Of a DNA stretch of 48,083 nt, positions 1 through 48,083 are shown in pieces (position 1 is the first letter of the stretch; each line of letters starts with the position of its first letter). The stretch is taken from assembly GCA_944389545.1 (NCBI GenBank), contig CALXMT010000017.1, positions 1 to 48,083 on the forward strand. Direction: 5' to 3'. The position numbers and the translations under genes are program-made. The DNA comes from an uncultured Kiritimatiellota bacterium (GTDB taxonomy: Bacteria > Verrucomicrobiota > Kiritimatiellia > RFP12 > DVOR01). The notes under the pieces are model-generated. The model saw only the letters and a program-made list of their open reading frames with translations. It did not search any database and was not told the DNA's origin.

Positions 1-253
1 CGAGATCCCCGCTTCCACCCTCGCCCTCATGCGCGGCCTCGACCTCCTGGTACTCAACATGCTCCGTCCGCGCCCCCCCCCCACCCACCTCACCCTGGGC
101 CGCGCCCTGGTCTACGCCGCCCGCCTCGCCCCCCGCCGCACCCTCCTCACCCACCTCTCCCACGACTACACCCACGCCCAGCTCCTCCCCCATCTCCCCC
201 CCTCCGTCCTCCCCGCCTACGACGGCCTCGATTTTTCTCTCCGTGGCGGCTGA
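1..253 (+). CDS. MBL-fold metallo-hydrolase (PhnP-like), C-terminal fragment
   Basis: The reading frame is open from base 2 to the TGA at 251-253, so the gene begins upstream of the window. The visible 83 residues contain the pattern LLTHLSHDYTH, a run of leucines and prolines, then PAYDGLDF. This is the typical tail of PhnP-like metallo-beta-lactamase-fold hydrolases (cyclic phosphodiesterase/phosphonate-type enzymes), where a late THxSHD histidine/aspartate pair is followed by the PAYDGL signature. The metal-binding HxHxDH core lies outside the window, so substrate cannot be judged. Codons strongly favour C in the third position. The last seven residues (FSLRGG and neighbours) are encoded by the 5' arm of an inverted repeat whose loop is the stop codon, so the C-terminus may have been altered by the repeat mosaic that follows. 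Confidence 0.7.
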   Translation, partial: EIPASTLALMRGLDLLVLNMLRPRPPPTHLTLGRALVYAARLAPRRTLLTHLSHDYTHAQLLPHLPPSVLPAYDGLDFSLRGG

Positions 254-268
254 GCCGCCCCGGAGAGA
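236..268. repeat. Inverted repeat centred on the stop codon of the MBL-fold gene
   Basis: The arm TCTCTCCGTGGCGGC (236-250) is followed by the stop TGA (251-253) and then GCCGCCCCGGAGAGA (254-268). The arms are complementary over 15 positions with one mismatch. The 5' arm is coding sequence. The 3' arm is the first element of the intergenic mosaic. Confidence 0.8.
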
Positions 269-905
269 GGAGAACGGAGAACGGAGAACAGAGAACAGAA
301 CGCCCCTGCGGGGCGATGGACAAAAGCGTTGTACGGAATGGCGAAGCCGCCGTCCTATTCGTCCTATAGGTCCTATTGGTCCTACCGCGTCGTCTTATGG
401 CACGTCGCAGACGTGCCTGCGGGTGCAGGGGCAGTTGGAAGTTTGGAAGCTTGGACGCTTGGAAGTTTGGTTTCTCTGCACAACGATTGTTTTGTCGCGC
501 GCTTGCCGCGCGCTCTGTTTTCTGTTTTCTGTGGCCGTGGAAGGTTTGGCCCTTTGGGCCTGCACGCTCTGTTCTCTGGGGCGCGCTAGCGCCCCTTCCC
601 CTGCCGGGGCGTGGGGCAGCGCCCCACACCTCCCAATCATCCCATTCCTCCAATCACCCAAAACCTTTGTGTCCTTTGTTATTCTTTGTACTCTTTGTGG
701 TAAAAACACACTGGCAGTCCTGCGTGCGCTAGCACGCCGCCCGTCTCTGTGCCTCTCTGTCTTCTCTGTGGTCTCTGTGTTCTTCGTAATCTGCGGTTCC
801 CCAGCGTCGTGCTTAGCCGTGGAAGGTTTGGCGCTTCGCGCCTGCACGCTCTGTTCTCCGTTCTCCGGGGTGGCGGCAACGCCGCCGCCACCCCATTTTC
901 CTTTT
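254..905. repeat. Modular intergenic repeat mosaic (block 1)
   Basis: No gene is recognisable here. In order the block holds: a GAGAACGG/GAGAACAG 8-mer array; a CGCCCCTGCGGGGCG hairpin; a GGxCCTAT 9-mer array near 350-390; a GGCACGTC/GACGTGCC hairpin; a TTGGAAGTT array; a GCGCGC hairpin; a TCTGTTTTC array; a GGCCCTTTGGGCC element; a GGGGCGC/GCGCCCC hairpin with loop GCTA; a GTGGGGC/GCCCCAC hairpin; a CAATCA array; TTTGTGTCC arrays; the CACTGGCAGTCCT element; a CTCTGTG array; and a GGGGTGGCGGC hairpin ending just before the tig promoter. The stretch 395-632 recurs almost unchanged at 42117-42350, and inverted at about 35896-36132. Confidence 0.85.
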
Positions 906-916
906 TCTTTGAGATA

Positions 917-925
917 TGGTATCAT
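917..925 (+). promoter_or_regulatory. Extended -10 promoter of tig
   Basis: TGG directly precedes TATCAT (920-925), giving an extended -10 element about 40 bp before the tig start. No clear -35 hexamer is seen. The same ATATGGTATC core occurs before tRNA-Lys, which supports its use. Confidence 0.55.
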
Positions 926-966
926 TATGAGCCATTGATTTGACATTCAACGAGGATTCCTGACTG

Positions 967-2262
967 ATGAAGACAGAGATTGTGAAAGAGGACGGCCCCT
1001 GCCGCGTTACCGTCAGCACCGAGGTGACCGCCGAAGAGGTCGCCGCCATCCGCAAGCGGGTGAACGCCACCTTCGCCAAGCGCGTGCGCCTGCCCGGCTT
1101 CCGCCCCGGCAAGGCCCCCATGGCGCGCATTGAGGCGCTCTACGGCAAGGACATCCAGCAGACCGTCAACCAGGAAATCATTGACGCCGTCATCTCCGAC
1201 ACCCAGAAGTTCCTCGATGAGCAGGGCCGCGAGATGGCCCGCGTGGTCGACCTCAAGGATTTCCAGGCCGAGCCCGGCCAGGCCGCCACCCTCACCGCCA
1301 CCCTCGACCTCTCCCCCCGCTTCGACCTCCCCGAGGAGACCAAGTGGCAGGTGAAGAAGGTTGACGCCGAGGTCACCGACGAAATGCTCGAGGCCCGCCT
1401 CGCCGACGTGCGCAAGATGGCCGCCTCCTTCCGCAACGCCGAGGGCGAAGAGACCGCCGCCGAGGACGACCTCGCCGAGATCTCCTTCACCTCCAACCTC
1501 TCCAAGGACGGCCTCTCCGAGGTCGCCGCCCGCTACGTCAGCGACGAGGGCTACTGGCTGCAGCTCCACTCCGACACCTTCATCCCCGGCCTCGCCGAGG
1601 CCCTCCGCGGCAAGAAGGTCAACGATGCCTTCGCCCTGGACGTCACCTACCCCGCGGACTTCCGCGTCGAGGATCTCGCCAACAAGGCCGTCCACTACGA
1701 CATCACCCTGAAGACCCTCCGCAAGTACGTCCCCGCCGACGATGCGGCCGTCGTCGCCCGCTTCAACGCCAAGGACATGGACGAGGTCCGCCAGAACGTC
1801 AAGGACAGCCTCGGCGTCCAGCGCCAGTACGAGGAAGGCCAGCGCGCCCTCAACGACCTCATCAACGCCATCGACGCCTCCGTCTCCTTCGAGCTCCCCG
1901 AGTCCGTCGTCGACCGCTGGACCTACGATGAGCTCTACAGCGACGCCACCAACCCGCTCGAGCGCTTCAAAGACGACCCCGAGGGCCTCCGCAAGGACCC
2001 CGTCTACGCCCAAGCCCAGGAGCGCGCCACCAAGCGCCTCCGCCGCAACTACACCCTCCTGGCCGTGGCCAAGGCCCGCGACATCAAGCTCACCGGCGAG
2101 GAGATGGACGGCACCCTCAACTCCCTGGCCGACCGCCTCCGCATGCCCGTCAAGGAACTCGTCCGCCGCCTCCGCGAGAACGGCCGCCTGAACCAGGTCA
2201 TCGAGGACTCCCTCTGCCAGAAGGTCCTCAACGAGCTGGTCCCCGTCTGCGCCGTGCTTTGA
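967..2262 (+). CDS. tig: Trigger factor (ribosome-associated chaperone and prolyl isomerase)
   Basis: This 431-residue protein matches trigger factor in length and domain order. The N-terminal ribosome-binding domain (about 1-115) carries the diagnostic loop GFRPGKAP at residues 44-51, which docks on ribosomal protein L23. An FKBP-like prolyl isomerase segment follows at about 150-245, then a long alpha-helical C-terminal chaperone domain. It binds nascent chains at the ribosome exit tunnel in the cytoplasm. The usual clpP-clpX neighbours are absent; thi4 follows instead, separated by a terminator. The start is the ATG at 967, downstream of GAGG at 951-954. Codons are extremely C-ending, as expected for a highly expressed gene here. 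Identification is secure; isomerase activity is inferred from the family. Confidence 0.95.
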   Translation: MKTEIVKEDGPCRVTVSTEVTAEEVAAIRKRVNATFAKRVRLPGFRPGKAPMARIEALYGKDIQQTVNQEIIDAVISDTQKFLDEQGREMARVVDLKDFQAEPGQAATLTATLDLSPRFDLPEETKWQVKKVDAEVTDEMLEARLADVRKMAASFRNAEGEETAAEDDLAEISFTSNLSKDGLSEVAARYVSDEGYWLQLHSDTFIPGLAEALRGKKVNDAFALDVTYPADFRVEDLANKAVHYDITLKTLRKYVPADDAAVVARFNAKDMDEVRQNVKDSLGVQRQYEEGQRALNDLINAIDASVSFELPESVVDRWTYDELYSDATNPLERFKDDPEGLRKDPVYAQAQERATKRLRRNYTLLAVAKARDIKLTGEEMDGTLNSLADRLRMPVKELVRRLRENGRLNQVIEDSLCQKVLNELVPVCAVL

Positions 2263-2280
2263 GCGCTTTGACGCCCCCGC

Positions 2281-2304
2281 GACGCCCCGGCCCCCCGGGG
2301 CGTC
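2281..2304 (+). terminator. GC hairpin after tig
   Basis: GACGCCCC (2281-2288) pairs with GGGGCGTC (2297-2304) around an 8-nt loop, 19 bp after the tig stop. The downstream tract (CCTGTTAATAAG) is only weakly U-rich. It may terminate tig or attenuate read-through into thi4. Confidence 0.55.
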
Positions 2305-2331
2305 CCTGTTAATAAGACAAAGGAGTTTCCC

Positions 2332-3114
2332 ATGGCAGAAGTGATGGAAGAGACCATCTCCGGCGCGATTGTCCGCGCCTTCTTCGAGAAGTTTGAGCGC
2401 CACCTCGCCGTCGACGTCGGCATCGTCGGTGCGGGCCCCTCCGGCCTCGTCGCCGCCCGCTACCTCGCGCAGGCCGGCCTCAAGGTCGCCGTCTTCGAGA
2501 GCAAGCTCGCCCCCGGCGGCGGCACCTGGGGCGGCGGCATGCTCTTCAACGAAGTCGTCGTCCAGTCCGACGCCGCGCCCATCCTCCACGACTTCAACAT
2601 CGCCACCCAGGACCTCGGCAACGGCTACCACACCCTCGACTCCGTGGAGATGGCCTCCGGCCTCATCTTCGGCGCCCGCAAGGCCGGCGCCGTCATCTTC
2701 AACGCCATGTGCGTGGAGGACATCTGCGTCCGTGAAGGCAAGGTCTGCGGCCTCGTCGTCAACTGGAACCCCGTCCGCCGCCTGGAGATGCACGTCGACC
2801 CCGTGGTCGTCACCGCCCGCGCCGTGCTCGACGGCACCGGCCACCCCTCCGAAATCGTCCACAAGGCCGTCGACAAAGCCGGCATCAAGGTCGACTCCCC
2901 CACCGGCGGCATCATGGGCGAGAAGCCGATGTGGATGGAAGACGGCGAGCGCACCACCGTGATCAACACCAAGCGCCTCTACCCCGGCCTCTACGCCTCC
3001 GGCATGGCCGCCAACAACGTCCAGGGCGGCTTCCGCATGGGCCCCATCTTCGGCGGCATGCTCAAGTCCGGCAAAAAGGTCGCGGAGTTGATTCTTCAGG
3101 ACCTCCGCTCCTGA
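2332..3114 (+). CDS. thi4: Thi4-type thiazole synthase, sulfide-dependent class
   Basis: The protein has 260 residues. Thi4 builds the thiazole half of thiamine as an adenylated carboxylate from NAD and glycine. A dinucleotide-binding loop GAGPSG lies at 33-38, and the family signature [10 protein letters not shown] at 61-70. The C-terminal motif [10 protein letters not shown] is at 234-243, where Thi4 proteins conserve a methionine/arginine active-site segment. Eukaryotic suicidal Thi4 uses a cysteine shortly after the TGH motif. Here TGH (169-171) is followed by PSEIVHK with His177 and no cysteine, and the only cysteines are at 127, 132 and 139. This fits the catalytic enzymes of anaerobes that take free sulfide. 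A strong AAAGGAG (2319-2325) sets the start. thiE is the next gene, but a repeat block now separates the pair. No TPP riboswitch is visible in the short leader. Confidence 0.92.
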
Positions 3115-3120
3115 AGAATC
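3090..3120. repeat. Inverted repeat spanning the thi4 stop codon
   Basis: GATTCTTCAGG (3090-3100) pairs perfectly over 11 bp with CCTGAAGAATC (3110-3120) around a 9-nt loop. The thi4 stop TGA (3112-3114) lies in the 3' arm. A T-run (TTTTT) occurs at about 3131-3135, so it could double as a terminator. Confidence 0.7.
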
Positions 3121-3419
3121 AGAGAACGCCCCTTTTTCCACGAAGACACGAAGGGGCGCAAGGGCCTGGGCACTTCACCGTTCGGCGCGTTGCGCCTCAC
3201 TACCGTGCCCATCCCTTGCGCCTCTCTGTTTCTCGAAAAGGCATCGCTATAGAACCAATAGGACCTATAGGACGCATAGGACGGCGACTAATGCCACTAG
3301 TGCCCATGGCTTCGCCCGTCGCCCCGCAGGGGCGCTCTGTTCACTGTTCTCTGTTCTCTGTTCTCTGGGGCGGCAAAGCCGCCCCTCCTCCCCCCAGCTC
3401 TCCTCTGTACGGTGCTTCC
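3121..3419. repeat. Repeat mosaic between thi4 and thiE (block 2)
   Basis: No gene is seen. The block contains the element GTTCGGCGCGTTGCGCC (about 3180-3196), also present inverted near 36480-36500. It also has a GGACCTATA 9-mer array near 3253-3290, the GTCGCCCCGCAGGGGCG hairpin, a CTGTTCTCTG array, and a GGGGCGGC/GCCGCCCC hairpin at about 3358-3387. It splits what would normally be a tight thiamine gene pair. Confidence 0.8.
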
Positions 3420-4037
3420 ATGAAATTAACTGGACTCTGCCTCGTCGTCACCGACCCCATCACGAGCTATGAAACCGTGGCCGAGGCCGCCGTCAAGGCC
3501 GGCCTGTGCTACCTCCAGCTCCGCATGAAACGCGCCCCCCGCGCCGACATCCTCGCCACCGCCCGGAGCCTCCGCGCCATCACCCGCGGCACCGACACCA
3601 CCTTCATCGTCAACGACGACCCCGCCCTCGCCGCCGAGTCCGAGGCCGACGGCGTCCACCTGGGCCAGGGCGATATGTCCCTGCCCGAGGCCCGCGCCGC
3701 CTTCCCCACGCTCCGCCTCTTCGGCCTCTCCACCCACTCCTTTGAGCAGATGCGCGCCGCCGAGGCCGTCTCCCCCGACTACATCGGCGTCGGCCCCCTC
3801 TACACCACCCCCACCAAGGCCATCCCCGACCCCACCCTCGGCCCCGACGAGGGTGGCCGCATCATCCGCGCCGCCCCCTGGCCCACCATCGCCATCGGCG
3901 GCATCGACGAAGCCCGCCTCCCTGCCGTCGCCGCCGCCGGCGCCACCGCCTTCGCCGTCGTCCGCGCCGTCTGCCGCGACCCCAACCCCTACGACGCCAT
4001 CCGCCGCCTCCAAGACCGCTGGGCCTCCCTCCACTGA
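3420..4037 (+). CDS. thiE: Thiamine phosphate synthase
   Basis: This 205-residue TIM-barrel enzyme joins hydroxymethylpyrimidine diphosphate to the thiazole phosphate to give thiamine phosphate. Family motifs appear in order: QLRMK near residue 36, the diphosphate/Mg motif VNDDPALA near 64, GVHLGQGD near 78, YIGVGPLYTTPTK near 120, and AIGGI near 160, which binds the thiazole phosphate. Length is normal for ThiE. It pairs functionally with thi4 upstream, which supplies the thiazole moiety; the pyrimidine genes thiC and thiD are not in the window. The ATG at 3420 gives a full-length protein, but no good Shine-Dalgarno precedes it, and the leader runs straight out of a repeat block. Confidence 0.92.
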   Translation: MKLTGLCLVVTDPITSYETVAEAAVKAGLCYLQLRMKRAPRADILATARSLRAITRGTDTTFIVNDDPALAAESEADGVHLGQGDMSLPEARAAFPTLRLFGLSTHSFEQMRAAEAVSPDYIGVGPLYTTPTKAIPDPTLGPDEGGRIIRAAPWPTIAIGGIDEARLPAVAAAGATAFAVVRAVCRDPNPYDAIRRLQDRWASLH

Positions 4038-4440
4038 TTGCCCCAGGGAACCCCTGTGAGGAACCGCAAAGACGCGATGGAGGCGCGAAACGCCCGGGCT
4101 CCATCGGTCGCTCTGCGGCTTCGCCGCTGACCGCGCCCGCCGCCCTCCGTTTCGCGCCTTCCCATTGGTAAGTCTCCAATGAAAGAAAGTGGGGCACCGC
4201 CCTGGAGAACGGAGGCGCGCGGCAAGCGCGCGACAGGTAAGGCCGTTCTGCTGAGCGGCGTCAGCCGCCGTCCTATATGTCCTATTGGTCCTATAGGTCC
4301 TACCGTGTCGCCTGTTGGCACGTCGCAGACGTGCCGGGGGTGCAGGGAGAACTTCTCCCTGCCGGGGTGTGGGGCAGCGCCCCACACCTTTCCAATCAGC
4401 TAATCAGCTAATCAGCGGGGCGGCGTTACTGCCGCCCCTT
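4038..4440. repeat. Repeat mosaic (block 3)
   Basis: No gene. A 64-bp segment at 4096-4159 is identical to 17766-17829. It is followed by an 8-mer GCGCGC hairpin element, a CCTATTGGT/CCTATAGGT array near 4270-4298, the GGCACGTC/GACGTGCC hairpin, the TGCAGGGAGAACTTCTCCCTG hairpin region, a GTGGGGC/GCCCCAC hairpin, an AATCAGCT 8-mer array, and a GGGGCGGC/GCCGCCCC hairpin ending at about 4438. Confidence 0.8.
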
Positions 4441-4473
4441 GTCCTACCGCGATACCCTTAGAATCGCCCAGCG

Positions 4474-4588
4474 GTGATGAGTTAGTGAAGTAGAAAAGGT
4501 AAAAGTGATGAGTTAGTGAAATAGAAAGTGTCGGAAGCGATGAATTAGTGAAGTAGGAATGGTGAAAAGTGATGAGTTAGTGAAATAG
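4474..4588. repeat. Four-copy 32-bp tandem repeat upstream of the DUF4143 ATPase gene
   Basis: Copies of GTGATGAGTTAGTGAARTAG begin at 4474, 4505, 4537 and 4569, spaced 31, 32 and 32 bp. The third copy has two changes. The word is unlike the hairpin mosaic, and the array ends just before the promoter of the next gene, so it may be a regulatory or expansion-prone element. Confidence 0.8.
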
Positions 4589-4592
4589 GAGG

Positions 4593-4622
4593 TTGTCTGG
4601 GGAAGCGGTGAAGTGGTACAAT
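4593..4622 (+). promoter_or_regulatory. Promoter of the DUF4143 ATPase gene
   Basis: TTGTCT (4593-4598) and TACAAT (4617-4622) are separated by 18 bp, and TGG immediately precedes the -10. It lies just after the 32-bp tandem repeats. Confidence 0.5.
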
Positions 4623-4642
4623 GGGCACAGAAAGGAGGCCTT

Positions 4643-5917
4643 ATGGAGCGCGCAGAGATAGAGAAAGTGATTCAGGATCAGCGGGAAGAGACCGTTCGAT
4701 GGGCTCACCGTGCGATTGTCGACCGTTCGGAGACCTCCCAGATCAATCTCCAGAGCGACTTGGCGCAAGTCGTCCTCGGCGTTCGCCGAAGCGGGAAGTC
4801 AACGCTTTGCCAAACCGCTTTGCTCAAAGACAAGCGGCCATTCGCCTACCTCAATTTCGACGACAACCGGCTGACCCGTTTCACCGGGGAAGATTTGGAT
4901 GTCGCACTGGAACTATTGTACAAACATTATGGCGCGTTTGACTGTCTCTTCTTGGACGAAGCGCAAAACGTCCCGGAATGGCACCTCTTCGTCAATCGTC
5001 TGTTGCGCCAGGGGTTGCACCTGTTAGTGACGGGCTCAAACGCCAAATTGCTCTCCGGGGAATTGGCCACGCATATGACCGGGCGCTATCACCGCGTGGA
5101 GCTCTTTCCCTTCTCCTTCAAGGATTATTGCGTGTGGAAAGGCGTCTCCCCGGACGGCGGGAGCACGCGGGCATGTGGGTTGCGCCAAGGTGCGCTGGAC
5201 GCCTATCTGCACATGGGCGGGTTCCCGGAGCTGTTGCGTGAGGCCGGCGGGGCCCCGGAATATCTGGCCTCGTTGATGAACGATGTCCTGGAGCGCGACA
5301 TCCGTCAACGCCATGCCATCCGTCAAATGGGCACCTTCCGTGACGTGGCGACTTATTTAATGGATGTGGCGCCCACAACGCTCAACTGCAACACGGTGGC
5401 CTCGCGCTTGGGGCGGGCCTGTTCGTCCAACACCGTCCGGACTTACGTGGAGTATCTCAAGCAGGCCTACCTTCTCCAAAGCGTCCCCAGATGGTCGACC
5501 AAAAGCCATGAACGGCTCCGCAGCGAGAAACTCTACCCCGTGGATGTCGGGTTCATGGCCGGTCGCGAGAATGCCTTGGTCGGCGAGAACCTGGGATGGC
5601 GCTTGGAGACGGTGGTCCTGCTGGAGTTGTTGCGGCGGTACCGGCCCTTCCTGCACACGGTGTGTTACTTCCAAGGACAGCGGACAGAGGCCGATTTCCT
5701 GGTCTGCGCCGGGCGTCAAGTGCAAGAGGTGGTGCAAGTGGCCTACACGCTTCAGACGCCTCGCGTGCGTGAGCGGGAGATACGCGGCGCATTGTCCGCC
5801 GCCGCGGCCACGCGTTGCGACCGCGTCTCCATCGTCACCTATGCCGAACGCGACGACCTGACAGTTGACGGTGTCCACATCCAAGTCCGCCCGGCCTATG
5901 ATTGGCTGATTAGCTGA
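4643..5917 (+). CDS. AAA ATPase with C-terminal DUF4143 domain
   Basis: The protein has 424 residues from the ATG at 4643, chosen because AAAGGAGG (4631-4638) sits just upstream. The P-loop GVRRSGKST is at 46-54 and Walker B CLFLDEAQ at 101-108, the layout of the AAA_14 family. The C-terminal part (about 190-380) matches the DUF4143 pattern, with a late segment EADFLV typical of this family's nuclease-like fold. Proteins of this type are abundant, often multicopy and patchily distributed in gut bacteria and archaea; their role is not established. Codon use (many TTG, CAA and GGG codons) is looser than in tig or thi4, suggesting separate origin. The last codons and stop (TGG CTG ATT AGC TGA) are themselves units of the CTGATTGG repeat array that continues downstream. 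Confidence 0.85.
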   Translation: MERAEIEKVIQDQREETVRWAHRAIVDRSETSQINLQSDLAQVVLGVRRSGKSTLCQTALLKDKRPFAYLNFDDNRLTRFTGEDLDVALELLYKHYGAFDCLFLDEAQNVPEWHLFVNRLLRQGLHLLVTGSNAKLLSGELATHMTGRYHRVELFPFSFKDYCVWKGVSPDGGSTRACGLRQGALDAYLHMGGFPELLREAGGAPEYLASLMNDVLERDIRQRHAIRQMGTFRDVATYLMDVAPTTLNCNTVASRLGRACSSNTVRTYVEYLKQAYLLQSVPRWSTKSHERLRSEKLYPVDVGFMAGRENALVGENLGWRLETVVLLELLRRYRPFLHTVCYFQGQRTEADFLVCAGRQVQEVVQVAYTLQTPRVREREIRGALSAAAATRCDRVSIVTYAERDDLTVDGVHIQVRPAYDWLIS

Positions 5918-6170
5918 TTGGCTGATTGGGGGATGTGGGGCGCTACCCCACACCCTGGCAGGGAGAAGTTCTCCCTGCACCCCCACCCCCGGCACGTCTA
6001 CGACGTGCCATAACACACCGCGGTAGGACATATAGGACCTCTAGGACGGCGGCTGACGCCGCTTTGCACAACAGCTTCGCCCGTCGCCCCGCAGGGGCGT
6101 TCCGTTCTCCGGTTTCCGTTTTCTGTTCTCCGGGGCGCGTCAGCGCCCCTCCAATCAGCCAATCAGCCAA
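5899..6170. repeat. Repeat mosaic between convergent ATPase and helicase genes (block 4)
   Basis: Begins and ends in CTGATTGG/CCAATCAG 8-mer arrays, each running into the stop codon of the adjacent gene. Between them lie the GTGGGGC/GCCCCAC hairpin, the GGGAGAACTTCTCCC hairpin element, the GGCACGTC/GACGTGCC hairpin, a GGACATATAGGACC array, the CCCCGCAGGGGC hairpin, a TTCTGTTCTC array and a GGGGCGC/GCGCCCC hairpin. No gene. Confidence 0.85.
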
Positions 6171-9100
6171 TCAGCTCAGCAAATCTTCGATCTCGGCCAT
6201 GGTGAGGGTGGAGGCAATGGAGGCGTCGGAGGCGTTGACGGTGGCTTCGATGAGGGCCTGCTTCTTGCGCTGGAGGTCGAGGACCTTCTCCTCGATGGTG
6301 TCTTGGGCGATGAGCTTGATGGCCTGGACGGTCTTCTTTTGGCCGATGCGGTGGGCGCGGTCGGTGGCCTGTTCCTCGGCGGCGGGATTCCACCACGGGT
6401 CGAAGTGGACGACGGTGTCGGCGCCGGTGAGGTTGAGACCGGTGCCGCCGGCCTTGAGGGAGATGAGGAAAAGCGGGATGGAGGGGGTCTGGTTGAACTT
6501 GGCGCACTGGCCCAGACGGTCCTTCGTGGTGCCGTCGAGGTAGCAGTAAGGCACGCTGTCCTCCTCCAGGCGCGCGGCGATGAGCTTGAGCATGGAGGTG
6601 AACTGGGAGAAGACGAGGAGGCGGTGGCCGCCGGCGACGGCCTCGTCGAGCAGGTCCATGAGCGCGTCGAGCTTGGCGGAGGCGGCCTCACCGGGCTTGG
6701 GCACGCGGTCCTTGAGCAGACGCAGGTCGCAACAGATCTGGCGCAGGCGCATGAGGAGGGCGAGCACCTCGAAGCGCGACTTCTCGAAGCCCTTTTCGCG
6801 GACGAGCCCGCGCATCTTCTCGCGGACGTCGGCGCGGATGGCGTCGTACTCGCGGCGTTGGTCGGGGGAGAGCGCGCAGTAGGTGACGGAGCGGATCTTG
6901 TCGGGGAGGTCGGCGGCGACGTCCTTCTTCACGCGGCGGAGCAGGAAGGGGTGGAGCTTCTCGCGGAGACGCGTCTGTGCGGCCTCGGCGGCGCGCCCGC
7001 CGGCGGCGATGGGGAATTCGTAGTCGGCCTGGAAGTCCTCGTAGGGGCCGAGGTAACGCGGCATAAGGAAGTCCATGATGGACCAGAGGTCGGCGACGCC
7101 GTTCTCGATGGGCGTGCCGGAGAGGACCAGGCGGGTGTCGGCGCGGAGGCGTTTGACGGCCTGGGCGTTCTGGGTGCGGTGATTCTTGATGGCCTGGGCC
7201 TCGTCAAGGACGACGGCGGCGTAGCGGCAGTCGGCATGGAAGTCGACGTCGCGCCGGATGAGGGCGTAGCTCGTGATGACGAGGTCGACGTCGGGCACCT
7301 GGGCGAAGAGACGCGCACGGTCGGGGCCGGAGAGGACGAGCACGCGCATGGTGGGCACAAACTTCGCGGCCTCGCGGCGCCAGTTCTCGACCAACGAGGT
7401 GGGGCAGACGATGAGGGCCGGCACGCGGCGGGCGTCCTCGCGACAACGGGGCAGGGAGAGCCACGTGAGGGTCTGCAGGGTCTTGCCCAGGCCCATCTCG
7501 TCGGCCAGGATGCCACAGAAACCGCACTCCTCCAGGAAGCGGAGCCAGTAGACGCCCTCCTTCTGATACGGACGCAACGTGCCCTCCAGCGGGCCGAGGT
7601 CGACGGGCTCGGGCTTGCGGCGACGGTTCTGGCGTTCGGCGCGGGCACGCCAATCGGGCGCGGCCTCGAAGTCGATGCCCTCCAGACGGTCGAGCGCGGC
7701 CTGGACAAAGGGCGCGTGGACGGCCTCGACGCAGGAGCTGCCGGGGGCCTCTCCGGCGCGGGCGCGGCAGGCGCGGAGGGTCTCGCGGATGGCGGAGATG
7801 GCGCCGATGTCCAGCAGGGCCGTGCGGCCCTCCTTCTCGATGTAGGCGTCGCCGCGGGCCAGGGCGCGCTCAATCTCCGCGGGGGTGACCGTGACGGTGC
7901 CGCGCGGGGATTCGTAGTCGGTGGTGACCTCGAAGCCGCCGCGCTCCCGGTCGCGCACCCGCACCACCGGCACGATGACCTCCGCCGCGTCCCAGAAGTC
8001 GCCCAAGGGCCCCAGGACGTCCACGCGCCAGCCTTCGCGGCGGGCGGCGGTGACCTGCGCGCCGAGCAGATTGCGCACGCGGTGCACGCCGGCGAGGTCG
8101 CCCAACACGTCGCCGCGCGGCCCCATGAAACCCATGGCGTGGGCGCGGTCAAGGGCTGCGCGCTCGGCCTCGGGGTTGCGCACAAAGCAGTGATAGAAGT
8201 CGTCGGGGTCGGCTTGGGAGATGTCGCCCGGGGCGCCGGCGGCCACCCAGAGGTTGCCGTAGCCCGCGAAGAGCTTGGCGGAGACCGAGGCCTCGGAGCC
8301 GCGGAGCTCCAGCCGGAAACGCGGCGTGCCGGGGGTGGTCGTGAAGAGGTCGGCCGTCACGCTCTCGGGCGCCAACGGCAGCACGGCGGCCAACTGCGCG
8401 CACTCCTGGTGGAAGAAGGCGAGCATGCGTTCGCGCGGCACCCGCTCGGCCGCCGTGTAGAGCGATTGGAAGGGCACCGGCAGGACGCGCGCCAGGGGGC
8501 GCGCCACGCCCTCCCCCAGCCAGAATCCCGCGTGCCCGGCCACGAGCGTCGCGCCGCCGGGCGGCAGCTTCAGGGAGACGCGCAGGGCGTTCTCGGCCGG
8601 CAGGGCCTCCACCAGGAGCGGCGTCTCCACGGGGTCGTCGCGCACCTCCAGACGGCGCTTGGTGGCGGCGAACCCCACCCAACTGCGCTGTCCGCACCGC
8701 AGCAGGGCCAGGAAGTCCTCGCGCCCCAACGTCATCGTGTCCGCGAAGGGACCGCCCGCGATGTCCTCGAGCATCCCCAGCAGATTCTCGTCACCCGGCG
8801 CAAAGGCATAAGTGCCCTCCGGCAGCTCCTGCGGCTTGAAGGCCTGCGCCCCCACGAAGACCCGCACGGCCACGCGCACGCCCCCCTTGGCGAACTGTCC
8901 CGGCACATCCTGCGGCAGAAAGACGCGCACCAGCGCCGCCCGTCCCCCGGCCCCGCGCCGGATAAGCCCCTTGGCCCCCGCCATCCGCGCCGCGTGGGCC
9001 CGCTCCGCCGCCCGCGCCTGCACCCGTTCCGCCCCGCCGAAATGGTGCATCACCCCCAGCGCCGTCGCGATGATATGCTCGCACAGCATGCCCCGTCGAC

Positions 9101-9626
9101 TGTTCGTCTCGCAGGGACAATGCCCCTCCACCAGACCGTTCTTCAGCATCGTGAAGGTCACCAGGATGGACGATCCCCCGCGCCCCACATAACCGCTGCC
9201 CGTGGGATATTCAAACCGCAACTGCGACACCTGCCCCCGCTTGATCAGCTCCTCCGCCCGCCGCAAGAGCGCCGGCCCCGCCCAACGCTCGATTTCCGCC
9301 CGCGTCGGCGCGCGCTCCGCCGCAAAGGTCATCGCCTCCGGCTGCTCCCCCGCGTGGTCATGCACCCATTGCAGACCCACCGCCACCACGTGCGCGCAGA
9401 CCGCCCCTGTGCGCCCCTTGTGGCAGACGCACTTCTGGGCCACGGCCTTGCCCCCGCGCACCGTCACCTGCGCCACCAAACGCGACGCCCCCATCTTGAT
9501 CGCCCCCGCCAGAATCTCCCCCTGCGCACGCGTCCCCGTCACCATCCCCTTGGATTGCAAGGCCGCCCCCTCCGCCAGCACATCCGCCGGCGCCCACGCC
9601 ATCACATCCTGCCTGCTCAACTCCAT
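6171..9626 (-). CDS. SNF2-family helicase with two SWIM zinc fingers
   Basis: The protein has 1151 residues. The C-terminal half is a SNF2/Rad54-type ATP-dependent DNA translocase. Motif I DEMGLGKT is near residue 707, motif II DEAQ near 807, and motif III SGTPIEN shortly after. The RRVKKDV element follows, and the second RecA lobe ends with the family signature FDPWWNPAAE...ATDRAHRIGQ near 1080. The N-terminal half holds two SWIM-type CxC...CxH zinc fingers, one near 66-80 and one near 168-185. Such fingers bind DNA or partner proteins in SNF2 homologues. The protein probably remodels nucleoprotein or recycles RNA polymerase (HepA/RapA-like role); this is inference. The ATG at 9626 is chosen over an in-frame TTG at 9632 because AGGA (9633-9636) is 7 nt from the ATG. 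The stop codon abuts a CTGATTGG array. Confidence 0.93.
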   Translation of the reverse strand: MELSRQDVMAWAPADVLAEGAALQSKGMVTGTRAQGEILAGAIKMGASRLVAQVTVRGGKAVAQKCVCHKGRTGAVCAHVVAVGLQWVHDHAGEQPEAMTFAAERAPTRAEIERWAGPALLRRAEELIKRGQVSQLRFEYPTGSGYVGRGGSSILVTFTMLKNGLVEGHCPCETNSRRGMLCEHIIATALGVMHHFGGAERVQARAAERAHAARMAGAKGLIRRGAGGRAALVRVFLPQDVPGQFAKGGVRVAVRVFVGAQAFKPQELPEGTYAFAPGDENLLGMLEDIAGGPFADTMTLGREDFLALLRCGQRSWVGFAATKRRLEVRDDPVETPLLVEALPAENALRVSLKLPPGGATLVAGHAGFWLGEGVARPLARVLPVPFQSLYTAAERVPRERMLAFFHQECAQLAAVLPLAPESVTADLFTTTPGTPRFRLELRGSEASVSAKLFAGYGNLWVAAGAPGDISQADPDDFYHCFVRNPEAERAALDRAHAMGFMGPRGDVLGDLAGVHRVRNLLGAQVTAARREGWRVDVLGPLGDFWDAAEVIVPVVRVRDRERGGFEVTTDYESPRGTVTVTPAEIERALARGDAYIEKEGRTALLDIGAISAIRETLRACRARAGEAPGSSCVEAVHAPFVQAALDRLEGIDFEAAPDWRARAERQNRRRKPEPVDLGPLEGTLRPYQKEGVYWLRFLEECGFCGILADEMGLGKTLQTLTWLSLPRCREDARRVPALIVCPTSLVENWRREAAKFVPTMRVLVLSGPDRARLFAQVPDVDLVITSYALIRRDVDFHADCRYAAVVLDEAQAIKNHRTQNAQAVKRLRADTRLVLSGTPIENGVADLWSIMDFLMPRYLGPYEDFQADYEFPIAAGGRAAEAAQTRLREKLHPFLLRRVKKDVAADLPDKIRSVTYCALSPDQRREYDAIRADVREKMRGLVREKGFEKSRFEVLALLMRLRQICCDLRLLKDRVPKPGEAASAKLDALMDLLDEAVAGGHRLLVFSQFTSMLKLIAARLEEDSVPYCYLDGTTKDRLGQCAKFNQTPSIPLFLISLKAGGTGLNLTGADTVVHFDPWWNPAAEEQATDRAHRIGQKKTVQAIKLIAQDTIEEKVLDLQRKKQALIEATVNASDASIASTLTMAEIEDLLS

Positions 9627-9637
9627 GCGCAAATCCT

Positions 9638-9670
9638 AAAAAGCCCCTCAGGCGCTTGCCTGTGGGGCTT
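9638..9670 (-). terminator. Rho-independent terminator of tRNA-Lys
   Basis: On the minus strand AAGCCCC and GGGGCTT close a stem with an inner CAGGC/GCCTG pairing, followed by a run of T. It lies 6 nt past the tRNA 3' end and just before the helicase ribosome-binding site, insulating the two. Confidence 0.8.
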
Positions 9671-9676
9671 GGTAAA

Positions 9677-9752
9677 TGGTCGGCCTCGCGGGGCTCGGAC
9701 CCGCGACCCCAGCATTAAAAGTGCCGTGCTCTACCAACTGAGCTAGAGGCCG
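9677..9752 (-). tRNA. tRNA-Lys (UUU)
   Basis: The minus-strand cloverleaf is complete. The acceptor CGGCCTC pairs with GAGGCCG, with discriminator A and encoded CCA (9677-9679). The D arm is GCTC/GAGC. The anticodon stem CGGCA/TGCTG has loop CTTTTAA, giving anticodon TTT. The T arm is GCGGG/CCCGC. Confidence 0.95.
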
Positions 9753-9763
9753 AAAACGCGCAT

Positions 9764-9772
9764 AAGATACCA
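9764..9772 (-). promoter_or_regulatory. Extended -10 promoter of tRNA-Lys
   Basis: On the minus strand TGG immediately precedes TATCTT (9764-9769), 11 bp before the mature tRNA. The core ATATGGTATC matches that of tig. No -35 hexamer is evident. Confidence 0.55.
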
Positions 9773-9784
9773 TATCCCCCGCGC

Positions 9785-10552
9785 AAATGCAAATGGGGCG
9801 CTGACGCGCCCCGGAGAACAGAGAACGGAGAACAGAGAACAGAACGCGCGACAAGCGCGCGACAAACAAGCCGTCGTACAGAGCGGCGCTAGCCGCCATC
9901 CTGCATCTCCTGAATCTCCTGCATCTCCTGCAGGGCCGTGGCGGCGTCAGCCGCACTCCTGAATCTCCTGCCCCAGGCCGTGGGCGCGTCAGCGCCCCTC
10001 CCCAAAGCGTGGCGTGCGAAGCCCGCCATGCTCCTACAGGCCCCCGGGCCGGACGTGCGCCTTGTGCGCACGCACGGCCCGCCCCCCTGCGCCGCCTCTT
10101 TGTGTCCTTCGTGTCCTTTGTGATTTAAAAACACACTGGCAGTCAGCGTGCGCTAGCACGCCCTTAATCTGCAACAAATCTGCGCAATCTGCGGTTCCCC
10201 ACACTGGCAGTCCTTCTTCGTGTACCTTCGTGGTTCTTCGTGTCCTTCGTGTTTTCCCGAAAAACACTCCACCTCTGTCCCGCGGCTCCACCCATCGCGC
10301 GCTTGCCGCGCGCTCTGTTTTCTGTTCTCTGTTCTCCAGGGCGCGCTAGCGCCCCTTCCCCTGCCGGGGCGTGGGGCAGCGCCCCACATCCCAATCAGCC
10401 AATCAGCTAATCAGCCAATCAGCGGGGCGGCAACGCCGCCCCTTCGGTCTCATCGCCGCCAAGGGCGGCGGCCCGGGCTTCAACCTCTGTGGCTCCTCCA
10501 AGCCTCCAAACTTCCAAACTTCCAAACATCCAAACTTCCAAGCTTCCCTTAC
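9785..10552. repeat. Repeat mosaic (block 5)
   Basis: No gene. Contains a GAGAACAG array, GCGCGC hairpin, GGCGGC hairpin, CTGCATCTC/CTGAATCTC 9-mer array, the GGCGTGCGAAGCCCGCC hairpin, a GGCCCCCGGGCC/GTGCGC...GCGCAC element, TTCGTGTCC arrays, CACTGGCAGTCCT elements, AATCTGC array, GGGGCGC hairpin with loop GCTA, GTGGGGC hairpin, CCAATCAG array, GGGGCGGC hairpin and a TCCAAACT array. The stretch at about 10310-10510 recurs near 42225-42480 with few changes. Confidence 0.85.
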
Positions 10553-10624
10553 AAAGAAAAACCCGCCCGGACAATGTCCGTGGCGGGGTGGGGTTGTGTG
10601 TCTGTGTAGGAGAATGTCAAAACA
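10553..10624 (-). ncRNA. Candidate small RNA, about 70 nt, between its own promoter and terminator
   Basis: On the minus strand TTGCAT (10655-10660) and TATAAT (10631-10636), 18 bp apart, predict a start near 10624. About 36 nt downstream a strong hairpin follows: CCCGCC/GGCGGG closing stem (10582-10587 with 10562-10567) over CGGAC/GTCCG. It is followed by TTTTTCTTT (10561-10553). No convincing reading frame is enclosed. The terminator core GGACATTGTCC also ends the flavodoxin gene, so this could be a remnant of a similar transcription unit rather than a functional RNA. Confidence 0.45.
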
Positions 10625-10630
10625 GCACGT

Positions 10631-10660
10631 ATTATACGACAAGTGCCTCACAGAATGCAA
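10631..10660 (-). promoter_or_regulatory. Promoter of the candidate 70-nt small RNA
   Basis: TTGCAT (10655-10660), an 18-bp spacer and a consensus TATAAT (10631-10636) on the minus strand. AAAGTGC precedes the -35, as it also does at the flavodoxin promoter. Confidence 0.6.
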
Positions 10661-10691
10661 GCACTTTCTTTAATTTTCTTTCGCGACCCAG

Positions 10692-10775
10692 AAAAAGGCC
10701 CCGGGCGAATCGCCTCGGGGCCTCGGTATGGAGGGATAGGAGAAACGAAGATGAGCAACTCACACTCATGCTTAC
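10692..10775 (-). ncRNA. Second candidate small RNA, about 80 nt
   Basis: On the minus strand an extended -10 (TGTGC before TATTCT, 10782-10787) predicts a start near 10775. A perfect terminator lies at 10696-10723, with AGGCCCCG/CGGGGCCT around GGCG/CGCC, followed by TTTTT. A short frame beginning ATGAGTGTGAG runs through the terminator, so coding is unlikely. The unit sits directly upstream of, and in the same direction as, the other candidate small RNA. Confidence 0.4.
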
Positions 10776-10859
10776 ATCCATAGAATAGCACAACCCCCTG
10801 CAAGACAGCATGTGAGATTGCATGAACTTGCGGTTGCGTACGGCCGTAGGCAGAGCGGC

Positions 10860-11221
10860 CCCCTTTTCCACGAAGACACGGGCGCTCCATCGGAGCGCCC
10901 GGCTGATTGGCTGATTCGCTGATTCGCTGATTGGAGGGGCGGCTTCTCCGCCCCGGAGAACAGAGCGTGCAGGCCCGAAGGGCCAAACCTTCCACGGCTA
11001 CAGAACGCGCGACAAGCGCGCGACAAACAAGCCGTCGTACAGAGCGGCGCTAGCCGCCATCCTGCATCTCCTGAATCTCCTGCATCTCCTGAACACGCTG
11101 CGGTAGGACAAGGGGCGCGTCAGCGCCCCTTGGTCCTTCGTGTTCTTTGTGATAAAACCCGGCAGTCCTTCTCTGTGAGCCTCTGTGAAACCCTCTGTGA
11201 GTCTCTGTGATCTAAAAACTC
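10860..11221. repeat. Repeat mosaic (block 6)
   Basis: No gene. Contains the GGGCGCTCC/GGAGCGCCC hairpin, CTGATTGG/CTGATTCG array, GGGGCGG hairpin, GGCCCGAAGGGCC element, GCGCGC hairpin, GGCG/CGCC hairpin, CTGCATCTC array, an AAGGGGCGC/GCGCCCCTT hairpin and CTCTGTGA arrays that run to the end of the 2123-residue gene. The stretch 9853-9935 is repeated nearly unchanged at 11006-11090. Confidence 0.8.
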
Positions 11222-11229
11222 ACAGCGCC

Positions 11230-14200
11230 TCACTGCTGCGCAGGCAGCTCTACCTCATTATTGACCGCGCGGGGACGGAGGAGGATGGGGGCGTCGTCGA
11301 AGTACTTCTTCAGCGCCTCATAGGGCAAGGCGAAGTAGCGCACATCGGCGGCGCGGGCGGCGGAGTCGGTAAGCCGCGCACCTTCCAGGTTGGCGACCTC
11401 CGTGACCTTGATGTCGTCCGAAGGCAGGGCCTCAACCGTGCCGTCCTTCACGGCCTGGAGGGTGATGACGGTTTTCGTGCGGAAGGCGGCGGCGCCTTCG
11501 GCGGCGGCCGCGGCGACGGCCTCGCCAAAGGACTCGGCCAGGGCGTTGCGCACCTTCACCTCCACCACCACGTGCTTCGCGCCATCGATGGTCGCGAAGG
11601 CCATGCGGCTGATGCCGAACTCGTAGGCCACGAAGAAGTTGTGGGCGTCGATGTAGGTGCGGTCCCCGGTCGCGGCGCCGGCGGAGGGCGCAAAGGCGCT
11701 GATGCCGCTGAAGGCATAGAGCGCATCGTTGATCTGCGAGGCCGAGAGGCGGGCCGAGCCGGCGCGAGTACGCCCCTGCGTGGCGCCGACGTAGGCGTGG
11801 CCGAGGCTCTGGTACTGGTTGACCATGAGGGGCGCGAAGCCGGGGTGCCAGACATTCGCCGTCTGGTTCCCCTCGTCCAGGTCGCCGGGCACGGGCAGGG
11901 CGGGTTCGCGGGCGGCGTAGAAGGTCCGGCCGCCCTCCAGCCAGGCGATGGCGTCCCAGCGTGCGCCGCCCAGCGTGGGCTCGAAGCGGCGGCGGATGGT
12001 GCGCTCCTCGCGCCAGGAGACCAGATAGGGCGTGTCGCCCACATAGGCCGCCCCACCCTCGGTCGTCCCACCCTCGGTCGCCCCGGTGGGCAGGGTGACG
12101 TTGATGTCAGCGGTGCCGCCGTCGCCCACGGAGAGTCCGCCCGTGACGGTGAGGTGCTCGCCCTGCGTGGCCACGTAGGTGGCGCCGGATTCCAACCGCA
12201 GCACGCCATCGACGGTGCCGCCGCCGGAGAGGGTCTGCCCGCCGGGGATGGCGGCCAGGAGGCGGCCCTCGCCGACCATACGCCTGCTGTCGCCGAGCGT
12301 CGCGCCCTCCCTGACCTCAAGGCCGGCGGAGCCGACGGGGGTGGCGGCAGCGGCGGTGACGTTGAGCGTGCCCTCCTCCACCGTGACCTTGCCGGAGACG
12401 CTGGGCGGGACATCGGTGTCGAAGGTGACGACGCCGGGGCCGGTCTTGCGCAGGCCGAAGCCCGTGCCCGTCAGCGCGGCGGTGCGGCTGCGCCACGCGG
12501 CGCCCTTGTCGGCATGGACAATCAGCTCGATGCCGCCGGTCTGCCCCGCCTCGCTCTCCGCGGACGTAAGCGGCTCGGCGACGATGCCGCCGGCGGCGAA
12601 GAAGCGCGGCAGACGGTTGCCGCTGCCGCCCTCGGCGCGGAGGGTGGCCGTGCCGTGCAGGACAAGCCGTCCGGCCAGGACGAGGCCCTCCTCGCGGGCG
12701 GTGTCGGCATCGGCGGCGGAGACGGCGTGGAAGCCCAGGGTGGAGCCCGCGCCGAGCTCGACGTCCTGCCCCAGGAAGGGCGCGTCGCTGACGTGGTGGA
12801 TCCAGGCGCCCTCCTGCGCGGCGACGACGGTGCCGTAGCGGCGGAGGTCCTGCCCCACGGTGAAGGTCAGTTCACAGTCCTTGGCCACCTCTAGGCGCGG
12901 CACGGAGCTCTCGGCGCCGAAGTCCCAATCCCCCGTCGCGTTGCCGACGACATAGGCGCCGCGCGTGGAGTTGCCGCGGTGGATGGGCGTGCGACGCGCG
13001 GAGGTGGGGCCCTCGGGGCGCAGGTTCAGCGCATTGCCCTTGCCGTGATTCGAGACGTCCAGCCGGGCGGCGGCGACGACGCGCTGCCACACCGTCAGCG
13101 GGGACGCGTTGTCCGCGGTCTCCAGTGCCAGGGTGAGCGGGCCGTCCTCGGTCCCCGCGGCCTCCTCCACATAGAAGGTCTGCACGTCGGCGTCCGGCAC
13201 CTTATCGAGCGTCAGCGTCACGATTTTATCCGCCTTACTACTCAAGCGAATCTGGAAGGCGACGGCCTGGGCGAAGTCGTCCGCGTTCGCCTCTTCCGCC
13301 GTCTTGCCTGTGGCACCGGGCTCAGGTGCGCCCTCATAGTTGTAGCGATACCACGCCTGCTTAGAGAAGTTGGGGTCGGCTTTATACTTCGCCTGGCCGT
13401 TCGTGGCGGTAAAGTCGAGGTAGAGACGGCCCGTGGCGCGCACGGCGCGGGCGAAGAGACCGCTCTTGGCGCCGTTGGCGTTGTTGGCGTTGTCCGTGCC
13501 GCCCTCAACGCGGGTGTCGTCATAGAACTTCCACGTGGAGTCCGCCCCAAAGAAGGGCACCCACACGTCCTCGGAGGCCTGGTCCTTGGGCAAGCCGGCA
13601 TGGCCGAGCACGTGGTCATCCAACGTCGTCGTGCGCGGTACGACGACGGGGCCGGTGAGCTGCCACCGCGCCACCTCGTCCACCATCCCGCGCGTCAGCG
13701 ACATGCCCGCCACCATCTCCAAGGTGCTTTGGAGTGAGGCGTTGTCCGCATTCGCTTGGAGCACTACCTGCGCATACTTGGAGAGGTAGCAGACGCCCGC
13801 GTCAAAGATGCCGTCCACGCCGACGGACGCCGCGTCAATCAGGTAGCCCGCGCCGTGGAAGTTCTTGATGGCGGGGTCGGAGGTGATGGGGTCTTCGGCG
13901 CCGCCGGTGAAGCGGAGCGTGCCGTAGCGGAAGCCGGTGCGGTTGCCGGGGGAGGATTTCTCCGGGACCTTGAACCAGTCGCTCTCCAGGAGCTGCGTCT
14001 CCCAGGGGCGCGCGTTCATCGTGTCGGCGGTCTCCTTTTCGGTCACGCCGAGGGGCACCAAACGGAGCGTGGCCGCGCTGTCCGCCGCGTCCTGCGCCCG
14101 CACAACAAGCGAGGCGTAGGTGCGGTTGGGGGAATAGAAGTAACGGCCCGCGTTGGTCACGTTGCCATCCGCCGCCTTGGCTTCTACCTGGCGCTCAACG

Positions 14201-17200
14201 TTCACCTGGAGGGCGTGCTCGCCCTCGGCGACAAGGATGCGGCACTCCGCGCCCTCGGCGGGCTGATCGACGAGCGCTTTGTTCACCCATTTGGTGCCGT
14301 CCCAGGTCTGCTCCAGCCAGGCATCCTTTTGGATCCAGGTCTCGTTCTCGGGCTGCTTCGCGGGCTTCTCGTAGTCCCCCAATTCGGGGTCCGGCATGGT
14401 CATCAGCGGCACGTAGCGGACGTAGCGGAGGTTCTCGCGGACGTAGGGGGTGCGGTCGGCCATCTCGACCATCGCCGTCTCGGGGAAGGCGCCCTTGTAA
14501 AAGCGGATGTAGTCCACCGCGCCGCCGTCGATCACGGCCACGTCGTCGGCAAGACTCCTGGCGCTGGCGGAGACGCGCGAGCCGCCGAGCTGCTGGCCCA
14601 GCTGCAGGCCGCCGGAGAGGGTGGTCTGGGCGGGCACGTCGATGGCGTTGAGCCACGCGCCGTCCATGTAGAGGTTGAGGGTCGCGCCGTCGCAGACCAC
14701 GGAGAAGACGTGCGGGGCGCTCTGCGCGTCGGCCACCTTCACGCGGAAGAGCTCATGGATGGCCTTCTCCGGCAAGTCCTGCGCCGGTTGTGCCGCGCCG
14801 TCGGCGTAGCCGTCGAACTTCCAGAGGACGATCTCGGTGGTGCCGTCCTCCTTCACCGCGCCCGTGGCGAAAACGAGGGAATAGGTGGAGGCCGTGGCAT
14901 TGGCGTAGTTGTTGCCGATGGCCAGGATGCACTTGTTCTCCGCCGAGGGCGCGGTCATGCGCACGGCCAGGCTCCATTCCTCCGGGAAGGAGGGCAGCGC
15001 GCTCTCCGCGACGTAGGGGCGGTAGCCCAGGGTCATGCCCTTGGAGACGGGGTGCCCCATCGCCACAAAGAAACTGGCGTTCTCCGTGACCTTCCCGTAG
15101 TCGGGCTGCCCATCCACGCCCACGAGGCAACCGTTCTTCTGCTCGCCGAGGTTGAACCAGCCGGAGTTGGCGGAGGTGCCGTCGAACTCGACGTCGATCC
15201 AGGCGCCCTGGCCGGTGAAGACGGCGTTCTCCCAAGTCAGTTCGTCGTTGACGCCGTCCTCGGAGGGCTCGCGCTGGTAGTCGTCGCCCTCCTCGCGCTC
15301 CACCAGCCCGCCTGCGGCGTCGTAGTACTTGAACTCGAAGGTGACGCCCGCGGGCACGGCGGGGATCTCCGCCTCGCCGCCGTAGGCGCCGGACTCGATG
15401 AGGGTCAGGGTGATGCCCTGGGGGTCGTCGGGCCAGCGGATGGTGGCGTCGATGTACTGGTCCAAACGCATGGTGACGTGCTGATAGTTTGCCGCGCGGA
15501 AGGCGCCGGGCAGCTCCGTCAGCTTCGCCACGGAGGCGAAGTCGATGACCTTGGGCGCATCCGCCGTGCCGGCGGTGAAGCCAAGCGTACCGTGATAGTT
15601 CTGCGCCTTGTCCACCACCTCGGCCAGGGACTTGCCCGGGCCCGTGAGCCAATCGCCGCCGAGCGTCACGTCGCCCAGGTCGCCCGTGAAGGCGTCCACG
15701 TCGCCCGTGCCCTCGATCGTCCCGTCATAGGCATAGAGGTTCGAGACCGTTGTCCCCTCCCCAATCGTCAGCGTGTCGCCGCCCGTCACGTTGTCGACGG
15801 TCATGGGGCCTTCGAGGACGCCGCCGCCGGAGACGACAAGGTAATCCTCCGCCGTGAGGGCGCCGACGTCGGCGCAGACGATTTCGAGGCCGCTGTTGGC
15901 GTTGGCGTGGATCGTCCCGCCCTCCAGGCGCAGCGTCCGCCGTGCCGCCGGCGTCATGTAGACATCGCCCGTCAGATTCAGCGTCCCCGCCACGGTCAGA
16001 TTGAAGACTCCAGCCGTGGAGTCCGTTCCTTTGGCAAGGCCATTGTTCAGCGTGAGTGTGGCATCCTTGGCAACGGAGACGGAAGTAATGGAGCTGGCAG
16101 GAAGGTCACCAACGGAACCGTCGACAGCAAGGCTTCCACCCTCCACGCGCAACGTATTGCTCCCCAGCGCGGAAAGAATCAAGCCTTTTCCGAAAGAGCT
16201 CTGCTTGACCTCCTTCTCTTGGATAAGCGTAAAGGAACGGTAAAAGCCATCATCTGGATAGCCAGGCAACACTCCATCGTAATCGTCAATCTGGAAGGGC
16301 GCGTTGAAGGTGAAGATATGCTCACCGGCAAGCACGAGCGTAAAGTCCAAATCCGGTTCATTGGCGATAAACAACGTCGGAGATTGCATGAGTGGCACTT
16401 CCGGAACCGTCACGTCACGATTGAGGACAAGCGTGCCGGACTGCGACTTGACCAGCGTGAGATACTTCGCGGGGATGCCCAAGGGATTGCCATCCGTGCC
16501 AATGGCGTTGGAGGCAAGTTCCAGACGGCTGGTGGCATCGGCGAAGGAAAGGTTCGGCAGGTTGTCCTCGGAGTCCACCGGGCTGGCGAGCTCCAGGCGG
16601 AAGGTGCGGCCCGCGGGGATGGGCACAGCGTGCGTAGCCAACCACGACCCCTTCGAGACGCGGACGGGGGATTTGAGCGTGACATCGCAATCCAGCAAAA
16701 GCTCGGAAGGATTGAAGGCGGGGCCCGTCTCATCCAAGAGGCTGAAGGCGAGCGAAACGCCGCCTTGACCGGCTTCGCCGTCGCGCAACGAGAGCGGAAC
16801 TCTGAAATCATTATGGAAGTTGACCGCCGCCTGATCCGCCGGGACGGAGGAGCCGATGACGAGCGGGGCTTTTTGGAGCGCACCGTTCAATTCGAACGAA
16901 CCTCCCTTGCCCGAGAACTCCACAACGAGGACATGGCCGGCCACGTCCACATCCACATAGTCGCCTGCGGCTTGCGACTCATCATAAATGTAACGGTCAA
17001 GACTATATTGTTCGCCGTTGGAGATGGTGATGACGTGGCGGGTGATGGAGGCGGTGCCGGTGACGCGGAGGTGGGGGTCACCGTCGATGGTGTAGAAGTT
17101 GCGGATGGCGGTGCCGGTCTGGGCGTCGTCGAAACGGAAAGCGCAGGCTTTATCAGGGGTGAGGAGGACGCCGGTCGTGTTCTCGTAGGTGCGCAGAGTG

Positions 17201-17601
17201 GCGGTGTGGGCGATGCCGTCCGCGCCGACAAGGGAGACGGTCTCGGGGGCGGCATCGTCATCAAGGTCAAACCGGACCTCACCCTCCGCCACGGAAGGCG
17301 TAACGGTGATGAAGGCGGGGGCGTCCGTGCCGGGGATGGCGACAGAGATTGCGGTCACCGTGACCTTGGGCGGGACGAAAGCCACGGGCCGCCACTCCGT
17401 CCCCAGCTTGATGGCCTTGTCGAAGGTCTCCGCGCTGAGGGTGAAGGAGAGGCCCGTGGTCTCGGAGGTCGGCCGCACGGCCAGTTCGCCCACGCGGTCC
17501 AACGTGGAATAACGGAACGTGTAGTCGTCCGTCGTGGTCTCGGCAAAGAGGGGTGTCGCGGCCAATGCCACCATCGCCCAGAAAAGTTGCCATTTGCTCA
17601 T
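11230..17601 (-). CDS. Giant secreted beta-rich protein with LamG-like domain
   Basis: The protein has 2123 residues from the ATG at 17601, set by GGAGGA a few bases upstream. Residues 1-20 form a signal peptide (a short hydrophobic stretch ending PLFA), so it is exported. A concanavalin-like LamG domain lies at about 800-1050 (segments DGAWLNAIDVP and VDYIRFYKGAF). Beta-helix-like autotransporter-associated repeats occur near 1700-1800 (KTGPGVVTFD, VEEGTLNV). A 12-bp direct repeat near 12055-12085 encodes two EGGTTEGG-like units. The last 200 residues form a distinct compact domain, with no recognisable outer-membrane barrel or sorting signal, so the anchoring is unknown. Such proteins are typical surface or matrix proteins of gut Verrucomicrobiota; function is unassigned. 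It points the same way as the 1459-residue protein. Confidence 0.85.
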   Translation of the reverse strand: MSKWQLFWAMVALAATPLFAETTTDDYTFRYSTLDRVGELAVRPTSETTGLSFTLSAETFDKAIKLGTEWRPVAFVPPKVTVTAISVAIPGTDAPAFITVTPSVAEGEVRFDLDDDAAPETVSLVGADGIAHTATLRTYENTTGVLLTPDKACAFRFDDAQTGTAIRNFYTIDGDPHLRVTGTASITRHVITISNGEQYSLDRYIYDESQAAGDYVDVDVAGHVLVVEFSGKGGSFELNGALQKAPLVIGSSVPADQAAVNFHNDFRVPLSLRDGEAGQGGVSLAFSLLDETGPAFNPSELLLDCDVTLKSPVRVSKGSWLATHAVPIPAGRTFRLELASPVDSEDNLPNLSFADATSRLELASNAIGTDGNPLGIPAKYLTLVKSQSGTLVLNRDVTVPEVPLMQSPTLFIANEPDLDFTLVLAGEHIFTFNAPFQIDDYDGVLPGYPDDGFYRSFTLIQEKEVKQSSFGKGLILSALGSNTLRVEGGSLAVDGSVGDLPASSITSVSVAKDATLTLNNGLAKGTDSTAGVFNLTVAGTLNLTGDVYMTPAARRTLRLEGGTIHANANSGLEIVCADVGALTAEDYLVVSGGGVLEGPMTVDNVTGGDTLTIGEGTTVSNLYAYDGTIEGTGDVDAFTGDLGDVTLGGDWLTGPGKSLAEVVDKAQNYHGTLGFTAGTADAPKVIDFASVAKLTELPGAFRAANYQHVTMRLDQYIDATIRWPDDPQGITLTLIESGAYGGEAEIPAVPAGVTFEFKYYDAAGGLVEREEGDDYQREPSEDGVNDELTWENAVFTGQGAWIDVEFDGTSANSGWFNLGEQKNGCLVGVDGQPDYGKVTENASFFVAMGHPVSKGMTLGYRPYVAESALPSFPEEWSLAVRMTAPSAENKCILAIGNNYANATASTYSLVFATGAVKEDGTTEIVLWKFDGYADGAAQPAQDLPEKAIHELFRVKVADAQSAPHVFSVVCDGATLNLYMDGAWLNAIDVPAQTTLSGGLQLGQQLGGSRVSASARSLADDVAVIDGGAVDYIRFYKGAFPETAMVEMADRTPYVRENLRYVRYVPLMTMPDPELGDYEKPAKQPENETWIQKDAWLEQTWDGTKWVNKALVDQPAEGAECRILVAEGEHALQVNVERQVEAKAADGNVTNAGRYFYSPNRTYASLVVRAQDAADSAATLRLVPLGVTEKETADTMNARPWETQLLESDWFKVPEKSSPGNRTGFRYGTLRFTGGAEDPITSDPAIKNFHGAGYLIDAASVGVDGIFDAGVCYLSKYAQVVLQANADNASLQSTLEMVAGMSLTRGMVDEVARWQLTGPVVVPRTTTLDDHVLGHAGLPKDQASEDVWVPFFGADSTWKFYDDTRVEGGTDNANNANGAKSGLFARAVRATGRLYLDFTATNGQAKYKADPNFSKQAWYRYNYEGAPEPGATGKTAEEANADDFAQAVAFQIRLSSKADKIVTLTLDKVPDADVQTFYVEEAAGTEDGPLTLALETADNASPLTVWQRVVAAARLDVSNHGKGNALNLRPEGPTSARRTPIHRGNSTRGAYVVGNATGDWDFGAESSVPRLEVAKDCELTFTVGQDLRRYGTVVAAQEGAWIHHVSDAPFLGQDVELGAGSTLGFHAVSAADADTAREEGLVLAGRLVLHGTATLRAEGGSGNRLPRFFAAGGIVAEPLTSAESEAGQTGGIELIVHADKGAAWRSRTAALTGTGFGLRKTGPGVVTFDTDVPPSVSGKVTVEEGTLNVTAAAATPVGSAGLEVREGATLGDSRRMVGEGRLLAAIPGGQTLSGGGTVDGVLRLESGATYVATQGEHLTVTGGLSVGDGGTADINVTLPTGATEGGTTEGGAAYVGDTPYLVSWREERTIRRRFEPTLGGARWDAIAWLEGGRTFYAAREPALPVPGDLDEGNQTANVWHPGFAPLMVNQYQSLGHAYVGATQGRTRAGSARLSASQINDALYAFSGISAFAPSAGAATGDRTYIDAHNFFVAYEFGISRMAFATIDGAKHVVVEVKVRNALAESFGEAVAAAAAEGAAAFRTKTVITLQAVKDGTVEALPSDDIKVTEVANLEGARLTDSAARAADVRYFALPYEALKKYFDDAPILLRPRAVNNEVELPAQQ

Positions 17602-17668
17602 GGCTTCCTCCCACATCCCGGCCCTGGCGCACCATGCGCGACTGACTGGCCGGAAAATAAGAAAACGC

Positions 17669-17697
17669 ATTGTATCACATGATCCTATTATCGTCAA
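17669..17697 (-). promoter_or_regulatory. Promoter of the 2123-residue secreted protein
   Basis: On the minus strand TTGACG (17692-17697) and TACAAT (17669-17674) are separated by exactly 17 bp. This is the best -35/-10 pair in the window. It predicts a leader of about 60 nt. Confidence 0.75.
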
Positions 17698-17724
17698 AAC
17701 ATTTTTACAACAAAACGTCCGAAA

Positions 17725-18543
17725 ATGGCAACCGCAAAGACGCGAAGGTGGGCGCGAACCGCTTCGGGCTCCATCGGTCGCTCTGCGGCTTCGCCGCTGA
17801 CCGCGCCCGCCGCCCTCCGTTTCGCGCCTCGCCGTTTTCTCTGAAACTCCCCTCATCGCCCCACAGGGGCGCTCCTGTATCTCCTTGGCGCTCCATGGAG
17901 CGCCTAGCTGATTGGCTGATTCGCTGATTGGCTGATTGGTGTTCTTGGCGGGGCTCCGCCCCACACCCCCTCGTTCCCCTCGTCGCCCGCTTGCGGGCGC
18001 TCCTGTATCTCCTGCATCTCCTGCATCTCCTGAACACGTCGTGCTAGGCCGTGGGCGCGTCAGCGCCCTTCCCCAAAGCATGGCGTGCGAAGCCCGCCAT
18101 GCCCCTCCAGGCCCCCGGGCCGGACGTGCGCTTTACGCGCACGCACGGCCCGCCCCTGCGCCGCTTGCTTTGTGTCCTTCGTGTCCTTTGTGATTCCCAA
18201 AACACACTGGCAGTCCTGCCGGCGGCAGCACGCCGCCCGTCTCTGTGTTCCTCTGTTACCCTCCGTGAGCCTCTGTGTTCTTCGCAATCTGCGGTTCCCC
18301 ACACTGGCAGTCCTGGACGCCGCGGTAGGACCTATAGGACCAATAGGACATATAGGACGGCGGCTGGCGCCGCTTTGCACAGAGGTCTCATCCGTCGCGC
18401 GCTTGCCGCGCGCTCTGTTCACTGTTTTCTGTTTTCTGTTCTCTGGGCGGCTACGCCGCCCCTCCAATCAGCCAATCAGCAGCATAAGGGGGCGGCATCA
18501 GCCGCCCCTCCAATCAGCCAATCAGCCAATCAGCCAATCAGCA
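17725..18543. repeat. Repeat mosaic (block 7)
   Basis: No gene. Includes the 64-bp segment 17766-17829 shared with 4096-4159, a GCGCTCC/GGAGCGC hairpin, CTGATTGG array, CTGCATCTC array, GGGCGC hairpin, the GGCGTGCGAAGCCCGCC hairpin, TTCGTGTCC array, CACTGGCAGTCCT, CTCTGTG arrays, a GGACCTATA array and a GGGCGGC hairpin. It ends in CCAATCAG arrays with a first copy (18482-18508) of the hairpin that later abuts the next promoter. The region 18050-18300 is close to the reverse complement of 41700-42010. Confidence 0.85.
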
Positions 18544-18583
18544 GCATAAGGGGGCGGCATCAGCCGCCCCCTTATGCTATAAT
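18544..18583 (+). promoter_or_regulatory. Promoter fused to a perfect 15-bp hairpin
   Basis: GCATAAGGGGGCGGC (18544-18558) pairs perfectly with 18563-18577 around an ATCA loop. The 3' arm ends in TGC and is followed at once by TATAAT (18578-18583), forming an extended -10. The start would be about 37 nt before the ATG at 18628. Hairpin plus -10 in this exact arrangement recurs at 26040-26080 and 32250-32285. Confidence 0.7.
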
Positions 18584-18627
18584 AGGCTCACCTTTTCTCA
18601 CTGAAGCGAACCTAAAGGAGTGTGTCT

Positions 18628-19263
18628 ATGTGTGATTCTGCCGCTGTTGCCGTCGCGTCCCCCTTCCCCGTGGTCTGCCCCCACGCGCCCGACGGCCAAA
18701 CCGCGTGGGCGCTGCGCGTCCGCCGGCTCGACCAACTCTCCGCCGCTTTGCGAAGCCTCCGCACCCGCACCGACTTCCGGTGCCTCCTGCTGGTGGCCGA
18801 GCCCGGCGTCTCCGTGGAGAAACTGCGGGGTCTCGCCGCCCAGGCCGAGACGGTTCTGCGCCGGCCCATCCGCGTTGTCCAAGATGGGGGCGCGGCCTGC
18901 CTCTGCGGCGCGGTCCCCGCCTGTCGCCGCCTGGCCGACCCGGTCCAACGCGACCTCACCGCGTGGGTCAGCGACCTGGCCGATCGACAGGAGTCCTTGG
19001 TGGCCGCCATCGAGGCCGCCTTCAAGGGCCTCCCCGAACGCTACTGCCACCTGGTCCACGAATGGGCCCACCGCCACGAGCCCACCCACCCCCACCGCCC
19101 CATCTTCATCCGCACCCTGGCCAATCTCTATGGCCTCAAGGAGCGCCAGGTCTACCGCATCCTCGCCCGTGCCCGCTCGCTCAACCCCCTCATCTACGAC
19201 CGCATCAAGCAAATCCGCGAGCACCACCTCACCCGCGCCAAGGCGTATCGGGTCGACGGTTAA
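18628..19263 (+). CDS. Hypothetical protein with C-terminal helix-turn-helix-like segment
   Basis: The protein has 211 residues and I do not recognise the family. The ATG at 18628 is favoured over a GTG at 18622 because AAAGGAG (18614-18620) is well spaced from it. Residues near 45-75 look like an alpha/beta core (LLLVAEPGV). The C-terminal third contains TLANLYGLKERQVYRILARAR, close in pattern to the helix-turn-helix of sigma region 4 or phage regulators. It sits alone on the plus strand between two huge secreted-protein genes on the minus strand, so a regulatory role toward them is possible but unproven. Its promoter abuts a mosaic hairpin, and its stop codon is the loop of a perfect inverted repeat. 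Confidence 0.6.
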   Translation: MCDSAAVAVASPFPVVCPHAPDGQTAWALRVRRLDQLSAALRSLRTRTDFRCLLLVAEPGVSVEKLRGLAAQAETVLRRPIRVVQDGGAACLCGAVPACRRLADPVQRDLTAWVSDLADRQESLVAAIEAAFKGLPERYCHLVHEWAHRHEPTHPHRPIFIRTLANLYGLKERQVYRILARARSLNPLIYDRIKQIREHHLTRAKAYRVDG

Positions 19264-19274
19264 ACCGTCGACCC
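19250..19274. repeat. Perfect inverted repeat with a stop codon as its loop
   Basis: GGGTCGACGGT (19250-19260) is the last coding stretch, TAA (19261-19263) is the stop, and ACCGTCGACCC (19264-19274) is the exact reverse complement of the coding arm. The arms are 11 bp with no mismatch. Confidence 0.9.
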
Positions 19275-19717
19275 CGGAAGTTTGGAAGCTTAGAGGCTTG
19301 GAGGCTTGGTTTTCGGGGAGGGGCTCCGCCCCACGCCCCCACCCCGCCGGTCGCGCGGCAAGCGCGCGCTCCTGAATCTCCTGCGGGGTCGTGGGCGGCG
19401 TCGTGGCGGCGCCAGCCGCCGTCCTGAATCTCCTGTATCTCCTGCCCCGGGTCGTCCGTCGCGCGCTTGTCGCGCGCTCTGTTCTCCGTTCTCTGTGGCC
19501 GTGGAAGGTTTGGCGCTTTGCGCCTGCACGCTCCGTTCTCCGGGGCGCGTTAGCGTCCCCTGCATCTCCTGTATCTCCTGCAGCGTCGTGGACGGCGTCG
19601 TGGCGGCGCCAGCCGCCGTCCAAAGCGGCGTCAGCCGCAAAGACCAAGCCTCCAAGCCTCTAAACTTCCAAACTTCCGGGGCGCGTCAGCGCCCATGTCT
19701 TCGTGGAAAGAGGCCAT
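19275..19717. repeat. Repeat mosaic (block 8)
   Basis: No gene. Contains GGAAGTTTGGAAGC array, GGGCTCCGCCCC hairpin, GCGCGC hairpin, CTGAATCTC/CTGTATCTC arrays, GGCGGCG/CGCCGCC-type hairpins, the GGCGCTTTGCGCC element, a GGGGCGC hairpin and a TCCAAGCC array. A near-duplicate pair of short blocks lies at 19395-19425 and 19588-19620 (GTCGTGGCGGCGCCAGCCGCC in each). Confidence 0.8.
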
Positions 19718-19750
19718 AAAAAAAGAGCCGCCCGAAGGCGGCTCTTTTTT
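19718..19750. terminator. Bidirectional intrinsic terminator
   Basis: GAGCCGCC and GGCGGCTC form an 8-bp stem with loop CGAA (19725-19744), flanked by a run of A on the left and T on the right. It ends the minus-strand 1459-residue gene and could stop plus-strand transcription too. Confidence 0.9.
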
Positions 19751-19765
19751 GGGTTGGGGCAGGGC

Positions 19766-22700
19766 TCACTGCGCCGGGGTCTGCTCGGGGCGGCTCACCT
19801 TCACGCCCAGCGTGCAAGTCTCGCCCGCCACCGAGGCATCCGGCACCGTGAACGTCACCGTGCCGTTCTCGCCGACGGTCGCGGAGGCATCCGCGGCAGG
19901 CGCGCCGTTCACCGTCAGGGTGTAGACGTTGCCCGCGGCGAAGCCGGCCTGGGCAGCGTTCTCGCCCTGGACCTTGGCCGTCACCACCCAGCCATCGCCG
20001 GTGGTATTGCGCTTGATGCCCACGATACCGAAGTCATAGGCATAGGTCAGCACCGACCCTTCGGCCGTAGCCGTCAGATTGGTGAAGCACCCGAGCACTT
20101 CGTTCAGCGTCGCGGCAGTCGCGGCGGAGGTCTGTTCTTTCGTCGTCAGCTGGACGGTGTAATTGCCATCCGTGACACCCGCCTCTGCGGCCGCCCGGCG
20201 AATCGCCAACGCCACCGCCTCTTCCAGCCCGGCCACCCCATTCGGCGCCGGCACATTGCGGATACGGATAGGATTCCCGTTGGTGGCGACAGGTACCCAC
20301 ACGTCGGCATCGCCGAAGGGGGTCACCTCGGCCACGAAGTTCGCAGGGACAGTGGCGTTGCCGGCATTGAGGAACTGGATGACGCCATTCGTCTGTTCTT
20401 CCTCCGTCGCCACAAAGACCATCTTGGCAGGGATGGTGTTATAGGTGACACCATCCAACTCGAAGGCCTTGACCTGCGGGCGCAGCGTCCCGGCAATCAC
20501 CACGGTGCCCTCACCGGAGAGCGGATACTGCCCGCCGACACAGGCCTCCTCAAAGGTCAGCGTCGCGTCTTTGGCGACGACCAAACCGACCAACCCGGCG
20601 ATAGGCGCACGGACGACCTCGAGCGAGAGCGTACCCGCATTCACCAAAAAGGTGCCGGTGCACCCGCCCAGGTTATAGATTCGGTTGCCGGTGCCAACGT
20701 TGACGATACGCGTGTTGGTGGTGCAGTGGAAGACGTTGCCGGTCGCACCCTCCTCGACCGGGCCGGTCAAAGAGATATTGTTGCCGGCGAGCGTCACTGT
20801 GCCACCCAGCTCCACGATGTTGCTCAGTTGCACATAATTACCCGCAATGGTGAGACCGCCATGGAATTGCGCCGTATCCGTGTTCATCCGAATGGGCGAC
20901 TCCGCAGAACCGAAGGGCAGGAACTCCACCAAGCCCTGCATATTGAGCGCATACCAGCCGGTGAAGTCGGTGTCATCGACGCGGAGGGTCGTCCCAACGG
21001 GGAGTTCCCACTGCGCACCCAGTCCAACGCCGGAGAAGGGCGCGTCAATCGTCAGCGTTGCACCTTTCTCAAGCTTGATGGAGGCCGGGATGCGCGATTG
21101 CTTCTCGGTGGTTTTCAAGGAGACCACACCGGACACGATAATGCTTTCCATGTCAGAAAGCTCCGTGTCAAGCCACACTTCAATGCCGGATTCTCCGCCG
21201 TCAAGACGGGCCATGCCGGTGGTCGGGACCTTCTGGGTGTCCCAATTTGTGTCCGTTCCCCACGCGCCACTGGTGGTCATGGCCGGAATCTCAACCGCCC
21301 ACTTCAGCACCAACTGGTTGGACTCGATAGCCGGCGTGACTTTGATCCCATCCTCGAGGCCATTCACCACAAAGGTGACGTTGTCCGGAATCGTCTCCAT
21401 CTTGGTGGGGAACGCGATTTCACCGATGCCGGTCTCTTCCGGGTCGATGACCGTCACCGTCACCTTCGCACCGCTTTCCACTGCCAATGGCGGACGCGCC
21501 GAGCCAAGCGTCGCGGACGTACCTTCGGCAATCGTGACGATCCCGGAGTAGTCCTCCGCGACGGTGCCATTAAAGTTGATGGAGCCCGGTCCTTTCAAGG
21601 TCAGGTTCTCGCTTCCGGAAAGCAACGCACCATTACTACCTGTGTAGGCCAACGTCAATGTCGCACCCTCAACTGCTTCTACCGTCACAGGTGCCGTCTC
21701 CAACGCAAGACCCGCAAAGAGGGAAAGCCGGACATTTGGGGCAGTGGCGCGCAGGGTGCCGCCCAAAGTCTCCAAGGGAGTGCGTTGTGCGAAGGAGGAG
21801 GTCTTCGCAAGCGCAAGCACACCCGATTCCGCCACGCGGAATGTCCCTTGTGCATTACTGTTATTTTGCTCGTAGTAGATGCCTCTGGCGCGGTTGGCGA
21901 CAATCGTACCCGTGCCGCTAACCTCCACCGTGCCGTGTCCGCTCACGCCCAAGTCACCGGCCTCATTGGGAATGGCAAGCGTTCCTGCCGTCACTTTATA
22001 GGTCGCCTGGTGCACTTGGAAGCTCGCCAACTCGGGCATCCAAATGTCAGGCATCGTGTCAGGATAAGGCAGATATAGCTCGGATGCGCCGTTCACGGTG
22101 ATGTTGGCGGACTGGGTGACGGTGACGTTGCCGGTGGTGAGCATCTGGCCGGAGACGGTGAGGGAGCCGGTCTCGGTGCCGGCGATGGCGAGGGTGGCGG
22201 TGCCGGAGGCGGGGCCGGTGATAGTGAGGGAGCCTGCAACCGCGCCTTCGGTGATGGTGATGGTCTTGCTGTCGGTCGCCGCGAGGGGAATGGTCACCTC
22301 GGAATCGGCCCCAGGCACCACGCCGGAAAGCCAGTTGCCGGCGGTCGACCAGTTCGTGTCGCCCCCCTTGCCGGTCCACTCGTAGGTGGGATCCCCGGTG
22401 GTGATGGCGCCACCGGAAATAATCGCGTCTGAGACGTAGGCCCCATTGACGAAAACAAAGGGCGTGCCCGTGATGGTGTCCGCAATCGTGCAGACAGAGG
22501 GCTTGGCGGGGAGGCGGATCTCCACGCCGGCGGAGAGGGTGAGCGCGCTGGAGACAATCGGGGCCTCGCCGAAGGTGCTCGCCGTCAAATCGAGGATGGC
22601 ATCCGCGGGGAGCGTCACGTCGCCCGCGACGGTGCCGCCGGCGGCGACGCGGATGTAGAGAGGCGTCCCTTCGGCGTACCAGCCCAGCATGGCGGTCAGG

Positions 22701-24145
22701 TCAGTGTTCGCCGCCGTAACGTCAATCACCTTGCGCTCCACCACCTGCAGCGCCGCGATGCCACCGCGTGCCGTCTTGGGCGTGTTCTCACCTTCGATGT
22801 AGGTATCTTCGCCCTGGACCGTGAGCGTGGCGGCATCCTGGGCGGTCACGCGGAGGGCGTTCTTGCCCAGTTCGGGGGCGGAGGTGTCGACCGTGCCGAA
22901 GACATAGGCTTCATCCGCCGTGCCCTGCACGGGGTCATCAATCGCGTCCGGGGCCTGCGAGGGTGCCGTACGCCTAGCGGTCTTGTCCCATGTGTAGGAG
23001 TAGCCGTTGACCGTGACGGGCTTGAAGGCATAGCCGGCATCGTTGGAGTAGTAGACAATCACGTCGTACATCGAATAGGGCACGTTTGCCACCGTCACGG
23101 AGGCGCCAACGTTTTCGGAGGTCTTGCCATCGTCCAGATAAGCCTTGCGCAGAGGGTCTGTCGCGTTCGCGTTGTTCCAGGTGTTCTTTGCGCTCCACGT
23201 CACCGTGGCGCCGGTGTCCGCGATGGCGACACCTTCCGTGTTGGCCTTGGTCTCCAAGTCGACCCACTCGGCCGCGGGGACGGGCACAAGGCCGAACTCG
23301 CCGGTCTGGTCGGACACTTTGTAGGTCTCCGTCCCATTGTCGTTGCCGGTGGCGAAGTTCAGGCTCATCACGTCGGCGGTCTGCTTGACGATCTCGCCGG
23401 TGCAGACAATCTGGAAACCGGCGAAGCTGCCGCGAGGGATGTTGCCCGTCCCACTCCCATTTTGTGGCATGACACGCTTCAACGTCCGGATGGTGAGCGC
23501 GTCGCCGGTGACGCCAGAGATGACGAGGACGTTCTGGCCCAGCTGCGGCGTCCTCTGCGCGGTGGCCCCCCACTGTGCGGAGGTGTCCTCCGTGGAGACG
23601 GTGGCACCATCCGCATAGGTATAATAGGTGCCGTTGACCTGGATGGGCTTGAAGCCGGAGCCGTTGTTGACGTTGGAATAGAGGTAAACGTCGTAGGTCT
23701 CGAAGGGGATGCCGGAGACCGTGATTTCGGCGGCGAAGGTGGAGGTGTCGTCCCCCACCGTGATGGCCGTGCCGTCATCCAAGAAGGAGCCGAGCAGGGC
23801 GTTGGTGTTGCCAAGTGCCGAGGAGGAGTCATTGACCGACCATGTGGCGCCGGCTCGGAAGGTGAGTGTGGCGCCGGACGCGGCCCCGCTCACCTTGAGG
23901 GCGACATTCTCGCCGGAAGACCCGGTGGCGTTGTTCCACTGCGAACCGGCGACGGCGACCTCGTCAAGGCCAAAGAGCGCGTCACCGGAGACGTTGTTCG
24001 TTACATTAGATTGCCCAGTGGCGAAGTTGACGCTGATTGAGCGTCCGTTAGTAAAGGGAATACCCCCCCCTGTAGTCTCTTGGGCCAGAGCGGGCCAGGC
24101 TACTGCGGCGGTGAGGGCCGCAGCCAAAAGCGATTTCCATTTCAT
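19766..24145 (-). CDS. Large secreted beta-repeat protein with duplicated N-terminal domain
   Basis: The protein has 1459 residues from the ATG at 24145, preceded by GGAAGGAAGAAAGGA. Residues 1-21 are a signal peptide (hydrophobic core ending ALAQ). Two related domains of about 210 residues lie in tandem at about 38-248 and 257-467. Each begins NFATG, has an FGLxxV segment, contains a YDV(Y/V)(L/V)YS(N) strand followed by FKPxxVNG, and ends with a glycine-rich GGIAALQV/FAGFQIV strand. The rest is beta-strand-rich, with autotransporter-associated repeat character (TLSLEV, GTLRPQ). No barrel or sorting signal is evident at the C-terminus. Surface display or secretion is likely; function is unknown. 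It parallels the 2123-residue protein downstream on the same strand. Confidence 0.85.
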   Translation of the reverse strand: MKWKSLLAAALTAAVAWPALAQETTGGGIPFTNGRSISVNFATGQSNVTNNVSGDALFGLDEVAVAGSQWNNATGSSGENVALKVSGAASGATLTFRAGATWSVNDSSSALGNTNALLGSFLDDGTAITVGDDTSTFAAEITVSGIPFETYDVYLYSNVNNGSGFKPIQVNGTYYTYADGATVSTEDTSAQWGATAQRTPQLGQNVLVISGVTGDALTIRTLKRVMPQNGSGTGNIPRGSFAGFQIVCTGEIVKQTADVMSLNFATGNDNGTETYKVSDQTGEFGLVPVPAAEWVDLETKANTEGVAIADTGATVTWSAKNTWNNANATDPLRKAYLDDGKTSENVGASVTVANVPYSMYDVIVYYSNDAGYAFKPVTVNGYSYTWDKTARRTAPSQAPDAIDDPVQGTADEAYVFGTVDTSAPELGKNALRVTAQDAATLTVQGEDTYIEGENTPKTARGGIAALQVVERKVIDVTAANTDLTAMLGWYAEGTPLYIRVAAGGTVAGDVTLPADAILDLTASTFGEAPIVSSALTLSAGVEIRLPAKPSVCTIADTITGTPFVFVNGAYVSDAIISGGAITTGDPTYEWTGKGGDTNWSTAGNWLSGVVPGADSEVTIPLAATDSKTITITEGAVAGSLTITGPASGTATLAIAGTETGSLTVSGQMLTTGNVTVTQSANITVNGASELYLPYPDTMPDIWMPELASFQVHQATYKVTAGTLAIPNEAGDLGVSGHGTVEVSGTGTIVANRARGIYYEQNNSNAQGTFRVAESGVLALAKTSSFAQRTPLETLGGTLRATAPNVRLSLFAGLALETAPVTVEAVEGATLTLAYTGSNGALLSGSENLTLKGPGSINFNGTVAEDYSGIVTIAEGTSATLGSARPPLAVESGAKVTVTVIDPEETGIGEIAFPTKMETIPDNVTFVVNGLEDGIKVTPAIESNQLVLKWAVEIPAMTTSGAWGTDTNWDTQKVPTTGMARLDGGESGIEVWLDTELSDMESIIVSGVVSLKTTEKQSRIPASIKLEKGATLTIDAPFSGVGLGAQWELPVGTTLRVDDTDFTGWYALNMQGLVEFLPFGSAESPIRMNTDTAQFHGGLTIAGNYVQLSNIVELGGTVTLAGNNISLTGPVEEGATGNVFHCTTNTRIVNVGTGNRIYNLGGCTGTFLVNAGTLSLEVVRAPIAGLVGLVVAKDATLTFEEACVGGQYPLSGEGTVVIAGTLRPQVKAFELDGVTYNTIPAKMVFVATEEEQTNGVIQFLNAGNATVPANFVAEVTPFGDADVWVPVATNGNPIRIRNVPAPNGVAGLEEAVALAIRRAAAEAGVTDGNYTVQLTTKEQTSAATAATLNEVLGCFTNLTATAEGSVLTYAYDFGIVGIKRNTTGDGWVVTAKVQGENAAQAGFAAGNVYTLTVNGAPAADASATVGENGTVTFTVPDASVAGETCTLGVKVSRPEQTPAQ

Positions 24146-24222
24146 GTTCGTTCCATCCTTTCTTCCTTCCAACAAGGAATGCGGGGCGGGGCCGAAGTGG
24201 CCCCTTCCCCATCGTTGAGAAT

Positions 24223-24252
24223 AGTTTAGCGCTTTTCAGTGAGTAATTGCAA
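24223..24252 (-). promoter_or_regulatory. Promoter of the 1459-residue secreted protein
   Basis: On the minus strand TTGCAA (24247-24252) and TAAACT (24223-24228) are separated by 18 bp. The -10 word TAAACTAT is also found before fabD. The predicted leader is about 70 nt. Confidence 0.6.
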
Positions 24253-24282
24253 GCAAAAAGGGGCGGCGGCGCCCCTTTTGCT
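24252..24282. repeat. Hairpin mirroring promoter-proximal sequence
   Basis: AGCAAAAAGGGGCG pairs with CGCCCCTTTTGCT (24270-24282) with one bulged A. It directly abuts the -35 of the 1459-residue gene, and the AGCAAAAA arm overlaps unique promoter DNA. The mosaic follows immediately. Confidence 0.65.
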
Positions 24283-24660
24283 GCTGATTGGCTGATTCGC
24301 TGATTGGAGGGGCGGCTGCTGCCGCCGGCAGGACTGCCAGTGTGTCTTAGAATCACAAAGGACACGAAGGACACAAAGCAAGCGGCGCAGGGGCGGGCCG
24401 TGCGTGCGCGTAAAGCGCACGTCCGGCCCGGGGGCCTGGAGGGGCATGGCGGGCTTCGCACGCCATGCTTTGGGGAAGGGCGCTGACGCGCCCACGGCCC
24501 AGCACGGCGTGTTCAGGAGATTCAGGAGATTCAGGAGATTCAGGAGATACAGGAGCGCCCCTATGGGGCGACGGGCGAGGCCGCTGTGCAAAGCGGCGTC
24601 AGCCGCAAAGGCCAAGCCTCCAAGCCTCTAAGCTTCCAAACTTCCGGGCGGCGGTGCCGC
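24283..24660. repeat. Repeat mosaic with exact 298-bp duplicated segment (block 9)
   Basis: No gene. CTGATTGG array, GGCGGC hairpin, GGACTGCCAGTGTG element, then 24351-24648, which is identical base for base to 26633-26930. The duplicated segment holds the AAGGACACG array, GCGCAC hairpins, GGGCATGGCGGGC region, GGGCGC hairpin, a four-unit TTCAGGAGA array, the CGCCCCTATGGGGCG hairpin and a TCCAAGCC array. Confidence 0.9.
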
Positions 24661-24672
24661 CCTTCGTGGAGA

Positions 24673-26020
24673 TTACGCCAGCGTTTCGACGAGGGCGTCG
24701 GAGAGGGTGTGGGTCTCGGATTGGAAGTTGAGGCCGATGAGGTGGATGGGTTTGCCGGAGGCGCGGTAGGGCTCGGCGTAGCCGTTGGCCTTAGGCTTCG
24801 CCCGTCGCCCCGCAGGGGCGTTCCGTTCTCTGTTCTCCGTTCTCCGTTCTCTGGGGTGGCGTCAGCCGCCCCTCCCCGGCTGCGTATTGGAGGAGGAGGG
24901 AGTTGAGGTCGATGCGCACCTCTTCGTTGGGTACGCCGAGGATGAAGTACGGATTCTTGAAGTCCTTGATGGTGAGGTAGCCGCTTTGATAGAGCATCGA
25001 GACCGGTTGGATGGCCTTCAGGTTGCAGATGTCGAGCGTACTCTCCGAGACTCCGCGGACATTCTCGTAGTCGCGCTTCTCGATGTCGTGCATGGTGAGG
25101 TAGTTGATCAGTGCGGAGGGCCGACCGGTCTTCGGCCACGTGGGCGCGAAGGTCTTTCGTTTCAGTCCGATGGTCTTGGCAATGGCGACGGGATTGTAGA
25201 CCCGCGTTTCGCAATCCGGGGAGAAACGGTAGCCGTTGTACCAACGGCGAAGCTCTGCGCGGTAGTCCTCATAAGAGAGGCCCATCACCTGGGCGTGCTC
25301 ACGCATATCCTCATCGAAATTGGCGTCCAGCTCCTCTTCGCTGTAACCCAACAACGTGGCGTAGCGACTGTCCATCGTGAGGTCGTCGAGGTTGTTGAGC
25401 GCGGAGAAGACGGAGAGCTGGGTGAAGCGTGTCACGCCCGTCATCATCATGAACCGGATGTCGGAGGCGTTGTTCTTGATTTCGCCGTAAAAAGCGGAAA
25501 GCGTCGTGCGGATGGCCGTGGCCTTCGCGGGATCACTGAGCGCGGCGCTGACCGGCGCGTCGTACTCGTCAATCAAGACGACCACGGGCTTGCCACGCTC
25601 CCGGGCGAGAAAACAAATGGCATCGGCAAAGTTGTCGTTCGGTGCCTGCGTAGGGTCATAGGTGGCCCCGGCCTCCACGATGGAGCGCCGCACGCGCGCC
25701 ACAAAGCCGGCCTTGAACCCCTCGAGCGTCTCCACGTCCATCGTGGCAAAGTTGAAGTGCAGGATGGGATACTCCGTCCAGTCGTAGTCCATCTTGTCGA
25801 TGGCCAGGCCTTTGAAGAGGTCGCGCCGCCCACGGAAGATGCACTCCAGCGTGGAGAGCATGAGGGACTTGCCGAAGCGCCGCGGGCGGGAGATAAAGTA
25901 GAGGGCGTCGCCATCGCGCGTGACAAGGGGATAGAGCAGATCCGTCTTGTCCACATAACGATAGCCCTTCTCCCGCATGATGCGGAAGTCATAGACACCC
26001 TGTGCGATTTTCTGTCCCAT
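24673..26020 (-). pseudogene. AAA-ATPase-like/PD-(D/E)XK family gene with its nuclease core replaced by repeat DNA
   Basis: From the ATG at 26020 (AGGAG upstream) about 370 residues follow the AAA-ATPase-like family: DKTDLL, P-loop RPRRFGKS near 45-52, Walker B VVVLIDEYDAP, and the MMTGVTRF and YNGYRF motifs. The frame reads as far as LLLQYAAG, then enters mosaic sequence (encoding RTENGEQRTE) and stops at 24791-24793. Beyond the insert, in another frame, 24673-24789 encodes NGYAEPYRASGKPIHLIGLN and a further tail to TAA. That is the normal C-terminus of these proteins. The intervening 100 or so residues, which should carry the E, GRxD and ExK nuclease residues, are missing. The gene is therefore broken by replacement, not by simple truncation. 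Confidence 0.85.
24794..24885. repeat. Repeat mosaic block inside the ATPase pseudogene
   Basis: GGCTTCGCCCGTCGCCCCGC, the CCCCGCAGGGGC hairpin, a TTCTCTGTTCTCCG array and a GGCG/CGCC hairpin ending in CCCCTCC. These are the same words in the same order as in intergenic blocks (compare 6075-6152), here flanked on both sides by coding remnants of one gene. Confidence 0.85.
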
Positions 26021-26039
26021 GGCGTTGCTCCTACGTCAT

Positions 26040-26080
26040 AGTATAGCATAAGGGGCGCTCCGCAGGAGCGCCCCTTATGC
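26040..26080 (-). promoter_or_regulatory. Promoter fused to a perfect 16-bp hairpin
   Basis: GCATAAGGGGCGCTCC (26046-26061) pairs perfectly with 26065-26080 around a 3-nt loop. On the minus strand the hairpin ends in TGC and is followed immediately by TATACT (26045-26040), upstream of the ATPase pseudogene. The arrangement is the same as at 18544-18583. Confidence 0.7.
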
Positions 26081-26948
26081 TGCTGATTGGCTGATTAGCT
26101 GATTAGCTGATTGGGGGGCGCGCGGCAAGCGCGCGACGGGTGAAGCCGCTGAAAAAGCCAAGCCTCCAAACCTCTAAGCTTCCAAACTTCCACTAGGACT
26201 GCCAGAATGAGAAACCGCAGATTGCGGAAGAACACAGAGGCTCACGGAGGGTAACAGAGGAACACAGAGACGGGCGGCGTGCTGCCGCCGGCAGGACTGC
26301 CAGTGTGTTTTGGGAATCACAAAGGACACGAAGGACACAAAGGATTTGGCTGATTAGCTGATTAGGAGATTGGCTGATTGGAAAGGTGTGGGGCGCTGCC
26401 CCACACCCCGGCAGGGAGAAGTTCTCCCTGCACCCCCGGCACGTCTGCAACGTGCCAAAGGGCGCTGACGCGCCCCGGAGAACAGAGCGTGCAGGCGCAA
26501 CGCGCCAAACCTTCCACGGCTACGGAGAACAGAGCGCGCGGCAAGCGCGCGACGGGTGAAGCCGCTGAAAAAGCCAAGCCTCCAAACCTCTAAACTTCCA
26601 AACTTCCACTAGGACTGCCAGTGTGTTTTGGGAATCACAAAGGACACGAAGGACACAAAGCAAGCGGCGCAGGGGCGGGCCGTGCGTGCGCGTAAAGCGC
26701 ACGTCCGGCCCGGGGGCCTGGAGGGGCATGGCGGGCTTCGCACGCCATGCTTTGGGGAAGGGCGCTGACGCGCCCACGGCCCAGCACGGCGTGTTCAGGA
26801 GATTCAGGAGATTCAGGAGATTCAGGAGATACAGGAGCGCCCCTATGGGGCGACGGGCGAGGCCGCTGTGCAAAGCGGCGTCAGCCGCAAAGGCCAAGCC
26901 TCCAAGCCTCTAAGCTTCCAAACTTCCGGGGCGCGACAGCGCCCCTTA
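26081..26948. repeat. Repeat mosaic (block 10)
   Basis: No gene. Starts with a CTGATTGG/CTGATTAG array. It then holds a GCGCGC hairpin, TCCAAACT array, GGACTGCCAG element, CACGGAGG/CACAGAG array, AAGGACACG array, GTGGGGC hairpin, GGGAGAACTTCTCCC element, GGCACGTC hairpin, GGGCGC hairpin, the GGCGCAACGCGCC element, a second GCGCGC hairpin and array, then 26633-26930, which is identical to 24351-24648. It ends with a GGGGCGC hairpin just after tRNA-Arg. Confidence 0.85.
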
Positions 26949-27025
26949 TGGCGCGCCTGGAGGGGTTCGAACCCCCGACCCGCGGCTTAGAAGGCCGCTG
27001 CTCTATCCAACTGAGCTACAGGCGC
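26949..27025 (-). tRNA. tRNA-Arg (UCU)
   Basis: Minus-strand cloverleaf: acceptor GCGCCTG pairs with CAGGCGC, discriminator G, encoded CCA at 26949-26951. The anticodon stem GCGGC/GCCGC has loop CTTCTAA, giving anticodon TCT. The T arm is GGGGG/CCCCT-type with TTCGAAC loop. It begins 14 bp after the lptD stop on the same strand, with no clear promoter between, so it may be processed from the rodA-rng-lptD transcript. Confidence 0.95.
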
Positions 27026-27039
27026 AACAGGTGTATGTG

Positions 27040-29421
27040 TCATCGGTCGGCGAGGGAGGCCCAGTCCATCCAGTCTTCGTCTTCGTCGTGGGGGAAGGCG
27101 CGGAGCCAGAGGCCGAGGGAGATGCGGAAATCGGAGTCGTGTTTCCAGCCGTCGTCGGTGGTGTAGGAGGTGAGGTAGTCGACGTTGAGGCGGAGGGCGA
27201 TGCAGTCGAGGTTGTATTGGAAGAAGCCGCCGGTTTCTTCGAGGTCGCCGTCTTCGATGTTGTAGCGGACGTAGAGGGACCAGGCGAAGGTGTCGTTGAT
27301 GTGGTGGATGAAGCCGCCGTAGATGACGGAGTCTTTGATTTCGTCGGCCCAGTAGGAGTCGTAAATCTCGTGGTGGCGGCGGAGGTAGCCGGCGTAGAGG
27401 GTGATGGGGTGGAGGTCGTAGCGGACGTTGATGTCCCAGAGGGCGAGGCGGTTTTCCTCGGGGTCGTACTGGAAGTCGGTGGCGAGGGTGAGGGTGTCGG
27501 TGGGCTTGTAGGTGGCGTCGAGGCCGAGGACGCGGAGGCCGGTGTCTTCCTTCACGCGGCGGACGGGCCAGGAGAGGTTGTCGCGGCCGGGCTGGTCGTA
27601 GCGGCCCCAGCGGACCCACTGGTCTTGGGTGTTGAAGACCCAGACGCCATAGAGGTCGGCATCGAGGAGGGGGGAGAGGAGCTTGGTTTCGGGGTCGCGC
27701 TTTTGGATGATGTTTTTGAGGCCGAATCGGAGGCCGGCGTAGCGGTGGGAGGGGGTGAGGCCGTCGGAGCGGTAGCGGTCGCGCCACTCGTATTCTTGGT
27801 CGAGGCGGTCGAAGGCGTAGGGGCGGTCGTTGGGGCCGTCTTGGGAGCCGGGGACCCAGGTGAGGTCGAGGTAAGGGATGAGGGTGTGGCGGGTGGTGTC
27901 GTAGTCGCGCCAGATGCGGGCCTGGAGGGTGGCGCCGAGCTCGAAGAGGGAGCGGAAGAGGGCGTCGCCGTCGGGGGAGTCGGAGTAGTAGGTGCCGCGC
28001 CAGCCGAGGCGTGGGGTGAGGGTGAGGCCTTCGGTGAGGGTGATGGGGCGGCGGAGGATGTGGCGGGAGTCGACGCGGAAGGTGTCGTAGTAGGCCCAGT
28101 TGCCGAGGCGGTAGGCGTAGCGGGGGTCCCAGGTGCCGTCGTACTTGGCGGGCTGTCGGCGGAGCCAACCGGCGGTGTTTTGGGATTCGTAGTAGAGGCG
28201 GGGGATGCCGAGGGCGGGGCGGGGGAGGATGTCGAGGCGGGCTTCGGGGAGGCGGCGGACGCCGGCGTAGAAGGTGTCGAGGGGGCCCATGAGGGCGAGG
28301 GAGGCGGCCCAGTCGTTCTCGCGGTGTTCGTAGTTGACGATGCCGAGGGGCTGGGAGGAGGCGCGGACGGCGTTTTGCTTGTAGTCTTCGCGGAACTCGG
28401 AGTCGCTGACCTTTTCGCCGGTGATGTGGAGGAAGTCGCGGGGGGAGAATTGGAGGCGCTCGGTGAGGCCGATGGACCAGCGGTGGTGGTCGTAGGTGGA
28501 TTGCCAGTTGTAGTCTTCGGGCTCTTGGTCGTCGGTGTCGTAGGCGTAGTAGAGGGAGAGTCGGCCCCACTGGTGGGTGTCTTCGCCGAAGATGCCTTCG
28601 GAGGACCAGGTGAGCTCTTGGCCGAGGCCGACGCCGCGCTTGGAGCGGAGGTCGAGCTGGGAGCGGCCGTAGAGCTGGTTGCCGGAGATGGGGTTGCCGG
28701 CGATGGGGTAGACGTAGCCGAGGCAGAGGTAGGCGCCCCACTTGCTGGTGTAGCCGGGGTTGATGCGCCAGCCGTAGTGGGTGTTGAGGTCGCGGTAGTA
28801 GTAGGGGAACCAGAGGACGGGGATGCCGAAGAGGCGGGCGGTGGCGTCGCGGAGCTCGACGAATTCGCCGTCTTTGTAGCGGCCGGTGCCGGTGACGGAC
28901 CAGTGCCAATCGGCCTCGGGGTTGGCGCAGGTGGTGAGGGAGGCTTGGTCGGCGTGGAAGACGCCGTCCTCGTCGCGGGTGGCGCCGTTGGGGGCCTTGG
29001 CGGTGAATTCGCCGAGGCGGAGGAGGCCGGCGCCCATGAGGCCCTGGCCGGTGATGCGGTTGAAGTCGATGGCGTCGCCGTCCCAGGCGCCGCCGGCGGT
29101 GGAGCGCATGCGGACGTTGCCTTCTGCGTGGATGTCGCCGGTGCGCTGGTCGTAGGTGGCGTGGTCGCAGGTGAGGGTGATGTCGGAGAAGAGGATGACG
29201 ACGTGGCCATCGAGGGTGGCGCGGCCGGACTTCTGGTCGGCGCCCATGCGGTCGGCGGAGACTTGGATGTCGCCGTCGCGGCGGAGGGCGTCCAGGCCGA
29301 GGGCAGCGCGGACGGTGGCCTCGGGGTCGTTGCCCTGCGGCGCGGCGCGGAGGGTCGCGGCGGCGAGGAGGAGTGCGGCGAGGGCGAGTGCGGCGCGCGC
29401 GGCTGGGATGGGGTGGTGCAT
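27040..29421 (-). CDS. lptD: LPS-assembly outer-membrane protein LptD
   Basis: The protein has 793 residues. A signal peptide (about 1-27, alanine/leucine-rich, ending LRAA) directs it across the inner membrane. An OstA/LptA-like jellyroll domain follows (about 50-130; segments ADRMGADQKSGRATLDG and HAEGNVRM), then a long beta-barrel region to the end rich in W, Y and alternating polar residues, with the LptD-typical stretch FGIPVLWFPYYYRDL near 215. LptD with LptE inserts lipopolysaccharide into the outer leaflet, so this organism has an LPS outer membrane. It is the third gene of a minus-strand operon: 19 bp after rng, with tRNA-Arg following. The four cysteines that form disulfides in Escherichia coli LptD are not obviously conserved. 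Confidence 0.9.
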   Translation of the reverse strand: MHHPIPAARAALALAALLLAAATLRAAPQGNDPEATVRAALGLDALRRDGDIQVSADRMGADQKSGRATLDGHVVILFSDITLTCDHATYDQRTGDIHAEGNVRMRSTAGGAWDGDAIDFNRITGQGLMGAGLLRLGEFTAKAPNGATRDEDGVFHADQASLTTCANPEADWHWSVTGTGRYKDGEFVELRDATARLFGIPVLWFPYYYRDLNTHYGWRINPGYTSKWGAYLCLGYVYPIAGNPISGNQLYGRSQLDLRSKRGVGLGQELTWSSEGIFGEDTHQWGRLSLYYAYDTDDQEPEDYNWQSTYDHHRWSIGLTERLQFSPRDFLHITGEKVSDSEFREDYKQNAVRASSQPLGIVNYEHRENDWAASLALMGPLDTFYAGVRRLPEARLDILPRPALGIPRLYYESQNTAGWLRRQPAKYDGTWDPRYAYRLGNWAYYDTFRVDSRHILRRPITLTEGLTLTPRLGWRGTYYSDSPDGDALFRSLFELGATLQARIWRDYDTTRHTLIPYLDLTWVPGSQDGPNDRPYAFDRLDQEYEWRDRYRSDGLTPSHRYAGLRFGLKNIIQKRDPETKLLSPLLDADLYGVWVFNTQDQWVRWGRYDQPGRDNLSWPVRRVKEDTGLRVLGLDATYKPTDTLTLATDFQYDPEENRLALWDINVRYDLHPITLYAGYLRRHHEIYDSYWADEIKDSVIYGGFIHHINDTFAWSLYVRYNIEDGDLEETGGFFQYNLDCIALRLNVDYLTSYTTDDGWKHDSDFRISLGLWLRAFPHDEDEDWMDWASLADR

Positions 29422-29440
29422 GGGCGTGAGGGGGCTGGGG

Positions 29441-31021
29441 TCAGACGGCGTGGCTTTCCGAGACGGCGTAGAGGACCTTGCCGTTCTTGTCGAGGATGGC
29501 GAAGGACTCGGGGTGGCGGGCGACCTCGCTCTTGAAGGTGAGCTTGCCGGAGTAGCGGCGCTGCATTTCGACGAGCATCTGCTCGTCTTCGTTGCGGAGG
29601 CGCTCCATGACGGAGGGGGAGACGAGGACCTGGAGCTCGGTTTCGCCGGGGTCGCCCTGGAAGCGGCGCATGACGGCGGCGATCTGGCGCTGGATGTCGA
29701 CGGAGATGGCGAGGGGGCTCTTGATGACGCCGTGGCCCTTGCAGTAGGGGCAATCGATGTACATCTGGGAGAGGAGGCTCTCTTCCTGGCGCTGGCGGGT
29801 CATCTCCATGAGGCCGAGCTCGGAGATGGGGAGGACGTTGGTGCGGGCGCGGTCGCGGCGGAGGGCGGCCTTCATGGCCTTGTAAATCTGGTTCTGGTGC
29901 TTGCGGCTCTTCATGTCGATGAGGTCGATGACGACGAGTCCGCCGATGTTGCGCAGGCGCATCTGGCGGGCGACCTCTTCGACGGCCTCGGTGTTGACCT
30001 CGAGGATGGCCTCTTCCTGGGAGCCGGTGCCGCGGTGGCGGCCGGTGTTGACGTCAATGGAGATGAGGGCCTCGGTCTCGTCGATGACGAGGTAGCCGCC
30101 GCTCTTGAGGTCGACCTTGCGGCGGAAGGCGGCCTCCATCTGGGCCTCGACGCCGTAGTGATCGAAGATGGGGAGGTGGCCTTTGTAGAGCTCGATGACG
30201 CGGCGGGCGCGGCGGGAGATGCGGCCGGCGACCTCGCGGATGCGGGCGTAGGCGGCCTCGTCGTCGATGGTCACGCGGTCGATGTCTTCGGTGAGCCAGT
30301 CGCGGACGACGCGCTCGACGAGGTCGGGCTCGGAGTAGACGCAGGCGGGGGCGCGCATGGTCTTGATGTTGTTCTGGAGCTGGCCCCAGACGTCGAGGAT
30401 GTTGCGGAGGTCGCGGCAGAAGGCGCGCTGGTTGGCGCCGGAGCCGACGGTACGGACGATGATGCCGACGCCGGGGGGCAGGGGGAGACGGTCGAGGATC
30501 TTCTTGAGGCGGAGGCGCTCCTTGCCGTCGGCAATCTTGCGGGAGACGCCGCGGGTGGCCTTGGCCGAGGGCATCATGACGAGGTAGCGGCCGGGGAGGG
30601 AGAGGTTCGCGGTGACGCGGGGGCCCTTGGTGCCGATGGGGCCCTTGGTGACCTGGACAACGATGTCGCTGCCGGGGGGGAAGCGCTTCTCGATCTCTTC
30701 GTTGGAGATGCGGCGGCGGCGGGACTGGCGCCCGCCCTCCTCTTCATCGAGGAGGCCGCTCTCATCGGGGAGCATGTCCCAGTAGTGAAGGAAGGCGTTC
30801 TTTTTGAGACCGATATCGACGAAGGCGGCCTGGAGGTCGTGCTCCAGATTTTGGATGCGGCCCTTGAAGACGCACCCGACGAGGCGCTCCTCCATGGGGT
30901 GCTCCACCTGGAATTCCTCAACGCGGCCATTTTCCACAACGGCCACGCGGGTCTCCAGCTTTTCCACGTTCACCACAATCTCGCGCTTCTTCGTCTTCCG
31001 CTTAAATAGCCAGCCAAACAT
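29441..31021 (-). CDS. rng: Ribonuclease E/G family endoribonuclease
   Basis: The protein has 526 residues from the ATG at 31021; a TTG at 31027 is less likely because AGGA is 7 nt from the ATG. The S1 RNA-binding domain is at about 45-130 (GCVFKGRIQN, AFVDIG), with an insertion rich in D, E and R at 84-115. The catalytic domain carries the two metal-binding aspartates D323 (SIDVNTG) and D366 (VVIDLIDM), equivalent to D303 and D346 of Escherichia coli RNase E. The zinc-link CPYC is at 424-427, followed by the small domain. It lacks the long C-terminal degradosome scaffold, so it is RNase G-like in length. It lies between rodA (24-bp gap) and lptD (19-bp gap). Role: rRNA maturation and mRNA decay. 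Confidence 0.93.
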   Translation of the reverse strand: MFGWLFKRKTKKREIVVNVEKLETRVAVVENGRVEEFQVEHPMEERLVGCVFKGRIQNLEHDLQAAFVDIGLKKNAFLHYWDMLPDESGLLDEEEGGRQSRRRRISNEEIEKRFPPGSDIVVQVTKGPIGTKGPRVTANLSLPGRYLVMMPSAKATRGVSRKIADGKERLRLKKILDRLPLPPGVGIIVRTVGSGANQRAFCRDLRNILDVWGQLQNNIKTMRAPACVYSEPDLVERVVRDWLTEDIDRVTIDDEAAYARIREVAGRISRRARRVIELYKGHLPIFDHYGVEAQMEAAFRRKVDLKSGGYLVIDETEALISIDVNTGRHRGTGSQEEAILEVNTEAVEEVARQMRLRNIGGLVVIDLIDMKSRKHQNQIYKAMKAALRRDRARTNVLPISELGLMEMTRQRQEESLLSQMYIDCPYCKGHGVIKSPLAISVDIQRQIAAVMRRFQGDPGETELQVLVSPSVMERLRNEDEQMLVEMQRRYSGKLTFKSEVARHPESFAILDKNGKVLYAVSESHAV

Positions 31022-31045
31022 CGTCAAATCCTGTAAAAGTGTCTG

Positions 31046-32242
31046 TCAGTGCCGGAATACCGCCTGAGCGGCGCGCCCATGGATCGCCACGCTTTGGAGC
31101 ACGCCCATGGCCATCATCATCACGAGCATGAAGGTCCCGCCCTGACTGATGAACGGCAGGGGCAGCCCGGTGATGGGCACAATCCGCACTGTCATTCCTA
31201 TATTAATAAAAACGTGGCAAAATAGCAAGGTCACCACCCCCACGCAGAGGAGGCGCCCCACGTCGTCATGGCACCGCATGCCGATGATCAGACCGGGGAC
31301 GAAGATGCCCAGGAGGTAGACCGCCAGGAGGGCGATGGCGCCCGCGAAGCCCGTCTCCTCGGCCATGACGGGGAAGATGAAGTCGTTCATGCTCACAGAG
31401 GGAGGGAGATATTGCAAGCGGTGCTGGACGCCCCGGCCATAGCCCTTGCCCCAGACGCCGCCGCTGCCGACGGCGATTTCGCTCTGGTAGACGTTGTAGC
31501 CGTTGCCGAGGCGGTCGCGCTCGGGATAGAGGAAGGTCTCCAGACGCTCCACCTGGTGTTCGCGCAGACCGGTGCAGGCGAGGAGGAGTTCGCGTCGCTC
31601 GGGCGGGGTGTCCTCGGCCATCGCCACCTTGACCATCGTCATCTCGTAGCCCACCGCCACAACGAGCGCCACGAGGCCCGCGCAGAGGAGCCGCGGCGAG
31701 ACCCGCGCCGCAAAGAGCATCGCCAGGACCGTCGGGCCCAAGACCAGCGCCGTGCCGAGGTCGGGCTCCGCCAGGATGAGCAGCGCCGGCACCGCCGTCA
31801 GAAGCAGGCAGGCGACCAGACCCCGCACCGTCCGCATCCACGCCTTGCCCTTGCCCAAGAGCCAGGCCAGCAGGACGATGATGGCGAGTTTGGCCGGTTC
31901 GCTCGGCTGCAGGCCGAAGAGCCACCGCCGCGCGCCCATGATCTCCTCGCCGATGCCGGGAATCAAGACCAAGACCAACGCCACCAGGATGCCGCCATAG
32001 GCCCACGGCGCCAGACGCGCCCAGCGGCGGTAGTCCCACAGGGCCAACCCCGCCATGAGGAAGACGCCCAGGATGGCAAACTCCGCCTGTCCCTTCCAGG
32101 CCACCTGCACCACGGCTTCCTCGCGCGATTCGCACGCGGACTTGACGAAGGCCACACCGGCCACCGCCAAGAGCAACGTGGCCCCCAGCAGCACCCAATT
32201 CACGCGCCGCAGCAAGTCCCAAAGCCGTTTTCGGTCAAACAT
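31046..32242 (-). CDS. rodA: RodA, SEDS peptidoglycan polymerase
   Basis: The protein has 398 residues with about ten hydrophobic segments, starting MFDRKRLWDLL. SEDS signatures are present: NDFIFPVMAEETG in the large loop and the C-terminal GLPLPFISQGGT motif. RodA polymerises glycan strands with PBP2 during lateral wall growth, so the cell probably elongates as a rod or ovoid. It is the first gene of the minus-strand rodA-rng-lptD operon. The ATG at 32242 follows TATACT (32250-32255) by only 7 bp and no Shine-Dalgarno fits between, so the mRNA is probably leaderless. The promoter abuts a mosaic hairpin. Confidence 0.93.
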   Translation of the reverse strand: MFDRKRLWDLLRRVNWVLLGATLLLAVAGVAFVKSACESREEAVVQVAWKGQAEFAILGVFLMAGLALWDYRRWARLAPWAYGGILVALVLVLIPGIGEEIMGARRWLFGLQPSEPAKLAIIVLLAWLLGKGKAWMRTVRGLVACLLLTAVPALLILAEPDLGTALVLGPTVLAMLFAARVSPRLLCAGLVALVVAVGYEMTMVKVAMAEDTPPERRELLLACTGLREHQVERLETFLYPERDRLGNGYNVYQSEIAVGSGGVWGKGYGRGVQHRLQYLPPSVSMNDFIFPVMAEETGFAGAIALLAVYLLGIFVPGLIIGMRCHDDVGRLLCVGVVTLLFCHVFINIGMTVRIVPITGLPLPFISQGGTFMLVMMMAMGVLQSVAIHGRAAQAVFRH

Positions 32243-32249
32243 GCCGCAT

Positions 32250-32285
32250 AGTATAGCACAGGGGGCGCAGGGGCGCCCCCTGTGC
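32250..32285 (-). promoter_or_regulatory. rodA promoter fused to a perfect 13-bp hairpin
   Basis: GCACAGGGGGCGC (32256-32268) pairs perfectly with 32273-32285 around AGGG. On the minus strand the hairpin ends TGTGC and TATACT (32255-32250) follows immediately, 7 bp before the rodA ATG. Confidence 0.7.
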
Positions 32286-33144
32286 TGCTGATTGGCTGAT
32301 TCGCTGATTGACTGATTGGAGGGCGCGCGGCAAGCGCGCGACGGGCGAAGCCGCTGAACAGAGGTGGAGTGTTTTTCGGGAAAACACGAAGGACACGAAG
32401 AACCACAAAGGTACACAAAGAGCACGACACAGGGGAACCGCAGATTGCACAGATTTTGAGCAGATTAAGGGCGTGCTAGCGCACGCAGGACTGCCAGTGT
32501 GTTTTGGGAATCACAAAGGACACGAAGGACACAAAGGGCACAAAGGATATTTGGGAGCTTGGAAGTTTGAAGGTTTGGAAGCTTAGGCGGATTGGTGGGG
32601 CGCTGCCCCACGCCCCGGCAGGGAGAAGTTCTCCCTGCACCCCCGGCACGTCTGCGACGTGCCATAACACGACGTGGTAGGACATATAGGACGTATAGGA
32701 CATATAGGACGGCGGCTGCGCCGCTCAGCAGAACGGTTTGTTTGTCGCCCCGCAGGGGCGCTCCTGCATCTCCTGGCCCAGGCCGTGTGCGCCTCCGGCG
32801 CCTTTCTCCCCAAAGCATGGCGTGCGAAGCCCGCCATGCCCCTACAGGCCCCCGGGCCGGACGTGCGCCTTGCGCGCACGCACGGCCCGCCTATGCGCCG
32901 TTCTTTGTGTCCTTTGTGTCCTTTGTGATAAAACCCGACAGTTTTCTCTGTGAGTCTCTGTGAAACCCTCTGTGTCCTCTGTGATCTAAAAACAAACTGG
33001 CAGTCTTCGTGTCCTTCGTGACCATCTAAAAATACTCCACTTCTCTCCAGCGGCTTCGCCGGTCGCCCCGCAGGGGCGCTCTGTTCTCCGTGGCCGTGGA
33101 AGGTTTGGCCCTTTGTGCCTGCACGCTCTGTTCTCCGTTCTCCA
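32286..33144. repeat. Repeat mosaic (block 11)
   Basis: No gene. CTGATTGG/CTGATTCG array, GCGCGC hairpin, AAGGACACG arrays, AGATT(G/T)...CAGATT array, GCGTGCTAGCGCACGC hairpin (32471-32486), GACTGCCAGTGTG, TTGGAAG array, GTGGGGC-type hairpin, GGGAGAACTTCTCCC, GGCACGTC hairpin, GGACATATA/GGACGTATA array, CCCCGCAGGGGC hairpin, CTGCATCTC, GGCGTGCGAAGCCCGCC hairpin, TTTGTGTCC array, CTCTGTGA array, GGCCCTTTGTGCC element, and a CTGTTCTCCG array running to the next promoter hairpin. Confidence 0.85.
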
Positions 33145-33173
33145 GGGCACCGCAGGTGCCCTTATGGTATACT
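33145..33173 (+). promoter_or_regulatory. Hairpin plus extended -10 promoter of the phosphatase operon
   Basis: GGGCACC (33145-33151) pairs with GGTGCCC (33155-33161) around GCA. TTATGG then leads into TATACT (33168-33173). Only 7 bp separate the -10 from the ATG at 33181, indicating a leaderless mRNA. Confidence 0.65.
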
Positions 33174-33180
33174 AAGGGGC

Positions 33181-33831
33181 ATGGATACACCGACGCTTTT
33201 CTTTGATTTGGACGGGACGTTGATCGATTCCCGTGGAGATATCGCCAACAGCGTGAATCTGACGCGCGCGGATTATGGTCTGCCGCCGTTGCCGCTTGAG
33301 GACGTAACCAAGATGGTGGGCAATGGGGCGCGGCAGCTGATGTTGCGCGCGATGCCGGATTATGAGGACCGTCTGGACGAGATTGTGGCGAACAACAAGC
33401 GTCAGTACGCGGAGCACTTGGTGGAGCGCACGTTCATGTATCCGGGCGTGCCGGAGGGCCTGGCGGAGCTGAAGGCGCTGGGGTGCCGCATGGCGGTGAC
33501 GTCGAACAAGACGTCGGCGCATATCCCGCGGATCTTGGAGACGTTGGGCATCTTGAAGTACTTTGACGTGACGGTGGGCGGCGGCGACGTGCCGGAGCTG
33601 AAGCCCGCGCCGGACCTGCTCTACCTGGCGGCCCAGCGGATGGGCGTGGAGGTGCGGCCGACGGATTGGGTGATCGGCGACCATTACACCGATCTGCAGG
33701 TGGGCCGCCGCGCGGGCGTGAAGGTGTGCCATTGCGCCTATGGCTTCGGTCAGCCGCGCGGGGAGCACTTCGATGTGGAGGTGCAGGACCTGCGGGACTT
33801 CGCGGCCTATCTGCGGGAGCGGCTTGCGTGA
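33181..33831 (+). CDS. gph: HAD-family phosphatase, phosphoglycolate phosphatase type
   Basis: The protein has 216 residues with the four HAD motifs: FFDLDGTL with nucleophile Asp9 and acid Asp11; VTSNKT (motif II Ser/Thr) near 103; the lysine of ELKPAPD near 140; and VIGDHYTD, the Mg-binding aspartates, near 164. A helical cap lies between motif I and II. Best match is Gph-like phosphatases, which remove phosphate from 2-phosphoglycolate formed in DNA repair; exact substrate is inferred. The ATG at 33181 lies 7 bp after the -10, with no Shine-Dalgarno, so translation probably begins on a leaderless mRNA. The TGA overlaps the GTG of the next gene, so the two are translationally coupled. Confidence 0.85.
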   Translation: MDTPTLFFDLDGTLIDSRGDIANSVNLTRADYGLPPLPLEDVTKMVGNGARQLMLRAMPDYEDRLDEIVANNKRQYAEHLVERTFMYPGVPEGLAELKALGCRMAVTSNKTSAHIPRILETLGILKYFDVTVGGGDVPELKPAPDLLYLAAQRMGVEVRPTDWVIGDHYTDLQVGRRAGVKVCHCAYGFGQPRGEHFDVEVQDLRDFAAYLRERLA

Positions 33832-34697
33832 GGTTCGGACGCACGGCGTGGTTTGTGGCGGTGGGCGCGGCGTTGTGCGCGGCGGCCGTCGCCTCGGCCA
33901 TGCTGTGCACGCGGCAGGTGTTGCCGCCGGGCGCGGGGGGGCCAAAGGCGCTCCTGGCGGGTCTGGGCGGGAGCCGCGGCATCCTGGCGGAGGTCTTGTG
34001 GTATCGCATCAACACGTTGCAACGCGAGGGGCGCTACGCCGAACTGGGGATGCTCACGGAATATCTCGTCGGGCTGGACCCGGCGAACACGGAGGCCTGG
34101 GCCTTCAACGCGTGGAACCTGGCCTACAACGTGAGCTATGAGCATGCCGACGTGGAGGAGCAGTGGCAGTGGATTCTGCGCGCGCAGGATTTGCTGGACC
34201 GCGGCCTGGAGGCCAATCCGGAGAACCCCGCCCTGTTGCGTCAGCAGGGATGGATTTGGGAGCACAAGGTGGGCGGCATCCGCGAGGAGCGTCCGCCGCA
34301 CGACTACCCCAAGGAGAACCAGGCCTTCCGCGAGCGGACGGCCGCCCTGCCCCCGCCGCCGACGGCCACCGCGCTCGAGGCCGTGATGCACACGCGGGGC
34401 GACTGGGGCAATCCCAAACTGCGCGCGCTGGACTGTTACTTCCGCGCAGGGCTCTATGGGGACGCGCTCCGGGCCCTCAACAGTTACCTCTCCGACCTGC
34501 CGCCGCCGGCGCGGCCGGGTCTCTTCCCCTTCTTTGGCGCGCTGTATGCCGCCGCCGAGCCCACCCTCACCTTTGCGGAAATAGGAAACGCCCTTGCGCT
34601 GGCTGAGCGGTTGCTGGAGGATTACCCCGGCGACCGCGCCCTGCAGGCCGTGCGCAACCACGCGCGCAACACGCTGATTCAGGAGAACGCACCATGA
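33828..34697 (+). CDS. Membrane-anchored TPR-like protein of unknown function
   Basis: The protein has 289 residues from a GTG at 33828 that overlaps the stop of the phosphatase gene (GTGA). An N-terminal hydrophobic helix (about 8-27, alanine-rich) suggests a membrane anchor or uncleaved signal. The rest is alpha-helical with tetratricopeptide-like pairs: LTEYLVGLDPANTEAWAFNA near 79-98, ILRAQDLLDRGLEANPENPA near 122-141, and a final LAERLLEDYPGDRALQAV. It is likely periplasmic or membrane-facing with a binding role. The stop overlaps the next gene by ATGA. I do not recognise a named family. Confidence 0.75.
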   Translation: MRFGRTAWFVAVGAALCAAAVASAMLCTRQVLPPGAGGPKALLAGLGGSRGILAEVLWYRINTLQREGRYAELGMLTEYLVGLDPANTEAWAFNAWNLAYNVSYEHADVEEQWQWILRAQDLLDRGLEANPENPALLRQQGWIWEHKVGGIREERPPHDYPKENQAFRERTAALPPPPTATALEAVMHTRGDWGNPKLRALDCYFRAGLYGDALRALNSYLSDLPPPARPGLFPFFGALYAAAEPTLTFAEIGNALALAERLLEDYPGDRALQAVRNHARNTLIQENAP

Positions 34698-35569
34698 TCC
34701 GAACCATCGGCGAAACCGTCGTCGCCTTCGACTGCGAATGGATCCCGGACGCCAACGCCGCCCGCGCCCTCTTCCCCGACGCCGCCGACCTCCCCGAGGA
34801 CGCGCTCCTGGAGCGTCTCTGGGCGCACAACGGCGCGACCGCCGAGGACCCCCACCCCTTCGTGCGGCTGATGCAGAGCCGCGTGGTCTCCGTGGCCATG
34901 CTCATGCGCTCCGCCCCGAAGGTCAACGGCGGCGACCCCGAGCTCCGCCTGGTGTGGTTGCCCAAGGACCCGGACGACCCCGCGCACCGCGCCGAACGCA
35001 AGGTGGTGGGCTCCTTCCTGGCCGCCATCGGGCGCAGCCAGCCCCAGCTCGTGGGCTTCAACTCCCGTTCCGCCGACCTGCGCATCCTGGCCCAGCGCGC
35101 CCTCGCCCTCGGCATCCCCGCCAAAGGCTTCCTCAGCCACCCCACCAAGCCGTGGGAGGGCGTCGACTACTTCGCGCGCGACAACGATTGCTCCATCGAC
35201 CTGATGGACCTCATCGCCGGCGGCTTCTCCGGCCGCGCCGCGGCGCTCTCCCTCCACGAAGCCGCCACCCTCTGCGGCATCCCCGGCAAGTTCGACGCCC
35301 ACGGCGACCAGGTGCTCGACCTCTGGCAACAGGGCCGTTACCGCGAAATCGTGCAGTACAACTGCTACGACGCCATCACCACCTATCTCCTTTGGCTCCG
35401 CCTCGCCTGGGTCTCCGGTCGCTTCCAGAACGACCAATACGAGGCCGAGCAGACCCTCGTCCGCGAATACCTCATGGGCCTCTGCGACGAGCCCGCCACC
35501 GCCTTCCTCGAACCCTATCTCATGGAGTGGGACCGCCTCACCGACCTCCGCGAACGCTATCCTATGTGA
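34694..35569 (+). CDS. Predicted 3'-5' exonuclease, PolB-exonuclease-like (DEDDy)
   Basis: The protein has 291 residues. DEDD-fold residues appear in order: D13 and E15 in FDCEW, D128 in VGFNSRSADLRIL, and the YxxxD pair Y222/D226 in QYNCYDAITTYLL. This matches the exonuclease family related to the DNA polymerase B proofreading domain, without a polymerase domain. A DNA repair or RNA/DNA trimming role is inferred. It is the third gene of the phosphatase-TPR-exonuclease operon, starting inside the stop of the previous gene (ATGA). Its own stop TGA (35567-35569) lies in the 5' stem of the first mosaic hairpin. Confidence 0.88.
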   Translation: MIRTIGETVVAFDCEWIPDANAARALFPDAADLPEDALLERLWAHNGATAEDPHPFVRLMQSRVVSVAMLMRSAPKVNGGDPELRLVWLPKDPDDPAHRAERKVVGSFLAAIGRSQPQLVGFNSRSADLRILAQRALALGIPAKGFLSHPTKPWEGVDYFARDNDCSIDLMDLIAGGFSGRAAALSLHEAATLCGIPGKFDAHGDQVLDLWQQGRYREIVQYNCYDAITTYLLWLRLAWVSGRFQNDQYEAEQTLVREYLMGLCDEPATAFLEPYLMEWDRLTDLRERYPM

Positions 35570-35586
35570 GCGCCACCGGCGCTCAC
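35566..35586. repeat. Inverted repeat containing the exonuclease stop codon
   Basis: GTGAGCGCC (35566-35574) pairs perfectly with GGCGCTCAC (35578-35586) around ACC. The stop TGA is at 35567-35569 inside the 5' arm. The GAGAACGG mosaic array follows directly. Confidence 0.8.
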
Positions 35587-36560
35587 GGAGAACGGAGAAC
35601 GGAAAACGGAGAACGGAACGCGCGGCAAGCGCGCGACGGATGGAGCCGCTGGGAGAATGTGGAAGGTTTACCCTGCGGGGCTGACACGAAGAACACGAAG
35701 GACCACAAAGGTACACGAAGGGGAAAACGCAGATTGCGGAAGAACACAGAGGCTCACGGAGGGTAACAGAGGAACACAGAGACGGGCGGCGTGCTGCCGC
35801 CGGCAGGACTGCCAGTGTGTTTGGGAATCACAAAGGACACGAAGGACACAAAGGATTTGGCTGATTAGCTGATTAGGAGATTGGCTGATTGGAAGGATGT
35901 GGGGCGCTGCCCCACGCCCCGGCAGGGGAAGGGGCGCTAGCGCGCCCCAGAGAACAGAGCGTGCAGGCCCAAAGGGCCAAACCTTCCACGGCCACAGAAA
36001 ACAGAAAACAGAGCGCGCGGCAAGCGCGCGACAAAACAATCGTTGTGCAGAGAAACCAAACTTCCAAGCATCCAAGCTTCCAAACTTCCAACTGCCCCTG
36101 CACCGGCGGCACGTCTGCGACGTGCCAAAGGGCGCTGACGCGCCCCGGAGAACAGAGAACAGAGCGTGCAGGCGCAACGCGCCAAACCTTCCACGGCCAC
36201 GGAGAACAGAGCGTGCAGGCGCAACGCGCCAAACCTTCCACGGCCACAGAGCGCCCCTACGGGGCGACAGGCGAAGCCGTTGCACAAAGCGGCGGCAACC
36301 GCAAAGGCCAAGCCTCCAAGCCTCTAAGCTTCCAAGCTTCCACTAAAGGCGCACGTCCGGCCCGAAGGGCCTGGAGGGGCATGGCGGGCTTCGCACGCCA
36401 TGCTTTGGGGAGTTGGGCGCCGGAGAGGAGTCTTTCAAGAGACTCACAGAAACGCAAGGGATGGGGATAGGGAGTGAGGCGCAACGCGCCGAACGGTGAA
36501 GTGCCCAAGCCCTTGCGTTCCTTTTGTGTCTTCGTGGAAACTGGCACCGTTCTCCAGGGC
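35587..36560. repeat. Repeat mosaic (block 12)
   Basis: No gene. GAGAACGG array, GCGCGC hairpin, AAGAACACG arrays, CACGGAGG array, GACTGCCAGTGTG, CTGATTAG array, then about 35896-36132, which is the inverted copy of 395-632. The GGCGCAACGCGCC/AACCTTCCACGG element then appears twice in tandem (36168-36202 and 36211-36245). A CGCCCCTACGGGGCG hairpin, TCCAAGCC array, GGGCATGGCGGGC hairpin, an inverted copy of the 3150-3240 segment and a final GGCGG hairpin complete it. Confidence 0.85.
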
Positions 36561-36674
36561 GGCGGAGCCGCCCTTTCGCCCTTACCTTATTATATAGCAG
36601 ATGTAGAGGCCATCTGCCTCCTAGGAAAGGGGGGCGGGAGGGTCTGTGGAGGGGCCTTTAAGGGGGCTTTCTGA

Positions 36675-36781
36675 GACCCTATAAGGGTCCGAGGTCAACC
36701 ACTATAGTGGTCGAGGGTGAGACCCTATAAGGGTCGGGGGCGAGACCCTATAGTGGTCCGTGGGCGACCACTATAGGGGTC
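36675..36781. repeat. Array of five CTATA-centred palindromes
   Basis: Near-palindromes of the form GACCCTATAAGGGTC or ACCACTATAGTGGT begin at 36675, 36697, 36721, 36744 and 36766, spaced 22-24 bp. The outer bases switch between CCC/GGG and CCA/TGG. The spacers are also similar (CGAGGTCA, GAGGGTGA, GGGGGCGA, CGTGGGCGA). It is unlike the other mosaic words and could be a multi-site operator or a tandem expansion. Confidence 0.85.
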
Positions 36782-36985
36782 CGCGAAGGGAGGATTGGCG
36801 CCGCGGGGAAATCAAGCCTCCCAAGGCCCCTTTCCGCGTGCGCCGGCACGTCAAAATCTGCGACAATCCGCGGGATCTGCGGTTTTCACTCTGGCAGTCC
36901 TGCGTGCGCTAGCACGCCCTTAATCTGCAACAAATCTGTGAAATCTGCGGTTTCCAAGCGGTTTTCTTGTGATTTTTGGTGTGTG
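36782..36985. repeat. Residual mosaic words before the acpP terminator
   Basis: Contains CACTCTGGCAGTCCTGCG, the GCGTGCGCTAGCACGC hairpin (36902-36917) and AATCTGC...AAATCTG arrays. No gene is seen in this stretch. The preceding 36561-36674 holds a GCAGATG/CATCTGC hairpin (36597-36617) after a TTATTATATAG stretch, and is otherwise featureless. Confidence 0.6.
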
Positions 36986-36990
36986 GGTAC

Positions 36991-37030
36991 AAAAAAAAAG
37001 CCGCCGTGCGCGGGGGCGCACGGCGTGGCT
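36991..37030 (-). terminator. Intrinsic terminator of the fab operon
   Basis: On the minus strand GCCGTGCGC and GCGCACGGC form a strong stem, followed by nine T residues (36999-36991). It ends about 26 bp after the acpP stop. Confidence 0.9.
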
Positions 37031-37055
37031 CGATCAGGGTTGGGGGAACCCGCCA

Positions 37056-37298
37056 TTAGTCGGCGGTGATGCCCTTGTCCGTGAGGTACTTGATGACGGA
37101 GCCGACGGTGGTGAGCTTCTCGGCATCCTCATCGGGGATCTCGGCGCCGAACTCTTCTTCGAAGGCCATGATGAGCTCGACCTGGTCGAGGGAGTCGGCG
37201 GAGAGGTCGTCGATGAAGGAGGCTTCGGGGGTCACCTGGGCGGCGTCCACGCCGAGCTGATCGACGATGATGTCTTTGACTTTCTGTTCGAGGGACAT
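37056..37298 (-). CDS. acpP: Acyl carrier protein
   Basis: The protein has 80 residues, acidic and helical, with the phosphopantetheine attachment site Ser36 in ADSLDQVEL. It carries growing acyl chains in fatty acid synthesis in the cytoplasm. AAGGAG precedes the ATG at 37298. It is the last gene of the coaD-DUF177-rpmF-plsX-fabD-fabG-acpP series. A GC hairpin lies between fabG and acpP, and a strong terminator follows. fabF, which often comes next, is absent. Confidence 0.97.
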
Positions 37299-37324
37299 GT
37301 TCTGTGCTCCTTGGGGTTGTTTAG

Positions 37325-37341
37325 GCCCCCACGGAGGGGGC
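37325..37341 (-). terminator. Short GC hairpin between fabG and acpP
   Basis: GCCCCC (37325-37330) and GGGGGC (37336-37341) pair around 5 nt. No T-run follows on the minus strand. It may act as an attenuator or mRNA-end stabiliser that sets ACP levels apart from the upstream genes. Confidence 0.35.
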
Positions 37342-37361
37342 TCGGTTGTGAAAGGGGTGGG

Positions 37362-38126
37362 TTAGAAGGCCATGCCGCCGCTGACGGCGAGGGTCTGGCC
37401 GGTGATGTAGGCGGCCTCGTCGGAGGCGAGGAAGCGGATGGCCTTGGCGACGTCTTCGGGCTCGCCGAGGGCCTGGAGGGGGATCATCTGGGCCATTTTG
37501 TCCTTGGCCTCTTGGGAGAGGACTTCGGTCATTTTGGTCTTGATGAAGCCGGGGGCGACGGCGTTGCAGCGGATCTTCTTCTTGCCGTATTCCTTGGCGA
37601 AGGTCTTGGTGAAGTTGATCACGCCGGCCTTGGCGGCGCCGTAGTTGGCCTGGCCGACGTTGCCGAAGAGGCCGATGACGGAGGCGGTGTTGACGATGCA
37701 GCCGCCGCAGGGCTTGCCATCGGGGCCCTTGTTCTTGCCCATGGGGCGGATGACGGCCTTGGAGAAGAGGAAGACGGACTTGAGGTTGGTGGAGAGGACG
37801 GCATCCCACTCGGCCTCGTCCATGCGGAGGAGGAGGTTGTCGCGGGTGATGCCGGCGTTGTTCACCAGGATGTCGAGGCGGCCGAGCTGGTCGACGGTGG
37901 CCTTGACGGCGGCTTCGACCTGGTCGGCCTTGGAGACGTCGCACTGGATGGTGATGACGCGGTGGCCGTAGGCCTCGACCTGGGGCTTGGCGGTCTCGAG
38001 GAGGGCGGGGTTGAAGTCGAGGAGGGCGACGTCGGCGCCGCATTCGGCGAAGGCCTTGGCGGTGGCCAGGCCGATGCCGCCGCCGGAACCGGTGACGAGG
38101 GCGACTTTGCCGGAGAAATCGTACAT
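37362..38126 (-). CDS. fabG: 3-oxoacyl-[acyl-carrier-protein] reductase
   Basis: The protein has 254 residues and is a short-chain dehydrogenase. The NADPH-binding TGSGGGIG is at 12-19, NNAG at 89-92, and the catalytic triad is S149, Y162 and K166. It reduces 3-oxoacyl-ACP to 3-hydroxyacyl-ACP. A loop KNKGPDGKPCGGC at 131-143 is longer than in Escherichia coli FabG. It lies 13 bp after fabD and before acpP, confirming the fatty-acid role among the many reductases of this fold. Confidence 0.93.
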   Translation of the reverse strand: MYDFSGKVALVTGSGGGIGLATAKAFAECGADVALLDFNPALLETAKPQVEAYGHRVITIQCDVSKADQVEAAVKATVDQLGRLDILVNNAGITRDNLLLRMDEAEWDAVLSTNLKSVFLFSKAVIRPMGKNKGPDGKPCGGCIVNTASVIGLFGNVGQANYGAAKAGVINFTKTFAKEYGKKKIRCNAVAPGFIKTKMTEVLSQEAKDKMAQMIPLQALGEPEDVAKAIRFLASDEAAYITGQTLAVSGGMAF

Positions 38127-38139
38127 GGCGTGACCTTTC

Positions 38140-39057
38140 TTAGGCGGTGACTTTGGGGAGGGCGGCCTCGAGGGTGGCCGTATCCTGGATGTTGGCGACG
38201 GCGTTGGCGCGGTCGATGCGGCGGATGAGGCCGGAGAGGACCTTGCCGGGGCCGAGCTCGAGGAAGAGGGCGCCGGGCTTCATGACGGCTTTGACACAGT
38301 CGGAGAAGTGGACGGGGCTATCGACCTGGCGGAGCATGGCGGCCTTGATGGCCTCGCCGTCGTTCTCGTGGAAGGTGCCGGAGGCATTGGAGAGGACGGG
38401 GATTTGGGGGGTGCCGAAGGGGATGTCCTTGACGAACTCGGCCAGGCGCTCGCGGGCGGGGGTCATGAAGGGGGAGTGGAAGGCGCCGGCGACCTGGAGG
38501 ACAACGTTCTTGATGCCCTGGGCGGCGGCGAGCTCGGCGGCCTTGGCGACGGCTTCGTGGGTGCCGGAGATGACCTGCTGGCTGTCGGAATTGATGTTGG
38601 AGACGGTGCAGCCGGAGCCTTCGCAGATGGCGGTGAGCTGCTCGGGGGTGGCGCCCATGATGGAGATCATGCCCGAGGGCTTGGCCTCGCAGGCTTCCTG
38701 CATGTACTTGCCGCGGGCCTGGAGGATGCGCAGGGTGGTCTCGAAATCGAGGACGCCGGCGGCGCAGAGGGCGGTCCACTCGCCGAGGGAGAGGCCGGCG
38801 GCGGCGGTGGCGGGCACCTCGCAACGCTTGCGGAAGGCGGTGTGGCAGGCCATGGAGACGGTGAAGATGGCGGGCTGGCAGACGTCGGAGCGGGTGAGGG
38901 CTTCGGCGGGGCCTTCGAAGCAGAGCTTCTTGAGGTCAAAGCCGAGGACGTCGTTGGCCTTGTCGAAGAGGGCCATGATTTCGGGATCGGCCTCGGCGAG
39001 GTCTTTGCCCATTCCGGGGAACTGGGCGCCCTGTCCTGCGAAGAAGAGGTTCAACAT
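38140..39057 (-). CDS. fabD: Malonyl-CoA:ACP transacylase
   Basis: The protein has 305 residues. GQGAQFPGMG is at 8-17, the nucleophile elbow GLSLG with Ser90, and the catalytic His194 in GAFHSPFM. The usual GHSLGE reads GLSLGE here, a change beside the nucleophile. The enzyme moves malonyl from CoA to ACP. It lies 30 bp after plsX. A candidate internal promoter overlaps the plsX end. In many bacteria fabH sits between plsX and fabD, but here it is missing. AAGGAAG supports the ATG at 39057. Confidence 0.95.
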   Translation of the reverse strand: MLNLFFAGQGAQFPGMGKDLAEADPEIMALFDKANDVLGFDLKKLCFEGPAEALTRSDVCQPAIFTVSMACHTAFRKRCEVPATAAAGLSLGEWTALCAAGVLDFETTLRILQARGKYMQEACEAKPSGMISIMGATPEQLTAICEGSGCTVSNINSDSQQVISGTHEAVAKAAELAAAQGIKNVVLQVAGAFHSPFMTPARERLAEFVKDIPFGTPQIPVLSNASGTFHENDGEAIKAAMLRQVDSPVHFSDCVKAVMKPGALFLELGPGKVLSGLIRRIDRANAVANIQDTATLEAALPKVTA

Positions 39058-39084
39058 GTCTACTGCTTCCTTTCTTGGCCCTAT

Positions 39085-39113
39085 AGTTTAGCGGTTTTCC
39101 GCGGCGGTTTCAA
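39085..39113 (-). promoter_or_regulatory. Candidate internal promoter for fabD inside the plsX 3' end
   Basis: On the minus strand TTGAAA (39108-39113) and TAAACT (39085-39090) are spaced 17 bp. The -10 includes the plsX stop codon TAA. The same TAAACTAT word serves the 1459-residue secreted-protein gene. Confidence 0.45.
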
Positions 39114-40209
39114 CCGGGCGCTGACCGTGATGGCCGATGAGCTCCGTAAGTTCCTCATCCGTAGGGGGTTCTGGGAGCGCGGCGATGCGCTCGGCGATTT
39201 CCTTGGAGACGTTGTGCGCGGCGGCGCGGGAGCCGGCGGCGCAGGCGTAGGCGATGGCCTTGTGGGTGGAGGAACCGTGGGTGATGATGACGGCGCCGGG
39301 GACGCCGAGGAGGGGCGCGCCACCGTAGACCTCGGGGTCCATGTGGTGGCGGAGGCGCTTGAGCGCCGGCACCAGGGGGAGGGCGGCCAACTTGTAGAGG
39401 AAGTTGCCGAAGACGATGCGCTTGAGCCAGTAGCCGATGGCGTGGGCGGCGCTTTCGGAGGTCTTGAGGATGACGTTGCCGATGAAGCCATCGCAGACGA
39501 TGACGTCGGTCTTGCCCTCGAAGACGTCGTGGCCTTCGACGTTGCCGCGGAAGGTGATGCCCGGGGTGTAGTCGCGCAGGAGGGGGAAGGCGTGCTTGGT
39601 GAGCTCGTTGCCCTTGGAATCCTCGGTGCCGATGGACATGAGGCCGACGACGGGCTTTTCATGGCCCAGGACCAGGCGGCTGTAGATGTCGCCCATCACG
39701 GCGAACTCGCGGAGCCACTCGTGGTGGCAGTCGGTGTTCGCGCCGGCGTCCAACAAGAGGGTGGGACGATCCGGGTCCTTGGAGGGCATGACGGTGGCGA
39801 TGGCCGGGCGGGCGACGCCCTTGATGCGCCCGAGGATGAAGAGGGCGCTGGCGGCCATGGCACCGGAGTTGCCGGCGGAGACGGCGGCATCGGCCTTGCC
39901 TTCCTTGACCAGGCGCATGCAGACATTGATGGAGCAGTTCTTTTTCCTGCGCACGGCCGCGGCGGGGGCATCGTCCATCGCGATGGATTCATCGGTGTGG
40001 AGGATGCTCAGGCGGCCGTTGGCCATCAACGCCTCAACGTCCGGGATGGGGCGGATTTTGGGATGGCGATGGCGGAGCGCCTTGCGGATCTCCGCCTCGT
40101 TGCCCACGAGGATGACGGAATCCTGCGTCTGCGCGGCGGCGAGGGCGCCGCCCCAGACGATTTCATAGGGCGCGTTGTCGCCGCCCATTGCATCGAGCGC
40201 TATCCGCAT
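39088..40209 (-). CDS. plsX: Phosphate acyltransferase PlsX
   Basis: The protein has 373 residues beginning MRIALDAMGGDNAP, the PlsX N-terminal signature. Further motifs: SAGNSGAMAA near 110, LDAGAN near 155, VCDGFIGN near 242, and a glycine-rich late segment. PlsX converts acyl-ACP to acyl-phosphate, the first step of phospholipid synthesis by the PlsX/PlsY route. The gene is in the conserved rpmF-plsX arrangement, 56 bp after rpmF. AAAGGGG precedes the ATG at 40209. Confidence 0.95.
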   Translation of the reverse strand: MRIALDAMGGDNAPYEIVWGGALAAAQTQDSVILVGNEAEIRKALRHRHPKIRPIPDVEALMANGRLSILHTDESIAMDDAPAAAVRRKKNCSINVCMRLVKEGKADAAVSAGNSGAMAASALFILGRIKGVARPAIATVMPSKDPDRPTLLLDAGANTDCHHEWLREFAVMGDIYSRLVLGHEKPVVGLMSIGTEDSKGNELTKHAFPLLRDYTPGITFRGNVEGHDVFEGKTDVIVCDGFIGNVILKTSESAAHAIGYWLKRIVFGNFLYKLAALPLVPALKRLRHHMDPEVYGGAPLLGVPGAVIITHGSSTHKAIAYACAAGSRAAAHNVSKEIAERIAALPEPPTDEELTELIGHHGQRPVETAAENR

Positions 40210-40265
40210 CGCTATCGACCCCTTTGCAATCTGGTCTCAGGATTCGGGTTGGCCGGGGGCCGCGG

Positions 40266-40454
40266 TCACTCCGCGGCCTCAGCCTCCTGCTTGATGACCT
40301 GGCGGCCGTCGTACTGACCGCAGGCGGGGCAGGCGCGGTGGGCCAGGCGGGTGGCGCCGCACGCGCACTTCACGGTGCCGGGGACGGCGGCCTTGATCTG
40401 GCCACGACGCTGGCGGACACGCATTTTGGACTTCTTCCGTTTCGGGACTGCCAT
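40266..40454 (-). CDS. rpmF: 50S ribosomal protein bL32
   Basis: The protein has 62 residues starting MAVPKRKKSK, the bL32 signature. Cysteines lie at 30, 32, 42 and 45 (KCACG and ACPACG). The first pair is CxC rather than the usual CxxC of zinc-type L32, one residue short, so zinc binding may be altered. The linkage to DUF177 upstream and plsX downstream is the classic arrangement coupling ribosome and lipid synthesis. Confidence 0.95.
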   Translation of the reverse strand: MAVPKRKKSKMRVRQRRGQIKAAVPGTVKCACGATRLAHRACPACGQYDGRQVIKQEAEAAE

Positions 40455-40497
40455 GATTCGCTCTCTTTCTTTCTGATAAGCGCTGGGTTGCTCTCAC

Positions 40498-40986
40498 TCA
40501 CTCACCTTGCGGGGCCCAGCCGTCCAGCGCCCCCCACGGGGAGTCGCCGTCCGCCGCGCAACCGCACGGTCCTTCGTTGAGGTTTTTGCCGCAATGCGGG
40601 CACACGCCCTTGCAGCCTTCTCCACAAATCGGGTACGAAGGAAGAACAAGAATAATACCTTCTCTGGCCGATTCCGTCAAGTCCCAAGTGATTTGCCCCT
40701 CTATTTGGAGGGTTTCACAGAAGTCCTCTTCGGAGAATTCGGCCAGGAAATCCCGCCCGCAGCGGCGGCAGACGCACTGACACGGCAGGCGGAGCGTGCC
40801 GCGCGCGAGGGCCTCGCCGCCGGGCAACAACGTCACCTCGAGGTCGTAGGCCAACGGCCCCGCGGGGCGGAGTTGCTCCAAGTCATCGATCTCCAAAAGG
40901 GACGCGGGGAGCGACCCTTGGAGACGTTCCGGGCGGCCTTCGCGCAGGCGGCCGAGGTCAACGGTCAAACGCGCCGGTGTTTCCAA
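40498..40986 (-). CDS. DUF177 (YceD-like) protein
   Basis: The protein has 162 residues from a TTG at 40986, chosen because AAGGAGG lies just upstream; no ATG or GTG fits that position. It belongs to the DUF177 family, which almost always precedes rpmF and in plants and bacteria is tied to 23S rRNA/L32 accumulation. Cysteines form a first cluster CQCVCRRCG near 78-86 and a second CGEGCKGVCPHCG near 130-142 with a final CGC. This zinc-ribbon-like pattern is typical of the non-enterobacterial form. It overlaps the coaD 3' end by 29 bp, implying translational coupling. Confidence 0.85.
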   Translation of the reverse strand: METPARLTVDLGRLREGRPERLQGSLPASLLEIDDLEQLRPAGPLAYDLEVTLLPGGEALARGTLRLPCQCVCRRCGRDFLAEFSEEDFCETLQIEGQITWDLTESAREGIILVLPSYPICGEGCKGVCPHCGKNLNEGPCGCAADGDSPWGALDGWAPQGE

Positions 40987-41509
40987 CGGCCCCTCCTTGG
41001 ATGCGCTGCTCGGGGTGCGCCGCGAGGAAGTCGCGCAGGTGGCGCTCCACGCAGGGCGGCACAAAGTGGGCGGTGGCGCCGCCGTAGCGCGCCACCTCGC
41101 GGACGGTGGAGGCGGTGATGTAGCTGTGCTCCTCGTTGGGCATGAGGAAGAGGGTCTCCACCTCCGGCGCCAGCTGGCGGTTCGTCAGCGCCATCTGGAA
41201 CTCGTACTCAAAATCGCTGTAGGCCCGCAGGCCGCGGACGACGGCGCGCACGCCCTGCCGGCGGCAAAACTCCACCAGCAGGCAGTCCAGCGGCTTGACC
41301 TCCACGTTGGTGAGGCCCTCCTCGGCGATGGCCTCGCGCACCATCTCCAGGCGCTCCTCGATGCCGAAGAGGCGCGTGGGCTTGGGCGAGATGCCCGCCA
41401 CCGCCACGATCAGCCGGTCAAAGAGGCCCGCACTCCGACAGATCAAGTCGAAGTGTCCTTTGGTCATCGGGTCGAAGGTCCCGGGATAAACCGCCGTCGT
41501 CTCTTTCAT
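40958..41509 (-). CDS. coaD: Phosphopantetheine adenylyltransferase
   Basis: The protein has 183 residues. The nucleotidyltransferase motif YPGTFDPMTKGH (with His19) is at 8-19, RGLR..SDFEYE near 92-102, and ITASTVREV near 131-139. CoaD makes dephospho-CoA from phosphopantetheine, the step before CoA, which feeds the ACP and fatty-acid genes of the same operon. It is about 20 residues longer than usual, with an extra C-terminal tail (QRIQGGAVGNTG) that overlaps the DUF177 start. It is the first gene after an extended -10 promoter; the leader is only about 3-5 nt, with no Shine-Dalgarno. Confidence 0.95.
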   Translation of the reverse strand: MKETTAVYPGTFDPMTKGHFDLICRSAGLFDRLIVAVAGISPKPTRLFGIEERLEMVREAIAEEGLTNVEVKPLDCLLVEFCRRQGVRAVVRGLRAYSDFEYEFQMALTNRQLAPEVETLFLMPNEEHSYITASTVREVARYGGATAHFVPPCVERHLRDFLAAHPEQRIQGGAVGNTGAFDR

Positions 41510-41519
41510 GATGGCCCTT

Positions 41520-41572
41520 AGTATACCAAATTGTTAGCTTTTCGTCAGAGGCGCCGGGGTGCCCTGACGAAA
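41520..41572 (-). promoter_or_regulatory. coaD operon promoter with mirrored mosaic hairpin
   Basis: On the minus strand CTGACG (41543-41548) and TATACT (41520-41525) are 17 bp apart, with TTGG before the -10. TTTCGTCAG (41540-41548) is the inverted copy of CTGACGAAA (41564-41572), with an inner GGCGCC/GGTGCC pairing. The mosaic thus ends in a hairpin that mirrors the native -35 region. Confidence 0.65.
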
Positions 41573-42490
41573 TGGAGAACGGAGAACGGAGAACAGAGAA
41601 CAGAGAGCGCGCGGCAAGCGCGCGACAGGTGAGGCCGCTGAGAAAGCCAAGCCTCCAAGCCTCTAAGCTTCCAAACTTCCACTAGGACTGCCAGAATGGG
41701 GAACCGCCGATTACGGAAGAACACAGAGGCTCACGGAGGGTAACAGAGGAACACAGAGACGGGCGGCTGCTACCGCCGGCAGGACTGCCAGTGTGTTTTG
41801 GGAATCACAAAGGACACGAAGGACACAAAGCAAGCGGCGCAGGGGCGGGCCGTGCGTGCGCGTAAAGCGCACGGGTGGAGGCGGAAGCGAGGGTGGTGCC
41901 GGCCACGGGGCGGGCCGTGCGTGCGCGTAAAGCGCACGTCCGGCCCGGGGGCCTGGAGGGGCATGGCGGGCTTCGCACGCCATGCTTTGGGGAAGGGGCG
42001 CTGACGCGCCCACGGCCCGGCTCAGGAGATTCAGGAGATGCAGGAGATACAGGAGCGCCCCTGCGGGGCGACGGCAAAGCCGTTGTGCAAAGCGGCGACA
42101 GCCGCCGCGTCGTGTTATGGCACGTCGCAGACGTGCCGGGGGTGCAGGGGCAGTTGGAAGTTTGGAAGCTTGGATGCTTGGAAGTTTGGTTTCTCTGCAC
42201 AACGATTGTTTTGTCGCGCGCTTGCCGCGCGCTCTGTTTTCTGTTTTCTGTGGCCGTGGAAGGTTTGGCCCTTTGGGCCTGCACGCTCTGTTCTCTGGGG
42301 CGCGAAAGCGCCCTTCCCCTGCCGGAGCGTGGGGCAGCGCCCCACATCCCAATCAGCCAATCAGCTAATCAGCCAATCAGCGGGGCGGCAACGCCGCCCC
42401 TTCGGTCTCATCGCCGCCAGAGGCGGCGGCCCGGGCTCCAACCTCCGGGGCTCCTCCAAGCCTCCAAACCTCCAAACTTCCAAACTTTCC
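41573..42490. repeat. Repeat mosaic (block 13)
   Basis: No gene. GAGAACGG array, GCGCGC hairpin, TCCAAGCC array, GACTGCCAG elements, CACGGAGG array, AAGGACACG array. The GGGCGGGCCGTGCGTGCGCG word occurs twice in tandem (41844-41873 and 41910-41938). Then come the GGGCATGGCGGGC hairpin, TTCAGGAGA array, 42117-42350 (near copy of 395-632, here with hairpin loop GAAA in place of GCTA), CCAATCAG array, GGGGCGGC hairpin, and a TCCAAACC array shared with 10390-10510. Confidence 0.85.
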
Positions 42491-42506
42491 CAGTGTAAAA
42501 AAGTGC

Positions 42507-42537
42507 TTGACTTGGAGTCCGCTTCAAGCGATATTCT
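42507..42537 (+). promoter_or_regulatory. Promoter with MerR-type operator before the flavodoxin gene
   Basis: TTGACT (42507-42512) and TATTCT (42532-42537) are 19 bp apart, longer than optimal. The spacer holds the imperfect palindrome CTTGGAGTCCGCTTCAAG (42511-42528), with half-sites CTTGrAG. Over-long spacing plus a central CTTGGAG palindrome is the hallmark of MerR-family activation. No merR gene is in the window. Confidence 0.6.
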
Positions 42538-42564
42538 AATGGTGTTTTTAGAAAGGAGCAGACG

Positions 42565-43140
42565 ATGAACCGTAGGAACTTTCTGATGAATGCCGTGGCG
42601 TTGGCCGCGGGTGCGGCGGTGGCCGGATGCAGCAAGGCGCAGGACGCGGTGGCGCCCGCGCCCACCAAGAGCAAGGTCTTGGTGGCCTATTATTCGTGGA
42701 GCGGCAACACCAAGGCGTTGGCGCAGCACATCGCCACCGCCATCGGCGCCGACCTCTTCGAAATCAAGCCGACGAAGGCCTATCCCTCGGCCTACCATGC
42801 GTGCACGGAGCAAGCCAAGCAGGAAATCGCGGCCGGCGCCCGCCCGGCGCTCGCGGCGCTCCCCGACTTCGCGAAGTACGACGCGGTCTTGGTGGGCTCG
42901 CCGAACTGGTGGGGCACGCTCGCGCCGCCGGTCTCGACCTTTATCGAGAACGAAGCCCTCGCCGGCAAGAAGATGGCGCTCTTCCAGACCCACGGCGGCG
43001 GCGGGGCGCAGCGTTGCGGCCAGGACTTCAAGACGCAGGCCAAAGGCACTGTCATCGCCGAGCCGCTGATCGTCTCCGGTTCCCGCGCGTCGCGTTCCCA
43101 AGCCGAGGCCGCGCATTGGGCGCAGGGCCTGGGGCTCTAA
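42565..43140 (+). CDS. Flavodoxin-like lipoprotein
   Basis: The protein has 191 residues. The N-terminus MNRRNFL, a hydrophobic run and lipobox VAGC (Cys22) mark a lipoprotein, possibly Tat-exported given the double arginine, so it works at the cell envelope. The mature part is a flavodoxin_4-type fold: FMN phosphate loop YYSWSGNT at 42-49, the PNWWGTLAPP flavin-stacking segment near 113-122, and a late GGGGAQRC loop. Such proteins serve as electron carriers or quinone reductases. AAGGAG (42553-42558) is 6 nt from the ATG. It is a monocistronic unit with its own promoter and terminator. The putative MerR operator suggests induction by electrophile or metal stress. Confidence 0.88.
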   Translation: MNRRNFLMNAVALAAGAAVAGCSKAQDAVAPAPTKSKVLVAYYSWSGNTKALAQHIATAIGADLFEIKPTKAYPSAYHACTEQAKQEIAAGARPALAALPDFAKYDAVLVGSPNWWGTLAPPVSTFIENEALAGKKMALFQTHGGGGAQRCGQDFKTQAKGTVIAEPLIVSGSRASRSQAEAAHWAQGLGL

Positions 43141-43163
43141 CCTTTCCGACAAGACACACACGC

Positions 43164-43196
43164 GCCCCGCGAGGACATTGTCCCGCGGGGCTTTTT
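43164..43196 (+). terminator. Intrinsic terminator of the flavodoxin gene
   Basis: GCCCCGCG and CGCGGGGC close a stem over GGAC/GTCC (43164-43191), followed by TTTTT. The inner GGACATTGTCC is also found in the terminator at 10562-10587. Confidence 0.9.
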
Positions 43197-43200
43197 GATG

Positions 43201-44260
43201 GGCAGCAGAGCCGCCCCGGAGAACGGGAGGGGCGGCAACGCCGCCCCAGAGAACAGTGAACAGAGAACAGTGAACAGAGAGCGCGCGGCAAGCGCGCGAC
43301 GGGTGGAGTCGCTGGGAGAGTGTGGAAGGTTTGCCCTGCGGGGCTGACACGAAGGACCAAGGGGCGCTGACGCGCCCCGGAGAACGGAGAACAGAGAACG
43401 GAGAACGCGCGACAAGCGCGCGACGGGCAAGGCCGCTGAGAAAGCCAAGCCTCCAAGCCTCTAAGATTCCAAACTTCCACTAGGACTGCCAGAATGGGAA
43501 ACCGCCGATTACGCAGATTTTGGCAGATTAGGGGCCGGCTACCGCCGGCAGGACTGCCAGTGTGTCTTAGAATCACAAAGGACACGAAGGACACAAAGGA
43601 TTTGGCTGATTAGGAGATTGGCTGATTGGAAAGGTGTGGGGCGCTGCCCCACACCCCGGCAGGGGAAGGGCGCTTTCGCGCCCCAGAGAACAGAGAACAG
43701 AAAACAGAAAACAGAACGCCCGACAAGCGGGCGACAGGCGAAATAGTTGTACAACGAGAAAGCCAAACTTCCAAGCATCCAAGCTTCCAAACTTCCACTT
43801 TCCCCTGCACCCCCGGCACGTCTGCGACGTGCCACATAGGACGGCGCAGTAGGACACATAGGACGTATAGGACCTATAGGACGGGGCTGACGCCAGAGGA
43901 GTCCCCAAAAACCAAAGCATGGCGTGCGAAGCCCGCCATGCCCCTCCAGGCCCCCGGGCCGGACGTGCGCCTTTAGTGGAAGTTTGGAAGTTTAGAGGTT
44001 TGGAGGCTTGGCCTTTGCGGTTGCCGCCGCTTTGTGCAACGGCTTCGCCTGTCGCCCCGTAGGGGCGCTCTGTTCTCCGTGGCCGTGGAAGGTTTGGCCC
44101 TTTGGGCCTGCACGCTCCGTTCTCTGTTCTCCGGGGCGCGTCAGCGCCCCTTGGTCCTTTGTGTCCTTCGTGATAGCCGCGCAGCGTGAGGCCAGGTCAA
44201 GCCTCCAAACTTCTAAACTTCCCAGCTTCCAAGCAAGACCGTCTTCGCGGTAAAACTTCC
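43201..44260. repeat. Repeat mosaic (block 14)
   Basis: No gene. GGGGCGGC hairpins, GAACAGTGAACAGAG array, GCGCGC hairpins, GGTTTGCCCTGCGGGGC element, GGGGCGC hairpin, TCCAAGCC array, GACTGCCAG, AGATT arrays, AAGGACACG array, CTGATTAG array, GTGGGGC hairpin, a GGGCGCTTTCGCGCCC hairpin, TCCAAGC array, GGCACGTC hairpin, GGACGTATA array, GGCGTGCGAAGCCCGCC hairpin, then an inverted copy of the 36130-36350 type block (about 43975-44145), ending in TCCAAAC arrays. Confidence 0.85.
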
Positions 44261-44310
44261 CCGGCGCTGGATTGGAAACTTTTCCAGGCAGTATTGGGAG
44301 AGGCTGGATT

Positions 44311-44319
44311 TGGTATACT
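44311..44319 (+). promoter_or_regulatory. Extended -10 promoter of the maeB operon
   Basis: TGG precedes TATACT (44314-44319). The surrounding TTTGGTATACTAAGGGCCAT is identical to that of the coaD promoter. A proper leader with GGAAAGGA (44333-44340) follows. Confidence 0.6.
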
Positions 44320-44348
44320 AAGGGCCATTTTTGGAAAGGATTTGACCG

Positions 44349-45638
44349 ATGGCTATCGAGATTTCGCAGGAAGAGGTGTTCGCGTTTCATGACGGCGGCA
44401 AGGTGGGGGTGGCGCTTCGCAAGCCGCTCGCCACGCAGAAGGATCTGTGCCTGGCTTACACGCCCGGCGTGGCGCAGGCGGTGAAGGCCATCGCCAAGGA
44501 GCCGAAGAAAGCTTTCGACCTCAGCGCGAAGCGCAACCTGGTGGCCGTGGTCTCCGACGGCACGGCGATCCTGGGCCTGGGCGACCTGGGCGCGGCGGCG
44601 TCCATCCCCGTGATGGAAGGCAAGGCGGCGCTCTTCAAGGCCTTCGCGGGCGTCGACGCCTGGCCGGTGCCGGTGGCGCATTGCCGCAAGGACGGCGCCG
44701 ACACGGGCAAGACCGACCCGCAGCGCGTCATCGAAGTCTGCCGCGCCATCGCCCCGATGTACGGCGGCATCAACCTGGAGGACATCGCCGCGCCCGCGTG
44801 CTTCGAGATTGAGCGCGTGCTCGACGAAGAGCTCGACATCCCCGTCTTCCACGACGACCAGTGGGGCACGGCGGTCATCACCGTGGCCGGCCTAATCAAC
44901 TACGCCACCATCGCCAAGCGCGCCCTGGGCGACCTGCGCGTGGTCATCAACGGCGCCGGCGCCGCGGGCATCCGCATCGCCGACATGTGCAAGGCCGCCG
45001 GCGTCAAGGACCTCACGATGTGCGACTCCAAGGGCGTCATCCGCGCCGACCGCACCGACCTGACGGAGCACAAGCGCCGTCACGCCGTGACCACCGACAA
45101 GCGCACGCTGCAGGAGGCCCTCGCGGGCGCCCACGTCTTCATCGGCGTCTCCGCCGCGGGCGTGCTCTCCGGCGACGATGTGCGCGCGATGGCCGACTTC
45201 CCCGCGATCTTCGCGATGGCCAACCCCGACCCCGAGATCGACCCCGCCACGGTGGCGGAGGCCCTCGCCGGCCGCCCCTACGTGATGGCCACGGGCCGCT
45301 CGGACTATCCGAACCAGATCAACAACGTCCTGGGCTTCCCCTTCCTCTTCCGCGGCGCGCTGGACGTCCGTGCGCGCACCATCAACACCGAGATGAAGGT
45401 GGCCGCCAGCCAGGCTCTCGCCGCCCTCGCCCGCGAGCCCGTCCCGGCGGAGGTGCAGGCGCTCTATCCCACCGAGCAGCTGGCCTTCGGCCCCAACTAC
45501 ATCATCCCGAAGGCCTTCGACAAGCGCCTCTACGCGACCGTCTCCTATGCCGTGGCCGAGGCCGCGGTGAAGTCCGGCGCCGCCCCCGCGGACACCGACC
45601 TGGCGGCGGTGAAGGCGCGTCTGGAGGCCGGGCTCTGA
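44349..45638 (+). CDS. maeB: Malic enzyme, decarboxylating malate dehydrogenase
   Basis: The protein has 429 residues and is the short bacterial malic enzyme without the phosphotransacetylase domain. It converts malate to pyruvate and CO2 with NAD(P). Tyr37 in AYTPGVA and Lys92 in EGKAALFK match catalytic residues. The metal site is INLEDIAAP plus FHDD at 167-170. The nucleotide-binding loop [12 protein letters not shown] is at 201-212. The normally near-invariant DDQHGTA reads DDQWGTA (Trp172), an unusual swap next to the metal ligand. It starts a four-gene overlapping string with two chromate transporter halves and comF. The GGAAAGGA site and ATG at 44349 are well spaced. Confidence 0.92.
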
Positions 45639-45639
45639 G

Positions 45640-46263
45640 ATGGAGACCGCCCCTGCGCACGCCCCTGACGCACAAACCGCGGAATCCTCGTTGAAGGAGG
45701 CCGGGCTCGGCAAACGTTTGCTGGCCCTGACGCTGACCTTCGGGAAGTTCGGCGGCATCACCTTCGGCGGCGGCTACGCCATCGTGGCCCTGCTGGAGGA
45801 GGATTTGGTGCGCAAAAAGGGCTGGCTGACGCAGGACGAGCTCTTCAACATCATCACCGTGGGCGAGAGCACGCCCGGGCCCATCGCCGTGAACACCGCG
45901 ACCTTCGTGGGCTATCGGCTGGCGGGCATCCTGGGCGGCTTCGTCGCCACGACGGCGCTGGTCTTCCCGGCGTGGCTGGTGATTGTGATCGTCAGCGGCT
46001 TCTACCTGCAGTTCCGCGAGAACGTGTGGGTGGCGGCGGCGCTGGGCGGCATCCGCGTGGCGGCGATCGTGCTCATCGTGCGGGCCTTCCTGCGGATGGG
46101 CCACGGCGTGCCGCGCAACAAGGCCAACGCCATCGCCTTCGGCCTCGCCTTCCTCTTGGTGGCCGTGCTGGAGCAAAACGCGCTCTGGGTCGTCGTCGGC
46201 GGCCTGCTCTACGGCGTCTTGTGGTATGGCGTGCGCCCGCGCCTGAAAGGGGAGAAGGCATGA
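45640..46263 (+). CDS. Chromate transporter family protein, first half-size subunit
   Basis: The protein has 207 residues with about five to six hydrophobic segments. The CHR-domain motif FGKFGGITFGGGYAIVALL is near 35-53 and GESTPGPIAVNTATFVGY near 80-97. This is the short-chain ChrA form, in which two adjacent genes encode the halves of one carrier. Such pairs are annotated as chromate transporters, but their normal substrate in anaerobes is unknown. An acidic 25-residue cytoplasmic N-terminus precedes the first helix. The ATG is 1 bp after the maeB stop, and its stop overlaps the second half by ATGA. Confidence 0.88.
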   Translation: METAPAHAPDAQTAESSLKEAGLGKRLLALTLTFGKFGGITFGGGYAIVALLEEDLVRKKGWLTQDELFNIITVGESTPGPIAVNTATFVGYRLAGILGGFVATTALVFPAWLVIVIVSGFYLQFRENVWVAAALGGIRVAAIVLIVRAFLRMGHGVPRNKANAIAFGLAFLLVAVLEQNALWVVVGGLLYGVLWYGVRPRLKGEKA

Positions 46264-46832
46264 TTTACTGGATGCTCTTCTGGACCTTCCTGAAGGTGGG
46301 GCTCTTCACCATCGGCGGCGGCTACGCGATGATCCCGCTCATCCAGCAGCAGCTCATCGACCGCCACGGCTGGATCACCCACGAGCAATTCACCGACTTC
46401 GTGGGCATCGCCGAAAGCACGCCCGGGCCCTTCGCCATCAACATCGCCACTTTCGCCGGCATCCACGTGGGCGAGCAACACGGCCTCAGCCCCATCCTCG
46501 CCAGCGTCTGCAGCACGGGCGGCGTGGTGCTCCCCTCGCTCATCATCATCCTGCTCATCGCCGGCGCCTTCCACTACGCCATGCGCCACTGGGCCGTCCG
46601 CGCCGCCCTCGAGGGCGCCAAGCCCGTGGTCGTGGGCCTCATCGGCGCGGCCGCCGTCACCCTGCTCAGCCACACGCTCCTGCCCGCGGGCGACACCTTC
46701 CACTGGGCCGCCGCCGGCTTTGCCGTCGCCCTCTTCCTGCTCACGCAGTGGGTGAAGATCGGCGCCGTCGCGCTCATCCTTCTGGGCGGCGCGCTGGGGC
46801 TCGTCCTCCAATGCTTCGGCATCTCGCTCTGA
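46260..46832 (+). CDS. Chromate transporter family protein, second half-size subunit
   Basis: The protein has 190 residues. Motifs parallel those of its partner: FLKVGLFTIGGGYAMIPL near 9-26 and GIAESTPGPFAINIATFAGI near 49-68. Five to six membrane segments are visible. The two proteins probably insert with opposite topology and form a heterodimer. The gene starts inside the stop of the first half (ATGA) and its end overlaps the comF start by 22 bp, so expression is tightly coupled. The link to malic enzyme suggests an anion tied to central metabolism rather than metal resistance; this is speculation. Confidence 0.88.
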   Translation: MIYWMLFWTFLKVGLFTIGGGYAMIPLIQQQLIDRHGWITHEQFTDFVGIAESTPGPFAINIATFAGIHVGEQHGLSPILASVCSTGGVVLPSLIIILLIAGAFHYAMRHWAVRAALEGAKPVVVGLIGAAAVTLLSHTLLPAGDTFHWAAAGFAVALFLLTQWVKIGAVALILLGGALGLVLQCFGISL

Positions 46833-47563
46833 CCCTGCGCCGCTGGGGCGGGTGGCTGCTCGATGCCGTCTACCCGCGCGACTGCTTCTTCTGCGGCCGC
46901 CCCTCCGGCGACAGCCAGATCTGCCAGGCGTGCTACGAGCGCCTCTCCCTCGCGCGGAACCCCGCCTGCCTGATCTGCGGCGCCGAATCCGCCATGCCCG
47001 AGGGGCCCGACTTCGTGTGCTCCGACTGCCTGCACCACCGTCCCGCCTTCGCGCGCGCCTTCGTCGCCGCCCGCTACGAGGGCGACATCCGCGACCTCAT
47101 CCACGCCTTCAAGTACCACGGCGGCCTCTGGCTCACGGACGACCTCGTGCGCATCCTCGTGGGCGTCTACATCGGGCGCATCGTCCCGCTCCGCCTCGGC
47201 ATCGACGCCGTTGTGCCCGTGCCCATGCTCCTGCGCAAACGCCGCAAACGCGGCTACAACCAGGCCGAGGAACTCGCCCGCCTCCTGGCCGCCCAGCTCC
47301 ACCTCCCCTACTTCCCCAAAGCCCTCAAGCGCGTCCACACCGGCGTCCTCTCCCAGACCCGCCTGGCCCGCGGCGAACGCCTCGCCAACGCCAAGCGCGC
47401 CTACCGCACCCGCCGCGCCGAGCCCCTCCGCGACCGCACTGTCCTCCTCATCGACGACGTCCTCACCACCGGCGCCACCTGCGACGCCTGCGCCCATGCC
47501 CTCCGCGCCGCCGGCGCCAAACGCGTCTACGTCCTCGCCCTTGCCCGCCCCCTCTTCCTCTAG
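46811..47563 (+). CDS. comF: ComF family protein (phosphoribosyltransferase fold)
   Basis: The protein has 250 residues. N-terminal zinc-ribbon pairs CFFCG and CQAC (near 25-45) and CLICG and CSDC (near 56-80) are followed by FKYHGG and KRRKRGYNQAEELA. The PRPP-binding motif VLLIDDVLTTGAT is near 216-228. ComF proteins act in DNA uptake during competence or in purine-linked repair. The ATG at 46811 overlaps the upstream gene by 22 bp. The last codons (CGCCCCCTC...) are mirrored by the GGGGCGG that follows the stop, and a 13-bp stretch covering the stop is tandemly duplicated. Confidence 0.9.
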   Translation: MLRHLALTLRRWGGWLLDAVYPRDCFFCGRPSGDSQICQACYERLSLARNPACLICGAESAMPEGPDFVCSDCLHHRPAFARAFVAARYEGDIRDLIHAFKYHGGLWLTDDLVRILVGVYIGRIVPLRLGIDAVVPVPMLLRKRRKRGYNQAEELARLLAAQLHLPYFPKALKRVHTGVLSQTRLARGERLANAKRAYRTRRAEPLRDRTVLLIDDVLTTGATCDACAHALRAAGAKRVYVLALARPLFL

Positions 47564-47582
47564 GGGCGGCCTCTAGGGGCGG
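47545..47582. repeat. Stop-codon duplication and fold-back at the comF end
   Basis: CCGCCCC (47545-47551) pairs with GGGGCGG (47563-47569). CCTCTAGGGGCGG is repeated exactly at 47557-47569 and 47570-47582, and the comF stop TAG (47561-47563) lies in the first copy. Confidence 0.8.
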
Positions 47583-48083
47583 CAGAGCCGCCCCGGAGAA
47601 CAGAGAACAGAGAACAGAGAACAGAGAACAGAACGCGCGGCAAGCGCGCGACGAGTGAGGCCGCGGGGAGAGTGTGGAAGATTTGCCCTGCGGGGCTGAC
47701 ACGAAGAGGCACGAAGAACCAAGGGGCGCTGACGCGCCCCGGAGAACAGAGAACGGAGCGTGCAGGCGCGAAGCGCCAAACCTTCCACGGCTACGGAGAA
47801 CAGAGCGCCCCTACGGGGCGACAGGCGAAGCCGTTGCACAAAGCGGCGGCAACCGCAAAGGCCAAGCCTCCAAACCTCTAAACTTCCAAACTTCCACTAA
47901 AGGCGCACGTCCGGCCCGGAGGGCCTGTAGGGGCATGGCGGGCTTCGCACGCCATGCTTTGGGGAGTTGGTGCGCCGGAGGCGCACACGGCCTGGCACGA
48001 CGTGTTCAGGAGATGCAGTCAACTATATTTTTGGGGGTAGAGAAAAATAATTGAGGGGAACGGAAAAGGAGGGGGATCGGGGA
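47583..48083. repeat. Repeat mosaic to the window end (block 15)
   Basis: No gene. GAGAACAG array, GCGCGC hairpin, GGTTT/GATTTGCCCTGCGGGGC element, GGGGCGC hairpin, GGCGCGAAGCGCC element, CGCCCCTACGGGGCG hairpin, TCCAAACC array, GGGCATGGCGGGC hairpin and a lone TTCAGGAGATGCAG. From about 48016 the sequence becomes AT-rich and purine-rich (GGGGGTAGAGAAAAATAATTG), with nothing recognisable. Confidence 0.8.

Follow-up and report, generated by a model that had tools for sequence, protein, structure and literature searches.

The window, i.e. the whole stretch of 48,083 bp analysed here, belongs to contig C17 of the draft genome of an uncultured gut bacterium (G000; 2.53 Mb in 61 contigs). The features under study (Table 1) centre on a gene for a DUF1703-type protein. 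The DUF1703 family is defined by the combination of an AAA-ATPase_like domain (PF09820) with a PDDEXK_9 nuclease (PF08011) (PMC1913061), and it is expanded in Cardinium cCpun (PMC6387759). The window gene has kept the first domain (Pfam, E = 1.5e-54), while a Pfam search of its open reading frame did not detect PDDEXK_9. The C-terminal PD-(D/E)XK nuclease typical of the family is present in the orthologue of a sister species and in the intact paralogues, and the window gene is a broken DUF1703 member. PADLOC and NCBIfam gave no match that would identify the protein as part of a defence system. Behind LNSLLLQYAA the reading frame passes into GEGRLTPPQRTENGEQRTERPCGATGEA, which consists of mosaic repeat words, and it ends at a stop codon created across the junction of insert and remnant. 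The true C-terminus begins with KANGYAEPYRASGKPIHLIGLNF and lies in a frame different from that of the AAA part. This remnant still resembles the end of PF08011 weakly (positions 74-102; E = 0.006, which misses the cut-off).

Table 1. Features of the broken DUF1703 gene and its surroundings (positions in the window)
Feature	Position	Strand	Remarks
Mosaic block downstream of the gene	24350..24649	+	300-bp direct repeat, identical to the block at 26632..26931
C-terminal remnant of PDDEXK_9, out of frame	24673..24792	-	113/113 identity to the G003 orthologue over 24680-24792
AAGGCCAA, candidate 3'-junction microhomology	24785..24792	-	8-mer also opens a common mosaic word (e.g. at 24608, 26890, 36304)
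AAA-ATPase_like ORF, nuclease lost	24791..26020	-	409 aa; final 28 residues from the mosaic insert
Mosaic repeat insert	24793..24877	-	85 bp in place of 306 bp (102 codons) of nuclease sequence
Probable gene-conversion patch from another paralogue	24965..25226	-	Holds 27 of the 31 differences between the retained gene and G003
Mosaic block upstream of the gene	26632..26931	+	Second identical 300-bp direct repeat (100%)

The endpoints of the event were defined by comparison to the positional orthologue in G003, a sister species of the same genus (L097 4787-6355), which encodes 522 aa and possesses both domains. The orthology is one of position, since the two genomes, which elsewhere share approximately 96% identity, have in common the gene itself, the mosaic downstream of it and the beginning of the gene that follows. 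The counterpart of the insert in G003 is L097 4907-5212, a stretch that starts on a codon boundary and contains the catalytic motifs GRADIV...FELK. On both sides of the scar the sequences are identical (113/113 and 86/86 positions) before the first difference occurs. The net change of -221 bp causes the frameshift in the window gene. The event is a replacement, composed of a deletion and an insertion; a clean insertion of mosaic is ruled out by the 306 bp that are missing in comparison to the orthologue. This bears out the initial annotation, which had read from the window alone that the frame runs into mosaic words, that the C-terminus resumes in another frame and that coding sequence had been replaced. 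Its estimates of about 90 bp inserted and about 100 residues lost were close to the exact figures of 85 bp and 102 residues. The objection already considered there, that some family members might naturally lack the nuclease region, is ruled out at the window locus by the intact G003 orthologue; in other copies, the nuclease was lost very close to this position, in one case without any filler. Because an intact orthologue with near-identical flanks exists, the endpoints are exact and the scar can be traced into other loci. Such pairs of states before and after the replacement of coding DNA by a repeat block are valuable for the study of bacterial repeats.

The insert consists of genuine mosaic vocabulary. 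In G000, the intergenic DNA is filled with short hairpins and tandem words of 7-9 bases, and approximately 50 places are related to the insert, with neighbouring words that differ at every copy. The related copies reach up to 93% identity, and DNA similarity and pattern searches revealed no exact donor beyond the scar on contig C18 that is described below. One hairpin word occurs 170 times in G000, 75 times in G003 and at most six times in other congeners, and it has no occurrence in the remaining 24 genomes searched. It is also found in bins of uncultured Kiritimatiellaeota and in Candidatus Spyradenecus faecavium, the genus of which is placed in the Lentisphaerota by NCBI. Within the window, the form GTGCAGG-N9-CCAAACCTTCCACGG is located at 26489-26519, with approximately 11 further sites; the stem varies and the pairing is mostly kept (CGC/GCG, CCC/GGG, TGC/GCA). 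A search for RNA families matched the tRNA only and none in the mosaic. That long direct repeats, as seen around the window gene, flank the gene cassettes as a rule was rejected, as this applies to a minority of the 26 family copies only.

At the junctions, the initial annotation had suspected microhomology with GGCTTCGCC or CCCCTCC. Neither is a contiguous identity between mosaic and intact gene, and this idea was dropped, since the intact junction sequence gives it no support. The 8-mer AAGGCCAA at the 3' junction appears to be the better candidate. The 5' junction shows little or no identity, and no donor was found in which the words stand in the order of the scar, the nearest being a single arrangement on contig C16; the founding step can therefore only be inferred.

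In G000, 26 copies of the family have a complete N-terminal part, and 22 of these are intact (approximately 523 aa). The initial annotation had proposed to define the endpoints by means of intact paralogues; they were fixed via the G003 orthologue. Four copies are devoid of the nuclease. The exact 3' junction of the scar is present at three places in G000 (C17, C18 and C4) and in none of the 29 relatives searched. The C18 copy (from position 2542) carries the same scar at 97% identity; the insert differs by three substitutions, and the 5' edge is not quite the same. The N-terminal part of the C18 copy has clearly diverged from the window gene, the flanks of the locus differ, and at the equivalent locus G003 possesses a full-length family member adjoining the same neighbour. 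On C4, the junction belongs to an orphan C-terminal fragment preceded by mosaic. This fragment is a chimera, which changes just past the junction from the subfamily of the window gene (KANGYAEPYR) to another subfamily (RHSGKEVHL), and the chimeric nature of this third copy suggests that the scar was probably passed between gene copies by recombination. The simplest reading of these sequences is that the scar was founded once and that paralogues then recombined. Since the flanks in the window equal those of G003, yet the C18 insert differs by three substitutions, the C18 copy cannot be the recent donor unless further changes arose afterwards. It is possible that a third copy is missing or that the scars on C17 and C18 go back to two independent events. 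The retained part of the window gene probably contains a conversion patch as well, and over 25150-25226 L002 agrees at 68 of 77 positions versus 55 of 77 for G003.

The Cardinium family resembles the one described here in its two-domain architecture, in the Walker A motif RPRRFGKS and the Walker B motif DEYD, in the number of paralogues (approximately 25), in the presence of AAA-only and nuclease-only genes, and in frequent recombination among paralogues (PMC6387759). However, the partial genes of Cardinium are located at scaffold borders and are suspected artefacts (PMC6387759), whereas the partial gene in the window lies inside its contig, has an intact orthologue and contains a filler of repeat DNA. 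Partial DUF1703 genes can thus be real and are not merely the ends of assemblies.

Because the scar has probably travelled by recombination between paralogues, the view of the initial annotation that the locus gives direct evidence of the mobility or of a repair-linked origin of the mosaics is too strong. The 3' junction is shared by three related copies of a single genome, the third of them a chimera; its later spread would be due to recombination of homologous genes and not to movement of the mosaic, and the founding event itself cannot be seen. Neither mobility nor a repair origin is established as directly proven. The other proposal of the initial annotation, that mosaics can fill broken coding DNA, is supported for the DUF1703 family, in which further nuclease fragments, on C37, C3 and C4, border on mosaic words as well.

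Since neither a RAYT transposase nor Ku was found in the genus, we favour an ectopic repair assisted by microhomology, with later gene conversion, which we consider probable, if only by a little. The starting point would be an ordinary DUF1703 gene with AAA+ module and PD-(D/E)XK nuclease, one of the 26 copies. A break or a stalled fork in the linker between the two modules might have been repaired, or replication restarted, from a wrong template. The broken ends would have engaged mosaic repeats, which abound in the rest of the genome, and an identity of few bases (with AAGGCCAA as the candidate at the 3' end and almost none at the 5' end) probably assisted in this. In the process, a mosaic segment of 85 bp would have been copied in at the expense of 306 bp of nuclease sequence. 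Either the whole scarred allele or its 3' junction would then have spread among the paralogues by homologous recombination and given rise to the copies on C18 and C4. We infer the break, the copying from a template and the order of transfer between the copies. The C16 copy, which lost its nuclease without any filler, speaks against a repair of this kind. A scar of Ku-dependent end joining was rejected, as Ku had no match in 17 genomes.

Templated insertions are known from alternative end joining and template switching, mainly in eukaryotes. The window scar is similar to them in that a deletion is combined with an insertion resembling other places of the genome, and in that the junctions have a short microhomology or none. 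It differs from them in that it occurs in a bacterium without a Ku match, and in that the mechanism would be deduced from a single founding scar.

A different route to the same structure would be the recombination, in shared words, of two already broken copies, one an AAA part with mosaic at its end and the other a C-terminal orphan with mosaic at its start, whose product then converted the window allele. Orphan C-terminal fragments behind mosaic do exist on C4, C37 and C3, and whole mosaic blocks have been swapped between G000 and G003. However, both flanks in the window are native and equal to G003 up to the junctions, and three steps would be required, which makes this route unlikely. As a separate observation, the orphan nuclease fragments at C37:14828-15088 and C3:129348-129584 start almost alike (TCTAGCGGCTTC) behind different mosaic words, and the 3' end of the C37 fragment runs into GGCTGATT repeats.

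It is also conceivable, though rather unlikely, that nuclease loss at the linker is recurrent, either by selection of AAA-only forms or because the linker is a hot spot of breakage, and that the mosaic is incidental. Losses that look independent lie no more than a few residues apart in the copies on C17/C18, C3 and C16 and on contig C90 of genome G008. On C16 the nuclease was lost cleanly, with GCCGAA on both sides, and on C3 mosaic and a second nuclease fragment follow behind the loss. AAA-only genes also occur in Cardinium (PMC6387759). Four copies in G000 (L004, L019, L021 and L023) have DDYDAP instead of DEYDAP as Walker B motif and TRYVPD instead of TRFTQL. The nuclease is absent in three of the four DDYDAP copies versus one of the 22 others (Fisher p = 0.006). 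However, these copies have a common ancestry and recombine with one another, so that they are not independent. Moreover, the G008 copy lost its own N-terminal part together with the nuclease core, and the G003 copies are full length among the matches listed. Matches on contigs C14 and C6 of G003 and on C210 of G008, which seemed to combine gene and mosaic, turned out not to be this gene.

The mosaics share with REP, BIME and REPIN sequences the combination of high-copy short palindromes with other short motifs in intergenic DNA, and the hairpin word with its 170 copies and covarying stem is a palindromic unit of this type. Since REPs and BIMEs have been linked to RAYT transposases in other bacteria (PMC2817692, PMC3116915), a mosaic or hairpin unit might have transposed into the gene, with an adjoining deletion thereafter. 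This is improbable: Y1_Tnp, the RAYT domain, had no match in G000 and 10 congeners (11 genomes of the genus), on which grounds an insertion driven by RAYT was rejected; there is no target duplication and 306 bp are missing; and the words beside the insert differ at each copy. The mosaics also differ from BIMEs and REPs by their many more kinds of words, including arrays of 7-9-base tandem words, and the insert described here interrupts a coding gene, where target sequence was lost. Neisserial intergenic mosaic elements (NIME, dRS3), from an unrelated organism, may be a parallel, as they too are intergenic mosaics of short repeats; they have been linked to genome rearrangement (PMC9778887).

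An assembly artefact, which had been raised in the initial annotation, is hardly credible, because the scar recurs in the C18 paralogue, with substitutions of its own and between other flanks, and the 3' junction recurs on C4; the genome is a draft of 61 contigs with several paralogues at contig ends and an identical 300-bp repeat on both sides of the gene, but the scar is located in unique DNA between these repeats and its 85-bp insert lacks an exact second copy.

Overall, the event represents a fresh form of known things, namely a nuclease family with many recombining copies and the mosaic repeats of bacteria, and the locus can serve as a test case for the spread of mosaics where neither RAYT nor Ku is found. 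As a tentative and rather doubtful generalisation, the mosaic repeats of this genus might not be transposons but a pool of hairpins and short tandem words that are favoured as templates when breaks are repaired faultily, and that spread by being copied into the breaks without RAYT or Ku. They would rewrite the intergenic DNA from one sister species to the other and now and then replace coding DNA, and the resulting scars would be passed among paralogues.

Beyond the gene, the stretch 26940-41549 is syntenic with G003, with genes that are approximately 94-96% identical and mosaic blocks that are exchanged wholesale. At 26932-26948, inside a mosaic block, the left side matches contig C3 of G003 and the right side (tRNA-Arg and an LptD-like gene) contig C5, which represents either a synteny break or a misjoin. 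At 35653-36560, a mosaic block of 908 bp stands opposite 216 bp of other mosaic words in G003 (C5), while the genes around it are 94-96% identical; the turnover of the mosaic is far faster than that of the genes.
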